A stretch of DNA of 64,000 bases from Opitutus sp. ER46 (GTDB taxonomy: Bacteria; Verrucomicrobiota; Verrucomicrobiia; Opitutales; Opitutaceae), in the NCBI RefSeq assembly GCF_003054705.1, contig NZ_QAYX01000017.1, positions 248,001 through 312,000 on the forward strand, written 5' to 3'. The position numbers were made by a program, and so were the translations under genes. Shown one piece after another: positions 1-64,000 of the stretch. Within the stretch, counting starts at the first letter, position 1; the number at the start of each line of letters is the position of its first letter. The notes beneath the pieces were generated by a model. That model did no database searches, was not told the origin of the DNA, and saw only the letters and a list, made by a program, of their open reading frames with translations.

Positions 1-18
1 TTGCAGGAGGGTTTTGGG

Positions 19-1194
19 GTGTCTTTGCCGCTACCGACCATCGTCCACCTCGACGCGGATGCGTTCTTCGTGTCCTGCGAATTGGCGCTGAAGCCCGAGC
101 TTCGGGGGCGGAAGTGTGCCGTCGGCGGTCGGGAGCGGGGGATCATCTCGTCGGCGAGTTACGAGGCCCGGGCCTGTGGCGTGTACACTCCGATGCCGAC
201 CCGCCGGGCGTTGCAGGTGTGCCCCGACCTGGTGCTCCTGCCCCATACCGCCGGGCTCTATTCCCGGGTGTCGCGGCAGATGTTTGACCGCTGCGAGGAG
301 ATTACCCCGTTGGTGCAGCGCAATTCCATCGATGAGGGCTACCTCGATGTCGCGCCCTGTGGCTTCACGTCCTCGGCGCAGGTGGAGGAGGCGATGCGGG
401 GCCTGCAGCGACGGCTTTGGGAGGAGCTCCAGATCCCGGTGTCCTTCGGCCTGGCAACGAACAAGCTGGTGGCCCAGATCGCGTCGAAGTTGCGCAAGCC
501 CCGGGGGTTCGTGGTGGTGCCGCCAGGCACGGAGGGGGAGTTCCTTTGGCCGCTCGGGGTGGGTAAGTTGCCGGGAATCGGTCAGAAGACCGAGGTCACC
601 CTGGCAGAGCGCCATGGGATCCGGCTGGTGCGGGACATCCTGGAGCGGTCGGAAACGGAGCTGCGGGTCATTTTTGGCCAGAGCTGGCCCGAGGTCGTCG
701 CCATGGCGCGGGGCAGGGATGACCGCGCCGTCGAGGTCGATGACGAGGACGCCAAGAGTTACTCGCAGCAGGAGACGTTTGCGCGCGATGTGGCTGAGGT
801 CGCGTTTATTGAACAGGTGGCCAAGGGCATGATCGACGAGTTGATGGCCAAGGTGCGACAGGATCATAAGCGGGTGCGGACGATGACCCTCAAGGTGCGG
901 TATCCCGACTTTTCACAGGAGTCGCACGGGCGGACCCTGCCGGCGGCGACCGACCTTGAGGCACACTTCTATCCCCTGGTCATGCCGCTGCTGCAGGCGG
1001 CATGGCGGAAGCGGCGTCCGCTGCGCCTGATCAGCGTGCGGTTTTCCGGGGTGGAGGATGGCGGCGGGCAACTGGAGATGTTCGCGGATCAGGACGAAAA
1101 GCGCCGCCGGTTGGCGGGGGTGCTCGATCGCCTCAACATCAAGGGAGGCTCCCCGGTGGTCCGGCATGGCCACCAACTGCGGAAACCGTCGTGA
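19..1194 (+). CDS. dinB: DNA polymerase IV (Y-family translesion polymerase)
   Basis: This is an error-prone Y-family polymerase that copies past damaged template bases. The N-terminal palm begins with HLDADAFF, whose Asp12 and Asp14 surround the first metal-binding position. The second catalytic pair is in NSIDEGYLD (Asp105, Glu106). The thumb region with a helix-hairpin-helix-like segment (LPGIGQKTE) and the little-finger domain follow, and the length of 391 aa is normal for the family. Near the C-terminus QLEMFA resembles a beta-clamp binding motif. I chose GTG at 19 because AGGAGG lies at 5-10, eight bases upstream; a TTG at position 1 is in frame but would lie within this ribosome-binding site. 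No lexA or imuA neighbour is visible, so SOS control is unknown. Confidence 0.93.
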   Translation: MSLPLPTIVHLDADAFFVSCELALKPELRGRKCAVGGRERGIISSASYEARACGVYTPMPTRRALQVCPDLVLLPHTAGLYSRVSRQMFDRCEEITPLVQRNSIDEGYLDVAPCGFTSSAQVEEAMRGLQRRLWEELQIPVSFGLATNKLVAQIASKLRKPRGFVVVPPGTEGEFLWPLGVGKLPGIGQKTEVTLAERHGIRLVRDILERSETELRVIFGQSWPEVVAMARGRDDRAVEVDDEDAKSYSQQETFARDVAEVAFIEQVAKGMIDELMAKVRQDHKRVRTMTLKVRYPDFSQESHGRTLPAATDLEAHFYPLVMPLLQAAWRKRRPLRLISVRFSGVEDGGGQLEMFADQDEKRRRLAGVLDRLNIKGGSPVVRHGHQLRKPS

Positions 1195-1356
1195 GCACGT
1201 GCGTCCAGTCTGACCGGCAGGTGCACCTGTCCTACCAGAGCTGATACCTGCACGCGGGACGGCGTGCAGGCCGCGCCCGGATGTTATGCGCTGGTCAGTG
1301 ACTCCGGAATCACTACTTTTCGCCGTGCGTTGACTCGTCGCTGCCGTACCCCAGCC

Positions 1357-4300
1357 ATGAACCAGTCCGAGAACCCACGACCGCCCATCCTGCGGCTGGA
1401 ACTATCGCCGGAGGTCCGCGATCCGCTGCTGCACAATTCATTGTGGGCGGCTGGCATCGGCGGCGGGCTGCTGTTGTTCGCAGCCTCACTGGCCAACCCC
1501 GAGCTGGATTGGCGGTTCACGCCGTTCCTGATCGCGTGGGTGCTGCAGGTTGCGGTGCTCGCCATGGCCCTTTGGCGGCGGGGCCCGTTCGGGGCCCGGG
1601 CGACGGTGCTGATGGTTTACGTGAATGCCCTCGCGCTGGGCGCGCTGGTCTACCGTACGTCGTCCGCCAACGCCGTTTTCCTGCTCGCCTTCGCGGTCTT
1701 GGTGCCGGGACTCCTGTTCGGCCGGCGCCTGATGATCGTCGGCTTTTTCCTGGCCCTGCTGTGGCTGGTGATCGCGGGGTACGGCTGGTCCCGGGGCATA
1801 TTCCCTCCCCGCGGAGCCGTGCCGTCTCGGGCCCGCAGCGAGCCGCTCTACTGGATCGAGCAGGCGGGCGGCTTCGTGATCGGCGGCGGGGTGATCGTCA
1901 TCGTCGTGCTGCTGCTGGTGTGGCAGCTCATGCGCCACAACGTCGAACAGCGTGAGCTCGCCCAGGCCGTGGAGCGGGAGCAGCAGCGCCGCGCCGAGGC
2001 CGAGATGGAACACCTCAAGGCCGAGCTTCAGGCCCAGGCGACGGTGCAGCAGCGTGAGCAGGAGATCCGCAGCGTCTTCCATGCCGCGCCGGTCGGCATC
2101 GCGCTCATGCGGCGTCGCGTGTTCCGCCGCGTCAACGACCGGTTCGCGGATATGTTCGGGTACGCCGAACACGAGCTCATCGGGCGCTCTCCCCGCCTCC
2201 TTTACCCGGACGACGAAAGCTACGAGCGTGCCGGCCATGAGCTGAGATCCCCGGCCGGGGCATCGCCCGTTCCGACCGAGAGCACCTATGTGCGCAAGGA
2301 TGGGGCCCGGGTCGAGGTTCTCCTCAAGAGCGCGCCGATCGAGGGCGGTTCGGGGGAGGATCATGTCGTCACCGTCCTCGATATCACGGAACGGAAGCGC
2401 GCGGAGGCGGCCCTTCGCGAGAGCGAGAACCGTTTCAACCGCATCTTCCATCTCATTCCCAACGCCATCACCCTGTCCGACCATGCCAGCGGTCGGCTGA
2501 TCGAGGTGAACCGGGGGTTCGAGGAGTACTTCGGCATCAGCCGCGAGGAGGCCGTCGGCCGTACCGCGCTGGAGTTGGGCCTCTGGGCCGTGCCCGCCGA
2601 GCGCGCCCGGATGCGCGAATTGCTCCAGCAGACCAATGGGGAGACCCGCGGCTTCCAGACTGCTTTTCGCCGGCGTGACGGCAGTGAGTTTCGGGCGGAG
2701 GTGGCGGTGCGCGAATTCCGCTCGGGCGATGCGACGACGGCGGGGCTCACCATCATCAACGATGTCACCAGCAAGTGGCAGGCGGAGGCGTCGCTCCGTT
2801 TGAGCGAGGCCAACTATCGCGGCATCTTTGAGAACGCGCTGGAAGGCATCTTCCGCAGCGTTCCCTCGGGCCGGTACGTCGACGTGAACCCCGCCATGGC
2901 GCGGATGCACGGGTACGCATCGCCCGCGGAGATGATCGAGACCGTGACCGACATGGCGACGCAGGTGTATGCCAATCCCGAGGATCGCCAGCGTATCCTG
3001 GATTATCTGGCCCGCACCGGCCGCGTTGACGCCTACGAGTACCCGGCGCGCCACAAGGACGGGCACGCGTTCTGGGTCCTGCTCACCGGCCGTTGCGTGT
3101 ACGACGCCACGGGCAAGCTCCTGCACTACGAAGGCACGTGTCTCGACATCACCGAACACAAGCGCCTCGCGGAGATGCAGGCCGCCAAAGCCCAGGCCGA
3201 GATCGCGAACCGCGCCAAGAGCGCGTTCCTCGCCAACATGTCGCACGAGATCCGCACGCCGATGAACGCCATCCTCGGGTTCACCCAGCTGCTGCTGCGG
3301 GACCAGACGGTCACGCCGGCGCAGCGCGAGCGGCTCGAAACGATCGATCGCAACGGCGAGTACCTCCTTGCGCTGCTGAACGACGTGCTCGAGATCTCGA
3401 AGATCGAGGCGAATCGCGCGTCGCTGAAACTTGCGCCCTGCGACCTCGGCGCGCTCGCGCGGGATGTGCATTCGATGTTCGGCGCGCGCGCGGAGGCAAA
3501 AGGCCTTGCGCTCGTGATCGAGGGCCTGTCCAGCCTGCCCCGGCGCGTGATCACGGACGACGGCAAGTTGCGCCAGATTCTCGTCAATCTCCTCGGCAAC
3601 GCGGTGAAATTCACGCCCCACGGGCGCATCACCCTGCGCCTGCGCGCCCTGCGGGAGGATGACGCCCATTGGCTGATCCAGGGCGAGGTGGAGGATACGG
3701 GCGTGGGCATTTCCGCCGAAGACCAGACGCGGTTGTTCCAGCGCTTTGAACAAGCCGCCGCCGGACGCGCCCTGGGGAGTGGCACGGGCCTGGGCCTCGT
3801 TATCAGCCGCGGCTTCGCCCGCCTGATGGGCGGAGACATCACCGTCCGCAGCGAAGTGGGCCATGGTTCGACCTTCAGCGTCGCCTTGCGCGTGGGCGCG
3901 GTGGCGGACGAGGCGCCCGATGAACGCCGCGCCGCCGCGCGCTGCGTGCTGCGGCTGCGCCCAGGCCAGCGCGTCCGTCGCCTGCTGGTGGTCGACGACC
4001 AGGGCGACAGCCGTCGGCTGCTGTCCGAATTGCTCGGCGGGGTGGGCTTCGAGATTCGCGAGGCTGCGGACGGCGCCGCCGCCATCGACGTGTTCGAAGC
4101 CTGGCGCCCAGACGCGATCATCATGGACCTGCGGATGCCGAACATGGACGGCGCCGAGGCCACCCGCCGGATTCGCGAACGTGAGCACGGGCGCACGGTG
4201 AAGATCCTGGGGCTTTCCGCGAGCGTTCTGGGCGAGGATCCGCGGCCGATCCCAGGCACGGACGATTTCCTGGGGAAGCCGTTTCGCGACGCCGAACTCT

Positions 4301-4587
4301 TCGAGCGCCTGCGGCGGCTGCTTGACGTCGAATTTGAATACGCCGCCGCGCCGAGTGCTCCGGCCGGCGCGAAAGCGGCGATTGCCGGCCAGGTCCCCGT
4401 CGAGTTTGCCGCCGCTCTGCGGCAGGCGATCGCCGCCGCGGATCTCGATGCCGTGATGGGAATTCTGAACTCCATGGGCGCGCAGGCGCCCAGCTTTGCC
4501 GCCGAGTTGCGCCGGCTGGCCGAGCGTTACGATTGGGAAGCGCTTGCTGCGCACGTGCCGGGCGACGATACACCCGGGTCCTCATGA
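1357..4587 (+). CDS. Membrane hybrid sensor histidine kinase (TM, 3x PAS, HisKA, HATPase, REC)
   Basis: This is a 1076-aa hybrid sensor kinase. About six hydrophobic segments lie between residues 30 and 225, followed by a charged coiled-coil linker. Three PAS domains follow (about 238-344, 356-471 and 484-601), the third with the typical NPAMARMHGY signature. The HisKA domain carries the phospho-accepting His630 in NMSHEIRTP. The ATPase domain (about 731-845) has the N-box (NLLGNAVKFTP) and G-boxes (DTGVGIS, GTGLGL). A C-terminal receiver (875-991) has phospho-acceptor Asp924 in IIMDLRMPNMDG. The last 85 residues are not recognised, though their position suggests an output or Hpt-like segment. 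ATG 1357 is preferred over an in-frame ATG at 1264 because the hydrophobic domain follows it closely. The signal sensed is unknown. The stop overlaps the next start (ATGA), so the pair is probably coupled. Confidence 0.9.
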   Translation: MNQSENPRPPILRLELSPEVRDPLLHNSLWAAGIGGGLLLFAASLANPELDWRFTPFLIAWVLQVAVLAMALWRRGPFGARATVLMVYVNALALGALVYRTSSANAVFLLAFAVLVPGLLFGRRLMIVGFFLALLWLVIAGYGWSRGIFPPRGAVPSRARSEPLYWIEQAGGFVIGGGVIVIVVLLLVWQLMRHNVEQRELAQAVEREQQRRAEAEMEHLKAELQAQATVQQREQEIRSVFHAAPVGIALMRRRVFRRVNDRFADMFGYAEHELIGRSPRLLYPDDESYERAGHELRSPAGASPVPTESTYVRKDGARVEVLLKSAPIEGGSGEDHVVTVLDITERKRAEAALRESENRFNRIFHLIPNAITLSDHASGRLIEVNRGFEEYFGISREEAVGRTALELGLWAVPAERARMRELLQQTNGETRGFQTAFRRRDGSEFRAEVAVREFRSGDATTAGLTIINDVTSKWQAEASLRLSEANYRGIFENALEGIFRSVPSGRYVDVNPAMARMHGYASPAEMIETVTDMATQVYANPEDRQRILDYLARTGRVDAYEYPARHKDGHAFWVLLTGRCVYDATGKLLHYEGTCLDITEHKRLAEMQAAKAQAEIANRAKSAFLANMSHEIRTPMNAILGFTQLLLRDQTVTPAQRERLETIDRNGEYLLALLNDVLEISKIEANRASLKLAPCDLGALARDVHSMFGARAEAKGLALVIEGLSSLPRRVITDDGKLRQILVNLLGNAVKFTPHGRITLRLRALREDDAHWLIQGEVEDTGVGISAEDQTRLFQRFEQAAAGRALGSGTGLGLVISRGFARLMGGDITVRSEVGHGSTFSVALRVGAVADEAPDERRAAARCVLRLRPGQRVRRLLVVDDQGDSRRLLSELLGGVGFEIREAADGAAAIDVFEAWRPDAIIMDLRMPNMDGAEATRRIREREHGRTVKILGLSASVLGEDPRPIPGTDDFLGKPFRDAELFERLRRLLDVEFEYAAAPSAPAGAKAAIAGQVPVEFAAALRQAIAAADLDAVMGILNSMGAQAPSFAAELRRLAERYDWEALAAHVPGDDTPGSS

Positions 4588-5726
4588 CGCTGCCGCAGCC
4601 GCCCGATTCTTCTCCCGCCAACATCCTCGTCGTCGACGATACGGCGGCCAACCTGCACCTCCTCGCGAGCATGCTGAAGGCGCGCGGCTATCGCGTGCGC
4701 CCCGTCAGCAGCGGGGAGATGGCGCTGCGGGCGGTGGAGGTCCAGACGCCGGATCTCATCCTGCTCGATATCACGATGCCTGGGATGAACGGCTATGAGG
4801 TTTGCAGCCGGCTCAAGGCCGACCCGCGGTGGCGCGACATTCCCGTGCTCTTCATCAGCGCGCTGAGCGGGACGGAGGACAAGATTCGCTCGTTCCAGGC
4901 GGGCGGCATCGACTACGTGGGGAAGCCGTTTCAGTTCGAGGAGGTCGACGCGCGGGTGCGCACGCATCTCGAGCTGCGGCGGCACCAGCGTGAGCTGCAG
5001 GAGAGCTATGCCCGGCTCAAGGTCACCGAAGAACTGCGCGACAGCCTCACGCACATGATCGCGCACGACATGCGTTCGCCGCTGCTCGCGTTGCAGATGT
5101 CGATGGAACTGTTGCGGGAGATGATTCCCAACCCGGCTCCGGACGCCGCGCAGATGATGACGACGGCCAGCCGCAGCGTCTCGCAGTTGATCGAGATGGT
5201 CTCGCAGATGCTCGATGTCAGCCGGATGCAGGCGGGGACGATGGAACTGGACCGCCAGCCGACCGAGCTGGTTTCGCTCACATCCGACGTGTTGGAAACC
5301 CTGCGGCCGCTCTCGCCCGAGCGGCGGATCGAGTTGAGTGCGCCGCCCAAGGCGTACGCGACTTGTGATGCGAGCATCATCCGCCGCGTGCTGGCGAATC
5401 TCGTCGCGAACGCGCTGAAGTTCACCCCCGCGCCTGGGATCGTGCAGGTTGGAATTGATCTGGAACCGGCGCTGGTGCGGGTCCGCGTGCGCGACACGGG
5501 GCCGGGCATCGCACCCGAGCACCACCAGCGGATTTTTCAGAAGTTCGGCCGGGTCGGGACGGGGAACGCCCGGTTGCCCGGCACGGGGCTGGGGCTCACG
5601 TTCTCCAAGATGGCGGTCGAGGCGCACGGCGGTCAGATCGGGCTTACGAGCGTGCTGGGGCAGGGCAGCACCTTCTGGATTACGCTCCCCACCACCCCCG
5701 CGGAGCAGCGGCCGACGGGGGCGTAA
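4584..5726 (+). CDS. Receiver-histidine kinase fusion protein
   Basis: This is a 380-aa soluble protein with a receiver domain at the front and a kinase core at the back. The receiver (about 12-130) has the acidic pocket VVDD and phospho-acceptor Asp62 in LLDITMPGMNG, plus the conserved KPF. The HisKA helix carries His161 in MIAHDMRSPL, a slightly divergent H-box. The ATPase domain shows NLVANALKFTP, DTGPGIA and GTGLGLTFSKMA. The start ATG overlaps the upstream hybrid kinase stop by four bases (ATGA), so the two proteins are almost certainly made together. The receiver of this protein is a plausible phosphorelay partner of the upstream kinase. There is no DNA-binding or enzymatic output domain, so the final output must lie elsewhere. 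Confidence 0.9.
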   Translation: MTLPQPPDSSPANILVVDDTAANLHLLASMLKARGYRVRPVSSGEMALRAVEVQTPDLILLDITMPGMNGYEVCSRLKADPRWRDIPVLFISALSGTEDKIRSFQAGGIDYVGKPFQFEEVDARVRTHLELRRHQRELQESYARLKVTEELRDSLTHMIAHDMRSPLLALQMSMELLREMIPNPAPDAAQMMTTASRSVSQLIEMVSQMLDVSRMQAGTMELDRQPTELVSLTSDVLETLRPLSPERRIELSAPPKAYATCDASIIRRVLANLVANALKFTPAPGIVQVGIDLEPALVRVRVRDTGPGIAPEHHQRIFQKFGRVGTGNARLPGTGLGLTFSKMAVEAHGGQIGLTSVLGQGSTFWITLPTTPAEQRPTGA

Positions 5727-5740
5727 GGCGAATCTCAACC

Positions 5741-6124
5741 ATGCGAATCGAACACGCGGCGATCTGGTGTGCCGACCTGGAAACGTTGCGCCGCTTCTAT
5801 GAGGCCCAGTTTGGCGCCATCTCCGGTCCGCGGTACGACAATCCCACCAAGCAGTTCTCGTCGTACTTCCTGCGCTTCACGTCCGGCGCGCGACTCGAGC
5901 TGATGCAGCGGGGGGACGTCACCCGTCGCGCCGAGGCGACCGTGCAGGGCCCGGCGCACCTGGCTTTTGCCGTGGGCGCTGAGGATGAAGTCCGGGCGAC
6001 GATCGAGCGTCTCCGGCAGGCCGGCGTACCGGTGGTGGGCGAGCCGCGCCGGACGGGCGACGGCTACTTCGAAGCGGTGGTGACAGATCCCGAGGGCAAT
6101 CTCATCGAGATCGTGGCCGCCTAG
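5741..6124 (+). CDS. VOC (glyoxalase/bleomycin-resistance fold) family protein
   Basis: This is a 127-aa single-module vicinal-oxygen-chelate protein with two beta-alpha-beta-beta-beta repeats. Possible metal ligands typical of glyoxalase I-like proteins are visible: His5 in RIEHAAIW, a Glu in ARLELM, a His in AHLAF and a Glu in GNLIEIV. The family includes lactoylglutathione lyases, dioxygenases and antibiotic-binding proteins; the sequence alone does not decide the substrate. It starts 14 bases after the receiver-kinase gene on the same strand, so it may be transcribed with it. The next gene is convergent, with a perfect palindrome between them. Confidence 0.82.
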   Translation: MRIEHAAIWCADLETLRRFYEAQFGAISGPRYDNPTKQFSSYFLRFTSGARLELMQRGDVTRRAEATVQGPAHLAFAVGAEDEVRATIERLRQAGVPVVGEPRRTGDGYFEAVVTDPEGNLIEIVAA

Positions 6125-6147
6125 GAGCGGCGCCTAGTCCAGGACCG

Positions 6148-6165
6148 CCGGTCGACGTCGACCGG
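6148..6165. other. 18-bp perfect palindrome between convergent genes
   Basis: The sequence CCGGTCGACGTCGACCGG is a perfect palindrome centred in the 83-bp gap between the VOC gene (plus) and the GH2 gene (minus). The two genes converge, so a bidirectional transcript end is plausible, but there is no T-run on either side and nested GGACC/GGTCC repeats flank it. It could also be a protein-binding site. Its function is not established. Confidence 0.4.
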
Positions 6166-6207
6166 ACCGGGGTCCCTGGCGGCCCCCCCCAAGACCCGGG
6201 GCGTTGG

Positions 6208-9504
<3,297 letters not shown>

Positions 9505-9634
9505 TTATGGGCGCGGGAATTCGGATATTTAGCTGGATCGCCGCATCCGAAGCCGTGAGCCATCGCGAGGCTTCCATCTGCTCGTCGGCGCGTCCAGCCA
9601 AGTCGATCACCAAGCGCCGTGGCGCCGTGACCGC

Positions 9635-10756
9635 TTACTCCGGTCTCAAGCGGACGCGCGCAAAGGTGATCCGCTCGTACGGCTTCTTCTCGCCGCGTTC
9701 GTACAGGCAGCCGACGGTGGTCTCGTCGAGCGGCACCAGGCACGAGTAGGCGGAGGGGCCCGGGTGGAGGACGGCGAGTCTGCGCCAATTTTGCCCGTCG
9801 TCGCTGCTGGTTTGGACGGTCATGTTCACGCGCTTCGTGTCGGCGGGATTGGAGAAGACCAGCCGCCTCGCGGCGTCGTGGCGGACAAGGCTGGCCTGGC
9901 AGACCGGTTCCACCAGCGCCGGTGCATCCTTGACCGGGGTCCAGGACTGCCCGCCGTCGGCGCTCGTCGCTTCGGCCCGGCAGTGCCGGCCACGGTTTGA
10001 GCGCATGTTCATCAAGAGCGTCCCGCGGCCATCGAATAGCTCCGCCACCTGGCACTCGTTCAGGCGTGGTCGGATTGGCTCGCTGCGCCGCCACGTCCGG
10101 CCGTGGTCGTCAGAGTAGAGGGCGTGCGAGCCGCTGCCATTGCCCTTCGGCTCGGCGGGGGCGGCGTAATTGTGATCGCACGGGATGACGAGTCGACCGG
10201 CGTGCGGGCCGGACTTGATCTGGATGCCGACGCCCGGCCCAGTGGCGTACCATGTCCACGAGGGATCCTTCGCCGCGTCGGTGATATCAATCGGCTTGGT
10301 CCAGGTGACGCCGTGGTCCTTTGAGGAGAGGAGCCAAACCGTCCTGGTCCCGACACTGCTGCGGGTGACGATCTCGCGCTCATGGTCCTGTCCGAGATTA
10401 TGCGTGGTGAGGAGAAATAGCGTCCCGGTGGACTCGTCGAGGACCGGGCAGGGATTGCCGCAGGTGTTGGCGCCATCGTCCCAGACGACCTGCGCCGGGC
10501 CCCAGGTTTTGCCACCGTCGGTGGAACGCTTCTGGAGGAGGTCGATGTCGCCGGTGTCCGAGCCCGATTCCCGCCGACCCTCACAGAAGGCGAGGAGGTC
10601 GCCATTGGCGGCGCGAATCACCGCGGGAATCCGGTACGTGTGGTAGCCGTCCCGGCCCGATACATACACGTCGGCCTGTTCGACGACTGCCGCACGCGAG
10701 GGGAGTGCGAGGGTGAGGAGGGCGAGGAGCGGGATGCCGCGAAGCAGACGGTTCAT
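9635..10756 (-). CDS. GH33 exo-alpha-sialidase-like enzyme, secreted
   Basis: This is a 373-aa six-bladed beta-propeller with the sialidase hallmarks. YRIP at residues 41-44 carries the first substrate-binding Arg. Aspartate-box repeats follow, of the form S-x-D-x-G-x-T-W (STDGGKTW near 78, then SKDHGVTW, SDDHGRTW, SADGGQSW and SSDDGQNW). The acidic stretch SGSDTGDID near 65-72 holds the likely acid/base Asp. Near the C-terminus a Glu/Tyr pair (KKPYERITF) fits the catalytic Tyr. A signal peptide ends near residue 22. ATG 10756 is preferred over an in-frame ATG at 10789 because it gives a compact signal peptide. Sialic acid is the family substrate, but family GH33 also includes enzymes acting on related keto-deoxy sugars of pectin. 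It lies between the TonB receptor and the GH2 gene. Confidence 0.9.
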   Translation of the reverse strand: MNRLLRGIPLLALLTLALPSRAAVVEQADVYVSGRDGYHTYRIPAVIRAANGDLLAFCEGRRESGSDTGDIDLLQKRSTDGGKTWGPAQVVWDDGANTCGNPCPVLDESTGTLFLLTTHNLGQDHEREIVTRSSVGTRTVWLLSSKDHGVTWTKPIDITDAAKDPSWTWYATGPGVGIQIKSGPHAGRLVIPCDHNYAAPAEPKGNGSGSHALYSDDHGRTWRRSEPIRPRLNECQVAELFDGRGTLLMNMRSNRGRHCRAEATSADGGQSWTPVKDAPALVEPVCQASLVRHDAARRLVFSNPADTKRVNMTVQTSSDDGQNWRRLAVLHPGPSAYSCLVPLDETTVGCLYERGEKKPYERITFARVRLRPE

Positions 10757-10818
10757 GGTCACGGAGGCGAGGCGCGAGGCAAGGTGCATGGGTGATGCGG
10801 TCGGACGGGGGGGAGGGC

Positions 10819-13800
10819 TCAGAAGCTGCCGCGGATGCCGAAGGTGTAGTAAAAGCCAAGTTCCTGCAGCCGGTTGCCGCGCGCGTACTTTGGCGTGTTC
10901 GGCGCGTAGCGTTCAAGGTTCTGCACGAAGCCACCCAGATCGCTCACCGACACGTAGACCGAGTAGCGCTTGTTCAGGCTGTACTGGCCGTTGATCCCAA
11001 TGCGAGTCCGCTTGCCCTGGTAGGTGTAGGTGTCGGCGGGGATGCCGTCGGCGGCGCTGACGGCCACGAGTGCACGCCGGGTGTCGCCCAGGTAGCTGAT
11101 GGTGCCTTTGATGAAGAATCGTTCGCGCACGAGGCTGATCCCGCCGGCGAAGGTCTCGGGATTGAAGCCGGTGAAGTCGGCGGTGTTGCTGCCGGTGATT
11201 TCGAGCTTCGTGGCATTGACGAACACCTGGAGGCCGCGGGCCCAGCGCGGCAGGAAGGCCAGCGACTGCCGGTAGCTGAACTCAACGCCCTGGACCTTGG
11301 CGTCGCCGACGTTCTCGCGGGTCGAGATGTCGTAGTCGAGCAGCGTGGGGTCGTTCTCGAGCCCGTACTGCTCCAGCAGTTCCGGCGTGGCGGGCGTGAT
11401 CACAACGCCGAAAAAGTTCTTGATGTCTTTGCGGAACACCCCGACCGAGCCGAAGCCGTCCTTGATCTGGTAGGACTCGAGCGAGAGGTCGTAGCTGTCC
11501 GCCGTCCACGGCTTCAACGCGGGATTGTTCACCGTGATCCGCGGGTTCGCCACGTCGGGCTCGGAGATGGTCAGACCGGGAATGATGAAGCTCGTGTTGG
11601 GACGACCGATGGTCTGGGCATAGGCGGCGCGGAGAACGAGGTTCTCGGTCAGGTTGTAGCTGGCGTTGAAGCTTGGATACACGCCGTCGTAGTTGCGTTT
11701 GGCCCGGGCGCCGCGCTCGACGTAGCGGAGCTGCCGCAGCGCGAGCGGATCGGTGGTGATGAGCACGCGCTTGCCGGCGGCGTCGCGGACGAAGGAGCCG
11801 TCGGGGTTGCGCTTATACTGGGCGTTGATGTCGTTCAGCGGGCCGCTGCCCTCGATGGCGGTGTGTTCGTACCGGGCGCCGCCCACGAGCCACAAGCGGT
11901 TGTTGAGCAGGCGCAGGTCGGCCCGGATATAGCCGGCCGAGACCGTCTCGGTGAACTCGCGCGAGCTGGTCACCTGGTCCTGGTGGACCTGGGCCGGGTC
12001 GAGGACGAACCAGTCGGGATGGGCGCGGAACAGGTCGTACATTTTGACCTGGCTGATCCAGCGCACCTGCTTCCCGTACATGTCGGGCGAGGCCGCGTTG
12101 TATTCCTCGTCGAACACGTCGAAATTGCGCGCCAGCCGGGAGGCGACATCGGTCTTTCCGTTCGGCCGGAAGTTCCAGCGCCGATAATACCCGCGGCCAT
12201 CGCGATTGGTCCGGTCCAGCGCGGAGCCGAGCTTGAGGGTGAAGGGCACGCGCCCGTTGAAGTCGCGGCCGAGGTCGGCGCGGGCGCTCATCGTGTGCAC
12301 ATTCCAGTCCGACTGGTTGGTACTGCCCCAGGTCAGAGCGTAATTGCCGCCGTCGTAGATATCGACGGGTTTGCCGGCCCGATCGGTCGCGCTGTAGCTC
12401 ATCGGAATGATGCCACCCGAGCCGGGAATGCCTTCGCCCCGGAGGACGACATTGCTGAGCTCGGCGGGGATGTTGTTGAAGAAGCCGAGTTCGTTGTCGG
12501 GTTTGTCGGACGCGGAGGTGGAGAACGAGCCGCTGACGTCGGCGCGCCAAGTATCGCCGCGGTGTTTATATTTCAGCGTGTAGTGCTTTGTTTCGGTGAG
12601 CACGTCGACGTTTCCGCCGCTGCCGTTCATGGTGACCTTGCCGACGCCATTCGCCGCGCCCTGGGTGTAGTTCTCGCCGCCGGTGGCGCCAGTGCCGTAG
12701 TCAAAGGCCAGCACGTTGCGGGTGATGAAGAGATCGTATTTCCGATACTGGAAACTGGCGGAGAGGAGGTCCCGCGGGCTCAGCCGCCAGTCGAAGCCCA
12801 TCTGCCCGGAGAGGGTCTGAAAGACCTGGGCGAGGCTGTTCCACTGGCTCTGGCGCTGGTACATGCGGACGATGTCCCAGACGGCGACCTCGTCGGTCAC
12901 GTCGCCGTGTTCCATCGGCTTGTGGCGCCAGGTCCGCCCGCCGCCCAACGTGATGGCGAAGTTGCGCGAAAGGGGCTGGCGATAATTGAAGTCGAAGGAC
13001 GGTTGGACCCAGGTGGGGCTGGTGGCACCGGTGTGGGCGCGCACCCCCGGCTTGAAGGTGATGCCATCACGGTTGTGAAACATCGTGTAGACGTTGAAAC
13101 CGAACCGCCGCTTCTTGGTCTCGAAGCCGCTGCGGCTGATCAGGTTGACGGAGCCGCCGAGTCCGCTGGCCGGCATGTCGGGGGTCGGGACCTTCGTGAC
13201 CTCGACGCGGGAGATGTTGCTCATCGGGATCTCGCGCAGATCCAGCGACCGGGTGTCGCCGTTGAAGGAGGTTGCGACGGAACCGCCGTCGATGGTGAGG
13301 CCGGTGTTGTTGCCGGGGAAGCCGCGCAGGGAAATGGAGCTGGCTTCCGAGCCCGAGGTTTCGATGGAGACGCCCGGGAGGAAGAGCAGAAACTCGCCGA
13401 TGTTCTCCGTGCCGCGATCACCGAATTCGTCGATGGCCACGACGTTCTTGATGTTGGCGGAGTTCCGTTGCTCGTTCATCGAAATGGCCTGGGCGCTCAT
13501 CTCGCGATCCACCACGACGGTAAACGTGTCGAGCTTCACGGTCTCGCCGTCGGCGCCATAGGCCTTCGCCGTCCCGGCGCGCGCCAACTCGATCTCCCGT
13601 TGCACCGTGCCGCCGGGTGGCACCTGAACGACGATGGACTGCGGCGCCATGCCCACGTAAGTGACGGTCAGGTGGTTCTCACCCGCGGGCACGTTCGTGA
13701 ATCGGAATGAGCCGGTCTCGTCGGTGATGGCCTCCCGGTTGGTGCCGCCGAGCGCCACGCGGGCGTTCACGAGGGCGGTGGCGCTGGTCGCGTTGAACAC

Positions 13801-13929
13801 GCGGCCTTCAACCGCGCCGGTTTGCGCCGACGGCGTGGAAGCGGCGAAGCCCAACACGGGCAGGAGGAGAAAGTACAGGATGCGCCGGACGGCCCGAGCA
13901 AGACGGGAAAACGAGGTCAGGGGTGACAT
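10819..13929 (-). CDS. TonB-dependent outer-membrane receptor with N-terminal CarboxypepD_reg domain
   Basis: This is a 1036-aa outer-membrane transporter predicted to import an oligosaccharide using TonB energy. After a signal peptide comes a carboxypeptidase-regulatory-like beta-sandwich (GAVEGRVFN to about residue 120), then a linker, then a plug domain (SLRGFPGNNTGLTIDGG, with IPMSNISRVEVTKVPTPD). A long beta-barrel ends in the expected aromatic residue (TFGIRGSF). There is no SusD-like lipoprotein next to it, which is usual for verrucomicrobial glycan receptors and unlike Bacteroidota PULs. ATG 13929 is preferred because the signal peptide (RRILYFLLLPVLGFA) follows directly; a longer reading frame upstream lacks one. 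The GH33 and GH2 genes follow on the same strand, so the ligand is probably a sialylated or galactosylated glycan. Confidence 0.9.
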   Translation of the reverse strand: MSPLTSFSRLARAVRRILYFLLLPVLGFAASTPSAQTGAVEGRVFNATSATALVNARVALGGTNREAITDETGSFRFTNVPAGENHLTVTYVGMAPQSIVVQVPPGGTVQREIELARAGTAKAYGADGETVKLDTFTVVVDREMSAQAISMNEQRNSANIKNVVAIDEFGDRGTENIGEFLLFLPGVSIETSGSEASSISLRGFPGNNTGLTIDGGSVATSFNGDTRSLDLREIPMSNISRVEVTKVPTPDMPASGLGGSVNLISRSGFETKKRRFGFNVYTMFHNRDGITFKPGVRAHTGATSPTWVQPSFDFNYRQPLSRNFAITLGGGRTWRHKPMEHGDVTDEVAVWDIVRMYQRQSQWNSLAQVFQTLSGQMGFDWRLSPRDLLSASFQYRKYDLFITRNVLAFDYGTGATGGENYTQGAANGVGKVTMNGSGGNVDVLTETKHYTLKYKHRGDTWRADVSGSFSTSASDKPDNELGFFNNIPAELSNVVLRGEGIPGSGGIIPMSYSATDRAGKPVDIYDGGNYALTWGSTNQSDWNVHTMSARADLGRDFNGRVPFTLKLGSALDRTNRDGRGYYRRWNFRPNGKTDVASRLARNFDVFDEEYNAASPDMYGKQVRWISQVKMYDLFRAHPDWFVLDPAQVHQDQVTSSREFTETVSAGYIRADLRLLNNRLWLVGGARYEHTAIEGSGPLNDINAQYKRNPDGSFVRDAAGKRVLITTDPLALRQLRYVERGARAKRNYDGVYPSFNASYNLTENLVLRAAYAQTIGRPNTSFIIPGLTISEPDVANPRITVNNPALKPWTADSYDLSLESYQIKDGFGSVGVFRKDIKNFFGVVITPATPELLEQYGLENDPTLLDYDISTRENVGDAKVQGVEFSYRQSLAFLPRWARGLQVFVNATKLEITGSNTADFTGFNPETFAGGISLVRERFFIKGTISYLGDTRRALVAVSAADGIPADTYTYQGKRTRIGINGQYSLNKRYSVYVSVSDLGGFVQNLERYAPNTPKYARGNRLQELGFYYTFGIRGSF

Positions 13930-13980
13930 GGGCTTTGGTTCAGGCGTTGGCGTGAGCCGATGAATTTTGATCAAGGCTAA

Positions 13981-14004
13981 GGTCTGCGCTGCGCGCGGCA
14001 GACC
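13981..14004. promoter_or_regulatory. Inverted repeat upstream of TonB receptor gene (candidate operator)
   Basis: GGTCTGC at 13981-13987 and GCAGACC at 13998-14004 form a perfect 7-bp inverted repeat with a 10-bp spacer, about 50 bp before the receptor start. The half-site CAGACC recurs at 14102-14107 and 14125-14130 in the same intergenic region. The adjacent GntR/LacI-type regulator is the natural candidate to bind here; this is inference. The rest of the 263-bp gap (13930-14192) shows no gene. Confidence 0.35.
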
Positions 14005-14192
14005 GGTGGGGCAGGGGCGGGGGTGACGATCCCCGGGTGAGGCGGCGACACGCTGGAAACTGCCGTGGCCCGGCAACAGTCGAAACCAGTGGTGTCGGAA
14101 TCAGACCAGTCGCGTCTGGTTCGTCAGACCGTGATCCCCCCGGGGACGCGCGTGTTGCGCCCCCTTGCGCGGGTGCCCGCTTGGGCTCGATG

Positions 14193-15299
14193 TCAGCGGA
14201 TGGCGGACGGACCCGGCCCGATGGTCGCGCCGGCGATGTACTCCGGCATCAGCTGCACGGCGCGCTGGGTCACCGTCCCGTGTTCCAGCAGCTCCAGCAC
14301 TGCCTGGAGCAGCGTGCGGGCGAACGCACGCGGGCTGGCCACGTAGCGGGCGGGCGCGGGGACGAGGAAGGAGAGAAAGGGATCTTCGTCGCGGGAGATG
14401 AGCGAGATGTCCCCGGGAATCCGCCGGCCCAGCTGCGTGAGGCACGTCGCCACCGTCAGGTAGTGGTAGGCGTTCGCGACGACGAGGGCGGTCGGTGCCG
14501 GATGCTGCGCGAGCATCCGGCGGAGCAATTGCACGATGCCCGGCACGGTGGCGTCGTGGTGGTGCACTTTCGCCGTCGCGTCGCTGTGCTGGGAGCGTGC
14601 CACACCTTCGATGAAGCCGGCTTCGCTCTCGATGTCACCGGCCAGCCGGGTCTTCTGGGCGACCAACGCGAGGTGGCGATGTCCCTGGCTCAACAGCACG
14701 CCGGCGGCGTGGCGGCAAAGCGCGCGGTGGTCGAGATCGCGGAACGGCAGGTCCACCCCTGCGTGGCACGAACCTGCGATCAGACACGGGATATCCCGCC
14801 GCGCGAACCACTGCTGGCAACCCGCGCTGGCGAGCGCGAGCACCCAGCAGCCGTGGTGGTGCTGACGTACCAGCTTCTCGAGCGCGGCGGCGGGATTGGC
14901 GCGGAAATACTGCGCGCCGTGGAAGATGTGCAGCTGGCAGCCGCGCTCACCCAGCATCGCGCGGAGCTCGTCAATCCAGAGGGCCTGCGTGGGGCGCAAT
15001 TGCTCCACCGGCTGCGGGGTGAGCAGCGCGACATCACGGGCACGCAGGCCGCTCGGCGCCTCCGGCGTGGCCAGGACGCGGTTGCCGGCGCCATGCTCGG
15101 GCCGGATGTCTCCCTCCTGGTGCAGCTGCGCGAGGGCGCGGCGGAGCGTGCTGCGGCTGACCTGCAGCATCTCGCACAACGAGCGCTCCGGCGGCAGCCA
15201 TTCCACCCATTGTCCGGACGAGATCTGGCGTCGGATGCAGGCCACGGTCTGGGCCACCAGCGAGAGGCGTTGGGGAATGCGGTCCACGCGCCGACTCAA
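14193..15299 (-). CDS. GntR-HTH / LacI-type effector-domain transcriptional regulator
   Basis: This is a 368-aa regulator with an unusual but recognised combination. The winged-helix DNA-binding domain of the GntR type is at residues 10-75 (WLPPERSLCEM followed by VSRSTLRRAL). It is joined to a periplasmic-binding-protein-like effector domain of the LacI/GalR type (about 88-360). Similar proteins control sugar utilisation genes in Verrucomicrobia. It lies directly upstream of the TonB receptor on the same strand, so it most likely controls the receptor-GH33-GH2 group, with a sugar as effector. It overlaps no neighbour and ends 263 bp before the receptor. Confidence 0.85.
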   Translation of the reverse strand: MSRRVDRIPQRLSLVAQTVACIRRQISSGQWVEWLPPERSLCEMLQVSRSTLRRALAQLHQEGDIRPEHGAGNRVLATPEAPSGLRARDVALLTPQPVEQLRPTQALWIDELRAMLGERGCQLHIFHGAQYFRANPAAALEKLVRQHHHGCWVLALASAGCQQWFARRDIPCLIAGSCHAGVDLPFRDLDHRALCRHAAGVLLSQGHRHLALVAQKTRLAGDIESEAGFIEGVARSQHSDATAKVHHHDATVPGIVQLLRRMLAQHPAPTALVVANAYHYLTVATCLTQLGRRIPGDISLISRDEDPFLSFLVPAPARYVASPRAFARTLLQAVLELLEHGTVTQRAVQLMPEYIAGATIGPGPSAIR

Positions 15300-15351
15300 C
15301 GGGTCCGGCGGCGCGCCGCAATCCGGGAGTTGCCGCGCGCCTGCCCGCGCG

Positions 15352-16239
15352 TCAGTGCGCGGCGGCAGGCCCGGACGGGGCGACGGGAGCGCTGTGGCGG
15401 TAGTCAGACGGTGTCATCCGGGTGCGCTGCTTGAACACCCGGCAGAAGTAGGCGGCCTCGCTGAACCCGCACCGGGCGGCGACCTCGTCGACGGTCTGGT
15501 GGTGGTGGCGCAGGAGGTATTTGGCCCAGTTGAGCCGCACGTAGGTGACGTAGGCGTTGAACGACACCATGCCCTCGCGTTTGAAGAGCCGGGAAACGTG
15601 GGGCGGCGAGATGTTGAAGTGCTGCGCCACGGCATCCCGGGTGAGCGGCGACTGGAAGTGCTCCTGCACGTACATGCAGATGCTCTCGTAGAGGTTGGCG
15701 GTGCGTCGGCGCGGTTCCGGCGCCGCGGCGGTAAGCGCGTGCAAGGTTGCGCGCAGCAGGGCGTCGACGAGTGGCGGCGCGGCGTCTCCGCCGGTCCCGC
15801 GGAGCGCGAGCAGGGCGTGCATGATGTTGCGCGGCGCCTCCTCGATCGCGCCCTGGAGCACGGCCTTGGCCACCTGCGGGTGTCCGGCGGCGTCGTGCGT
15901 GACCAGGCTGAGCCCGATCTGGTGGCGGCCAAACAGCACGTTCAGCGCGCGGCAGGGCGCGGTCGTCACCGGCCGGTTCCAGCAGTTGGCCGGGACGACG
16001 ACCGCGTGACCGGCCGCGAGCCGCACCAGGCGGGCATGGCCGGCCTGTTCGATCCACATCGCATCGGTGCCGCCAAGCGCGAGGTACAGACGGGGAAAGT
16101 GCACGAAGTAGGCGAGGGCGGGTGGCGTGGTGGCGCCCGTCTCGGCGAAATGCACGGCCTTCACCTGGAGGCGTTCGCGGGCGCGTTTCAAGGCGGTGAC
16201 GATGACTTCCTCGGGGCGCGTGATGGGCCGGCGGCGCAT
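15352..16239 (-). CDS. AraC-family transcriptional regulator
   Basis: This is a 295-aa regulator. The C-terminal 100 residues form the paired helix-turn-helix of AraC/XylS proteins (LTRDAVAQHFNISPPHVSRLF, then VDEVAARCGFSEAAYFCRVFK and TPSDYR). The N-terminal half resembles a cupin-like sugar-sensing domain. ATG 16239 is chosen because the conserved region starts soon after; the open frame upstream would run into the divergent PTS gene. It is transcribed away from the PTS operon with 111 bp between the starts, the usual arrangement for a regulator and its target. It could instead act on the minus-strand glycan locus that follows it. Confidence 0.87.
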   Translation of the reverse strand: MRRRPITRPEEVIVTALKRARERLQVKAVHFAETGATTPPALAYFVHFPRLYLALGGTDAMWIEQAGHARLVRLAAGHAVVVPANCWNRPVTTAPCRALNVLFGRHQIGLSLVTHDAAGHPQVAKAVLQGAIEEAPRNIMHALLALRGTGGDAAPPLVDALLRATLHALTAAAPEPRRRTANLYESICMYVQEHFQSPLTRDAVAQHFNISPPHVSRLFKREGMVSFNAYVTYVRLNWAKYLLRHHHQTVDEVAARCGFSEAAYFCRVFKQRTRMTPSDYRHSAPVAPSGPAAAH

Positions 16240-16260
16240 GCCCCAGCAGGTTACAATTCT

Positions 16261-16288
16261 CCAACGAATGCGATGGGATTCTAGTTGG
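16261..16288. promoter_or_regulatory. Divergent promoter region with CCAAC-N18-GTTGG inverted repeat
   Basis: The 111-bp region between the AraC-type gene and the PTS operon must hold both promoters. CCAAC at 16261-16265 and GTTGG at 16284-16288 form an inverted repeat, and GCAC-GCCT-GTGC follows at 16297-16308. Either could bind the AraC-family protein, although AraC sites are more often direct repeats. No clear -10/-35 pair is visible. Confidence 0.28.
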
Positions 16289-16350
16289 TGCGGCCTGCAC
16301 GCCTGTGCAATAGACACGGTGCTTCGCTGGCGCGGCCGCGCCGGAACCCC

Positions 16351-17379
16351 ATGAAAGACGAACTCCTCAAGATCAAAACGTACCTGCTGAGCGGCGTTTC
16401 CTTCGCGATCCCGTTCATCGCGAGCGGCGGCATCCTGATCGCCGCCGCCATTGCCCTCGCCCCGATGGGACCGCACGGCGCCGACTTCAGCGCCAGTCCG
16501 AACCTCCGCCTCATCCTGACGATCGGTGAGACCGCCTTCCGCCTCGTGCCGGCGGTGCTCGCCGGCTACATCGCGCACGCCATGGCGGCCAAACCCGGTC
16601 TCGTCCCGGGCTTCGTCGGCGGTTTCCTGGCCAACGAGGTGAAGGCGGGATTCCTGGGCGCGCTCGTGGCCGGGTTATTGGCCGGGTACCTCGTGAACCT
16701 GATCAAGAAGCTGCCGGTGCCGGCCTGGCTCCGCCCCGTCATGCCGATTCTGATCATTCCCATCCTTTCAACGCTGGTGATCGGCGTGCTGATGCTGCAC
16801 GTGCTCGGCGTCCCGATTGCCGAGTTGATGGCCAGCCTCAAGGTCTGGCTCGAGACCATGAGCACCGGCAACGCCGTCCTGCTCGCCGTCCTGCTTGGAG
16901 CCATGATCGCCTTCGATATGGGCGGCCCCGTCAACAAGGTCGCCTTTGGTTTTGCCGCCGGCCTGATTTCCCAGGGCAACGTTGCCATCATGGGCTGCGT
17001 CGCGGCCGCCATCTGCACGCCCCCGCTGGGCCTCGGGCTTGCCACGCTGCTCCGCCGCCGCCTCTGGAGCGAGGAGGAGCGTGACGCCGGCGGCGCCGCG
17101 CTCGCGATGGGCTGCATCGGCATCACCGAGGGCGCCATCCCCTTCGCCGCCGCGGATCCGGTCCGCATCATCCCATGCCTCATGGCCGGCTCCTCCGTGG
17201 CGGCCGCCGTCGCCATGACTGCACGCGTCGGCGACCACGCCCCGCACGGCGGCCCCATCGTCCTGCCCGTGGTCGACCATCGTTTCATGTACGTCGTTGC
17301 CATCCTGGCTGGCACCCTCGTCACCGCGCTCGCCGTCACCTTCGTCAAATCACGTCAAACGTCCTCTTCGTCGTCATGA
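16351..17379 (+). CDS. PTS system, fructose-family EIIC permease
   Basis: This is a 342-aa integral membrane permease of the fructose/mannosylglycerate PTS family. It starts with the characteristic KTYLLSGVSFAIPFIASGGILIA segment (shortened here to its recognisable parts, LLSGVSFAIPF and ASGGILIA) and contains GGPVNKVAF and the GCIGITEGAIPFAA substrate-loop region conserved in EIIC(Fru). It would move the sugar while the EIIB domain phosphorylates it. ATG 16351 is preferred over an upstream in-frame ATG at 16285 because homologues begin with this sequence. Its stop overlaps the EIIB start (ATGA). No separate 1-phosphofructokinase gene is nearby, so the sugar may not be fructose; the downstream alpha-mannosidase suggests mannose or a mannoside. 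Confidence 0.92.
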   Translation: MKDELLKIKTYLLSGVSFAIPFIASGGILIAAAIALAPMGPHGADFSASPNLRLILTIGETAFRLVPAVLAGYIAHAMAAKPGLVPGFVGGFLANEVKAGFLGALVAGLLAGYLVNLIKKLPVPAWLRPVMPILIIPILSTLVIGVLMLHVLGVPIAELMASLKVWLETMSTGNAVLLAVLLGAMIAFDMGGPVNKVAFGFAAGLISQGNVAIMGCVAAAICTPPLGLGLATLLRRRLWSEEERDAGGAALAMGCIGITEGAIPFAAADPVRIIPCLMAGSSVAAAVAMTARVGDHAPHGGPIVLPVVDHRFMYVVAILAGTLVTALAVTFVKSRQTSSSSS

Positions 17380-17672
17380 ACATCGTCGCAGTCACCGCCT
17401 GTCCGACCGGCATCGCCCATACCTACATGGCGGCCGAGAAACTCGAAAAGACCGCCAAGGCGCTTGGCCATCACATCAAGGTCGAGACGCAGGGCGCCAT
17501 GGGCATCGAAAATGAGCTGACCGCCGCGGACATCAAAGCGGCGGACGCCGTGCTCTTCGCCGTGGATATCGAGGTGGAGAAGAACGAGCGCTTTGCCGGC
17601 AAGAAGGTGGTCAACGTGCCGGTCCAGCTCGCGATCCGCGATCCCAAGGGCGTGCTCGCGAAACTCCTCTGA
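17376..17672 (+). CDS. PTS system, fructose-family EIIB component
   Basis: This is a 98-aa cytoplasmic phosphotransfer protein. The active-site Cys9 sits in the family signature VTACPTGIAHTYMAAE and accepts phosphate from the EIIA domain before passing it to the sugar. In many relatives EIIB is fused to EIIC; here the two are separate and linked by a four-base ATGA overlap, as in FryB/FryC-type systems. It is followed after 31 bases by the multidomain HPr-EI-EIIA gene. The length is that of an isolated EIIB domain. Confidence 0.94.
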   Translation: MNIVAVTACPTGIAHTYMAAEKLEKTAKALGHHIKVETQGAMGIENELTAADIKAADAVLFAVDIEVEKNERFAGKKVVNVPVQLAIRDPKGVLAKLL

Positions 17673-17703
17673 TCCACGCGTTCGTTTGGTCGCCGGTCCT
17701 CCT

Positions 17704-20232
17704 GTGGCACAGACCCTCCGCTTTGCCTTCCCCTTGCCCAACGGGCTGCATGCCCGGCCGGCGAGTCACTTTGCCGATGTCGCGCATCGTTTCGGTTGCG
17801 TGATCAGCTTCGTCAACGAGCGCAACGGACGCACGGCGGACGCGCGCAGCGTGCTCGGTCTGGTGGGCACGGCCACGCGGGCGAACGACGCCTGCCGGCT
17901 CGAACTTGCGGGTGGGGACGAGGCCGCTGCGGGCGCGGCGTTCCAAACGTTTCTGGCGGGAGCGTTTCTCCGCTGCGACACCGAGCTCGTGCCCGACGCC
18001 ACGGAGCCGGGCGAGATTCTGATCCCGCGTTCCTTGCGCGCGGCCGGGCTCGAGACGTACGTCGCGGGCCGCGTGGCGGCGCGCGGGTTGGGCCGCGGTC
18101 GCGCCGTCTTGTCGGGCGGCCTTCGCATCCCCACGGACCTGGCGACAGGTGCGGCGTCAGATCCGGCCGCCGAAGAAGCCCGGTTTGACGAGGCGCTGAA
18201 CCGCGTGGCGCTCGACCTGCAGCAGGAATCCCGTGCGGCGGACGGACCCGCCGCGGCGGTGCTGCGGGCGCACTTGGCGATCGTGGGTGACGCAACCTTG
18301 CGGAGCGCCGTGGTCGCTGGGATCCAGGGCGGTCGGCCGGCGGCGCACGCGCTGGCAGAGGCGGTGGCTTGGCAGCGGCAGATCCTGGGCGCCGCGGAGA
18401 GCGCCTACGTGCGCGAGCGGGTGATCGATGTCGAAGATGTGGCCGGTCGGCTCTGGGAAAGACTATGTGGTCCCGGCTATCGCCGGCCCACGCTGCGGCT
18501 GGCCGAGCCATCAATCGTTTTCGCCGAAGCGCTTTCGCCCAGTCAGTTCCTGGCCCTCGATCGCGCGCACCTGCGGGCGGTGGTCCTGGCCCGGGCCGGA
18601 CAGACCTCGCACGCGGTGATCCTGGCCCGGTCGTTTGGCGTGCCGACCCTCACGGGCGTGGCGGACGCGGTGGCGCTGGGGCAGGCGGGCAGCGAGGTGA
18701 TCGTGGATGCCAACCTCGGCATCGTCATCGCGGGACCGGACGCGCGCCTGCGGAAGTACTATGACGGCGAAGAGGCGAAGTATCGCCGGCTCACGACCAG
18801 GAACGCGGCGCAGCAGAACCGGCTGGGCGCCACGGCCGATGGCCGGCGGCTCGAGATCGGCGCCAACATCGCCTCCCTCGAGGAAGCCGCGGCGGCGTTC
18901 GCCCAGGGGGCGGAAGGGATCGGCCTGTTGCGGACGGAGTTGCTCTTCAGCGGACGGGACACCGCGCCCGACGAGGCGACCCAGTATGCCCTTTATGCCG
19001 GCGTGGTGACGGCGGCGGCCGGCCGGCCGGTCATCATTCGCACGCTGGATGCCGGCGGCGACAAACCCGTGGCGTTCCTGCCCCGGACGACCGAGGCGAA
19101 CCCGTTTCTCGGCTATCGTGGGGCGCGGCTCTACCGCGAGCATGCCGACCTGATCCGCACCCAGCTGCGGGCGATCCTGCGCGCGGCTGCCCTCGGGCCG
19201 GTCAAGGTTCTCGTCCCGATGATCTCCAGCGTGGAGGAGGCGCGCTTTGTCCGCCAACTGCTCGGCGAGGCGCGGGCCGAACTGGTCGCGCGCGGCGAGG
19301 CCGTGCCGGAATCGATCCCGTTCGGCCTGATGATCGAGGTCCCGGCCACTGCGTTCATCCTGGATGAGCTCTGTGCCGAGGCGGACTTCTTCAGCCTCGG
19401 GACCAACGATCTCGCCCAATACTTTTCGGCCGCGGATCGGGAGAACCCTCGCGTGGCGGCGTTGCATGACCCGTTGCAGCCGGCATTCGTGCGGCTGCTG
19501 CGGCAGATCGTCATGCGGGTGCGCGCCCATGGCCGCTGGATTGGCCTCTGCGGCGAGATGGCCGAGCACCCCGCGGCCCTTCCGCTGCTCGTGGCGCTTG
19601 GCCTCGACGAGATCAGTCTGGCCGCCCCCCGCATTCCCGCGACCAAGGCGGCGCTCGCGCGGCTGGAGTATGCCCGGGCGGTTCCGCTGCTGGAGCAGGT
19701 GCTTGCCTGCGCGACCCGATCCGCCGTGGACCACGTGCTCAGCCATGCCGCCAGCAACGCCGAACCGCTGTTGCTTCCGGAGCTGGTCCTCAACGATGTG
19801 GTGGCCGCGTCCAAGGAGGAGGTCCTCCGCCTTGTGGCCGATGCCCTGCAGGTGGCGGGCCGCACCGACACGCCGGCGGCGATCGAGGCGGCCGTGTGGC
19901 GGCGGGAGGAGGCGTACTCCACCGGCTTCGGCGAGGGGTTTGCCCTCCCGCACGCGAAGACCGACGCCCTGCGCGCGAACTCAATCGTCCTCGTGCGGCT
20001 GCGCACGGCGGTCGAGTGGGGCGCGTTGGACGGCAAACCCGTCGACGTGGTGATCTTTCTCGGCATTCGCGCCAGCGACCATGCGCGCGAGCATCTCGCG
20101 ACGCTGGCCCGGCTCTCCCGGTTGGTGACGCACGACACGTTCCGGGATGCCGTGCGGCAAGAGCGCGATCCCGCGGCGCTGCTCACCCTGCTTTCTCCCG
20201 CTGCCGCGCTACCCGGCAACCCAACTCCCTGA
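17704..20232 (+). CDS. Multiphosphoryl transfer protein HPr-EI-EIIA(Fru)
   Basis: This is an 842-aa fusion that carries the entire soluble phosphate relay. The HPr domain (1-90) has His16 in NGLHARPAS. Enzyme I (about 115-690) has phospho-His303 in GQTSHAVILARS and a PEP-binding C-terminal barrel (TNDLAQYF, GLCGEMAEHP). The EIIA(Fru) domain (about 690-842) has His750 in GFALPHAKTDA. The domain order HPr-EI-EIIA matches FryA/FrwA-type proteins, whereas Rhodobacter-type FruB starts with EIIA. GTG at 17704 is chosen because HPr homology begins with it; no ATG lies close by. With EIIC and EIIB upstream this makes a self-sufficient PTS that needs no separate ptsH or ptsI. Confidence 0.92.
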   Translation: MAQTLRFAFPLPNGLHARPASHFADVAHRFGCVISFVNERNGRTADARSVLGLVGTATRANDACRLELAGGDEAAAGAAFQTFLAGAFLRCDTELVPDATEPGEILIPRSLRAAGLETYVAGRVAARGLGRGRAVLSGGLRIPTDLATGAASDPAAEEARFDEALNRVALDLQQESRAADGPAAAVLRAHLAIVGDATLRSAVVAGIQGGRPAAHALAEAVAWQRQILGAAESAYVRERVIDVEDVAGRLWERLCGPGYRRPTLRLAEPSIVFAEALSPSQFLALDRAHLRAVVLARAGQTSHAVILARSFGVPTLTGVADAVALGQAGSEVIVDANLGIVIAGPDARLRKYYDGEEAKYRRLTTRNAAQQNRLGATADGRRLEIGANIASLEEAAAAFAQGAEGIGLLRTELLFSGRDTAPDEATQYALYAGVVTAAAGRPVIIRTLDAGGDKPVAFLPRTTEANPFLGYRGARLYREHADLIRTQLRAILRAAALGPVKVLVPMISSVEEARFVRQLLGEARAELVARGEAVPESIPFGLMIEVPATAFILDELCAEADFFSLGTNDLAQYFSAADRENPRVAALHDPLQPAFVRLLRQIVMRVRAHGRWIGLCGEMAEHPAALPLLVALGLDEISLAAPRIPATKAALARLEYARAVPLLEQVLACATRSAVDHVLSHAASNAEPLLLPELVLNDVVAASKEEVLRLVADALQVAGRTDTPAAIEAAVWRREEAYSTGFGEGFALPHAKTDALRANSIVLVRLRTAVEWGALDGKPVDVVIFLGIRASDHAREHLATLARLSRLVTHDTFRDAVRQERDPAALLTLLSPAAALPGNPTP

Positions 20233-20260
20233 ACGGTTACGCAAGTCCATTCCCCCCAAC

Positions 20261-23200
20261 ATGAGTATTCACGTCCCCCGCGTCCTCGGCCTCAGCATCC
20301 TCCTGGCTTCGACCTGTTTCGCCGCCGCACCCGTCCCGGGCGAAACGTTTGAGCGGGCGCCGGCGCGTCCGGTCGACACGGCGCGGGACCGCAATCTCTA
20401 CGTCGTTGGTTACTCGCACCTCGATACGCAGTGGCGGTGGACGTATCCGCAGGTGATCCGCCAGTTCATCGGCAACACGTTGAAGGACAATTTCGCGCTG
20501 CTGGAGAAGTACCCCAACTACGTCTTCAATTTCAGCGGCTCGCGGCGGTACGAGATGATGGAGGAGTACTATCCGGCCGAGTTCGCGCGGTTGAAGGACC
20601 TCGTCGCCGCCGGGCGCTGGTTTCCGGCCGGATCGTCCGTGGATGAGAACGATTCGGTCGTGCCCTCGGCCGAATCGACGCTCCGCCATGTGCTCTATGG
20701 AAACGCGTACTTCCGCCGGCATTTCGGCGTGGCGAGCGAGGAGTTCATGCTGCCCGACTGCTTTGGGTTCCCGTACAGCCTGCCCACGATGCTGGCGCAT
20801 GCCGGCGTGAAGGGATTCTCCACGCAGAAATTGACCTGGGGCTCGGCCGCCGGAATCCCGTTCAAGGTCGGCGTGTGGATCGGGCCGGATGGCAACTCGG
20901 TCGTGGCTGCGCTCGACCCCGGGGCCTACACCGGGCGCGTCCGGACCGATCTGAGCGCGAGCGAATCCTGGCTGAAACGTATCAATGCCACGGGCGCGCA
21001 ATCCGGCGCGTTTGTCGATTACCACTACTTCGGCACCGGCGACCAAGGTGGCGCGCCGGACGAGGAGTCGGTTCGCTGGGTGGAACAGAGCATCGCGGGC
21101 AAGGGCCCCGTGCGGGTGATTCCGGCGAAGGCGGACCAATTGTTCCTCGACCTCTCGCCGGAACAACGGGCGAAGCTGCCGCAATACCGCGGCGAGTTGC
21201 TGCTCACGCAGCATTCGGCCGGCTCGATTACCTCCGCCGCCTACATGAAGCGGTGGAACCGAAAGAATGAGCTGCTGGCCGACGCGGCGGAGCGTGCCGC
21301 CGTCACGGCCGACTGGCTGGGCGCCGCGCGCTATCCCGCCGCGAAGCTCTACCGCGCGTGGGACCTCGTCCTCGGCTCCCAGATGCACGACATGCTGCCC
21401 GGCACGAGCGTGCCCAAGGCGTACGAGTTCTGTTGGAACGACGAGATTCTGGCCGCGAACCAGTATGCGGCGGTGCTCGAGCACTCGGTCGGGGGCATCG
21501 CCGCCGGCCTCGACACGCGGGCGCAGGGCGTGGCGCTCGTCGTCTACAACCCGCTGGGGTTCGCCCGCGAGGATGTGGTCGAGGCGGCAGTCACGTTCCC
21601 CGCCGGCGCGCCGGCGCACGTCCGCGTGCGGGCACCCGATGGCCACGACCTTCCGGTCCAGGTGCTGCGCCGGGACGGCAACACGCTGCACGTCGCCTTC
21701 GTGGCGGGGCTTGCCCCCGTGAGTTTCGCGACGTTTGACGTGACCGGCGCCGACACGGCCGCCGCCTCGGATGGCACGCTGAAGATCAGTGCGTCGGCTT
21801 TGGAGAACGCCCGCTATCGGGTGGCCGTGGATGCGCAGGGTGATATCGCCTCCGTCCACGACAAGGTCGCCAACCGGGAGCTGCTCGCAGGTCCTTCGCG
21901 CCTGGCGTTTCAGTTTGAACGACCCCGGGAGTACCCGGCTTGGAACATGGATTGGGAGGACCGGCAGAAACCGCCGCGGGGCTTTGTCTCAGGCCCGGCC
22001 CAGGTGAGGATCGTCGAGTCGGGACCGGTGCGCGTGGCCCTGGAAATCACCCGGGAGACGGATGGATCACGCTTTGTGCAGACGGTGCGGCTCGCCCGTG
22101 GCGGGGCGGGCGATCGCGTGGAGGTCGCCACACGCATCGACTGGCAGACCCGCGAGTCGTCGCTCAAGGCCGTGTTCCCGCTGACCGTCAGCAATCCCAT
22201 GGCAACGTACGATTCGCAGGTGGGCACGCTCGACCGCGGCAACAACGAGCCGAAGAAGTACGAGGTGCCGCAGCACCAGTGGTTCAACCTCGACGCGCCG
22301 GATCAGAGCTACGGCGTGGCGGTGCTCAACGACTCGAAGTTCGGCTCGGACAAACCCGATGATGCGACGCTGCGGTTGACTCTGCTCTACACGCCAGCGA
22401 CGCGGGACCGGTACCAGGACCAGGCCACGCAGGACTTTGGCCGGCATGAGATCCTGTATGCCATCACGGGCCACGCCGGCGACTGGCGGCGTGGACAGGT
22501 GCCGCAGAGCGCTGCGCGGCTGAATCAGCCCATGCTGGCATTCACGACGCCATCGCACCCGGGCGCGCTCGGCCGCGGCGTCTCACTCTTCCAAGTGACC
22601 GCGGAGAACGTGCTTCTGCAGGCCGTGAAGAAGGCGGAGCAGGGCGACGAGATCGTCGTTCGTTTCCGGGAGCTTTCCGGCACCGCGGCAAAGGGCGTGC
22701 GGCTCCGTGCCGCCGGCGCCATTGCCGCGGCGCGCGAGGTCGATGGGCAGGAGCGGCCGCTGGCCGGGGCGACGATCGACCACGGCGAGCTGGTCTTCGA
22801 CCTGCAGGGCTACGGCCTTCGTGCTTTTGCGCTGAAGTTGGATCCGGCGAAGTCCCTCGTGACCCCGACGGCGTCGCAACCTGTGCCGCTGACCTTCACC
22901 GACGACGTGGTGAGCACCAACGCCAAGCGTACCGACGGCAGTTTCGACTCCGCCGGGCGCGCGCTTCCGGCCGAGCAGTTGCCCGCGACGATCGTGAGCG
23001 AGGGCGTCGAGTTCCAGATGGGCCCGACGCAGGACGGCCGCGCCAATGCGCTCACCGCCCGGGGCCAGCGCATCGCGCTGCCGGCGGGCTTCGATCGCGT
23101 CTACCTACTGGCGGCGGCGGACGGCGACACGACCGGCGTGTTCCGGATCGATGACCGCTCCACGGAGCTGCGCGTGCAGGACTGGACGGGTTACATCGGA

Positions 23201-24577
23201 CAATGGGACAACCGCCTTTGGGCCGGCACCGTGCGTGAAATCGCGTTCAGTTGGTTCAACCCGCTCGCCGGTCTGGCTCCCGGCTTTAGCAAGCCCGCGA
23301 CCGTCGCGTGGTACGCTTCGCACCGCCACAGCGCGCAAGGTGACGACCACTACCAGTACAGCTACCTGTTCAAGTACGCACTCGAGGTCCCGGCGGGGGC
23401 CAAGACGCTCACGTTGCCCGATAATCCGCGAATCCGTGTCCTGGCGATCTCGGTCGCGCGTGATGATCACGCGCAGGCCAAGGCCGCCACGCCGTTGTTC
23501 GACACGATGCGCGATCATCTGCCTGAAGCGCCTCGCGTGTCGCCGGCAGGTGGCACGTTCGATGATTCGCTGGCGGTGACGTTGCAGCCGCCGCTTTACT
23601 GGCGGCAGGGCGGCTTGCGTTACACGCTCGACGGCTCGAAGCCGACCGCGGCGTCCCCGGTCTACAGCGGCCCGGTAACCGTTCATCATGATGTCGTCGT
23701 GTCCGCCGCGGAGTTTGATGCCGCCGGCCGTTCCGGCCCGGTGGCTTCGGCCACCCTTCGGATCACCGACCGCACCGCGCCGCGCCTCCTCGAGGCTTGT
23801 GGCACGTCCACGAGCCCGCTGGTGCGGCTCACCTTCTCGGAGCCGGTCGATCCCAGCACGGCGGAGGTCGCGGCCAACTACGCGGTCAGTGGCGCCGAGG
23901 TGCGCGCGGCCAAGCTGATGGCCGATGGCCATACGGTGATGCTGACGCTCGCGGCGCCCGTGGCTGGTCCCGGCGACGTGACGGTGCGCGCGGTCCTGGA
24001 CCGCGCGCCCACTCCGAACCGCCTGGCGGAACAGACCCTCAAGCTGCAGGTGGTTCGCCCGGTGCTTGTCCGCGAGGGCGCGGTCGCCGGCGGAAGTGAG
24101 GAGGTCGCCTTGCCCGCGGGCTTCGCGAAGCGCGGCCGGTCCTGGACGATCAACGGATTCGTCCGCACCGAGCAGCCGGTGGCCAACCGCACAATGCTGT
24201 TCGGTTTCGGCCGCCTGGACGTGAAGGGCCGCGACGGGGTCGGCCGGTATTTCGGCAACTTCGCCAACGGACTCCATTTTTGGATGGGCCGTCCGCGCAT
24301 CGAACTGGAGAGCAATGTCGAGCTGAAGCCCGGCGTCTGGCAGATGCTGACCGCGACGTACGATGGCCGCACCTTGCGCATGTACGTGGACGGCCAGGAC
24401 GTGGGCGCGATCGACACCGAACTCGGCAACGACGAGGACATGCTGCGGCTCGCGCCGCTGGATCCGTGGGACAACGAACGGAAGTTCAAGGGGCAGATTC
24501 AGCAGGTGAGTGCGTGGGACGGCGTCCTGTCAGTCGCTGCGATCGAGGTGCTCAAGGCGGCGGGACCGCAACGATGA
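20261..24577 (+). CDS. Secreted GH38 alpha-mannosidase with C-terminal carbohydrate-binding-like domains
   Basis: This is a 1438-aa retaining alpha-mannosidase. The catalytic domain (about 45-390) has the zinc ligands in GYSHLDTQW (His53, Asp55) and the nucleophile Asp166 in MLPDCFGFPYSLP. The middle and beta domains of GH38 follow to about 880. The C-terminal part is extra to the usual enzyme: a chitobiase/FN3-like module near 1120 (YTLDGSKPTAASPVYSG), an Ig-like segment and a laminin-G/concanavalin-like domain from about 1290. A signal peptide (1-22) predicts export, unlike cytoplasmic MngB. It follows the PTS genes by 28 bases, so released mannose could be taken up by that PTS. The stop overlaps the next start (ATGA). 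Confidence 0.92.
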   Translation: MSIHVPRVLGLSILLASTCFAAAPVPGETFERAPARPVDTARDRNLYVVGYSHLDTQWRWTYPQVIRQFIGNTLKDNFALLEKYPNYVFNFSGSRRYEMMEEYYPAEFARLKDLVAAGRWFPAGSSVDENDSVVPSAESTLRHVLYGNAYFRRHFGVASEEFMLPDCFGFPYSLPTMLAHAGVKGFSTQKLTWGSAAGIPFKVGVWIGPDGNSVVAALDPGAYTGRVRTDLSASESWLKRINATGAQSGAFVDYHYFGTGDQGGAPDEESVRWVEQSIAGKGPVRVIPAKADQLFLDLSPEQRAKLPQYRGELLLTQHSAGSITSAAYMKRWNRKNELLADAAERAAVTADWLGAARYPAAKLYRAWDLVLGSQMHDMLPGTSVPKAYEFCWNDEILAANQYAAVLEHSVGGIAAGLDTRAQGVALVVYNPLGFAREDVVEAAVTFPAGAPAHVRVRAPDGHDLPVQVLRRDGNTLHVAFVAGLAPVSFATFDVTGADTAAASDGTLKISASALENARYRVAVDAQGDIASVHDKVANRELLAGPSRLAFQFERPREYPAWNMDWEDRQKPPRGFVSGPAQVRIVESGPVRVALEITRETDGSRFVQTVRLARGGAGDRVEVATRIDWQTRESSLKAVFPLTVSNPMATYDSQVGTLDRGNNEPKKYEVPQHQWFNLDAPDQSYGVAVLNDSKFGSDKPDDATLRLTLLYTPATRDRYQDQATQDFGRHEILYAITGHAGDWRRGQVPQSAARLNQPMLAFTTPSHPGALGRGVSLFQVTAENVLLQAVKKAEQGDEIVVRFRELSGTAAKGVRLRAAGAIAAAREVDGQERPLAGATIDHGELVFDLQGYGLRAFALKLDPAKSLVTPTASQPVPLTFTDDVVSTNAKRTDGSFDSAGRALPAEQLPATIVSEGVEFQMGPTQDGRANALTARGQRIALPAGFDRVYLLAAADGDTTGVFRIDDRSTELRVQDWTGYIGQWDNRLWAGTVREIAFSWFNPLAGLAPGFSKPATVAWYASHRHSAQGDDHYQYSYLFKYALEVPAGAKTLTLPDNPRIRVLAISVARDDHAQAKAATPLFDTMRDHLPEAPRVSPAGGTFDDSLAVTLQPPLYWRQGGLRYTLDGSKPTAASPVYSGPVTVHHDVVVSAAEFDAAGRSGPVASATLRITDRTAPRLLEACGTSTSPLVRLTFSEPVDPSTAEVAANYAVSGAEVRAAKLMADGHTVMLTLAAPVAGPGDVTVRAVLDRAPTPNRLAEQTLKLQVVRPVLVREGAVAGGSEEVALPAGFAKRGRSWTINGFVRTEQPVANRTMLFGFGRLDVKGRDGVGRYFGNFANGLHFWMGRPRIELESNVELKPGVWQMLTATYDGRTLRMYVDGQDVGAIDTELGNDEDMLRLAPLDPWDNERKFKGQIQQVSAWDGVLSVAAIEVLKAAGPQR

Positions 24578-25761
24578 TGCGATTCGCGCATATCGCAGTG
24601 CGGCTGGCTGGGTACCGCCCGGTTCGTTCGGTGCTGGCGGTGCTTGGCCTGGCGCTCTTTGGCTCGGCTGCTGTCGCACACCCGGGATACCTGACCTCGG
24701 CCCGGGCGGTCATTGGCACCGAGGGCACGTGTCGCGTGGCGGTGACCTGCGACGTGCTGGCGCTCGCGCTGAACGATCTGTCGGACCGTGTGCCTGACCG
24801 GGCAATGCTCGAGTTGCTCGACGGCCCGCGGGCCGAGTTGGACCGCCAGTTGCAGGACGCGAGCCGGCGCTTCCTGCGGCATTCGCGGGTGCTGGCCGAC
24901 GGCCGCGAGCTGCCGCTCGAGGCCGACCGGTTTCCTGCGGCCGCCGACCTGCTCAAACCCGGCGCGCCGCACCGCCTGCAACGCCTGCCGGTGCTCGCGA
25001 CCGCCGAGTTCTCCTGCGTGCTGCCTCCGGGAACGCGGCAGGTGGCGTTTGAGTTTCCGGACGTCATTGGCGCCGTCGTCCTGACCGTGGAACGGCCCGG
25101 CGAAGAGGCCTACGCCGAGTCGGTGCCGCCGGGGACGCGCAGCCTGGAACTGCCGCTCGCGCTGGACGCCACGCGGTCGGCGACGGGCCGGCCCTGGCGG
25201 GCAAGGTTGGCCGGATACGGCAGCTATGTGCGACTGGGGTTCGTGCATATTTTCCCTCTTGGCCTCGATCATGTGCTGTTCGTGTTGGGACTGTTCCTGT
25301 TGGGCGGCCGGCTTTCCGGACTGTTGTGGCAGGTGACGGCTTTTACGGTGGCGCACAGTGCGACGCTCGCGCTGGCGCTCTACGGCGTGTTCAAGGCGCC
25401 GGATGCGGTGGTCGAGCCGCTGATCGCGGCTTCGATCGTCCTCGTGGCAATCGACAACCTGCGGGGAGGGGAGCTGCGGTGGTGGCGCGTGGCCGTCGTA
25501 TTCGCGTTCGGCCTGGTTCACGGCATGGGCTTTGCCGGGGCGCTGCAGGAACTCGGGCTGCCGCGGGCCGAATTCGTGCCCGCGTTGGTGGGGTTCAATG
25601 CGGGCGTGGAACTCGGCCAGCTTGCCGTCATCGCATTGGCCTTCCTAGCGGTCGGCTGGGCGCGTGCGTGGCCTCGGTACCGGCGCTGGGTGGTCGTGCC
25701 CGCGTCGCTGGCCATTGGTGCCGTCGCGCTGTTCTGGACGGTTGAGCGCGTGATCGCGTAG
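24574..25761 (+). CDS. HupE/UreJ-family membrane protein
   Basis: This is a 395-aa protein with a signal peptide (ending SAAVAHPG), an exported N-terminal domain of about 190 residues, and a C-terminal HupE/UreJ-like membrane domain of six or seven helices. The signature GFVHIFPLGLDHVLFVLG with its conserved His and Asp is present. HupE/UreJ proteins are linked to nickel uptake for hydrogenase and urease, but this long subgroup is widespread and uncharacterised, and no nickel enzyme is near. It overlaps the alpha-mannosidase stop by four bases, so it is the last gene of the PTS-mannosidase operon. A role in metal supply for the zinc-dependent GH38 enzyme would be pure speculation. Confidence 0.82.
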   Translation: MMRFAHIAVRLAGYRPVRSVLAVLGLALFGSAAVAHPGYLTSARAVIGTEGTCRVAVTCDVLALALNDLSDRVPDRAMLELLDGPRAELDRQLQDASRRFLRHSRVLADGRELPLEADRFPAAADLLKPGAPHRLQRLPVLATAEFSCVLPPGTRQVAFEFPDVIGAVVLTVERPGEEAYAESVPPGTRSLELPLALDATRSATGRPWRARLAGYGSYVRLGFVHIFPLGLDHVLFVLGLFLLGGRLSGLLWQVTAFTVAHSATLALALYGVFKAPDAVVEPLIAASIVLVAIDNLRGGELRWWRVAVVFAFGLVHGMGFAGALQELGLPRAEFVPALVGFNAGVELGQLAVIALAFLAVGWARAWPRYRRWVVVPASLAIGAVALFWTVERVIA

Positions 25762-25776
25762 TTGCCCGCTGGACAC

Positions 25777-25803
25777 AAAAAAGGCCGGGGGCAAATCCCG
25801 GCC
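25777..25803 (-). terminator. Rho-independent terminator of the 71-aa protein gene
   Basis: Read on the minus strand, a 7-bp GC stem (GGCCGGG with CCCGGCC), a 7-base loop and a run of six T residues follow the small gene's stop by about 20 bases. It also sits just after the stop of the convergent HupE-like gene, but the T-run favours minus-strand termination. Confidence 0.8.
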
Positions 25804-25822
25804 TCGGACGCCGCGGGGCGGC

Positions 25823-26038
25823 TTACCCTTTCGCGAGCTGCTTTCGCAACTGGTCGAAGATCGAGTCCATCTGCGGCGTGGGCGCCAGTTCCTCCGGATG
25901 CGCCGCGAGCCGGTTTTGAATGGCCACGAAGTCTTCCGCGGTCTGCCGACATAGCGCGGAATCGCCGGGATTGGCCGACTGCCGGCCGACTTCGGACGTG
26001 AGCCTGCTGGTCTGGTTGATCCGATCCACGGGATTCAT
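25823..26038 (-). CDS. Small uncharacterised helical protein (71 aa)
   Basis: I do not recognise this 71-aa protein. It is soluble, polar and predicted mostly helical (DRINQTSRLTSEVGRQ, then an AEDFVAIQNRLAAHPEEL stretch), with no signal peptide or membrane segment. One cysteine is present. A clear terminator immediately downstream and the normal codon pattern support a real gene. It stands alone between a convergent and a co-oriented gene, with about 60 bp to the D,D-carboxypeptidase stop. No function is proposed. Confidence 0.65.
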   Translation of the reverse strand: MNPVDRINQTSRLTSEVGRQSANPGDSALCRQTAEDFVAIQNRLAAHPEELAPTPQMDSIFDQLRKQLAKG

Positions 26039-26100
26039 GGCCGCCGAGTTAGGCAGGGATCATTCGCAAAATACAGGTGAAAATCCGCCGGGTGGCGAAA

Positions 26101-27171
26101 CTACTTCCTCGGGAGCGGAAAAGTGATGCTCGGCTGCTCCGGCGTTCCCGCCGGCGCCGAGGGAGAGCCGGCGGCAGGGGCGGCCCGCCCGGGCTCGATG
26201 GCGATCACTGCGGGTTTTACGTATTTGGCGCGTTCGGACGCAAACGTGGGGCCTTCAGTCGGCAGCGCAGCGAACGCGCGCTCGAGCGTCTCGATGGTCT
26301 TGCGGTCCCGCGAACGACCGTAGTCGAGCTGACCACCGGGCCCGAGGGCGCCCATGATGACCACAATCACGCGCCGGCCATTGCGTTCGGCCGTGGCGCT
26401 CAGGCAGTACCCGGCATCCTTCGTGAATCCCGTCTTCAGCCCATCCACGCCGTCAACTTCACCGACGAGCTTGTTGTGGTTTACCATCTGTAGCGGGCCC
26501 TGCTTGCGGAGCGGGCCAAAGTCGCGCTGACGGACCGACGAGTACTTCAGGACATCAGTGTGGAGCAGCAGATGCCGGCAGAGCACCGCGAAATCCCGCG
26601 CCGTCGTGATGTCGCCGTCGGCGGTGCGGCGGGTGGAGGGCGGCAGTCCGTGCGGCGAACGAAAGGTCGTCTTCGTCATGCCGAGTTCGCGGGCCTTCTG
26701 GTTCATCAACGCGACGAACGCGTCCCGCGAACCGGCGGAGACGCGCGCCAGGGCATGGGCGGCGTCGTTCGCGGACTGGATCATCATCGCGTAGATGAGC
26801 TCCTCGACCGTGAAGCTCTCCCGGGGATCGAGGTAAACCTGCGTTCCACCCATTCCGCAGTCGGACTTGTCGATCTTTACGACCGTATCGAGGCTGAGGT
26901 TGCCGGCGGCGAGTTTGTCCGCGAGGACTGCATACGTCATCAACTTGGTCATGCTGGCCGGCGCGCCCACCTCGTCGGCATTCTCTTCCACCAGTACCGC
27001 TCCGGACGTGGCGTCCGTGGCGATGATGCTGCGGTAGGTAGGCTGGGCCTTGGCGGCACCGGACTTGGCGCGGGCGCCGGCGGCGTGAGCGGCCGGCAGC
27101 GCGGCCACCACCGCGACGAGGACAAGGAGTCCACCGAGGATGCGGGTGCGGAAGCGAGACGAGAAAACCAT
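26101..27171 (-). CDS. D-alanyl-D-alanine carboxypeptidase (PBP5-like, peptidase S11)
   Basis: This is a 356-aa exported serine carboxypeptidase that trims the terminal D-Ala from peptidoglycan stem peptides. All three active-site motifs are present: Ser73-x-x-Lys76 (SMTK), Ser133-Ala-Asn135 (SAND) and Lys246-Thr-Gly248 (KTGFT). A signal peptide covers residues 1-30 (LPAAHA). The C-terminus is Pro/Ala-rich and lacks an obvious amphipathic membrane anchor, so it may be periplasmic rather than membrane-bound like E. coli PBP5. It is divergent from the DUF4405 gene, with 174 bp between the starts. Confidence 0.92.
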   Translation of the reverse strand: MVFSSRFRTRILGGLLVLVAVVAALPAAHAAGARAKSGAAKAQPTYRSIIATDATSGAVLVEENADEVGAPASMTKLMTYAVLADKLAAGNLSLDTVVKIDKSDCGMGGTQVYLDPRESFTVEELIYAMMIQSANDAAHALARVSAGSRDAFVALMNQKARELGMTKTTFRSPHGLPPSTRRTADGDITTARDFAVLCRHLLLHTDVLKYSSVRQRDFGPLRKQGPLQMVNHNKLVGEVDGVDGLKTGFTKDAGYCLSATAERNGRRVIVVIMGALGPGGQLDYGRSRDRKTIETLERAFAALPTEGPTFASERAKYVKPAVIAIEPGRAAPAAGSPSAPAGTPEQPSITFPLPRK

Positions 27172-27299
27172 CCGCGCGACAAAGGGGAATTTCGTCCGCC
27201 GGGCGAGTCAAAAGGCGGGGCGGCCGAAGGGTGGCTGGTTGACCTTTGGTGGCAAAGGGTTAGGCGCTGCCGGAGCGGCGTGGCCAATTCTTCGCCGGC

Positions 27300-27330
27300 G
27301 TAATGCGGCCGTAATGTTCGATCCGGTAAT
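27300..27330 (+). promoter_or_regulatory. Direct GTAAT repeats upstream of DUF4405/two-component operon
   Basis: GTAAT occurs at 27300-27304, 27311-27315 and 27326-27330, just before the DUF4405 start at 27346. The first two copies are 11 bp apart, the spacing expected for tandem binding of an OmpR/PhoB-type regulator, and such a regulator is encoded in the operon that follows. Autoregulation is a reasonable inference but is untested. Confidence 0.35.
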
Positions 27331-27345
27331 CTTGGCGCCTCGAAC

Positions 27346-27678
27346 ATGAATGCGTCTCTTCCTTCCAAGCCTTCGCTCTCTCCCTTTGTGGCGGTCGCCT
27401 TTGCCGTGATCTCCATCACCGGCGTGCTCCTGTTCTTCCACGTGAAGAACGGCCCGATCATGGTGCTGCACGAATGGTTCGGCTGGGCCTTCGTCATCGC
27501 GGGCGCCGTCCACGTGCTGCTGAACTGGCGCCCGCTGCTCGGCTATCTGAAGCTCCGGCGCGGCGTGCTGTCGCTCACGGTTGCGCTCGTGCTGGTGGTC
27601 GCGCTCGGCGCGCTGGGCTGGAATCACCGCGGCGGGCCGCATGGCCGCCCTATGGTGGCGCAGGGCGGCACCCCGTGA
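27346..27678 (+). CDS. DUF4405-family small membrane protein
   Basis: This is a 110-aa protein with three hydrophobic helices (around 13-32, 40-59 and 73-91). The segment VLHEWFGWAFVIAGAVHVLLNW, abbreviated here as HEWFGW and AGAVHVLLNW, is typical of DUF4405, a cytochrome-b-like family in which the two helix-embedded histidines could bind haem. The C-terminus is short and Gly/His-rich. It is followed after 71 bp by a response regulator and a sensor kinase on the same strand, so it may be part of the signal input or a target of that system. The biochemical role is unknown. Confidence 0.75.
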   Translation: MNASLPSKPSLSPFVAVAFAVISITGVLLFFHVKNGPIMVLHEWFGWAFVIAGAVHVLLNWRPLLGYLKLRRGVLSLTVALVLVVALGALGWNHRGGPHGRPMVAQGGTP

Positions 27679-27749
27679 GCGGGGCGGGATCCGAGTGCCG
27701 GCACGCCGCCGGCTTCCCATCGGCCGGAGAGCTGCTACGCTCCCGGGCC

Positions 27750-28418
27750 ATGAGAGTACTTGTGGTCGAGGACGCCCCGCGCTTGCAGCGCGCCGTGGCC
27801 GCGGCCCTGCGCCATGCCGGCTATGCGGTGGATGTCGCCGGCGACGGCGAAGAGGGCCTCTGGCTGGCGCAGGCAAACGCGTACGATGCCGTCGTCCTCG
27901 ACTGGATGCTGCCCAAGCGCGACGGCCTGACCGTCCTCCGGCGCCTGCGCGAGTCGGGGCAGGAGACCCACGTGCTGATGCTGACGGCGCGCGACACGGT
28001 GGCGGACCGTGTCACCGGGTTGCAGGGCGGCGCGGACGATTACCTCGTAAAGCCGTTTGCGCTGGAAGAACTGCTGGCGCGCGTGGAGGCGCTCTGCCGA
28101 CGCGCGTATGGCCGCAAGAGCAGCCGCCTCGAGGTCGGGCCGCTGGTGCTGGATACGGCGGCGAAGCGCGCCTTCGTCGCGGACGCTCCGCTCGAACTCT
28201 CCGCGCGTGAGTATTCGCTGCTCGAGTACCTGGCGCGCCGCGCCGGCGAGGTCGTGCCGCGGCACGAGATCGAGGCGCACCTGTACGACGAACGCGTGGA
28301 CCCGATGAGCAACGTGGTCGACTCGGCCATCTGCCTGCTGCGAAAGAAACTGGGCACGCCTTTGATCCACACCCGGCGGGGCCAGGGGTACGTGCTCGCC
28401 GTGTCGCCGGCGCCATGA
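27750..28418 (+). CDS. OmpR/PhoB-family response regulator
   Basis: This is a 222-aa transcription factor. The receiver domain (1-115) has the acidic pair VVEDA, phospho-acceptor Asp51 in VVLDWMLPKRDG, and KPF. The winged-helix domain (about 125-220) shows ELSAREYSLLEYLARR and the recognition region VVDSAICLLRKKLG, ending RRGQGYVL. The layout resembles CusR/QseB-type regulators. ATG 27750 is supported by the receiver beginning at once (MRVLVVED). The stop overlaps the sensor kinase start by four bases (ATGA), giving a coupled two-component pair. Confidence 0.94.
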   Translation: MRVLVVEDAPRLQRAVAAALRHAGYAVDVAGDGEEGLWLAQANAYDAVVLDWMLPKRDGLTVLRRLRESGQETHVLMLTARDTVADRVTGLQGGADDYLVKPFALEELLARVEALCRRAYGRKSSRLEVGPLVLDTAAKRAFVADAPLELSAREYSLLEYLARRAGEVVPRHEIEAHLYDERVDPMSNVVDSAICLLRKKLGTPLIHTRRGQGYVLAVSPAP

Positions 28419-29797
28419 CCTCCATTCGCCGCCGCCTCGCGCTCGCGCTGTGCCTCGGGCTCGGCGTCCTCCTCCTGCTCGGACTGGGCGGGCTCTATTG
28501 GGGCCTGCGCGGTGCGCTCGTGCATCAGTTGGACGAGACGCTTCTGGCCATCGCCCACGACCTCGAGGCGGACCTCCGGCGCGGCGAGACCCCGATGATC
28601 GATTCCGCGCCGCCGCACAGTCGCGATCCGCGGCGGGGGCAGCGCTACTTTTTCCAGATTGCCGACCACGAGGGTAAGGTGCTCCACGCGCAGGGCCTCG
28701 CGGATACGGCCTATTTTAGCCCGCGGCCGGAACGGCGTGGCGGGCCGGTGTTCGGCGATATCGTCCTGCCACAAGGCGAGCCCGGCCGCGCCTTGTTGCT
28801 CATGGCCAAGTCCGTGTCCACGGCGGGGGGACCGCTCCGGATTGTGGTTGCCACCGATCGGGAGGCGCTGGCGCACGTGCTGGGAACGCTCGTCGTTGGT
28901 ATCTCGGTGCTGGGTGTCGCGCTGATCGCCGCGATCGTCGCCTTCGTGCTCTGGGCGCTTCGGCGGGAGCTCCGGCCGATCGACCGGCTGGCGGGAGAAG
29001 CGGCGGCGATCGATGCGCGGTCGCTGGATCGCCGGTTCCGGCTGGATGGGCTGCCGGCGGAACTGCGTCCGATTGCCCTGCGCCTGAACGACCTGCTCGC
29101 GCGGCTCGAAGAATCCTTTGCCCGCGAGCGGCGGGTGAGTTCGGACTTGGCGCACGAACTGCGCACGCCGCTGGCCGAACTGCGCGTGCTCGCCGAGTCG
29201 GCGCTGAAGTGGCCGGACACGCGGGACCCGGAGAGCGATCGGGACGTCCTGGCCATCGCCACCCACATGGACGCCTTGCTCAGCCGGATGCTGCTGATCG
29301 CCCGCAGCGAGGAAGGGCGGATCGCACTCACGCTCGAAACCGTGGCGGTGGACGCGCTGGTTCGGGAGGTGTGGTCGCGGCTCGAGGAGCGCGCGCAGGC
29401 GCGGGGGATCGTGCCGTCGGTCGCCTGGACGCCGCTGCCCGCGAGCGCGGATCGCGTGCTGCTGCGCTCGGTGATCACGAATCTCCTCGAGAATGCCGTC
29501 GACTACACCGCCCAGGGCGGCGCGCTCACGATTGCGTTTCAGGTCGAGAACCCGGCAACGGCGGTCGTCGTGATCACGAACGCGGTGGCGGACCTTTCGC
29601 CGGACGAGGTTCCGCGGATGTTCGAGCGCTATTGGCGGAAGGACGCCGCGAGAGGTTCCGGCGCCCATTTTGGACTGGGCCTGGCGCTGACGCAGCGGTT
29701 CTGCGTGGCGATGGGGTGGAGCATCCAGGCCGAGATGCCGCAACCTGGACTGTTGGCGATGCGCGTTCGCGGACCGCTGGCCGCGCCCGGCCGTTGA
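28415..29797 (+). CDS. Two-component sensor histidine kinase
   Basis: This is a 460-aa membrane kinase, partner of the preceding response regulator. Helix one is at residues 10-32 and helix two near 155-178, enclosing a periplasmic sensor domain of about 120 residues. A HAMP domain follows, then HisKA with His247 in LAHELRTPLAE, and an ATPase domain with NLLENAVDYT and GLGLALT. The D-box is weak in this protein (TNAVADLSPDEVP in place of the usual D-x-G-x-G), as in some QseC/CusS relatives. The signal is unknown; histidine- or cysteine-rich metal motifs are not evident in the sensor domain. Confidence 0.9.
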   Translation: MTSIRRRLALALCLGLGVLLLLGLGGLYWGLRGALVHQLDETLLAIAHDLEADLRRGETPMIDSAPPHSRDPRRGQRYFFQIADHEGKVLHAQGLADTAYFSPRPERRGGPVFGDIVLPQGEPGRALLLMAKSVSTAGGPLRIVVATDREALAHVLGTLVVGISVLGVALIAAIVAFVLWALRRELRPIDRLAGEAAAIDARSLDRRFRLDGLPAELRPIALRLNDLLARLEESFARERRVSSDLAHELRTPLAELRVLAESALKWPDTRDPESDRDVLAIATHMDALLSRMLLIARSEEGRIALTLETVAVDALVREVWSRLEERAQARGIVPSVAWTPLPASADRVLLRSVITNLLENAVDYTAQGGALTIAFQVENPATAVVVITNAVADLSPDEVPRMFERYWRKDAARGSGAHFGLGLALTQRFCVAMGWSIQAEMPQPGLLAMRVRGPLAAPGR

Positions 29798-29846
29798 GAG
29801 TCGCGCGGGCCGGAGCGGCGGCGGCGGGCGGGGCGTGTGCGCGGGC

Positions 29847-31316
29847 TCAGACCACGCGGATGCAGGCGAGCCCGAGGAGCTGGGCAACCTTCTCGAGTTT
29901 GGCCGTCACGTGGCCGATGCCCACCGCGCAATGGTGCGCCGGGCCGTGGGCGTTCCAGCGGTTGACAAACTCGCGGGCGCCGCAGGCGAACCGGTACCGG
30001 CTGTTGGTGTTGCCGATTTCCAGAATCGGACCCGCCACCGATTCACCCTCGGCGCACAGCAGCGCCAGCTTGCCGTCGGCACCCTCGACGATCGAGAGCA
30101 GCGTGACCGGGCCGTGCCGGACGGCCATCTCGACCGACAGGCCGCGGCCAACCTTGCCGTGGTAAACCTTCAGCGGGCGGACCTTGGTCTTGCCCTCGGC
30201 GATGCGGATGTGCCCGGGGCCGTCGTGCCCCATGAGGACGACGTCGGCCTTGAAATCCATCGCGTAGTACTCCGTGAACGAGCCGCCCACGCCGAGGAGA
30301 TCCATGATCTTCATCGCCTGCACATTCTTCACTTCGTACTCGCCGGCGACGGGTACGCCCTGGCCGGTGAGCAGCGAGGTCCCGAGAATGATCGAAGCCA
30401 GCGTGGTCTCGTTCTCCGCCACGCCGGTGCCCTTGTAATAGTAGGCCATCGAGCCCAGCCGGTAGCGGCGCACCATCTGGTCGAGCGCGAGCGACGTGCG
30501 GGCTGCCTCAGCCAGATCGTCGGCTTCACAGTCCGACTGGACGTCGAAGGTCTGCCGAATCTCGGCCACCCGGCGGGTGATCTCCGCGGCGGGGACTTCC
30601 CGACGGAGCGCGGCCAGTTCGTCCACTTCGAGTATCTCCACTTGGGTGCCGAAGGTGGCACACTGGAGCGTCACGTCGGAGTAGATGTCCAGCATCCCGC
30701 TGTAGTAGTGGCCCATGAGACCGAGGCGGTTGTCGCGCATGCCGGCGACGACGCGCGCGGCCTCGACCCACCCATCGATCTCGTTCCAGCAGACCGGATC
30801 GTCCTCGAGGACGCCCGTCACCTGGTGGAACGGAATGCCCGCGCGTTTGAAGACGTTGGCGATTTCCGGGACTGGGCAGGCGGCGCAGTAGGCGAGCCAC
30901 TCGCCGGTCATGCGGGTGCGGTCGCCGAGTTGGTTGAAACGGGCGTAGTCGATCGCCGGTTCCGGGGCGAGATTCAGGACGATCACGGGGACTCGTGCCC
31001 GCTGGATCACCGGCAGAACCGTCGAGGAGAGCGCGTAGGTCGTGACGTAGAGGAACACGATGTCGACGTCGGCGCGCCGGAGTTCCCGGCCCGCGCTTTG
31101 CGCGCGATCCGCCGAGTCCACCAGGCCGACGTTCACAATCTCGACGCCGGGACGACTGAGCTTGGCGCCAACGCGTGCCAGGTACCCTTCGAGCCGCTCC
31201 TTGAGACCGGCGAACTGCGGCCAGTAGGCGTCGAGGCCGATGCCGAAGAGCCCAACTCGGAGCGTCGGGGAGGTGAGGGAGGGCGAGGCGGGGGAAACGG
31301 GTGAGGATGGGGCCAT
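29847..31316 (-). CDS. L-arabinose/L-fucose isomerase-family protein
   Basis: This is a 489-aa member of the AraA/FucI superfamily of Mn-dependent aldose-ketose isomerases. The region GVPVAGEYEVKNVQAMKIMD with SFTEYYAMDF aligns with the catalytic Glu-containing GEGDWK and GTSFMEDY segments of E. coli AraA, and a late HGPAHH fits the metal-binding His. An N-terminal 25-30 residues rich in Ser/Pro precede the fold (LRVGLFGIGLDAYWPQF). ATG 31316 is chosen over an in-frame ATG at 31388 because the extension is low-complexity and runs into the promoter area. It is divergent from a secreted GH2-GH127 series that should release L-arabinose, so arabinose isomerisation is the likely role. Exact substrate remains open. 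Confidence 0.8.
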   Translation of the reverse strand: MAPSSPVSPASPSLTSPTLRVGLFGIGLDAYWPQFAGLKERLEGYLARVGAKLSRPGVEIVNVGLVDSADRAQSAGRELRRADVDIVFLYVTTYALSSTVLPVIQRARVPVIVLNLAPEPAIDYARFNQLGDRTRMTGEWLAYCAACPVPEIANVFKRAGIPFHQVTGVLEDDPVCWNEIDGWVEAARVVAGMRDNRLGLMGHYYSGMLDIYSDVTLQCATFGTQVEILEVDELAALRREVPAAEITRRVAEIRQTFDVQSDCEADDLAEAARTSLALDQMVRRYRLGSMAYYYKGTGVAENETTLASIILGTSLLTGQGVPVAGEYEVKNVQAMKIMDLLGVGGSFTEYYAMDFKADVVLMGHDGPGHIRIAEGKTKVRPLKVYHGKVGRGLSVEMAVRHGPVTLLSIVEGADGKLALLCAEGESVAGPILEIGNTNSRYRFACGAREFVNRWNAHGPAHHCAVGIGHVTAKLEKVAQLLGLACIRVV

Positions 31317-31320
31317 GGGA

Positions 31321-31358
31321 GGAGTTTTGCTCGGGTTGACGCGGGCAGCGAAAACTCC
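31321..31358. promoter_or_regulatory. 8-bp inverted repeat in the isomerase/GH2 divergent region
   Basis: GGAGTTTT at 31321-31328 and AAAACTCC at 31351-31358 are exact inverted repeats separated by 22 bases. The repeat ends four bases before the isomerase ATG (minus strand). It could be an operator or an RNA hairpin covering the start codon of the isomerase mRNA. The divergent gap is 192 bp, and the GH2 gene starts at 31509. Confidence 0.35.
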
Positions 31359-31508
31359 GGGACGGTCACATGCGACGAGAATAGTCATTCATCGAGGCGT
31401 GCGGAATCGTACCGTTTCCGGTGCCGGCGCGTCTTTCGAGTGCGCGTCAGCGCCGGTCCGATTTCAGCCTTCATCCCTTGGCCTTTCCCGCTTTGTTTCT
31501 GTCTGCGT

Positions 31509-33995
31509 ATGAGCCGATGCCCCTCGTCCCCCCTTTCGCTTGGTGCTGCTCGCGACGCCCGTCGTGTCCGCTTGGCCACCGTGCTACTCCGTCCGATTCT
31601 TTGGGTCCTGCCGTTCCTCGGCGCGACCCTGGCCGCCCGCGACGTCGTGCCGCTGACCGCCGGCTGGGAGTTCCATCTGGGCGACGTGCCGCAGGCGAGT
31701 GCCGCCGACTTCGATGCGACGACCTGGGCCCGCGTCGATGTGCCGCACGACTGGAGTATCGGGCTGCCGAAGGATGAAAAGGCGCCGTCCTCCGGGGGCG
31801 GCGGGTTCTTCCAGACGGGGGTGGGCTGGTACCGGCACCATTTCCATGCGCCTCGGCAATGGCGCGGGCAGCAGGTCGCCGTCGAGTTCGAGGGTGTGTA
31901 CATGAACGCGGAGGTCTGGCTCAACGGCGTCAGCCTCGGCCGTCAGCCCTACGGCTACAGCGGCTTCCGCTTCGACCTGACGCCGCAGCTCAAGCCAGGC
32001 GCGGACAACGTGCTGGCGATTCGCGTCGACAACTCCGCCCAACCCAATTCCCGCTGGTACACCGGCTCGGGTATCTACCGGCATGTCCGGCTGATCGCCA
32101 CCGGTCCCGTCTACGTGGCGCCGGACGGGCTCTTCGTTTCCACCAAGCGACTCACCGCGGGTGAAGCCGTCCTGCTCGTTCGCCGCGAATTGCGCAGCGC
32201 CCACGCCCGGGCGCAGCGGGTCGCGGTCGAGACCCGGGTCCTGGATGCCGCGGGTCACGAAGTGGCGAAACAACGCGCCGAACTGGAAATTCCTGCCGGT
32301 GGAACGCAGAGCGCCGACATCGAGCTGACCGTCGCCCACCCGCGAGCGTGGTCGCCTGAGACTCCGGTACTTTACCGGGCCGTCACGCGCGTGTTCGCGG
32401 GGCGCAAGGTGCTGGACGAAGTCGAGGTCACGTTTGGCATCCGGACCGTCCGCGTCTCGGCCGAGCGGGGCTTTGAACTGAACGGCCGGTCGCTGAAGCT
32501 CGTCGGCGGTAACGTGCATCACGATCACGGTCCGCTCGGCGCGGCGGCCTACGATCGCGCGGAGGAGCGGCGGGTGCAGTTGTTGCGGCGCGCCGGCTTC
32601 AATGCGGTCCGCACGTCGCACAACCCGCCGTCTCCCGCTTTCCTCGCGGCCTGTGATCAGCTCGGCCTGCTCGTCCTCGACGAGGCGTTCGACGGCTGGG
32701 CGAGCGCGAAGAACAAACAGGACTACAGCGTGTACTTCAAGGAGTGGTGGCCGCGTGACCTTGCGGCGATGGTGCGGCGCGATCGGAACCACCCCTCGGT
32801 CGTGTTGTGGAGCATCGGCAACGAGATGTACGAGCGTGGGAACGCCAAGGGCCTCGCGTTCGCCCAGCAGATGCGCGCTTGCATCCGGGAGCTGGATGAC
32901 ACCCGGCCGGTGACCGCGGGCATCAACGGCCCGGGCAAGGACGGCGATTGGACGAAATTCGATCCGCTCTTCGCGACGCTCGATGTCGCGGGCTACAACT
33001 ACGAACTTGCCCGGCATCCTGCGGATCACACCCGCGTTCCCGAGCGCGTGATCCTGGTCACGGAGTCATACCTCAACGAGACGTTCTCGGTCTGGGCCGC
33101 CGCGCAGGATTTCCCCTACATCATCGGCGATTTCGTCTGGAGTGCGCTGGACTACCTCGGCGAGGCGGGCATCGGCCGCGTGTTTCCGCCCGGCGCACCG
33201 ATCGTGAAGCACTGGGAGGGCAACCTGTTCCCATGGCATGGCGCCGCCTGCGGCGACATCGACCTCATCGGGCAACGGCGACCCTCCTCGCACTATCGCG
33301 CGATCGTCTGGGATCGCGGCGAGAAACTCTACGCCGCCGTGCTCGTGCCGTCGCCCGACGGCCGGCCCTGGGGCGTGTCGCCCTGGGCGCTGCCGCCGGC
33401 GCTCGCGAGCTGGACCTGGCCCGGCCAGGAGGACCGGGAGCTGAACGTCGAAGTCTACTCCCGCTACGAGCGCGTGCGGCTCTACCTCAACGGCCGTCTC
33501 GTGGGCGAGAAGCCGACCTCCCGTAATGCGGAGTTCAAGGCAACCTTTGCCGTGCCGTATGCTGCTGGCGTGCTCAAGGCCGTGGGCGTCCAGGGTGGGC
33601 GCGAGGTCGAGAGCTTCACGCTCGAGACTGCCGGGGTACCGGCCAAGCTCCGGCTCACCGCCGATCGTCGCGTCGTGCAAGCCGACGGGCAGGACTTGGT
33701 TTTCGTCGACGTCGAGGTGACGGATGCCGAAGGCCGCTGGGTCCCGACGGCGGACACGAGTGTCCGGTTCACGGTTGATGGACCGGCGATGATCGCCGGG
33801 GTGGGCAACGCCGACCTGACCACGATGGAGACCTACCAGGCTAATCCGCATCGGACTTTCCAGGGGCGCGCGCAGTTGATTCTGCGCACCGGCGCAAAAC
33901 CGGGGACCATCAGCCTCCGCGCGCAGGCGGAGGGCTTGCCCGAGTCCCGCCTCGAGATGCGATCTGAACGCGCCGCCAAACCTGGTTCGCGTTGA
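31509..33995 (+). CDS. Secreted GH2 glycosidase (beta-galactosidase-like)
   Basis: This is an 828-aa retaining GH2 enzyme of the short type without the LacZ small-chain domain. The sugar-binding domain has VPHDWS and the jelly-roll sequence VWLNGVSLG. The barrel carries acid/base Glu439 in VLWSIGNEMYERG and nucleophile Glu519 in ILVTESYLNE. A C-terminal DUF4982-like and Ig-like part follows. The N-terminus is a long signal-like region (hydrophobic 30-42, ending TLAA). Substrates in the family include galactosides, glucuronides and mannosides; the neighbours suggest a plant cell-wall galactoside. It overlaps the next gene by one base (TGATG). Confidence 0.9.
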   Translation: MSRCPSSPLSLGAARDARRVRLATVLLRPILWVLPFLGATLAARDVVPLTAGWEFHLGDVPQASAADFDATTWARVDVPHDWSIGLPKDEKAPSSGGGGFFQTGVGWYRHHFHAPRQWRGQQVAVEFEGVYMNAEVWLNGVSLGRQPYGYSGFRFDLTPQLKPGADNVLAIRVDNSAQPNSRWYTGSGIYRHVRLIATGPVYVAPDGLFVSTKRLTAGEAVLLVRRELRSAHARAQRVAVETRVLDAAGHEVAKQRAELEIPAGGTQSADIELTVAHPRAWSPETPVLYRAVTRVFAGRKVLDEVEVTFGIRTVRVSAERGFELNGRSLKLVGGNVHHDHGPLGAAAYDRAEERRVQLLRRAGFNAVRTSHNPPSPAFLAACDQLGLLVLDEAFDGWASAKNKQDYSVYFKEWWPRDLAAMVRRDRNHPSVVLWSIGNEMYERGNAKGLAFAQQMRACIRELDDTRPVTAGINGPGKDGDWTKFDPLFATLDVAGYNYELARHPADHTRVPERVILVTESYLNETFSVWAAAQDFPYIIGDFVWSALDYLGEAGIGRVFPPGAPIVKHWEGNLFPWHGAACGDIDLIGQRRPSSHYRAIVWDRGEKLYAAVLVPSPDGRPWGVSPWALPPALASWTWPGQEDRELNVEVYSRYERVRLYLNGRLVGEKPTSRNAEFKATFAVPYAAGVLKAVGVQGGREVESFTLETAGVPAKLRLTADRRVVQADGQDLVFVDVEVTDAEGRWVPTADTSVRFTVDGPAMIAGVGNADLTTMETYQANPHRTFQGRAQLILRTGAKPGTISLRAQAEGLPESRLEMRSERAAKPGSR

Positions 33996-35587
33996 TGCAT
34001 CGCCCCCCGGCGCTTCGCCGAACCGCCAACCCCCGTCGTCTACTCCTCATGCGCGCTTCCGGATTCCTTGGGCTGCTGCTCTTCACCTATCTGGCCGTCG
34101 CCGTGCGGGCGGAGGTTCGCTGTGCCGCCGTGTTTGGCGATCACATGGTGCTCCAGCGTGATCGCCCGGTGGCGATCTGGGGCGAGGCGGCGCCGGCCGA
34201 AGCGGTGACGGTTGAGTTTGCCGGCCAGACGCGGGCGACGACCGCCGATGCCGGCGGGCATTGGCGTGTTCAGCTGCCGGCCATGCCAGCCAGCGCGGAA
34301 CCGCGGACACTCACGTTGCGCGGGACGAACACAATGACGCTTACGGACGTGTTAGTGGGCGAGGTCTGGCTTTGCTCCGGCCAGTCCAACATGGAGAAGC
34401 AGTTGGGCCCGCGCGGGGGACAGAAGCCGACCGACAACTACGAGGCTGAGATCGGCGCGGCGGATCATCCGCTGCTCCGGTTGTACCAGATGCCCAAGCA
34501 CGGCCGGCCACAGAAGAAGGTCCTCGGCTTTACCTGGGTCGTGTGCACCCCGGAGTCGGTGGTGCGTACCGAGTTCTCGGCGGCGGGTTACTATTTCGGC
34601 CGTGAACTGGTCCGGGAGCTCGGGGTGCCGGTCGGCGTCATCAACGCGAGTTACGGTGGCACTCAGATCGAGACCTGGCTGCCGGAAGGCGCGTTCGCGC
34701 GGTCGGACGCGCTGCGCGAGCTGCGTCACGTCACCTACAAGACCTGGGTGAAGGGCCTCCAGGCCACCGAGCTGTTTCAGAGCATGATCACCCCGCTCGT
34801 GCCTTACACGCTGCGCGGCTTCCTCTGGTATCAAGGCGAGAGCAACCTGATGCAGTCGGAGGGCGCGATCTACACCGAGAAGATGCGGGCGCTAGTTGAA
34901 ACGTGGCGCGAAGCCTGGGGCCAGCCCGAAGCGCCCTGGTACTACGTCCAGCTTGCGCCGTTCACCTATTCGCAGTGGACGAGCTTTCCGCGCCACCAGA
35001 CGCCGGAGGCATTGCCGGTGTTCTGGGAGGCGCAGCGCGCGGCGCTTTCGGTGCCGCATACCGGGATGGTCGTTACCACGGATCTGGTGGCGGACGTGCG
35101 CGACATCCACCCGACAAACAAGCGGGACGTCGGCCTTAGGCTGGCGGGGCTCGCGCTGGCCGAGACCTACGGCCGCGAACGGCTGGCGCGCAGCCCGCAA
35201 TTCCGCGCTCTGGAACGACGGGCGGATGGCAGGCTCGAAGTCCGGTTCGCGGACGCCGGGACGGGGTTGCGCACGCGCGACGGTCGGCCGGTGTCGGATT
35301 TCCTGGTTGCCGGTTCCGACCAGCGGTTCGTGCCCGCGATGGCCGAGATCGAGGGGGACCGCGTGATCGTGAGCTGCCCGGAGATCAAGGATCCCGTGGC
35401 GGTGCGCTTCGCCTGGCGCGAGACGGCAACGCCCAACCTGGTCAACTCGGCCGGGCTGCCGGCGATGCCATTCCGGACCGACACCTGGCCCGTGGTCTCG
35501 GATGCGCCCAAGCCTCCGGCTGAACCCAAAGCTCCGACGCCGGCGCCTACCGCCGATCACGGAAAATCCGGCGCCGTCCGTCAGTAG
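33995..35587 (+). CDS. Sialate O-acetylesterase-like SGNH hydrolase, secreted
   Basis: This is a 530-aa serine esterase of the SASA family. The nucleophile Ser131 is in WLCSGQSNME, GVINASYGGTQIE and WYQGESN are the oxyanion blocks, and the catalytic Asp/His pair is in DIHPTNKRDVG (His372). An N-terminal signal peptide ends near residue 39 (AVAVRAE). Family members remove acetyl groups from sialic acid but also from plant polysaccharides such as pectin and xylan, which fits the neighbours better. ATG 33995 shares one base with the previous stop; ATG 34049 would give a more compact signal peptide and is the alternative. The C-terminus is Pro/Ala-rich. Confidence 0.87.
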   Translation: MHRPPALRRTANPRRLLLMRASGFLGLLLFTYLAVAVRAEVRCAAVFGDHMVLQRDRPVAIWGEAAPAEAVTVEFAGQTRATTADAGGHWRVQLPAMPASAEPRTLTLRGTNTMTLTDVLVGEVWLCSGQSNMEKQLGPRGGQKPTDNYEAEIGAADHPLLRLYQMPKHGRPQKKVLGFTWVVCTPESVVRTEFSAAGYYFGRELVRELGVPVGVINASYGGTQIETWLPEGAFARSDALRELRHVTYKTWVKGLQATELFQSMITPLVPYTLRGFLWYQGESNLMQSEGAIYTEKMRALVETWREAWGQPEAPWYYVQLAPFTYSQWTSFPRHQTPEALPVFWEAQRAALSVPHTGMVVTTDLVADVRDIHPTNKRDVGLRLAGLALAETYGRERLARSPQFRALERRADGRLEVRFADAGTGLRTRDGRPVSDFLVAGSDQRFVPAMAEIEGDRVIVSCPEIKDPVAVRFAWRETATPNLVNSAGLPAMPFRTDTWPVVSDAPKPPAEPKAPTPAPTADHGKSGAVRQ

Positions 35588-35716
35588 GGCAGACGAAGAC
35601 CCGGAAATTTGCGCGCTAGTTTGGCCCTCGTCACCTGCGCTCCTGATTCCGCCTTCCGTTCTCCCGCTTCAATCACCGCCTGCAGCCCCCAACCCCCGTC
35701 CCTCGTGCGATCTGTC

Positions 35717-37780
35717 ATGAAATCCGTTCCCCGCCTTCTCGCTGTGCTCTTCGCGCTCGCCGTCTTCTCCGTGGCCGGCCGGGCCGCCGGGCCGGGCCCG
35801 CTCCTGCTCGGCTCCGCGTGGTACCCGGAGCAGTGGCCGGAGGAGCGCTGGGACGCAGACCTCAAGCTGATGGCCGATGCCGGCATGCACATGGCGCGTA
35901 TCGGCGAGTTCGCCTGGAGCAGCATGGAGCCCGAAGAAGGGCGCTACACGCTCGACTGGGTCGAGCGGGCAATCAATGCCGCGGCCCGGCACAACATCGT
36001 CGTTGTTCTCGGCACGCCGTCAGATGCGCCGCCGGCCTGGCTGACCAGCAAGTACCCGGAGACGCTGCGGGTGACGGAGGCCGGCGTGCAGATCCGCCAC
36101 GGCTTTCGGCGGCAGTTCAACTACACCAGCCCCAAGTACCTCGAGCTCAGCCGCCGCATCGCCGAGGAGTTGGCGCGTCGCTTCGGGCACCATCCGAACG
36201 TCATCGGCTGGCAGATCGGCAACGAGTACACCGAGGACTCCTTCGACCCGCACTCGCGCCAGCTCTGGCACCAGTGGCTGCAGCGCAAGTACGGCACCCT
36301 GGACCAGCTCAATCACCACTGGATGACGGCGTATTGGAGCCAGACGTACAGCGCGTGGGACCAGATCCCGATGGAGACGGGGCGGAGCAACCCGGGACTC
36401 CTGCTCGACTACAAGCGGTTCGTCACCGAGCAGTGGGTGCACCTCCAGCGCAACCAGCTCGAGGTTATCCGCGCCCACGCCGACCCGCGCCAGTGGATCA
36501 CCACGAATCTCGGCGGGCTGGGATGGGCGAACCGCTTCAACCGGACTGACATCGCCGCGGACCTGGACTTCATTTCCTGGGACACGTACGTGGGCCAGGG
36601 CCACCTGAATCCCACGCGCATTGGCGCGACCCACGACCTCGTGCGCGGGTGGAAGCGGAAAAACTTCTGGGTGATGGAAATCCAGCCCGGTTTCGTCGAC
36701 TGGGCGGGCATCGCCAACTCGCTCGACAAGGGCGAGACCCGGGCCGCGGTCTGGGAAGCGGTCGGCCATGGCGCCGACGCGGTCGCCTTCTGGCAATGGC
36801 GCGCGGCGCTCAACGGCCAGGAGCAATACCACGGCGTGCTCGTCGGGCCCGACGGTGAGCCGGTGCCGTTCTACGAGGAGGCCAGGCAGCTCGGCGCCGA
36901 GTTCGCGCGGGTGGGGCCCGCGCTCGCCGGTACGTCACCCGAATCGCAGGTCGCCATCCTGCACGATTACGACAGCCGCTGGGCGATCGATTTTCACCTG
37001 CACTCCAAGCGCTACGACCAGATCGAGACCCTCCTTGGCTACTACGCGGCGCTGCGCGAACTCACGCAGTCCGTGGACATCATCGATCCCCGGGGCGGAC
37101 TGGAGGGCTACAAGCTCGTGGTAGCCCCGAACCTGAATGTCGTCTCGCCGGAAATGGCGCGGCGCCTCGAACAGTATGTCCGGGGCGGTGGGCATCTGCT
37201 GCTGGGGCCGCGTTCGGGGCTCATGAACGAGTACAACGCCCTCAGCACGCTCGGGCAGCCCGGCCTGCTGCGCGACCTGGTTGGCGCGAAGGTGGAGCAG
37301 TTCTACGCGTTGCTCGACGACGTGCCGGTCTCCGGCCGCTGGGGTGACGGTCGCGCGACGATCTGGGCGGAGTATCTCCGGCCGCTCGCGCCCGACGCGA
37401 CCGTGACCCTGACGTACGGTCGCGCCAATGGCTGGCTCGACGGCAAGCCGGCCATGGTCAGCCGCAAGCTCGGCAAAGGCACGATCTCGTATCTTGGGGC
37501 TCTGCTTGAGCCGGCGATGATGCAGCGCGCGGCCCGCGACCTGGTGCAGGCCGCCAGTGTCAATTCGCCCACGATCCCAGTGCCCGCTGGCGTCGAGGTT
37601 TGCCGCCGGGTGGGGCAGGGCCGCGAGGTCTTCGTCGTCATCAACCACAATCCCAAGCCGGTCGTGCTCGACCTCCCCGTGGGGTGCAGCGACCTCCTGC
37701 GACCGTCCGCCCAGGAGCGCATCGAGCTCCCCCAATACGACGTGGCTGTCCTGCAGCGCAATCCCGCCAAACCCAACTAA
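35717..37780 (+). CDS. Secreted GH42 beta-galactosidase
   Basis: This is a 687-aa retaining beta-galactosidase. The barrel opens with GSAWYPEQWPEERW and ARIGEFAWSSMEP, typical of GH42. The acid/base is Glu170 in IGWQIGNEYTED and the nucleophile Glu321 in FWVMEIQPGFVDWA. A trimerisation domain (about 400-600) and a small beta domain follow. A signal peptide covers 1-23, which is unusual since most GH42 enzymes are cytoplasmic; here secretion fits its neighbours. GH42 enzymes often act on galactans and arabinogalactans. It starts 129 bp after the esterase gene on the same strand. Confidence 0.92.
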   Translation: MKSVPRLLAVLFALAVFSVAGRAAGPGPLLLGSAWYPEQWPEERWDADLKLMADAGMHMARIGEFAWSSMEPEEGRYTLDWVERAINAAARHNIVVVLGTPSDAPPAWLTSKYPETLRVTEAGVQIRHGFRRQFNYTSPKYLELSRRIAEELARRFGHHPNVIGWQIGNEYTEDSFDPHSRQLWHQWLQRKYGTLDQLNHHWMTAYWSQTYSAWDQIPMETGRSNPGLLLDYKRFVTEQWVHLQRNQLEVIRAHADPRQWITTNLGGLGWANRFNRTDIAADLDFISWDTYVGQGHLNPTRIGATHDLVRGWKRKNFWVMEIQPGFVDWAGIANSLDKGETRAAVWEAVGHGADAVAFWQWRAALNGQEQYHGVLVGPDGEPVPFYEEARQLGAEFARVGPALAGTSPESQVAILHDYDSRWAIDFHLHSKRYDQIETLLGYYAALRELTQSVDIIDPRGGLEGYKLVVAPNLNVVSPEMARRLEQYVRGGGHLLLGPRSGLMNEYNALSTLGQPGLLRDLVGAKVEQFYALLDDVPVSGRWGDGRATIWAEYLRPLAPDATVTLTYGRANGWLDGKPAMVSRKLGKGTISYLGALLEPAMMQRAARDLVQAASVNSPTIPVPAGVEVCRRVGQGREVFVVINHNPKPVVLDLPVGCSDLLRPSAQERIELPQYDVAVLQRNPAKPN

Positions 37781-37829
37781 GCCAGCTCCGTGGCGTTCGG
37801 CGGCTCCACCTCGGCGCCCGGCCTTAGGA

Positions 37830-37849
37830 TGCGGCAGATAATTGCCGCA
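37830..37849. promoter_or_regulatory. 20-bp palindrome upstream of GH127 (candidate operator)
   Basis: TGCGGCA-GATAAT-TGCCGCA is a perfect 7-bp inverted repeat with a six-base A/T-rich centre, in the 213-bp gap between GH42 and GH127. The size and symmetry fit a site for a dimeric LacI- or GntR-type repressor, which would make GH127 the first gene of its own transcript with the RuBisCO-like cassette. No regulator gene lies within this cluster. Confidence 0.4.
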
Positions 37850-37993
37850 AACTCGGGAGAACCCGCCGGAAAATTGGTCTACGCTGAAGGCGCCGCAGCT
37901 CCGCTCGGTCCAGCCTTGTTCCCCCTGTCCCGGACCCGCTCGCGCGGGAAAAGCCCTCAACCGCCTGCCTCGTTGCTCCCGTTTCCCGGTCTC

Positions 37994-40069
37994 ATGAAGC
38001 TTCCGTTTGCCCTCGGCCTTTCGTTCCTGACGGCCCTCGTTCCGCTCACGCTCCGCGGCGGCGAGCGGTCGCTCATCGACACGACCCGCTCGCCCGCGGC
38101 GAAGATGTACATGGTCGATCTCGCCGACGTGAAATGGACCAGCGGGTTCTGGGCCGAGCGCTTCGCGGCATGTCAGCACACCATGGTACCGCATCTCTGG
38201 GAGATCTTTCAGAGCGATACCGACAGTCACGCCTGGGCGAACTTCCTGATCGCGGGTGGCGTGGAGTCCCGTGGCGACAACAAGTTTCACGGTCCGCCGT
38301 TCAATGACGGCGACTTCCTGAAGTGGTTCGAGGCCCTGGCCCAGGTTTACGCGGTCACGCGCGACCCCGCGATCGACGCGCAGATGGACCGCATCATCGC
38401 CGTGGTGGCGAAAGCGCAGCGCGAGGACGGCTACCTGCACACCCAGACGGTCATTCCCCAGCGCCAGGGCGACCCGAAGGTGAAGGAGTTCGCCGACCGC
38501 GAGCACTTCGAGACCTACAACATGGGGCATTTGATGACCGCCGCGTGCGTTCACTACCGCGTGACGGGCAAGACCACGATGCTCGACCTGGCGCGCAAGG
38601 CCGCGGACTACATCGACGGGCTCTGCACCCGCGTGCCGGAGGAACTGGCGCGCAACGCGATCTGTCCGTCGCACTACATGGGCGTGATCGAGCTCTACCG
38701 CGTGACGCGCGAGCCGCGCTACCTCGAGCTCGGCCGGAAGCTGATCGAGATCCGCAGCCTCGTGCCGGCGGAGGTCGGAAGTGACTACAACCAGGACCGC
38801 CTGCCTTTCCGCGAACTCACCACCGCGGCGGGCCACGCCGTGCGGGCCAACTATCTCTATGCCGGAGTCGCCGATGTGTTCGCCGAGTCGGGCGACGCCA
38901 CGCTCCTCCGCACGTTGGGCGTGCTGGCCGACAACGTCGCCGGGACGAAACTCTACATCACCGGCATGACCGGCGCGCTCTACGACGGGGCGTCACCCGA
39001 CGGCGCGAAGGACCACAAATCGATCCAGCCGACGCACCAGTCCTACGGTCGCGACTACCAGTTGCCGAACCTCACCGCCTACAACGAGACGTGTGCGACG
39101 ATCGGATACGCGATGTGGAACTGGCGCATGCTCACCTTGAGCGGCGACGCCCGGTATGCGGACCTGTTCGAACAGTCGCTCTACAACGGCGTGCTCCCCG
39201 GCATCAGTCTCGAGGGCAAGGACTACTTCTACGTCAACCCGCTGCGGAAATCGGCCGACTTCCAGTGGCCGATGCGCTGGTCGCGGAGCCGGATGCCGAA
39301 CATCAAGTCGAGCTTCTGCTGCCCGCCCAATGTCGTGCGCACGATCGCCGAGGCGCACAACTACGTGTATTCGCTCTCGGCCGATACCCTCTGGGTCCAT
39401 CTCTACGCGGCGAGCACGCTGGATACGGCGTGGACGGATGGCGCGCGGATCCGGCTGCGGCAGGACACCAACTATCCCTGGGACGGCGCGATCAAGTTCA
39501 CCATCGACGAAGCGCCAGCGCGTCCGATCAAGGTGCGGCTCCGGATCCCCGGCTGGTCGAAGCCCGACCGCGCGGTGGTGACGGTTAACGGCGACGCCCT
39601 TGCGGACGGTTTGGGCGGGCGGCCCGTCCCGGGCACGTACTTTGACGTGACCCGGACCTGGAAGGCGGGCGACACGCTTGAGCTCAAGATTGCGTTTGCA
39701 CCGACGGTCTGGGAGGCGAACCCGCTGGTGGAGGAAACGCGCAACCAGGTCGCGGTGCGTTACGGCCCGTTGGTGTACTGCCTCGAGCAGAACGACCTGC
39801 CCGAGGGCGTGAAGCTGGACGACGTGTCCCTTGGGCGCTGGCTCAAGGCTGGCGAGTGTCGCACCGTCCCGCTGCAGATCGTGAACGCGAACGTGCTGGC
39901 ACTGAAGCTGCCCGGCTGGACGCAGGAAGCGCCGGCGTGGGCGGCTGGCGAGCTGTACCGCGAGGCGACCCTGGGACGAGTGCGTCGGACCGAGCTGACC
40001 TTCGTGCCCTATTTCGCCTGGGGCAATCGCGGAGACACCGACATGTCGGTCTGGATTCCCGCGCGCTGA
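37994..40069 (+). CDS. Secreted GH127-family (DUF1680) beta-L-arabinofuranosidase-like enzyme
   Basis: This is a 691-aa alpha/alpha-barrel enzyme of the GH127/DUF1680 type, which release L-arabinofuranose from plant glycoproteins and pectin. The cysteine/zinc site known from HypBA1 is present: Glu365 and Cys367 in AYNETCATIG, Cys442 and Cys443 in SSFCCPPN, with Cys442 at the nucleophile position. By hand alignment the acid/base Glu322 of HypBA1 corresponds to Gln349 here (THQSYGRDYQLPN), so this protein may belong to a subgroup with a different acid or substrate. A signal peptide covers about 1-22. ATG 37994 is chosen for it. The RuBisCO-like gene follows after 22 bp. Confidence 0.85.
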   Translation: MKLPFALGLSFLTALVPLTLRGGERSLIDTTRSPAAKMYMVDLADVKWTSGFWAERFAACQHTMVPHLWEIFQSDTDSHAWANFLIAGGVESRGDNKFHGPPFNDGDFLKWFEALAQVYAVTRDPAIDAQMDRIIAVVAKAQREDGYLHTQTVIPQRQGDPKVKEFADREHFETYNMGHLMTAACVHYRVTGKTTMLDLARKAADYIDGLCTRVPEELARNAICPSHYMGVIELYRVTREPRYLELGRKLIEIRSLVPAEVGSDYNQDRLPFRELTTAAGHAVRANYLYAGVADVFAESGDATLLRTLGVLADNVAGTKLYITGMTGALYDGASPDGAKDHKSIQPTHQSYGRDYQLPNLTAYNETCATIGYAMWNWRMLTLSGDARYADLFEQSLYNGVLPGISLEGKDYFYVNPLRKSADFQWPMRWSRSRMPNIKSSFCCPPNVVRTIAEAHNYVYSLSADTLWVHLYAASTLDTAWTDGARIRLRQDTNYPWDGAIKFTIDEAPARPIKVRLRIPGWSKPDRAVVTVNGDALADGLGGRPVPGTYFDVTRTWKAGDTLELKIAFAPTVWEANPLVEETRNQVAVRYGPLVYCLEQNDLPEGVKLDDVSLGRWLKAGECRTVPLQIVNANVLALKLPGWTQEAPAWAAGELYREATLGRVRRTELTFVPYFAWGNRGDTDMSVWIPAR

Positions 40070-40091
40070 GCCAACCGAACCCTTGAGCCCC

Positions 40092-41360
40092 ATGGACCGA
40101 GTTGTTGCGCATTACCTGATCGAGACGCCGCGGGATGTCGGGCAGGCGGCCGCGGCGCTGGCGGGCGAGCAGTCCTCCGGCACGTTCGTAGCCGTGCCGG
40201 GTGAGACCGAGGAGCTGAAGCAGCGGTTCGCCGCGCGGGTGGAGCGGATCACGCCGCTCGAGGACGTGGCGCAGTCCTCGCTGCCGGGAGCGCGGGGTGG
40301 CGGTGCGGTGTATCACCGGGCGGAGATCGCGGTCTCGTGGTCGATCGAGAACTTCGGCGCGAACCTGCCGACGCTCGTCTCGACCGTGCAGGGCAATCTG
40401 TACGAGCTCGCGCAGTTCTCCGGCCTGCGGCTGGTTGATCTGGAGCTGCCGCCGGGGTTCACCGCCAGGTATCGTGGGCCCCAATACGGCGTGGACGGAT
40501 GCCGCGAGCTGACCAAGGTCATGGGCCGTCCGCTGATCGGCACCATCATCAAGCCGAGCATCGGCATGACGCCGGCCCAGACGGCCGGCTTGGTTGCCAC
40601 GCTGGTCGAGGCGGGCATCGACTTCATCAAGGACGACGAGCTGATGGCGGACCCGCCGCATTCGCCGTTCGACGCCCGGGTGGATGCGATCATGCGCGTG
40701 ATCAATGCGCACGCGGAGCGCACCGGGAAGAAGGTGATGTACGCGTTCAACATCACGGACGAAGTCGAAGCCATGCGACGGCACTACGACAAGGTGGTGG
40801 CGGCGGGCGGCACGGCCGTGATGCTGAGCCTCAACAGCGTGGGGCTGACCGGCGCGAAGCAGATCTGCGACCAGGGGCAGTTGGCCATCCACGGGCACCG
40901 CAACGGCTGGGGCATGTTGAACCGGCACCCGCTGCTCGGGATGGACTTTCGCGCGTACCAGAAGCTGTGGCGGCTGGCGGGCGTCGATCAGCTCCACGTC
41001 AACGGCATCGCCAACAAGTTTTGGGAACCGGATGACTCCGTGGTGCGTTCGATCGCCGCGTGTCTCGCGCCGATGGCGGGTGGTGTGAATGGCAAGCTCC
41101 GGCCCGTGCTGCCCGTTGTGTCGTCGGGCCAGTGGGGCGGGCAGGCGCCCGAGACGTTCCGACGGACGCAGACGCTTGACCTGCTCTACATGGCGGGCGG
41201 CGGCATCATGGCGCACCCCAGCGGGGCCGGGGCGGGCGTGCGTTCGCTGCAGACGTGGTGGGCGGCGGCCGCCGAGGGCCTGACTGCGGCGGAGGCGGTG
41301 AGCCGGTATCCCGAACTCCAGCCCTCTGTGGCGAAGTTCGGTGGAGGCCGGGTGGGCTGA
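40092..41360 (+). CDS. RuBisCO-like protein (form IV), OiaX-type candidate
   Basis: This is a 422-aa homologue of the RuBisCO large subunit but not a CO2-fixing enzyme. Retained positions are Lys154 (spinach K175) in GTIIKPSIG, the metal-binding KDDE with Lys180 (K201), His269-Arg270 (H294/R295), His302 (H327) and loop-6 Lys309 (K334). Changed ones are K177 to Ser156 and W66 to Phe32. Proteins of this kind next to a DUF1537 kinase are known as OiaX, decarboxylating 3-oxo-isoapionate 4-phosphate in D-apiose breakdown; that the same reaction occurs here is inference. ATG 40092 is used; a TTG at 40083 is also in frame. The kinase follows after 26 bp. Confidence 0.88.
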   Translation: MDRVVAHYLIETPRDVGQAAAALAGEQSSGTFVAVPGETEELKQRFAARVERITPLEDVAQSSLPGARGGGAVYHRAEIAVSWSIENFGANLPTLVSTVQGNLYELAQFSGLRLVDLELPPGFTARYRGPQYGVDGCRELTKVMGRPLIGTIIKPSIGMTPAQTAGLVATLVEAGIDFIKDDELMADPPHSPFDARVDAIMRVINAHAERTGKKVMYAFNITDEVEAMRRHYDKVVAAGGTAVMLSLNSVGLTGAKQICDQGQLAIHGHRNGWGMLNRHPLLGMDFRAYQKLWRLAGVDQLHVNGIANKFWEPDDSVVRSIAACLAPMAGGVNGKLRPVLPVVSSGQWGGQAPETFRRTQTLDLLYMAGGGIMAHPSGAGAGVRSLQTWWAAAAEGLTAAEAVSRYPELQPSVAKFGGGRVG

Positions 41361-41386
41361 ACGGCTGGCGAGCCAACGAGGCGCGC

Positions 41387-42694
41387 ATGAATTCCTATCT
41401 GGCGTATTACGGCGACGACTTCACGGGCTCGACGGATGCCTTGGAGTGGCTGACGCGCGCGGGATTTCGCACCGTCCTGTTCACCGGGGTGCCGACGGCG
41501 GAGCAGTTGCGGCGCTTTGGCCAGCTCGACGCGGTGGGTGTGGCCGGTTGCACCCGGGCGCTGGCGCCGGGCGCGATGGCGGCGGAGCTTCAGCCGGCTT
41601 TCGCGGCGTTGCGTGCGCTGGGCGCCGCGCACGTGCACTACAAGGTGTGCTCGACCTTTGATTCGGCGCCCCACGTGGGAAGCATTGGCCGGGCGATCGA
41701 GCTGGGGCGCGCCGCCTTTGGCGGGCCGTTCGTGCCGCTGGTTGTGGGGGCGCCAGCGCTGGGACGTTATTGCGTGTTCGGAAACCTGTTCGCGCGCTTC
41801 GGCATTGGGAGTGCGGGGGCGGTCCATCGGCTCGATCGGCACCCGGCGATGCGCCGCCATCCAGTTACGCCGGCCGACGAAAGCGATCTGCGGCTGCATC
41901 TGGCGCGGCAGACCGGTTTGCCCGTGGGCCTCTTCGATGTTCTCGCGCAGGAGCTGGAGCCGGCGCGCCGTGACGCTGAACTGGCCCGGCTGGTCAGCGA
42001 AGGGGCCGAGATTGTCCTGTTCGATGTGATGGAGCCGGCTCATCTCGAGCATATCGGCGCGCTGCTGGGCCCCCTGGGCGAAGGCGATCGCCCGCTATTC
42101 TCCGTTGGCTCGTCCGCGATCGAGATGGCGCTCGGTGGATACGCTCAGCAGACGGGGCGCGTGACGCCGCGCTCGACGTGGGCGGAGGTCGGCGCCGTAT
42201 CCTCGTTGTTGGTGGTGTCCGGCAGTTGCTCACCCGTTTCGGTGCGCCAGATTGCCTGGGCGGCGAACCATGGTTTTGCAGAGGTCGGGCTCGCACCGGA
42301 TGCGGACGAGGCTGAAGTGACGGCGGCGATCGCGACGGCGACGGCGCATCGGCGGGAGGGCCGTCATATCGTCGTGCATACGCGGCCCGATCGGATCGTG
42401 GCGGCGCCGGTGCGGCCGGAGTGCGTCGGCGCGATGCTCGGTCGCGTGGCGAAGGCGGTGCTCGGCGCGACGCGCGGCAAGCGCCTGTTGATCGCCGGTG
42501 GCGACACCTCGAGCTACACGGCGCGGACGTTGGGCATCGAGGCGGTGGAGATGATTGCGCCGCTCGCCCCCGGCGCCCCGCTGTGCCGGGCCCATGCGGC
42601 CGCTGCCCCGATCGACGGGCTCGAGGTGAATTTCAAGGGCGGCCAAGTCGGCGCGGAGGACTATTTCGGCGCGGTCGCGCGTGGCGCGCTGTGA
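41387..42694 (+). CDS. DUF1537 four-carbon/sugar-acid kinase (OiaK/OtnK-like)
   Basis: This is a 435-aa ATP-dependent kinase of the DUF1537 family. The N-terminal substrate domain has the signature YGDDFTGSTDALEW (residues 8-21). The C-terminal nucleotide domain has AGGDTSSYTARTLG and VNFKGGQVGAEDYF. Members phosphorylate acid sugars such as erythronate, threonate, 3-oxo-tetronate and 3-oxo-isoapionate. Pairing with a RuBisCO-like protein immediately upstream points to a 3-oxo sugar acid whose 4-phosphate is then decarboxylated. No OtnC aldolase, OtnI isomerase or PdxA2 is nearby, which argues against the tetronate pathways. Confidence 0.88.
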   Translation: MNSYLAYYGDDFTGSTDALEWLTRAGFRTVLFTGVPTAEQLRRFGQLDAVGVAGCTRALAPGAMAAELQPAFAALRALGAAHVHYKVCSTFDSAPHVGSIGRAIELGRAAFGGPFVPLVVGAPALGRYCVFGNLFARFGIGSAGAVHRLDRHPAMRRHPVTPADESDLRLHLARQTGLPVGLFDVLAQELEPARRDAELARLVSEGAEIVLFDVMEPAHLEHIGALLGPLGEGDRPLFSVGSSAIEMALGGYAQQTGRVTPRSTWAEVGAVSSLLVVSGSCSPVSVRQIAWAANHGFAEVGLAPDADEAEVTAAIATATAHRREGRHIVVHTRPDRIVAAPVRPECVGAMLGRVAKAVLGATRGKRLLIAGGDTSSYTARTLGIEAVEMIAPLAPGAPLCRAHAAAAPIDGLEVNFKGGQVGAEDYFGAVARGAL

Positions 42695-42761
42695 ACGCGG
42701 CCCATCCCTTGCGTCGCTCGAATCGGTCTCACCGCCCTGTAGTCCTTCTTCTGTTACTGTC

Positions 42762-43424
42762 ATGCCCCTCAAAACCCTCGGTCTCATTCATACTTCGGCG
42801 ACGCTCGTTCCGGTCTTCGCGCAACTTTGCAGGGCGAAGCTGCCTGGCGTGGCCACGTTCAACATCGTTGACGACAGCCTGGTGCGCGCGATCGGCGCGC
42901 GCGGTGCGCTGACGGCCGATATTGCCCGTCGGGTCGGCGCGTACATCACGTCCGCGGAGGCGGGGGGGGCGGATCAGATCCTGGTGACCTGCTCATCGAT
43001 CGGGCCGGCGGTCGAGGCCTCTGCCGCGTTCTGTGGTGTGCCGGTCCTGCGCGTCGACCAGCCTATGAGTGATCAGGCCGTGCGGACGGGGCGGCGTATC
43101 GGGGTGATTGCGACGCTGCCGACGACGCTGAATCCGACGTCGGACCTCGTGCGCCGGCGCGCGGCCCTGGCAGGGCGGGAAATCGAGCTGCAGTCGCGAC
43201 TGTGCGAGGGGGCTTTCGAGGCGCTGATGAGTGGCGATGCGGCAAAGCATGATGCGATGGTGGCGGACGCGCTGCGGCAGTTGTCGCGGCAGGTGGATGT
43301 GATTCTCCTGGCGCAAGCGTCGATGGCCCGCGTGGTGGAGACGCTGGCGGAGTCGGATCGCCGGGTGCCGATTCTGGCGAGCCCGGGCATCGCGATCGAC
43401 TTTCTGGCCGCACACATCGCCTGA
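42762..43424 (+). CDS. Asp/Glu racemase-superfamily protein with a single catalytic Cys
   Basis: This is a 220-aa two-domain protein of the Asp/Glu/hydantoin racemase superfamily, which includes racemases, maleate isomerase and arylmalonate decarboxylase. The first-half cysteine is present (Cys77 in ILVTCSSIGP). At the second-half position, where racemases have Cys in a GCTH-like motif, it reads LLAQASMAR (about 183-190), so the second cysteine is missing. A two-base racemase mechanism is therefore unlikely, and a one-sided reaction such as isomerisation, lactone opening or decarboxylation is more likely. It lies 67 bp after the DUF1537 kinase and should belong to the same pathway. Substrate unknown. 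Confidence 0.8.
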   Translation: MPLKTLGLIHTSATLVPVFAQLCRAKLPGVATFNIVDDSLVRAIGARGALTADIARRVGAYITSAEAGGADQILVTCSSIGPAVEASAAFCGVPVLRVDQPMSDQAVRTGRRIGVIATLPTTLNPTSDLVRRRAALAGREIELQSRLCEGAFEALMSGDAAKHDAMVADALRQLSRQVDVILLAQASMARVVETLAESDRRVPILASPGIAIDFLAAHIA

Positions 43425-43532
43425 GGACTAAGGAAAGGTTTCTCCGATCGGAAGGGGCGCGCGCAACTCCGACCGGCGGAGCCCCGGAGTGGCCCGGGGG
43501 GCAACGTTTGGCGCGCGCCTGGACTTTACCCC

Positions 43533-44843
43533 GTGACTGCTGAAATAACCCCGCAAAACCCGGCGACCGCGCCGGACATCATTCGTTGGCGCAAGGCGTG
43601 CCTTTACGTCGTGCCTTGGGCGCTTGTCGCGGTGGCGGCGGGCGTGATCTCCTGTCGCGTCGGGCTATGGCAGGGCGGTGCCGTGGTTGCGAGTGTGGCG
43701 CTCGCGCTTGGGCTCGGGGCGATGCCGGCGACGCGCGGCTTTCAGTTTACCGGGTGGATCGTTGCGGCCGTGACGGCCAGCATGTGTTTCCCGTCGGCGT
43801 TCCTGCACTGGGGAAGTTTCGATCTGCGGAACAAGTGGGTTATCCTGCTCGTGGTGCAGTTGGTGATGTTCGGAATGGGCACGCAGATGAGCCTTGCGGA
43901 TTTCAAGGGCGTGGCGAAGACCCCGCGCGGCGTGCTCGTGGGCATTGTGTGCCATTTCTCGATCATGCCGCTGGTAGGCGTGGCGTTGACGAAGGTCTTC
44001 GCGTTTCCGCCGGAGATTGCGGCCGGCATCATCCTGATCGGCTCCTGCTCGAGCGGGCTGGCGTCGAACGTGATGGCCTATCTCGCGGGTGCGAACCTCG
44101 TGCTTTCGGTGACGGTGACGGCGATCACGACGCTGGTGGCGCCGTTCATGACCCCGCTGTTGATGAAGCTCTTCGCGGGGACGCTCGTGGAGGTGAAGTT
44201 CGTCAACATGATGATGGAGATCATCAAGATCGTGATTGTGCCGATCGGGGCGGCGTTGCTGCACGACTACCTGAAAACGGCCTCGGCGACCGGACGGCGG
44301 TGGGTGCATGTGATCGCGGTGGCGGCGGCGCTTTGGCTCGCGATGCTGGCGTTGGGTGGGTGGGGCTGGGTGGCGGGGCAGGTGGGCGAGTCGGCGCGGC
44401 TGGTTATCGGGACGTTGGGATTCTTCCTGGCGGCGGTGCTCGTGGGGCTCCTCTATCACGTCGCCGTGCGGCGCTGGCCGGCGATTGGGCGCAAGATGCC
44501 GCTCGGGTCGATGGCGGGAATTGTGTATTTCACGGCGGTGACGACTGCGGCGGGCCGGGACAACCTGCTGCAGATCGGGGCGCTGCTGTTCGTTGCGGCG
44601 GCGTTGCACAACGCGGCGGGCTACTTTTTCGGCTACTGGCTGAGCCGCGGCGCGGGCCTCGACAAGAACTCGGCGCGGTCGGTCGCCTTCGAAGTGGGGC
44701 TGCAGAACGGCGGCATGGCATCCGGCCTCGCGGGGTCGATGGGCAAGCTCGCGACCGTGGGTCTCGCCGCCGCGATCTTCAGTCCCTGGATGAACATCTC
44801 CGGCTCAATCCTCGCCAACTACTGGCGCCGCCGCAAAGCCTAG
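43533..44843 (+). CDS. BASS (bile acid:sodium symporter)-family transporter
   Basis: This is a 436-aa membrane protein with about ten helices. The conserved sodium-site crossover regions are visible: IGSCSSGLASNVMAYLAGANL followed by SVTVTAITTLVAPF (first broken helix), and FEVGLQNGGMASGLA (second). The N-terminus has an extra 60-90 residues with two helices. BASS proteins take up organic anions such as bile acids, pyruvate, pantothenate and ketoacids with sodium. In this position, after a sugar-acid kinase and RuBisCO-like enzyme, import of a sugar acid is the obvious hypothesis. GTG 43533 starts the frame; the 108-bp gap before it contains the palindrome TCCGATCGGA (43443-43452) and a short GC hairpin. 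Confidence 0.87.
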   Translation: MTAEITPQNPATAPDIIRWRKACLYVVPWALVAVAAGVISCRVGLWQGGAVVASVALALGLGAMPATRGFQFTGWIVAAVTASMCFPSAFLHWGSFDLRNKWVILLVVQLVMFGMGTQMSLADFKGVAKTPRGVLVGIVCHFSIMPLVGVALTKVFAFPPEIAAGIILIGSCSSGLASNVMAYLAGANLVLSVTVTAITTLVAPFMTPLLMKLFAGTLVEVKFVNMMMEIIKIVIVPIGAALLHDYLKTASATGRRWVHVIAVAAALWLAMLALGGWGWVAGQVGESARLVIGTLGFFLAAVLVGLLYHVAVRRWPAIGRKMPLGSMAGIVYFTAVTTAAGRDNLLQIGALLFVAAALHNAAGYFFGYWLSRGAGLDKNSARSVAFEVGLQNGGMASGLAGSMGKLATVGLAAAIFSPWMNISGSILANYWRRRKA

Positions 44844-44877
44844 CGCCCGCGTGAGGAAACCGCCTGGAGCCACCAAG

Positions 44878-45063
44878 AGGGACAGGCCTCAATCAATCAG
44901 GGGACAGGCCCAAAATCGGGCACCCTAGGAACCAATCAGGAGACAGGCCCAAAACCGGGCACCCTAGCAGTTACTAGCAGCTAACTGGGGACAGACCCTC
45001 TTTACCACGGGGCCAAAACAGGGGCCAGACCTATCTGGCCTATGCCGAAACAGGGGACAGGCC
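44878..45063. repeat. Left repeat cluster, GGGGACAGGCC family (6 copies)
   Basis: Copies are at 44878-44888, 44901-44911, 44940-44950, 44988-44998, 45021-45031 and 45053-45063, with G/A and A/C variation at single positions. Two of them are part of a 34-bp tandem unit (44895-44928 and 44934-44967) that starts AATCAGG and ends GGGCACCCTAG, with two mismatches between copies. The remainder of the 487-bp gap 44844-45330 contains no gene. Confidence 0.75.
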
Positions 45064-45330
45064 TTCATTGCTGGAGGTAGCGGTGCTTGCCAAGGTCAGA
45101 CCCTATGGCGCTGGTGGTGAGAAGCTGGAAAGAAGAACTAGGGGACCAGAAATACTCTTGGATGGGGGGCGTCGGTCGCGGTTTATGGCGATATTGTAGG
45201 CGATGTCTCTGCGACGGGAGTAGCCGATATGAGGTAGTCGCTGCGAAGTAGATGTATTTCGTGGGATATTGAAATGCTGATAGTGGTAATAAAAGATTGT
45301 CGAAGAGAAATAAAAAAGCATAGTGGCGTC

Positions 45331-46317
45331 ATGGCTCGAAACCGGATCAAAGTCTCGGCGCGGCAGCAGGGAGCGATCTATCACCTGATGAGTCGGTCGG
45401 TGAACGGGGAACTCAGGCTGGAGGAGGATGGGCAGGAGTACCTGCGGCAATTGGTGTGGCGGATGGCGGAGTTTACGGGGATTCGGATCATCGCGTATGC
45501 GATCATGGACAACCATTACCACGTGGTGGTGTTCGTCCCGCACTGGGAGCCGTTGTCGGATGCGGAGCTGCTCCGCCGTCACGCATGTCTGTATCCCCAG
45601 CCTACGAAGCTGCAGGTGGCGAAGTTGGCGGAGATCAAGGCGCAGATGCCGGAGAACGGGCCGAAGGCGGTGGCGTGGCGGGCTGCGATACAGCGGCAGA
45701 TGAATGACATCTCGTCGTTCATGAAGCTGATCAAGGAGCGCTTCGCGATGCGGTACAACCGGCAGCACGAGCGTTTTGGCCCAGTGTGGTGTGGACGCTT
45801 CAAGAGCGTCCTGGTCGAGGACAAACCGCACTTGCTGCAGATATTGGGACTGTACGTGGATCTGAACCCGGTGCGTGCCGGGATCGTGGAGGATCCGAAG
45901 GATTATCGGTTCTGTGGGTACGCCGAGGCGGTGGCGGGAGGGAAGAAGGCGCAGGAGGGCATACGTTTTCTCGTAGGCGGCGACACGTGGGAGGAGACGC
46001 ACAGCGCGTACCGGCGACTGCTGTTTGCGACCGGCGGAACGGAGCGGCCGGGAAAAGCATCGATTTCAGCAGAGCGGGTGAGGGAGGTGCTCGCGAATGG
46101 CGGACGCCTACCGCTGGCGGTGGTGTTACGTTGTCGAATTCGTTACTTCAGCGACGGCACGGTACTGGGAAGCAGAGCTTTCGTTGAGTCGCACCTGGCT
46201 GCCTACCGCCAACGTACCGGTATGGGAAAGCGCATGGCGCCGCGTTCCCTCCCCGCGGTGACCGATTGGGGCGACATCGCCGGCCTGCGCGGCTCACGGG
46301 GCCCAATCTTCTGTTAA
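45331..46317 (+). CDS. REP-associated tyrosine transposase (RAYT, Y1_Tnp)
   Basis: This is a 328-aa protein of the IS200/REP-associated transposase family, single-strand endonucleases that use a catalytic tyrosine. It begins with the typical MARNRIKVSARQQGAIYHLM and has the metal-binding His62-Tyr-His64 in MDNHYHVVV. The likely catalytic Tyr142 is in RFAMRYNRQH, followed by the conserved GPVWCGRFKSVLVED. About 110 extra C-terminal residues are seen in larger RAYT proteins. ATG 45331 is preferred over an in-frame ATG at 45274 since homologues start at MAR. The reading frame is intact, so it may be active. It processes the surrounding GGGGACAG repeats, by analogy with E. coli TnpA-REP. Confidence 0.9.
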   Translation: MARNRIKVSARQQGAIYHLMSRSVNGELRLEEDGQEYLRQLVWRMAEFTGIRIIAYAIMDNHYHVVVFVPHWEPLSDAELLRRHACLYPQPTKLQVAKLAEIKAQMPENGPKAVAWRAAIQRQMNDISSFMKLIKERFAMRYNRQHERFGPVWCGRFKSVLVEDKPHLLQILGLYVDLNPVRAGIVEDPKDYRFCGYAEAVAGGKKAQEGIRFLVGGDTWEETHSAYRRLLFATGGTERPGKASISAERVREVLANGGRLPLAVVLRCRIRYFSDGTVLGSRAFVESHLAAYRQRTGMGKRMAPRSLPAVTDWGDIAGLRGSRGPIFC

Positions 46318-46588
46318 GGGGGGAATGGGGGACTTCCGCTGATTTCTGTGGGTCGTAGCGGTGTTCCAATTCGCGCCGAGCGCGCCGTGCGCGGCGCCAC
46401 GGCATGTTCGCGACGACCTGCGACAATGTCGCCATGTGCTATTCCCCCGGTCTGTAGGCGATGAGGTATGGCGCGCCGGATTTGTGCCTTTGGCCTGAAT
46501 TCTGGATTCTTGGTGCCGCCCCGACCTCGTTAACGAGTCAGACGGTGCGTAAAGGTTCATCCCAAACGCTTAGTGGCGATCGCACGAA

Positions 46589-46765
46589 GCCTGTCCCCTG
46601 AACACAGTCGCTACGAGTCCCCGAAATAAGGACTGTCCCCACATTCCTACGCCATGAAGGCTGGCAGGAAGAATCGGAAGGGTCTGTCCCCCTGAGCTCT
46701 TTTGATGAGCGAGAGAGGACTGTCCCTCGAGGCTGCGAGGAGGGGGCCGGGGGCCTGTCCCCTGA
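46589..46765. repeat. Right repeat cluster, inverted GGCCTGTCCCC family (5 copies)
   Basis: Copies are at 46589-46599, 46630-46640, 46681-46693, 46717-46727 and 46752-46762, several followed by TGA. Their orientation is opposite to the left cluster. The 552-bp gap 46318-46869 otherwise shows nothing recognisable. The cluster ends about 100 bp before the GlgX start. Confidence 0.72.
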
Positions 46766-46869
46766 GAAGGGATCGGGAGGGGATTGGGGCGGAAGGGCGG
46801 GAAAAATCGGGGGCAGAAAGGGGGACGGGCCCCATGGCGGGGGCTCGGGGGCGGTTGGTACGCTGGCGC

Positions 46870-49200
<2,331 letters not shown>

Positions 49201-49357
49201 CGCCGCCTCCCGGGGCCGGGGCCCCCTGGCCCCCACGCGTCGCCTCGTTTTGGAGTTCGGCCGAACCGCGGCGGGCAAAGTCTGTCATTCACGCCTGCCG
49301 CGCCCGCCACACCCGGTGCGGCGCCGCCCGTCGCCCGCGCCTGACCGAATCCGTACC

Positions 49358-51253
49358 ATGTCCACCACCGAACTGCTGCTGTCCCTCAAGCCCGTGACCG
49401 ATGGCTCCGGCGACGAATTTCTCCCGGTGGGCGCCCATGTGACCGAGGCCGGTGTCGTTTACCGCGTCTGGGCGCCCGACCACGAGCAAGTCTCCGTCGC
49501 CATCGGCGACGGCCCGGAGCCCTCCCGGCAACTCGCGCTCGCGCCCGAGGGCGATGGCACCTTCTCCGGCGTCGATCCCGAGGGCCGGGCCGGCGACCGG
49601 TACTGGTTCGTTATCGGCAACCAACGGGTGCCTGATCCAGCGTCGCGCTTCCAGCCGCTCGGCGTCGAAGCCCCCTCCGAAGTGATTGATCCCCGCGTTT
49701 ACAACTGGATCACGCGCGGCTGGCGTCCACCCGCCTTCCGCGGCCGCGTCATCTACGAGTTGCACGTCGGCACCTTTACCGCCGAGGGCACCTTCGCCGC
49801 CGCCATCGACCGGCTCGACGCCCTGGCGGAGCTGGGCGTGAACGCGATCGAACTCATGCCGGTCGCCGAGTTCGCCGGCACCCGCAACTGGGGCTACGAC
49901 GGCGTCCTGCTGTTCGCCCCGTCGCACACCTACGGGCACCCGGACGAGTTGCGCGCCTTCGTCGATGCCGCGCACGCCCGCGGCCTCGCGGTGATCCTCG
50001 ACGTCGTGTACAACCACCTCGGCCCGGTGGGCAACGTGCTGCCGCGCCTTGGCCGCGGCTACATGCACCACGAGCGCGCCAACGACTGGGGCCAGTCGCT
50101 GAACTTCGACGGCCCCGACGCCGAGCCGGTGCGCCGCTTCTTCCTCCAGAACGCCTGCCAGTGGCTCGACGAATTTCGCATCGACGGGCTCCGGCTCGAC
50201 GCCCTGCACGCGATCCACGACCACTCGCCGTCGCATATCGTCGCGGAGATCGCGGCCGCGGTGCACGTGCGCGGCGGTTTCGTGATCGGTGAGGATGAGC
50301 GCAACGACGCGGCCGCGATCACGCCCCGCACCGACGGAGGCTGGGGGCTCGACGCGGTGTGGTCCGACGATTTTCACCACACGATCCGGGTCGCGCTGAC
50401 CCGCCAGCAGGAGGCGCACTTCGGCAGCTACAGCGGCACACCGGAGGAATGGGCGACCACGCTGCGGGACGGCTGGCTGTACTCGGGACAGCATTACCGC
50501 CAGTGGAACGCGCCGCGCGGCACGCCCGCCGCGCACGTGCCGCCGGAGCGGTTCGTGTTCTGCATCTCCAACCACGACCAGGTCGGCAACCGCCCCCTCG
50601 GCGAGCGGCTCCACCAGGTGATTTCGCCCGAAGCCTATCGCGCGGTGTCGATGCTGCTCTGCCTCGGGCCGTATACCCCGATGCTCTTCATGGGCCAGGA
50701 ATGGGCCGCGCGTGCGCCGTTCCCGTACTTCACCGATCAACCGGGAGAGATCGGCGCGACGATCCGCGCCGGTCGGCTCAAGGAGTTTCGCGAGCGCAAG
50801 GCCGTCTACCCCGACGACGTCCTCGCCCGAATGCCGGATCCGCAGGCCGAGGCGACCTTCCGGGGCGCCAAGCTGGATTGGGGCGAGCGGAAGGCGCCGG
50901 GGCACCGCGAGACGCTGCGCCTTTACCGGGCGTGCCTCCGCCTGCGCGCCGAGCATCTGGTGTTCCAGTCCGCCGACCGCGACCTGTGGCGCGTCGAGCA
51001 ACTCGGCGACGTGCTTGCGATCCGGTGGGGCGATCCGGAACAGGACTGGCTCCTGCTGTTTGCGCTGACGACGCCCGACGCCCGTATCGTGGACGACGCC
51101 TTTGCGCGTCCGCGCGCGGGCCGGCGCTGGCGGCTGGTGCTCGCGAGCAACGAAACGCGCTTTGGCGGCGCCGGCGCGCAGGAAGCGACCGGCGGGGAGA
51201 ATGGTGAACTCGTGCTGGGGAGCCCCGGGGCGATGCTCCTGCGGGAGACGTGA
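49358..51253 (+). CDS. treZ: Malto-oligosyltrehalose trehalohydrolase (TreZ), copy 1
   Basis: This is a 631-aa GH13 enzyme that releases trehalose from maltooligosyl-trehalose. An N-terminal CBM48/E-set domain (VVYRVWAPDHEQVSVAIG) is followed by the barrel. Catalytic residues are Asp281 in IDGLRLDALHAI, Glu312 in VIGEDERND and Asp407 in SNHDQVGNRPLG. The motifs ELHVGTFTAEGTF and VAEFAGTRNWGYDG distinguish TreZ from branching enzyme. Length is slightly above the usual 560-600. The partner synthase TreY is not in the window. It begins 157 bp after glgX and is followed by a GH15 gene. Confidence 0.9.
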   Translation: MSTTELLLSLKPVTDGSGDEFLPVGAHVTEAGVVYRVWAPDHEQVSVAIGDGPEPSRQLALAPEGDGTFSGVDPEGRAGDRYWFVIGNQRVPDPASRFQPLGVEAPSEVIDPRVYNWITRGWRPPAFRGRVIYELHVGTFTAEGTFAAAIDRLDALAELGVNAIELMPVAEFAGTRNWGYDGVLLFAPSHTYGHPDELRAFVDAAHARGLAVILDVVYNHLGPVGNVLPRLGRGYMHHERANDWGQSLNFDGPDAEPVRRFFLQNACQWLDEFRIDGLRLDALHAIHDHSPSHIVAEIAAAVHVRGGFVIGEDERNDAAAITPRTDGGWGLDAVWSDDFHHTIRVALTRQQEAHFGSYSGTPEEWATTLRDGWLYSGQHYRQWNAPRGTPAAHVPPERFVFCISNHDQVGNRPLGERLHQVISPEAYRAVSMLLCLGPYTPMLFMGQEWAARAPFPYFTDQPGEIGATIRAGRLKEFRERKAVYPDDVLARMPDPQAEATFRGAKLDWGERKAPGHRETLRLYRACLRLRAEHLVFQSADRDLWRVEQLGDVLAIRWGDPEQDWLLLFALTTPDARIVDDAFARPRAGRRWRLVLASNETRFGGAGAQEATGGENGELVLGSPGAMLLRET

Positions 51254-51368
51254 TGGTTTCCGGTCTCGAGCCCGTTTTGCGGACGCCCGGCAACCGCCGC
51301 TCCGCCTCGCGACCATCCCGCGGCGTCCGCGGGCCGACTCGGGGCGCGGGCCCGGAGGAAGAATTGGC

Positions 51369-53177
51369 ATGAAGATCGAAGACTACGGATTCATCGGCAA
51401 CATGCGCACGGCCGCGCTGGTCGGGTGCGATGGCTCGATCGACTGGCTGTGCCTGCCGCGCTTCGACTCCAACGCCTGCATGGCGGCGTTGCTCGGGGAT
51501 GAGAGCAATGGCTGCTGGCGGATCGCGCCGCGCGACCATAAGGAGCCGGGCCGCCAGCGCTATTGGCCAGACACGTTGATTCTTGAAACCGAGTTCGAGA
51601 CGCCGACCGGCGTCGCCCGCGTGATCGACTTCATGCCGCCGCACGCCAAATACCGCGAGGTGATCCGCGTGGTCGAAGGCGTGCGCGGCAGCGTCGACAT
51701 GCAGATGCGGCTGATCCTGCGGTTCGACTATGGCCGCACCGTGCCGTGGATGTGGAAGGACGCCGAGGGCCTGAATGCCGTGGCCGGCCCCGATGCGCTG
51801 AACCTGCGCACCGCGGTGCCGACTCACGGCGAGAACCTGTCGACGATGGCCGACTTCACCGTCACCGAGGGCGAACGCGCCTGCTTCACGCTCACCTGGC
51901 ACCCGTCCCACGAGATGCCGCCGGAGAGCATCGATCCCCTGCGCGCGCTGAACCACACCGACCTGTACTGGCGCGAGTGGTGCGCGCGCTGCAGCTACCG
52001 CGGTGAGTGGCGCGAGGCGGTCATGCGTTCGCTGCTGACGCTAAAGGCCCTGACGTTTGCCCCCACCGGAGGCATCATGGCCGCCGCCACCACCTCGCTG
52101 CCCGAGCAACTCGGCGGCGTGCGCAACTGGGATTACCGCTTCTGCTGGATCCGCGACGCCACGTTCACGCTCTTTTCGCTCATGGAGGCCGGCTACACCG
52201 AGGAGGCCAAGGACTGGAGCTTGTGGCTGCTGCGGGCCGTCGCCGGTGATCCCTCCCAGCTCCAGATCATGTACGGCGCCGCCGGCGAACGCGGCCTGCC
52301 CGAGATCGAGCTGAAGCATCTCAAGGGCTACGAGGGCTCCCGGCCGGTGCGCATCGGCAATGCCGCCTCGGAACAGTTCCAGCTCGACGTGTATGGGGAG
52401 CTCATGGACGCGATGCACCTCGCGCGGCAGGTCGGGCTACGCACAGGCGCGAACTCCTGGCGCCTCCAGCGGCACGTGCTCGAGTTCGTCGAGCGGCACT
52501 GGACCGAGCCGGACGAAGGCATCTGGGAAATTCGTGGCCCGCGCCGGCACTTCACCCACTCCAAGGTCATGGCCTGGGTCGCCGCTGATCGCGCCGTGAA
52601 GGCCGTCGAGGAGTTCAACCTCGAGGGTGATGTCGAACGCTGGCGGGCACTGCGCCAAGCGATCTTCGACGACGTGTGCGCGCACGGCTACAACGCGCAG
52701 CGCGGCTGCTTCACCCAGCACTACGACTCCGAGCAGATCGACGCCAGCCTCCTCATGATCCCGCTGGTCGGCTTCCTGCCGGCGACGGATCCGCGCGTCG
52801 CGGGGACGATCCGCGCCATCCAGCGCGAGCTCACCTTCGACGGGTTCGTGTACCGTTATCACCCGACCGAATCGGGGGCGGTCGACGGACTGCCTCCCGG
52901 GGAGGGCGCGTTCCTGCCGTGCACCTTCTGGCTCGTGGATTGCCTGCACCTGATGGGCGAGACGCAGCAGGCGCGAAAGCTCTTCCACCGGTTGCTCGAT
53001 CTGCGCAACGGCCTCGGACTGCTCGCCGAAGAGTTCGACCCGCGACACGGGCGGCTCGTGGGCAACTTCCCCCAGGCGTTCTCGCACGTCGCGCTGATCA
53101 ACACCGCGCAGAACCTCGCGCCCGACGTGCTCGGACCGGCCGAGATTCGCGGGTCGACGACCGCGCCGCCGCTGTAG
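51369..53177 (+). CDS. GH15 glycoside hydrolase (glucoamylase/trehalase-like)
   Basis: This is a 602-aa inverting alpha-glucosidase of family 15. The N-terminal half is the beta-sandwich with the family start IEDYGFIGNMRTAALVG and DGSIDWLCLPRFDS. The alpha/alpha barrel contains NWDYRFCWIRDATF, the catalytic acid Glu383 in DEGIWEIRGP and the base region Glu554/Glu555 in LLAEEFDP. Bacterial proteins of this layout include glucoamylases and GH15 trehalases, and the adjacent TreZ makes trehalose hydrolysis possible. A strong ribosome-binding site GGAGGA (51354-51359) nine bases before ATG 51369 fixes the start. No signal peptide, so it is cytoplasmic. Confidence 0.92.
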   Translation: MKIEDYGFIGNMRTAALVGCDGSIDWLCLPRFDSNACMAALLGDESNGCWRIAPRDHKEPGRQRYWPDTLILETEFETPTGVARVIDFMPPHAKYREVIRVVEGVRGSVDMQMRLILRFDYGRTVPWMWKDAEGLNAVAGPDALNLRTAVPTHGENLSTMADFTVTEGERACFTLTWHPSHEMPPESIDPLRALNHTDLYWREWCARCSYRGEWREAVMRSLLTLKALTFAPTGGIMAAATTSLPEQLGGVRNWDYRFCWIRDATFTLFSLMEAGYTEEAKDWSLWLLRAVAGDPSQLQIMYGAAGERGLPEIELKHLKGYEGSRPVRIGNAASEQFQLDVYGELMDAMHLARQVGLRTGANSWRLQRHVLEFVERHWTEPDEGIWEIRGPRRHFTHSKVMAWVAADRAVKAVEEFNLEGDVERWRALRQAIFDDVCAHGYNAQRGCFTQHYDSEQIDASLLMIPLVGFLPATDPRVAGTIRAIQRELTFDGFVYRYHPTESGAVDGLPPGEGAFLPCTFWLVDCLHLMGETQQARKLFHRLLDLRNGLGLLAEEFDPRHGRLVGNFPQAFSHVALINTAQNLAPDVLGPAEIRGSTTAPPL

Positions 53178-53302
53178 CCGAGGTATCGCGCGAAGCCCCC
53201 GCGTTGCCACCCGTCATTCACGCCGTCGTTGGGGCCGCGAGACGAGGAGACGAAGCGGACGAGGGCTGCAATTATAAACGCCCTCGCACGGGGAACTAGC
53301 GC

Positions 53303-53351
53303 GATAATGTCCAGATACTCCGGAAGCTTGCCGGGATAGTGTCCAGATACT
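53303..53351. repeat. Tandem GATARTGTCCAGATACT repeat
   Basis: Two 17-bp copies (53303-53319 and 53335-53351) differ at one base and are 32 bp apart. Each is followed by a CCGG-containing tail (TCCGG and GCCGGG). They lie in the 222-bp gap between the GH15 gene and the convergent reductase gene. They resemble the ends of a lost insertion or a small repeat family. No gene is seen in the gap. Confidence 0.5.
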
Positions 53352-53399
53352 GCCGGGATACGCGCGTGCCGTCGGCGGCTCGCGGGCGAAGTGCTTGTC

Positions 53400-54365
53400 C
53401 TACGCGTCGCCGCCGGACGTGGGCTGTCGCGGTCGTACCGCCTCCGTCGGGTTCAGTCCGTTGTCCGCCAGCTCCTCATTGATCGCGATCGCGGCCTCCG
53501 CGCCCTCGGCCGCGGCCATGATCGCCAGGTGAACGCCGCCCCGCACGTTGCCCGCCACGTACAAGCCCGGCACTCCCGTTGCGGCATGCGCCCGGCAGAC
53601 GACCGAGCCGCCGTCGTCCATCTCGCAGCCAAGATTCTCGGCGAGCGCCGAGCGTTGCGGCAGGGCCGACGTGAAGAACACGGCGTCGCACGCGATGCGC
53701 TCGCCATTGGCTAGTTGCGCTCCGGTGACGCCGCCTTCCGGCGTGCCCTCGACGCTCGCGATGTCTGCCGGCGCCACCTCGATGCGCTGCTCGCCGAGCC
53801 GCCGCCGATCGTCGGCCGATGCCTGCCCGGGTTCGGGCACGACGACGGTCACGCGGGGTGTCCAGGTCAGCAACGCGAGTGCCAGGTCGGCTACGGCGGG
53901 ATACTCGCCGTACGCGACGATCCGCTGCCCGCGGTGCTCCCAGCCGTCGCAGTACGGGCAATGGTGCACGCCGCGGCCGTAGAGTTCGCGAAAGCCCGGA
54001 CGGTCGGGCAGGACGTCGACGCGTCCGGTGGCGAGCAGGAGGATGCGGCAGGCGCGGGACTGGCCGTCGGAGGTGACCAGCTCGAAGCCATACGGGCTGC
54101 GCTTCGCGGCGACGACCTGCGCATCGATGAACGTGACCGACGGATACGCGCCAACCTCGAGCCGCCCGATCGCGCGCAGTTCGTGGGGATTGATGCCGTC
54201 CCGGCTCAGGAAACAGCGCAGCCCTTGCGAAGCGGCGTTCCTTGGCTGCCCGGAATCGTAAACCACGACGCTGCGTCCGCAGCGGCCGAGGACCAGCGCG
54301 GCGTTCAGTCCGGCAGGTCCGGCGCCCACGATGCAGACGTCGATCGTGGCGGAGTGGGCGGTCAT
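53400..54365 (-). CDS. FAD-dependent thioredoxin-reductase-like oxidoreductase
   Basis: This is a 321-aa flavoprotein of the class II pyridine nucleotide-disulfide family. The FAD-binding motif is VGAGPAGLNAAL near residue 13, the redox cysteines are Cys136 and Cys139 in HHCPYCDGWE, and the C-terminal FAD segment is GLYVAGNVRGGVHLAIMAAAEG. The NADPH motif is degenerate (VAYGEYPAVADLA in place of GGGDSA), so it may use ferredoxin-like or other electron donors, or NADPH in a different way. It overlaps the debranching enzyme stop by four bases (ATGA), which is an odd partner for a carbohydrate gene. Confidence 0.88.
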   Translation of the reverse strand: MTAHSATIDVCIVGAGPAGLNAALVLGRCGRSVVVYDSGQPRNAASQGLRCFLSRDGINPHELRAIGRLEVGAYPSVTFIDAQVVAAKRSPYGFELVTSDGQSRACRILLLATGRVDVLPDRPGFRELYGRGVHHCPYCDGWEHRGQRIVAYGEYPAVADLALALLTWTPRVTVVVPEPGQASADDRRRLGEQRIEVAPADIASVEGTPEGGVTGAQLANGERIACDAVFFTSALPQRSALAENLGCEMDDGGSVVCRAHAATGVPGLYVAGNVRGGVHLAIMAAAEGAEAAIAINEELADNGLNPTEAVRPRQPTSGGDA

Positions 54366-56404
54366 GGCCGGGGGGGGCTGCCCCCAGTGGGCGCCGTCAG
54401 GACAAACGTACGCAGGACTTCCGCCACGCTCCATGCCTGTGCGATGCAGCCCCGTGCGTCGAACGGGGGCTCCGCGTCGAAGATCTCGCTGACGGAGCCG
54501 ACGCACGCCTCGGCTAGGTGCGGTGCGAAGCCTTCGAGGAAGCGCCGCGCACCCGCCGCATCGTCGGGGTGCAGCTTGAGCCACGCATCGATGAACGGCC
54601 CGATCAGCCAGGCCCAGACCGTCCCCTGGTGGTACGCGGCGTCCCGCGAGCGAAGGTCGCCCGAGTACTTCGGCCTGTAGTCCTTGTGCTTCGGGCTGAG
54701 CGAACGCAGGCCAACCGGCGTCACCAGCTCGCGCTCCGCCATCGCCAGCACTGCCGGCCAGCGGCTGCGGTCGAGCACGGCGTTGGGCAGGGAGATCGAG
54801 AGCAGCTGGTTGGGCCGGATCGCCGGATCGTCACCGTGCTCTCCGTCGATCACGTCGAAGAGACACTCGGTCGCCGGATTCCAGAAACGCTGGTTGAAGG
54901 ATTGCCGGGCCCGATCCGCCTGCGCGCGGAGTTCGGCGGCGGCCGGCTCGTCCTCTGCGTGGAGCCAGCCCTGAAGCAGGCGCAGCGCGTTGTACCAGAG
55001 TGCATTGATTTCAACCGCCTTCCCGCGACGGGGCGTCACGACCCAGTCTCCGACTTTGGCGTCCATCCACGTCAGCTGATATCCTTCCGCGCCCTGGATG
55101 AGGAGGCCGTCGGTCGGGTCGACGCGGATGCCGTAGCGCGTGCCGCGGAAATGGTGGTCAACGATCTGGCGCAGCAGCGGGAGGAGCGATTGGAGCGTGT
55201 TCCGCTCGCCGGTGACGCGCGTGTAGCGGTCGATGGCATGGAAAAACCAGAGCGTGGCATCGGCAGTGTGGTAGAGCCCGTCATTTCGCCCCTCGGGGAA
55301 GAGGTTCGGGATGAGACCGTCGCGCACGTAGGCGGCGAACGCGCGCAGGATCCAGGCGGCCTCCTGGTGCCGTCCGGTAACGAGCGTGAGCCCTTCGAGG
55401 CTGATCATGGTGTCGCGGCCCCAGTCGGTGAACCAGTGGTAGCCGGCGATCACGCTGCGCAACTCGTCGCCGGCGGCGCGCGCGCGCGCGGTGTCACGCA
55501 CGCGTCCCGCGGGCACGACGATGAACTGATCGGCGGCGAGCACCAACTCGGCGCCAATGCCGGCGCGGGCGCGGGGATCGGCCTGTCGGATGAGGCGCTG
55601 CAGTCGGTCACGCTCGGTCGTGAACGCGGCCTCGGCGTCGAGCGCCATGAGGGTGTGCCAATCCTCGGTGGAGGCGATGAGCGTCAGCGGCGCGGCCCGG
55701 ACCGCGATGGAGAAGTACCCCGGCGACCAGAGCACCCCCCGCGATTCAAACCCTCGCTCGGCGTCGCGCGCGTAGATGATCTCCCGCCGGGTGCCACCGT
55801 CCTGGATGAAACGAAACTCCTCCGCGTCGATCGCGAGCCGCAGCGGCGGGTAGCCCTCGTGCGAGTCGATCTCGTAGCGGTGGCCGCGGGTGCGGACCTC
55901 GTAGTGCTCGCTGTGGGCCTTGCTGACGCTGTCCTCGAACGCGCGAAAGTGCACCGACGGGCGGAGCTCGAGCCAGAAGCCGTCGGCCGGCGCCTGGATG
56001 CGGTACGTGAGGTGAACCGTATTCTGGCGATTCGGCATCAGGAGGCGTTTTTCGACGTGCACGCCTTCGACGAGGTAGCTCCAGACCGGCATCTGGTCTT
56101 CAAGGCGAAACTCGACCAGCCGGTTCGGGGGCGGTGCGGCGCCGGCTTCGCTTGGTTCGCCGCCACCGAACTGGACGACGTGGCCGTCGGGAAAGCGCAG
56201 ACACTCCTCGAGGTGGTTGAGCATCAGCGTGCGGCCAAACGGCGCGGGCAGCGCGGCGATCAGCAGCCCGTGGTAACGCCAGCTTACGGCGCCCGACAAC
56301 GTGCCGGAGGCATACCCGCCCAGCGCGTTCGTCACGAGCCACTGCCGCGTGAGAAGCTCCGCCTGCTCGGCGTGCGACACCGCGGCGAAATCAATCCTCC
56401 TCAC
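54362..56404 (-). CDS. Amylo-alpha-1,6-glucosidase-type glycogen debranching enzyme (GDE)
   Basis: This is a 680-aa protein with the bacterial GDE layout. The N-terminal domain begins WLVTNALGGYASGT, and the C-terminal alpha/alpha barrel (GH133) has the signature YHWFTDWGRDTMISLEG, WYNALRLLQGWL and AYHQGTVWAWL. It removes alpha-1,6-linked glucose stubs and complements GlgX. No ATG is suitably placed; GTG 56404 gives the family's usual N-terminus and overlaps the TreZ2 stop by 14 bases, while GTG 56380 is an alternative. It is flanked in an apparent operon by TreZ copy 2 and the reductase. Confidence 0.88.
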   Translation of the reverse strand: MRRIDFAAVSHAEQAELLTRQWLVTNALGGYASGTLSGAVSWRYHGLLIAALPAPFGRTLMLNHLEECLRFPDGHVVQFGGGEPSEAGAAPPPNRLVEFRLEDQMPVWSYLVEGVHVEKRLLMPNRQNTVHLTYRIQAPADGFWLELRPSVHFRAFEDSVSKAHSEHYEVRTRGHRYEIDSHEGYPPLRLAIDAEEFRFIQDGGTRREIIYARDAERGFESRGVLWSPGYFSIAVRAAPLTLIASTEDWHTLMALDAEAAFTTERDRLQRLIRQADPRARAGIGAELVLAADQFIVVPAGRVRDTARARAAGDELRSVIAGYHWFTDWGRDTMISLEGLTLVTGRHQEAAWILRAFAAYVRDGLIPNLFPEGRNDGLYHTADATLWFFHAIDRYTRVTGERNTLQSLLPLLRQIVDHHFRGTRYGIRVDPTDGLLIQGAEGYQLTWMDAKVGDWVVTPRRGKAVEINALWYNALRLLQGWLHAEDEPAAAELRAQADRARQSFNQRFWNPATECLFDVIDGEHGDDPAIRPNQLLSISLPNAVLDRSRWPAVLAMAERELVTPVGLRSLSPKHKDYRPKYSGDLRSRDAAYHQGTVWAWLIGPFIDAWLKLHPDDAAGARRFLEGFAPHLAEACVGSVSEIFDAEPPFDARGCIAQAWSVAEVLRTFVLTAPTGGSPPRP

Positions 56405-58394
56405 TAAGTTTGGCGCGGGCGGGTTCACAGTTCGGATGCGGGGACAAGAGGTAGACGCCGGGGCCGGGAATGATCCAACCGGCGGTGGTTTCGAGGGCAG
56501 GCGTGCCGAGACCACCATAGGCTGGATTCTCGCTCGACCACGCGACCTCCCAGCCGAGGTTGTCCACCGGGGCCAACAGCGGTTCGGGCGCGGCGCGGAG
56601 CGTGAGGTCGCCTCCGAGGTTGACCAGCAGGAGCCGGTCGCGGCCGTCGGCGGCGAAGTAGCGGAGCAGGAAGGCGCGGGCGCCGAGCACGGCCCCGTCG
56701 AGGCCGCGCGGATCGCGCACCACCGGGTCCTCACGCCGCAGGCGGAGCAGGTCTTGGTGGAGGAGGTACGTGGGCCGGTGGGTTTCGCGCTCCTGCAGGT
56801 TGAGCTGCGAACGGCGGAAGGTTTCGGGCGCGTGCGGCTCGGCGAGGGAGCCGGCGGCGTCGGCGGCGGCGATGGTGCGGAACTGTTCGAGAAACCTGCG
56901 GCGGCCGCCAGCGACGAGGGAGGCGAGTGCGGGATGGTGCTCCGCGAAATAGAGGAACGGCGTGGAGGCGCCGAATTCCTGGCCCTGGAAGAGCATGGGA
57001 ATCGATGGCGAGAGCAGGAGCAGCGCGGTCAGGGCGCGGTGAATCGCGGGGCTGGTGAGTTGGTGCAGCCGGAGCCCGCGCAGGGAGTTCGCGATCTGGT
57101 CGTGGTTCTGCAGGAACGTCACGAAGCGCGCGGGCGCGAGATCGAGCGCCGGGGTGCCGCGCCGCTTCTGCTGCCATTGGTTCCACTGGCCCTGGAACAG
57201 GAAGCCATACTTGGCGGCGGAGACGAATTCCTGGGGCGCGCCGCGGTAATCAAGGTAGTACGCCTCACGCTTGCCGACGGCCGCGGCGATCGCGCTGTGG
57301 TGAAAATCGTCGTTCCACACCGCGTCGAAGCCGAAGCCCTGACGGGCGGGCGGCCGCGCGAGCCGCGCGTGCTGGGGTTCGTTTTCGCCGACGACGAACG
57401 TCTGCCGGTGCGGCGCCGCGGCGCGGACGGCCGCCGGAATCTCCGCCAGGATCGAGACCGGCGAGGCGTCGAAAATCTGCTGCGTGGCATCGAGCCGCAG
57501 CCCGTCGAAGTGGAACTCGTCAATCCAGTAGCGGGCGTTGGCCAGGAAGAACTCGCGGACCGGCTTGGCGTGGTCGCCCTCGAAGTTCAGCGGGTCGCCC
57601 CATTCGCATTGGTACTTCGTGCTGAAGTACTGCGGCGCAAACTCCCGCAGGTAGCAGCCGTCGGGGCCGAAGTGATTGTAGACGACGTCGAGGATGACCA
57701 TGAGCCCGAGCTCGTGCGCGCGCGCGACGAACCGTCTCGCGTCCTCCGGCCGCCCGTAGAGCCGGGTGGGGGCAAACAGGTCCACGCCGTCGTAACCCCA
57801 GCCGAACGTGCCCGGAAACTCCGCGATCGGCATGATCTCCAGGGCGGTGATGCCGAGTCGCGCCAGCTCCGGGAGCTCGGCCATCGTTGCGCTCCAGGTA
57901 CCCGCGGTCGTGAATGTCCCAAGATGCAGCTCATACAGCACCAACTCGGCGGCGGGCCGGCCGCGCCATTCGTCGTCGCTCCACGGGAAGTCGGGATCGA
58001 CGACCTCCGATGGACCATGCGGCCCGTCCGGTTGGAAACGTGAGGCGGGGTCGGGAAAGCTGCCCTGCGGGAGTCGGAACCGATAGCGCGTGCCGGGCTG
58101 CGCGTCGGCCACGATGCCCGAAAAGTAACCGCCTGCCTCGGGTTGGAGCGCGGTGATGCCGCTGATGCCGCCGGCATCGTCCAGGCGTTCCACCGCGACC
58201 GAGATGACCGCCGGCGCCCACACGCGGAAATGCACGCCGCCGCCCGGCAGCGGCTCCGCGCCGATAGGGAGCCGACGCGAAGGCGCCGCCGACGGGCGTG
58301 CGGTGGCCGACGCCGCGGCTTCGCGCCGAGGCGAAGCGGGGCGGGGCGGTTCTCCGTCACGAGCCTGCGCTCCCGTGGAGTTCATCGGCGGCAT
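56391..58394 (-). CDS. treZ: Malto-oligosyltrehalose trehalohydrolase (TreZ), copy 2
   Basis: This is a 667-aa second TreZ-like GH13 protein. After a 40-residue Ala/Arg-rich N-terminal tail, the E-set domain begins PIGAEPLPGGGVHFRVWAP. The triad is intact: Asp in FDGLRLDATQQI, Glu in FVVGENEPQ and Asp in LQNHDQIANSLRG. ELHLGTFTTAGTW, IAEFPGTFGWGYDGVDLF and GQEFGASTPFL are TreZ signatures. ATG 58394 or ATG 58385 could be the start. It is the first gene of a minus-strand operon with the GDE and the reductase. It differs clearly from copy 1, so the two are old paralogues rather than a recent duplication. Confidence 0.88.
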   Translation of the reverse strand: MPPMNSTGAQARDGEPPRPASPRREAAASATARPSAAPSRRLPIGAEPLPGGGVHFRVWAPAVISVAVERLDDAGGISGITALQPEAGGYFSGIVADAQPGTRYRFRLPQGSFPDPASRFQPDGPHGPSEVVDPDFPWSDDEWRGRPAAELVLYELHLGTFTTAGTWSATMAELPELARLGITALEIMPIAEFPGTFGWGYDGVDLFAPTRLYGRPEDARRFVARAHELGLMVILDVVYNHFGPDGCYLREFAPQYFSTKYQCEWGDPLNFEGDHAKPVREFFLANARYWIDEFHFDGLRLDATQQIFDASPVSILAEIPAAVRAAAPHRQTFVVGENEPQHARLARPPARQGFGFDAVWNDDFHHSAIAAAVGKREAYYLDYRGAPQEFVSAAKYGFLFQGQWNQWQQKRRGTPALDLAPARFVTFLQNHDQIANSLRGLRLHQLTSPAIHRALTALLLLSPSIPMLFQGQEFGASTPFLYFAEHHPALASLVAGGRRRFLEQFRTIAAADAAGSLAEPHAPETFRRSQLNLQERETHRPTYLLHQDLLRLRREDPVVRDPRGLDGAVLGARAFLLRYFAADGRDRLLLVNLGGDLTLRAAPEPLLAPVDNLGWEVAWSSENPAYGGLGTPALETTAGWIIPGPGVYLLSPHPNCEPARAKLSEED

Positions 58395-58507
58395 TCTAGT
58401 GGGCCGCCCACGCGACGGCCATGGGGCGCAGACCGGCGGGTGAGGTCGGAGGGCAACGGAGCGTCACCACGGGTGGATGCAACGTCGAACGCGGCATGAC
58501 GCGACGG

Positions 58508-59287
58508 CTAGGCGGCCGCGCCCCAGAGATCGCGCAATCGATCGCGGCTGTATTCCAGGAAGTGCCGGTCGCGCGCGAAGACCTCGAGCGTGATGGTGTT
58601 GTCGTAACCGCTCCCGCGCAGCACGCGCACCAGCGCGGCCAGGTCGATGTCGCCCATGCCGAGTGCGAGATGGAGGTCCGCGTGGCCACCGCGGTTGTCG
58701 TGGAGATGCACATGGGCCAGGCGGCCGGCAAAGTAGTGGATGAGTTCCGGCGCGGTGTTCTGCACGACCGAGAGGTTGCTGTGGCCGATGTCGAGATGGA
58801 GCCCCAGCCCGGGCACGCCGGCGAAGATCGGCGCGAGTTGGGTGACCGAGTTGAACCGCCCCGGCACGTTCTCGAGCATGATCCCGAGGCCGAGCGGCTC
58901 GGTGAACGCGGCAACCTCGGCAAGGGATTCGATGTTTCGCCGGACGATCGTCCCTTCCTCGATGAAGGGCGCGTGGCCGTCGGGGTGGATGTTCATCCAA
59001 CGGGCGCCGAGCTGAGCGAAGAACTCGGCCGCACGCTTGAGTTCATCGATGGCGGCCTGCCGCAGGCTGGGGAACGAGGACGCAATGGGCAGGTAGAAGG
59101 CGGTGTGGCCGATGACCCCGAGGTTCGCGTCGCGCAAGCGGGCGGCGACGTCGACCGACCGCAGTTTCCAGGTGGCGGCCGCCGGGGGCTCCAGCGTGAG
59201 ATCGATGAAGTCGAGGTGCAGCTCCGCCATCCATGCGATCTCGCGTTCCAACGCCTCCCCCGGGTTGTTCATGGCACCGATAAGCAT
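58508..59287 (-). CDS. Sugar phosphate isomerase/epimerase-like TIM-barrel protein (AP endonuclease family 2)
   Basis: This is a 259-aa xylose-isomerase-like TIM barrel. The metal-binding residues occur in order: NIHPDG (about 99-104), IMLENVPG, LHLDIGHSN and HVHLHDNRG, with a late ITLEVF. Family members isomerise sugars, epimerise inositol derivatives or act as endonuclease IV; this one lacks the DNA-binding loops of Nfo, so a sugar-type substrate is more likely. A strong ribosome-binding site AAGGAG (59292-59297 on the minus strand) just before ATG 59287 fixes the start. It also overlaps the stop of a short upstream frame. Confidence 0.83.
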   Translation of the reverse strand: MLIGAMNNPGEALEREIAWMAELHLDFIDLTLEPPAAATWKLRSVDVAARLRDANLGVIGHTAFYLPIASSFPSLRQAAIDELKRAAEFFAQLGARWMNIHPDGHAPFIEEGTIVRRNIESLAEVAAFTEPLGLGIMLENVPGRFNSVTQLAPIFAGVPGLGLHLDIGHSNLSVVQNTAPELIHYFAGRLAHVHLHDNRGGHADLHLALGMGDIDLAALVRVLRGSGYDNTITLEVFARDRHFLEYSRDRLRDLWGAAA

Positions 59288-59296
59288 GGCACTCCT

Positions 59297-59521
59297 TTAG
59301 CGTTCAAGGGGTTGGTCCTCGGGCTGGTGCGGGGCGAACCACGGCCGGGAGTCGAAGAGCCGGACGCGCTCCTCCTCGAGCCCTCGGGGGGCGTGCAGGT
59401 CGGGCACGGGCAGGGCGAACTGCTGGCGCACCCAGTCGGGGATCGCGAGGGCGCGGTCCGGGCACATCCAGTTGAAAACCGCCAGCACGCTGTGCAGCAG
59501 CGGCGATGCGTGGAGGTTTGG
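59297..59521 (-). pseudogene. Possible 3' remnant of a lost gene
   Basis: An open frame of 74 codons, with no good start codon, ends 10 bases before the isomerase start. It reads LLHSVLAVFNWMCPDRAL and ends FAPHQPEDQPLER. Its composition looks like the C-terminal part of a real protein (aromatic and mixed residues rather than Arg/Ala-rich noise), and the stop TAA fuses with the ribosome-binding site of the next gene as in a genuine operon. The 5' side is cut by a TGA and then by a strong GC hairpin. I do not recognise the family. Confidence 0.35.
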
Positions 59522-59537
59522 TCACGCCCCAGACCGA

Positions 59538-59570
59538 GCCCGGCCGGGACCGTTCCCGGCGGACCCGGGC
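59538..59570. other. Strong GC-rich nested hairpin
   Basis: GCCCGG (59538-59543) and CCGGGA (59544-59549) pair with TCCCGG (59554-59559) and CCGGGC (59565-59570), giving a 12-bp stem with a five-base bulge and a four-base loop. It lies where the short minus-strand frame breaks off. There is no T-run, so it is not a standard terminator. Confidence 0.45.
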
Positions 59571-59591
59571 AGGTGGCGTCGGTCGGCACGT

Positions 59592-59799
59592 TGCTGGTCG
59601 GAGAGTTACCAGCACCTGCTATTAGCAATGCTGTTAAGGGTGGGGGTCGCTTAAGGGCGAATCCGCCAATCCGATACGTTCACCAGGTCCCCCATCAGGT
59701 GGTGGATAGCATTTCAGGGCAGGATACTCAGGCCTGTCCCGCGAAAGGCACGGTAAGTCCCAACGCTCCCGGAGCGTCGACTGACCGTGCCTTTTTTTT
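59592..59799 (+). ncRNA. Candidate structured RNA ending in an intrinsic terminator
   Basis: The segment has nested base pairing on the plus strand. TGCTGGT/ACCAGCA forms hairpin 59592-59614. AATGCT (59627-59632) pairs with AGCATT (59708-59713), enclosing GGTGGGGG (59639-59646) with CCCCCATC (59689-59696) and an inner GGCG-AATC-CGCC (59656-59667). A separate GGGCAGG/CCTGTCC hairpin lies at 59717-59739. The terminator follows at once. There is no open reading frame of protein-like quality. It may be a small RNA or a leader that controls the chemotaxis operon by attenuation. It does not match tmRNA, 6S, SRP or RNase P signatures that I know. Confidence 0.4.
59744..59799 (+). terminator. Rho-independent terminator upstream of chemotaxis operon
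   Basis: AAAGGCACGGT (59744-59754) pairs perfectly with ACCGTGCCTTT (59784-59794), with inner AGTC/GACT and GCTC/GAGC pairings, followed by eight T residues (59792-59799). It ends only eight bases before the first possible start of the chemotaxis gene, so it must end an upstream RNA or act as an attenuator. Confidence 0.82.
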
Positions 59800-59806
59800 A
59801 TTCCCG

Positions 59807-61867
59807 TTGAATACCCTCAAGTTCCCATTTCCTCCAGCGACCTCGAATCCGGCTCCCGCCCCGGCGGAAACCGTCGAGGGGCGCGCGCCGGGCCGGCGTC
59901 CAGGCCAAGTCGGCGTCCGCCGGTGGGTCGCGGCGCGGGTGCGGGCATGGCAGGCGGGCGTGCGGCATGCGCTGGGGCGACTGCGGCGAGAAGGCAGGCG
60001 CGGCTGGGTGTTGCGGCCGAACGGGCAGGCGCTGCCGGAGCGCGTCGCGGCGCTGGCGGCCGGGGAACGAGACCTGCAGGGGCAATTGGCAGCGGTCGAA
60101 CACGCCTTTGTCGAAACCGGCGCCGGGCTGCAGGAGCAGGCCCGTCTGAGCGCCGAACTGGCGGCCATCGCCGGGCGGCTCAACGCCTTTACCGCGGCGC
60201 CCGAGGAGGCCAATCCGGTGCGCGCGGCCATCGCCACGGTCGGCGAGGCGCTGGCGGCCCTGGAGACCTTCCAGCAGGAAAGTGACGCCCTGGCGGACAA
60301 CCTGCGGCAGCAGTATCTGGAGATCACGCAGTTGCGGCAGCACGCGGGACGGCTGGAGCGCGCGATCGCGCCGCTGCGCATCGTCGACACGTTGTTCCGC
60401 ATCGAGGCGGCCACGCTGCCACCGGAAATGCAGGCCGCGTTTGCGGCGCTCACCGTGGAGATCGCGCAGCTCGACCGGCGGGTGCGCGAAACGTTCACGC
60501 ACCAGTTTTCCGCGCTCGGCGACACGCGGGACGCCATTGGCGCCGCGATCGGCCAGATCGATGCGCAACAGGCCAGCCAGCAGCGCGCAGTCCTCGAGCA
60601 AAGCGCGGCGATGCGGACCTCGATCGGCGCCCTCGAAAACGACATCAGCCGGCTGCGCCAGCGCGAGGAACGCGCCACCGCGCTCGTCCGCCGCATCGAT
60701 CAGGAAACCAACGCCATCATCGTGGGCCTGCAGTATCAGGACATCACGCGCCAGAAGCTCGAGCACGTGCTGGCGGCGCTGGCGGACCTGCCGCCGCGGG
60801 CCCGCGCGGAGACGCCTTCGGCCACCGCCTTCATCGGTCGGATGGCGCTGCTGCAGGCGACCCAACTCGCCGCCGTCGAGCAGGATCTCAGGACGGCGAT
60901 CGCCGGGATCGACTCGGGCCTGCGGGCGGTGCTCGCCGGGTTGGGCGAGGTGCAGGCCGAGGGCCTCGGCCGGGACGACTGTGCCGCGATCGGGCGGCAC
61001 GTGGGCGCGACCATTGACGCACTGCTGCGGATGCTCGCCGAGTTGCGCGTGCCGCTCGCGGGCCTGGCGGAGCAGTCGAAAGTCACCGCCCTGGCGGTGC
61101 GTTCGTTCGGGGGCGTGACGGCGGACTTGGGTGACACCATCCGCGAGCTGACCTGGAGCATCCGGCTCATCGCGCTGAACGCCCAGGTGCAGGCCGCGCA
61201 GGTGGCGCGTTGCGATGGTCTCGAGGTGCTGGCCCGGCACATCTACAGCCTGTCTGACGAGACCAGTTCGCTCGCGGAGGGGCTCGGCCGCGATCTTGCC
61301 GGGATGGGTGACCGTCTCGCACGGATCATTGGGCAGGCCGGCCGGCTGGAGGAGCAGAGTCTGGCGGCACATGACCGGATCACGGCGGCGGCCGGTCGGG
61401 AGGAACGGGCGCTGCAGGCGCAGCGTGCCGACGTGGTCGATGCCCTCGACCAGTTTCCCGCGCTGTTGGAGCGCACGCGGGCCGGCGCCGCCCAACTCCT
61501 CGAGCGGGCCGCCCTCGGCCGGGTTGATCAGGCCCCGTTGCGCACGCTGCAGGCCGGGCTGGAACAACTCGGGGAGTGGTGCCGGCAAGGTGCCCCAGAC
61601 GCGGCGGCGGACGCCAACGTGCGCGAGGAGTTCGCCGCCCTGGCGCAGCACTATACGATGGAGTCCGAACGCGTGGCGCATGAGGCCGCGTTGGAAGGGC
61701 GGGCAATCGATGCCCGGGCGCTCGGGTCAGGCATGGCCGTGGCGGGCGGAACGCGTCCGGTGCCAAGTCCGGATCCGGCCCCCACAACCATCCCGGCCGC
61801 CGCGACCTCCGCGGCCGCAGCGGTCCCTGCGTCCGCGGCGCTCGGCGACAACGTGGAACTCTTTTGA
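59807..61867 (+). CDS. Soluble methyl-accepting chemotaxis receptor-like coiled-coil protein
   Basis: This is an approximately 686-aa, almost entirely alpha-helical protein rich in Ala, Gln, Arg and Glu heptads. The segment ELTWSIRLIALNAQVQAAQ (here IRLIALNAQVQAAQ) resembles the receptor tip hairpin LLALNAAIEAAR that contacts CheA and CheW. An earlier LQYQDITRQKLEHVL resembles the CheZ/receptor helical motif. No membrane helix or HAMP domain is present, so it would be cytoplasmic. The C-terminus is an Ala/Pro tail ending VELF. The start is uncertain: TTG 59807 directly after the terminator, or a GTG near 59939. It is the first gene of a run with a STAS protein, CheY and CheA. Confidence 0.72.
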   Translation: MNTLKFPFPPATSNPAPAPAETVEGRAPGRRPGQVGVRRWVAARVRAWQAGVRHALGRLRREGRRGWVLRPNGQALPERVAALAAGERDLQGQLAAVEHAFVETGAGLQEQARLSAELAAIAGRLNAFTAAPEEANPVRAAIATVGEALAALETFQQESDALADNLRQQYLEITQLRQHAGRLERAIAPLRIVDTLFRIEAATLPPEMQAAFAALTVEIAQLDRRVRETFTHQFSALGDTRDAIGAAIGQIDAQQASQQRAVLEQSAAMRTSIGALENDISRLRQREERATALVRRIDQETNAIIVGLQYQDITRQKLEHVLAALADLPPRARAETPSATAFIGRMALLQATQLAAVEQDLRTAIAGIDSGLRAVLAGLGEVQAEGLGRDDCAAIGRHVGATIDALLRMLAELRVPLAGLAEQSKVTALAVRSFGGVTADLGDTIRELTWSIRLIALNAQVQAAQVARCDGLEVLARHIYSLSDETSSLAEGLGRDLAGMGDRLARIIGQAGRLEEQSLAAHDRITAAAGREERALQAQRADVVDALDQFPALLERTRAGAAQLLERAALGRVDQAPLRTLQAGLEQLGEWCRQGAPDAAADANVREEFAALAQHYTMESERVAHEAALEGRAIDARALGSGMAVAGGTRPVPSPDPAPTTIPAAATSAAAAVPASAALGDNVELF

Positions 61868-61871
61868 TCCC

Positions 61872-62201
61872 ATGAGCGCGATTCAGGCCCCCACTGCCGT
61901 CCCATCTTCCGGCGACGTCCCGACACCGCGGCTGGCCGCGGGAGCGGCGTTGACCATCTACACCGTCGAGGCCTTTGGCGCGGCGTGTCGGATCGAACTC
62001 CAGCGGCATCCCGCGCTGGTGATCGATCTCGGCGCCGTGACCCAGTGCGACACCCTCGGCGTGCAGGTGCTTTGCGCCGCCATGCGCAGCGCGTGGGCGC
62101 GCGGGCGCCTGCTCCGGCTCGCGGAACCGTCCCCGGCCGTGCGGCGCGCGGCGGCGGCGGTCGCGTGCGAGCGGATCCTCTTCTCGGAGGGGCAGTCATG
62201 A
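61872..62201 (+). CDS. STAS-domain protein (anti-sigma-antagonist-like)
   Basis: This is a 109-aa protein with the STAS fold core HPALVIDLGAVTQCDTLGVQVLCAAMRSA, abbreviated as VIDLGAVTQCDTLG. In regulated STAS proteins a Ser or Thr at the start of the second helix is phosphorylated; here Cys/Asp/Thr are at that position (QCDT), so Thr could serve. It starts four bases after the receptor-like gene stop and overlaps cheY by four bases (ATGA), so it belongs to the chemotaxis operon. Small STAS proteins next to CheA occur in several phyla, but their role in chemotaxis is not well established. Confidence 0.8.
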   Translation: MSAIQAPTAVPSSGDVPTPRLAAGAALTIYTVEAFGAACRIELQRHPALVIDLGAVTQCDTLGVQVLCAAMRSAWARGRLLRLAEPSPAVRRAAAAVACERILFSEGQS

Positions 62202-62563
62202 GCCGCACGATTCTCACGGTTGATGACTCGGCGAGCGTTCGGCAAATGGTGGCGCTGACCCTGAAGCGCGCCGGTTATGCGGTCGTAGAGGCCTGTGATG
62301 GCCGCGATGCGCTCGACAAATTGGCGGTGACGCCGGCCGACATGGTGGTGGCCGATCTCAATATGCCGCGACTCGATGGCATCGAACTCATCCGCCAGCT
62401 CCGCCAGGACCCGCGGTTCCGCTTCATCCCGATCATCATGCTCACGACCGAGAGCGAGGCGGCCAAGAAGCAGGCCGGTCGTGAGGCCGGTGCGACCGGC
62501 TGGATCGTGAAACCCTTCACCCCTGAGCAACTGGTGGCCGTCGTGGCCAAAGTGCTGCGCTGA
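62198..62563 (+). CDS. cheY: Chemotaxis response regulator CheY
   Basis: This is a 121-aa single receiver domain. It begins MSRTILTVDDSASVRQM, with the acidic pair Asp9-Asp10 and the phospho-acceptor Asp in VVADLNMPRLDG (residue 53). LTTESEAAKKQAGREAGATGWIVKPF carries the conserved Thr and Lys (shortened here to MLTTESE and WIVKPF). This TES-x-x-AKKQ pattern is typical of CheY proteins next to a CheA gene. GGAGG (62186-62190) precedes ATG 62198, which overlaps the STAS stop (ATGA). Phosphorylated CheY would bind the flagellar switch or another motility output. Confidence 0.95.
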   Translation: MSRTILTVDDSASVRQMVALTLKRAGYAVVEACDGRDALDKLAVTPADMVVADLNMPRLDGIELIRQLRQDPRFRFIPIIMLTTESEAAKKQAGREAGATGWIVKPFTPEQLVAVVAKVLR

Positions 62564-62568
62564 TTCCC

Positions 62569-64000
62569 ATGGACGCCTCCGATCCCACCCAAACCTTTCT
62601 CATCGAGGCGGCCGATCTGCTCGCGCAGGTCGAGGAAACCGTGCTCGAGATCGCGAATCGCCCCGACGATCGCGAGGCGATCAACCGGCTCTTTCGCGCG
62701 TTCCACACGATCAAGGGCTCCGGCGCGATGTTTGGTTTCGAGGCGGTGGCAAGCTTCACCCATCACGTCGAGACCGCGCTGGATCAGCTGCGGCAGGGAA
62801 CGATTGGCGTCTCGCCGGAGCTCGTGCGTCTGATCCTCGCCGCCCGTGACCATATCCAACGCCTGCTGGAGGCGGGTGCGGGGGAGGCGAGCAGCCCCGA
62901 CGAAGCGGGCGAGGCACTCGCGCGCGAGTTCACCGCGCTGCTCGCCGGCACCCCGGCTGCGCCGGTGGCGCAAACGGGCGTCGCCCCCGCGCCCGAACAC
63001 GGCGCGACGCAGACGTTCGACATTCATTTCCGGCCCGAACCGGGCATCGCGATGAGCGGGCTGGATCCCGCGGCGTTGCTCGCGGAATTGCAGACGCTTG
63101 GCCGGTGCGAGATCACCGCCGACACCGGCGCGGTTCCGGGCCTCGAGGAACTCAGTGCCACGAAATGCCACCTCGCCTGGGATATCCACCTGGTGACCGA
63201 TCGGGGGCTCAACGCCGTGCGCGACGTCTTCGTGTTCGCGGAGGATGGCGCCGAGCTCCGCATCACCGATGTCACCGAAACGATGGCGGCGCCCGTCGCC
63301 GCGCCCGCCACCACCGCGCCCGTGCCGGTGGATGACGCGGCTGCGTCTGCGACCGCCAATGGAGTGACACCCGACGATTCGCGGGGCAGCGCCGCCAGGG
63401 CCGCCCGCGACGCCGTCGTCCGCGTGCCGTCGGCGAAACTCGATCACCTGGTCAGCCTCGTCGGCGAACTCGTCATGAACGAGTCCCGGCTCTCCCAGGT
63501 GGCTTCGCGGCTCAACCAGGCAGACCTGGCCGGCCCGGTGGAGGCGATGGAGCGGCTGATCGCGGAGATGCGTGATGCCGTGCTGGGTATCCGCATGATG
63601 CCGATCGGCTCCACCTTCAGCCGGTTCAAGCGACTGGTGTATGATCTTTCGCATGACCTCGGCAAAGAGGTCGACCTGGTGACCGAGGGCGCCGAGACCG
63701 AGCTGGACAAGACCGTGCTCGATCAGCTCGCAGACCCGCTGGTCCACCTGATTCGGAACAGCATCGACCACGGCATCGGCACGCCGGGCGAGCGTGAGGC
63801 GCTGGGGCGTCCGCGGCGCGGCACCGTCCGGCTGACCGCCCGGCATGAGGGCTCGCACGTGGTGGTGACGGTGCAGGACGATGGCCGGGGCCTCGATCCC
63901 GCGCTGATCCGCGCCAAGGCCGTCGAAAAAGGTCTGATCGGCGCCGATGCAAACCTCTCCGAGGCGGAAATCTTTAACCTCATCTTCCTGCCGGGCTTCT
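62569..64000 (+). CDS. cheA: Chemotaxis histidine kinase CheA (5' part, runs off the window)
   Basis: The first 477 residues of CheA are present. The Hpt domain (1-115) has phospho-accepting His46 in FRAFHTIKGSGAMFGF. A linker and a P2-like region follow (about 140-235). The dimerisation domain (about 280-350) starts VRVPSAKLDHLVSLVGELV. The ATPase domain has the N-box LVHLIRNSIDHGIGTPGERE and G1-box DDGRGLDPALI. The ATPase end and the CheW-like domain lie beyond 64000. It starts six bases after the cheY stop. The frame is open throughout, with no stop codon. Confidence 0.95.
   Translation, partial: MDASDPTQTFLIEAADLLAQVEETVLEIANRPDDREAINRLFRAFHTIKGSGAMFGFEAVASFTHHVETALDQLRQGTIGVSPELVRLILAARDHIQRLLEAGAGEASSPDEAGEALAREFTALLAGTPAAPVAQTGVAPAPEHGATQTFDIHFRPEPGIAMSGLDPAALLAELQTLGRCEITADTGAVPGLEELSATKCHLAWDIHLVTDRGLNAVRDVFVFAEDGAELRITDVTETMAAPVAAPATTAPVPVDDAAASATANGVTPDDSRGSAARAARDAVVRVPSAKLDHLVSLVGELVMNESRLSQVASRLNQADLAGPVEAMERLIAEMRDAVLGIRMMPIGSTFSRFKRLVYDLSHDLGKEVDLVTEGAETELDKTVLDQLADPLVHLIRNSIDHGIGTPGEREALGRPRRGTVRLTARHEGSHVVVTVQDDGRGLDPALIRAKAVEKGLIGADANLSEAEIFNLIFLPGF

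Follow-up and report, generated by a model that had tools for sequence, protein, structure and literature searches.

A conserved operon with a RuBisCO-like protein, a DUF1537 kinase, a racemase-fold protein and a BASS transporter as a candidate for catabolism of L-aceric acid from RG-II

Gene order and conservation of the cassette

In the 64,000-nucleotide stretch of the Opitutus sp. ER46 genome analysed as a whole (the window), four intact genes follow one another on the + strand between positions 40092 and 44843 with gaps of 26, 67 and 108 bp, exactly as an earlier note on this DNA had described, and encode a RuBisCO-like protein (RLP), a DUF1537 kinase, a protein of the Asp/Glu/hydantoin-racemase fold (RACE) and a BASS-family transporter (Table 1). 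Only 22 bp separate the RLP start from the end of a GH127 glycoside hydrolase gene on the same strand, the cassette thus lying directly downstream of it, as the note also held, and this GH127, the N-terminus of which looks by inspection like a signal peptide, belongs to the same operon, i.e., a five-gene operon. The GH2, SASA esterase and GH42 genes further upstream have homologues in 10, 13 and 0, respectively, of 90 compared loci. In the annotated record examined, the cassette genes carry only generic labels.

Table 1. Genes of the operon and of its surroundings in the window
Feature	Position	Strand	Match
Probable aceric acid hydrolase of glycoside hydrolase family GH127 (BT1003-like), with predicted export	37994..40069	+	PF07944 338 bits
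RLP, proposed decarboxylase of phosphorylated keto-aceric acid	40092..41360	+	PF00016 RuBisCO_large 204 bits
OiaK-like kinase of the DUF1537 (four-carbon acid sugar) family; its proposed target is the CH2OH next to the ketone	41387..42694	+	PF07005 (SBD_N) 184 bits, PF17042 (NBD_C) 100 bits
RACE, proposed single-cysteine aldose-ketose isomerase	42762..43424	+	Asp_Glu_race PF01177 73 bits
BASS-family transporter (start codon GTG), proposed to import aceric acid across the inner membrane	43533..44843	+	SBF PF01758 117 bits
GH2, upstream context	31581-33995	+	Pfam match
SASA esterase, upstream context	34049-35587	+	Pfam match
GH42, upstream context	35717-37780	+	Pfam match
L-arabinose/L-fucose-isomerase-like protein, divergent, context	29847..31316	-	PF11762 33 bits, PF02952 25.5 bits

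The comparison set consisted of 80 named-genome loci with an RLP at 63-76% identity, the 90 loci mentioned above being these 80 and ten others that partly repeat the same places. By tblastn, 76 of the 80 loci have the kinase, 75 RACE, 73 the BASS protein and 42 GH127, and the row RLP-kinase-RACE-BASS was contiguous with its order kept in 66, with loci distributed over four phyla, namely Verrucomicrobiota, Bacteroidota, Planctomycetota and Balneolota. As it is conserved in most of the 80 named-genome loci, this gene row is not a product of chance, and the earlier note's reservation that the four genes might rarely be neighbours in relatives does not hold. The GH127 gene stands immediately upstream of the cassette and on the same strand in 21/80 loci, with gaps of -25 to 157 bp. 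Clusters of neighbouring proteins include BT_1020-like, Apiosidase-domain, GH137-type, GH95, rhamnosidase-like and GH88 proteins, the cassette being genetically linked to an RG-II context.

Sequence features of the cassette proteins

D-apiose catabolism via OiaK and OiaX was reportedly described by Carter and colleagues in 2018, and these two enzymes provide the nearest curated models of the window kinase and RLP, which score 391.9 bits on NF042436 (OiaK) and 501.3 bits on NF042437 (OiaX), both under the cut-off of 700. The canonical-type kinase and RLP of Shinella are also under these cut-offs (472.5 and 471.6 bits, respectively), and the cut-off of NF042437 is narrow since even the canonical-type Shinella RLP misses it. 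The window RLP has a second domain (PF02788, 36.5 bits) and keeps the metal-site residues of RuBisCO (K/D/E): K180, D182 and E183, which align to the KDDE of RuBisCO 6hun, are invariant in 11 sequences (the window RLP and ten others), as is K154, which aligns to the KPK of 6hun, a motif whose last residue corresponds to S156 in the window RLP. In a tree of 53 rows, the cassette RLPs (42) are split from the canonical-type RLPs (10) by a 100/100 branch, with about 52% identity between the two groups, and constitute a sister clade of the OiaX-type RLPs. The clade-specific positions are 97, 100, 104, 113, 232, 300, 306, 318, 321, 343 and 359. Some of them are close to parts of the sequence that align with the active site of RuBisCO.

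In RACE, C77 and Q185 are invariant (42/42 sequences). While hydantoin/allantoin and Asp/Glu racemases have a second catalytic Cys, an alignment to 2eq5, the second segment of which is weak, places the Gln of RACE at that site; because C77 is invariant and the other site is a Gln, a two-Cys racemisation is unlikely. To our knowledge, there is no precedent for an isomerase role of the Asp/Glu-racemase fold. As for the BASS protein, its SBF domain is well above the cut-off of 24.3 bits, and it scores 206 bits on the model of the PanS pantoate transporter (NF047939), under the cut-off of 400. Neither RACE nor BASS occurs in any of the 10 canonical-type loci.

The GH127 partner and aceric acid hydrolase

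Excerpts of PMC5698469 present BT1003, a GH127 of Bacteroides thetaiotaomicron, as an aceric acid hydrolase and indicate that other GH127 specificities exist, e.g., for a member in a carrageenan cluster. The window GH127 resembles the BT1003 system in that its best curated model is that of aceric acid hydrolase (NF049879), but differs in that its score remains below the curated cut-off (906.7 vs 950 bits); its closest PDB relative is 5mqo (667 bits, the next at 345). Among 387 Verrucomicrobiota genomes, where the top tier on NF049879 spans 874-960 bits before a drop to 762, a GH127 of this tier is present in 11/11 cassette genomes (874-916 bits, all under 950) vs 2/376 others; among 251 Sphingobacteriaceae genomes, where the top tier spans 1098-1214 bits before a drop to 504, a GH127 over the cut-off is present in 34/34 cassette genomes vs 48/217 others, the Fisher values for these co-occurrences ignoring shared ancestry. 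Three genera in which the cassette occurs with a GH127 of the tier also include a genome with neither. Out of 40 cassette genomes tested on NF049879, 38 of them from loci where the stretch compared holds no clustered GH127, 39 scored 834-1196 bits, while in the 40th a contig end leaves only 62 residues of the protein; except for one fragment, the best copies of the tested Bacteroidota cassette genomes reached 1088-1214 bits and exceeded 950. Three control genomes match the model, one over the cut-off and presumably Bacteroides ihuae, which matches NF049879 yet is not one of the five controls that match RuBisCO_large.

With a line drawn at 170 bits, BT_1020-like proteins are found in 12/387 Verrucomicrobiota genomes, nine of which are among the 11 cassette genomes. 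As these proteins also track the cassette (9/11), co-occurrence with GH127 alone cannot separate aceric acid from other RG-II sugars, and the difference between 11/11 and 9/11 is too small to weigh by itself. As a control marker of RG-II degraders, the BT_1020-like protein was set aside since too few genomes disagree, the cassette being present in 2/3 genomes with the aceric tier only and 0/2 with the BT_1020 tier only at the 170-bit line, or 1/2 and 0/2 when counting one genome (G000) with a weaker BT_1020-like protein (126 bits, over the family's own cut-off). A GH127-RLP-kinase arrangement on a Croceibacterium plasmid was likewise rejected as a second example; its GH127 reaches 87 bits on the aceric acid model, RACE and BASS are missing, and the tree places its RLP with the canonical-type ones.

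A proposed route for aceric acid and its alternatives

RG-II, a plant pectin, is one of the most complex polysaccharides of plants, and L-aceric acid, i.e., 3-C-carboxy-5-deoxy-L-xylose, is a branched acidic sugar of it. A single aldose-to-ketose isomerisation turns aceric acid into a 3-oxo-isoapionate with an added methyl, the type of compound on which OiaK and OiaX act. Because the partner GH127 falls in the aceric-acid-hydrolase tier, the substrate can be sharpened from the pectin link proposed in the earlier note to aceric acid of RG-II, and the sequence data suggest, with a probability that we put at about 0.66, a catabolic operon for L-aceric acid. In the series of reactions that we infer, (i) the exported GH127 would release aceric acid, (ii) the BASS protein would take up this monocarboxylate, (iii) RACE would shift a proton between C2 and C1 by a one-base, suprafacial mechanism, yielding CH2OH-CO-C(OH)(COO-)-CHOH-CH3, namely 3-oxo-isoapionate with one more methyl, (iv) the OiaK-like kinase would phosphorylate the CH2OH, (v) the OiaX-like RLP would decarboxylate the beta-keto acid via an enediolate to a 5-deoxypentulose 1-phosphate, and (vi) a class II aldolase encoded elsewhere would generate DHAP and acetaldehyde. 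On contig 21 of the window's genome, a rhamnulokinase-like gene adjoins a double gene of class II aldolase type, the best match of the candidate aldolase being 3-oxo-tetronate-4-phosphate decarboxylase (190 bits, under the model cut-off). In excerpts of PMC6302742, 5-deoxyribose disposal leads from 5-deoxyribulose 1-phosphate to DHAP and acetaldehyde, which the end steps of the proposed route would match, whereas the entry sugar is another one and the cassette has no dedicated aldolase.

One of the closest known systems is the OiaK/OiaX route of D-apiose catabolism, cited in excerpts of PMC6302742, with which the cassette shares adjacent RLP and DUF1537 kinase genes and the prediction that a branched 3-oxo acid is first phosphorylated and then decarboxylated. 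Apiose too being an RG-II component, its oxidation elsewhere in the cell could supply 3-oxo-isoapionate, on which the kinase and RLP would act as OiaK and OiaX proper, RACE and BASS having side roles; despite the nearest curated models and an Apiosidase-domain gene in some cassette loci, this reading seems quite unlikely. Gfo/Idh/MocA dehydrogenases, which have the fold of apiose dehydrogenase, do occur within 10 kb in 20/80 cassette loci (clusters c12 and c16), but matches to the canonical-type one are of at most 58 bits. ApnO-like and ApnL-like genes were found in 0/80 cassette loci (tblastn, E 1e-6, Shinella queries) and each in 4/9 canonical-type loci, where the ApnL query label rests on 313 bits vs a cut-off of 750 and the ApnO and ApdH labels of the queries are presumed. 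In the whole genome of the window, the ApnL model and an ApnO-like protein search gave no match, a weak result since nothing matched anywhere and it has no genome-level positive control, the tblastn with its canonical-type control being the better one; no canonical apionate route elsewhere in the genome, such as the earlier note had considered, was found in these searches, and this reading was set aside. This genome harbours a separate apiose-like operon (isomerase, split transketolase and FGGY kinase) near an Apiosidase-domain gene, and its isomerase is also near six cassettes. Together with a transporter of acid type in a unit without a sugar ABC system, the addition of RACE and BASS, the distinct RLP clade and the link to a GH127 of the aceric-acid-hydrolase tier further differentiate the cassette from the apiose route. 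The earlier note described the known upstream apiose steps as absent from the window and "replaced in position"; they are better regarded as unnecessary here, given that the carboxylate is already part of aceric acid.

Another acidic component or derivative of RG-II or pectin, e.g., Dha, Kdo or a branched acid derived from uronate, is a still less probable substrate. The surroundings are generally of RG-II/pectin type, BT_1020-like proteins follow the cassette as seen above, and enolase-superfamily genes lie directly upstream of the RLP in five loci and nearby in three more, but the GH127 tier is found in 11/11 genomes, adjoining the cassette in many loci, and among the RG-II sugars we know of, aceric acid alone carries a branched carboxylate from which a single isomerisation yields a 3-oxo acid. 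Within the aceric acid route itself, a variant whose odds overlap with those of the main reading has a fucose/arabinose/rhamnose-type isomerase perform the isomerisation and RACE serve in epimerisation, mutarotation or repair. Classical isomerase-like proteins are indeed encoded in the genome, one in the window (29847-31316) and one on contig 22 (c28), and RACE has no known precedent as an isomerase, but RACE is the only further enzyme regular in the unit (75/80), other isomerase-like clusters being less so (c28, 6/80), and its one-Cys site fits a one-base transfer better than an epimerisation, which makes this variant rather doubtful. The isomerase-like protein of the window is a candidate for this step there only, distant from the c28 isomerases (25% identity, E 5e-7), and was discarded as a core member, since at E 1e-10 it was the best match of nothing in the 90 loci.

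For the aceric acid reading, the succession of uptake, isomerisation, phosphorylation and decarboxylation of a branched sugar acid anticipated in the earlier note would agree with the conservation of the locus and with the searches for a canonical apionate route, which found none. Literature searches, with subscription papers and preprints mostly outside their scope, returned no aceric acid catabolic pathway in bacteria among the matches listed, and as far as they show, the fate of freed aceric acid is undescribed. It is therefore possible, though at somewhat less than even odds, that the operon represents an undescribed aceric acid pathway in four phyla, with a RuBisCO-fold decarboxylase acting on a new substrate and a single-Cys racemase fold working as an aldose-ketose isomerase. 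If so, genes with only generic labels in the annotated record would receive a function, the RuBisCO superfamily would gain a new substrate, the Asp/Glu-racemase fold would be extended to a novel type of reaction, and numerous free-living bacteria would owe to the operon the missing part of their RG-II use. On the same premise, bacteria that have the hydrolase and lack the RLP, e.g., 48 of the 82 hydrolase-bearing Sphingobacteriaceae genomes, are predicted to release aceric acid, would not use it by this route and may feed others.

The cassette and its conservation

The genes for the RuBisCO-like protein (RLP), the DUF1537 OiaK-like kinase, the Asp/Glu-racemase-fold protein (RACE) and the BASS transporter are intact and form an operon in the window; they follow one another on the + strand, separated by 26, 67 and 108 bp as an earlier note had it, and the gene names proposed there agree with the Pfam domains. 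That note also placed the cassette directly downstream of a GH127 gene; indeed, the latter ends 22 bp ahead of the RLP start and the unit therefore comprises at least five genes. Just 3' of the BASS gene, short repeats of type GGGGACAGGCC precede a Y1_Tnp (IS200/RAYT-like) gene (28.7 bits), and by inspection the whole looks like a REP/RAYT element.

A species-level genome collection was scanned with an alignment of 11 RLPs and the best 80 of 567 relatives (63-76% identity) were taken, a set spanning Verrucomicrobiota, Bacteroidota and Planctomycetota, with a single Balneolota genome; as these are the best-scoring loci, the counts apply to this RLP clade and not to all RLPs. By tblastn, the kinase is found in 76/80 loci, RACE in 75, BASS in 73 and GH127 in 42, and the neighbourhood comparison envisaged in the earlier note finds the four genes contiguous in the order RLP-kinase-RACE-BASS in 66 of the 80. 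Several of the other 14 stop at a contig edge, and four are Dyadobacter loci (L056, L065, L070 and L080) in which BASS and RACE are encoded downstream of the RLP but on the other strand; the gene finder placed the kinase beside the RLP in all of these except L070.

Coordinates of the features discussed
Feature	Location	Remark
Cassette, RLP to BASS	window 40092-44843	
GH127	window 37994-40069	
Y1_Tnp gene	window 45331-46317	with repeats, 44843-46317
PTS-type IIC gene and following genes	window 16351-24577	more PTS-like genes by inspection, then GH38 mannosidase with CHB_HEX_C and laminin-G domains
Sialidase-like (BNR) proteins	window 9635-10789; L122:28192-29364	near RG-II-type loci
Croceibacterium plasmid operon	L125:7175-12352	GH127-RLP-kinase-GDSL esterase, without RACE and BASS
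Transketolase operon of genome G140	L138:4101-10936	isomerase, split transketolase, FGGY kinase and top-tier GH127, without RLP cassette
Double class II aldolase gene, unusual	L144:8635-9912 (own genome, C21)	adjoins rhamnulokinase-like gene

Association with aceric acid hydrolase and RG-II degradation

On the NCBIfam aceric acid hydrolase model the window GH127 reaches 906.7 bits, below the cut-off of 950, and its best solved relative is 5mqo (667 bits; next, 345), which we take to be BT1003. While 208/387 Verrucomicrobiota genomes match this model at some level, a top tier of 874-960 bits is confined to 13, the next best match being at 762. In 19/387 genomes there is an RLP or RuBisCO match, however weak; 11 of these make up the cassette clade, i.e., the window and ten others at 69-76%, the eight weaker matches (23-34% identity) being left out of the cassette count. 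Top-tier GH127 is present in 11/11 cassette genomes vs 2/376 others, and genera g7, g9 and g14 each also include a genome having neither. Among the Sphingobacteriaceae, the RLP clade (60-70%) occurs in 34/251 genomes, leaving out one with a weak 44-bit match, and GH127 above the cut-off in 82/251, taking in all 34. Fisher values, which ignore relatedness, are about 1e-19 each. GH127s beside cassettes were grouped by similarity, the only one in the 80 loci that was scanned by itself being that of L061 (891.8 bits). Forty cassette genomes were tested, namely 38 from the 40 loci without a clustered GH127 in the stretch compared, plus those of L043 and L055 (each with one); 39 have a match of 834-1196 bits, 29 of these above the cut-off. 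The sole miss, G419, has a 62-residue GH127 piece ending a contig of ~5.5 kb, and its RLP contig is of the same size. Outside the 40, L081 and L111 have partial matches (41 and 39%). The tie is thus near-complete and nested, the cassette implying the hydrolase and not the converse, a pattern to be expected were the hydrolase also used to reach the sugars beneath; in G140, the hydrolase is retained without the cassette's catabolic route.

The pectin link proposed earlier is supported; cassettes lie amid RG-II-type enzymes. Representatives of recurrent neighbour clusters include BT_1020-like, Apiosidase-domain, GH95, GH88 and rhamnosidase-like proteins, additional rhamnosidase-like proteins, and one matching positions 10-351 of a bifunctional glucuronidase/arabinofuranosidase model, presumably the GH137 part of BT0996, involved in RG-II degradation. 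As a control marker, BT_1020-like proteins of at least 170 bits, a line drawn by ourselves, occur in 12 of the 387 Verrucomicrobiota genomes, and nine of these 12 carry the cassette. The remaining two of the 11 cassette genomes are G292, which lacks such a protein, and the window genome, which has a weaker one only. From both distributions, the cassette accompanies RG-II degradation generally, and the GH127 tier most completely. Separately, an RG-II Dha hydrolase is sialidase-like, and the sialidase-like proteins encoded close to RG-II-type loci could hydrolyse acid sugars.

Comparison with apiose loci

From 365 plasmid records in which an RLP matched, ten canonical-type D-apiose loci were chosen (two from Rhizobium, and one each from Shinella, Bradyrhizobium, Cupriavidus, Microvirga, Azospirillum, Labrenzia, Paraburkholderia and Halalkalicoccus). 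The kinase is present in 9/10, whereas RACE and BASS occur in 0/10 within 7-9 kb. The likely ApnO, ApnL and ApdH of Shinella, used as queries, each match 4/9 of the other canonical-type loci; in the 80 cassette loci, in contrast, ApnO and ApnL match none and ApdH five, at no more than 58 bits. In a 53-row tree, a 100/100 branch separates cassette from canonical-type RLPs. The cassette loci compared here differ in these respects from canonical-type apiose loci, and they probably do not represent that pathway.

In clusters c12 (11 loci) and c16 (9 loci), mostly from Chitinophagaceae and Sphingobacteriaceae, Gfo/Idh/MocA dehydrogenases neighbour the cassette; they resemble the canonical-type apiose dehydrogenase only weakly, at 58 bits or less. 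On contig 22 of the window genome, a fucose-isomerase-like protein, a split transketolase and an FGGY kinase are encoded in an intact operon, which one gene separates from an Apiosidase-domain gene; the set presumably resembles that of apiose use through an apulose-4-phosphate transketolase. The same gene set makes up the G140 operon, there together with the GH127. The GH127 of the L125 operon, at 87 bits, lies well outside the aceric tier, and that operon possibly serves another sugar again for the RLP/DUF1537 pair.

Proposed chemistry

3-oxo-isoapionate is HOCH2-CO-C(OH)(COO-)-CH2OH; aceric acid with its carbonyl shifted from C1 to C2 would be HOCH2-CO-C(OH)(COO-)-CHOH-CH3. The kinase would then phosphorylate beside the ketone and the RLP would release CO2 from the beta-keto acid via an enediolate, like RuBisCO in reverse, the reactions of both OiaK and OiaX being unchanged. 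Such a route needs no oxidation, in keeping with a dehydrogenase-free unit, and the BASS protein suits the role of the acid transporter that a monocarboxylate requires. The 5-deoxypentulose 1-phosphate product would be split by a class II aldolase, yielding DHAP and acetaldehyde. The window genome has four Aldolase_II matches, two of them in the double-domain gene. Among curated models, the product of that gene is closest to 3-oxo-tetronate-4-phosphate decarboxylase (190 bits, against a cut-off of 250), followed by epimerase (146), fuculose-phosphate aldolase (138) and rhamnulose-1-phosphate aldolase (78); given these matches, any role assigned to it here is guessed from its location.

Genes of the enolase superfamily (in clusters c35 and c55, from each of which a single member was scanned) lie directly upstream of the RLP in L038, L039, L042, L043 and L046, and nearby in L081, L094 and L101; since the carbon alpha to the carboxylate of aceric acid carries no hydrogen, they probably act on another acid. 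For the cassette itself, whose substrate and reactions we infer, the most probable reading is a variant of the RLP/DUF1537 pathway for aceric acid, a branched acidic sugar of pectin RG-II.
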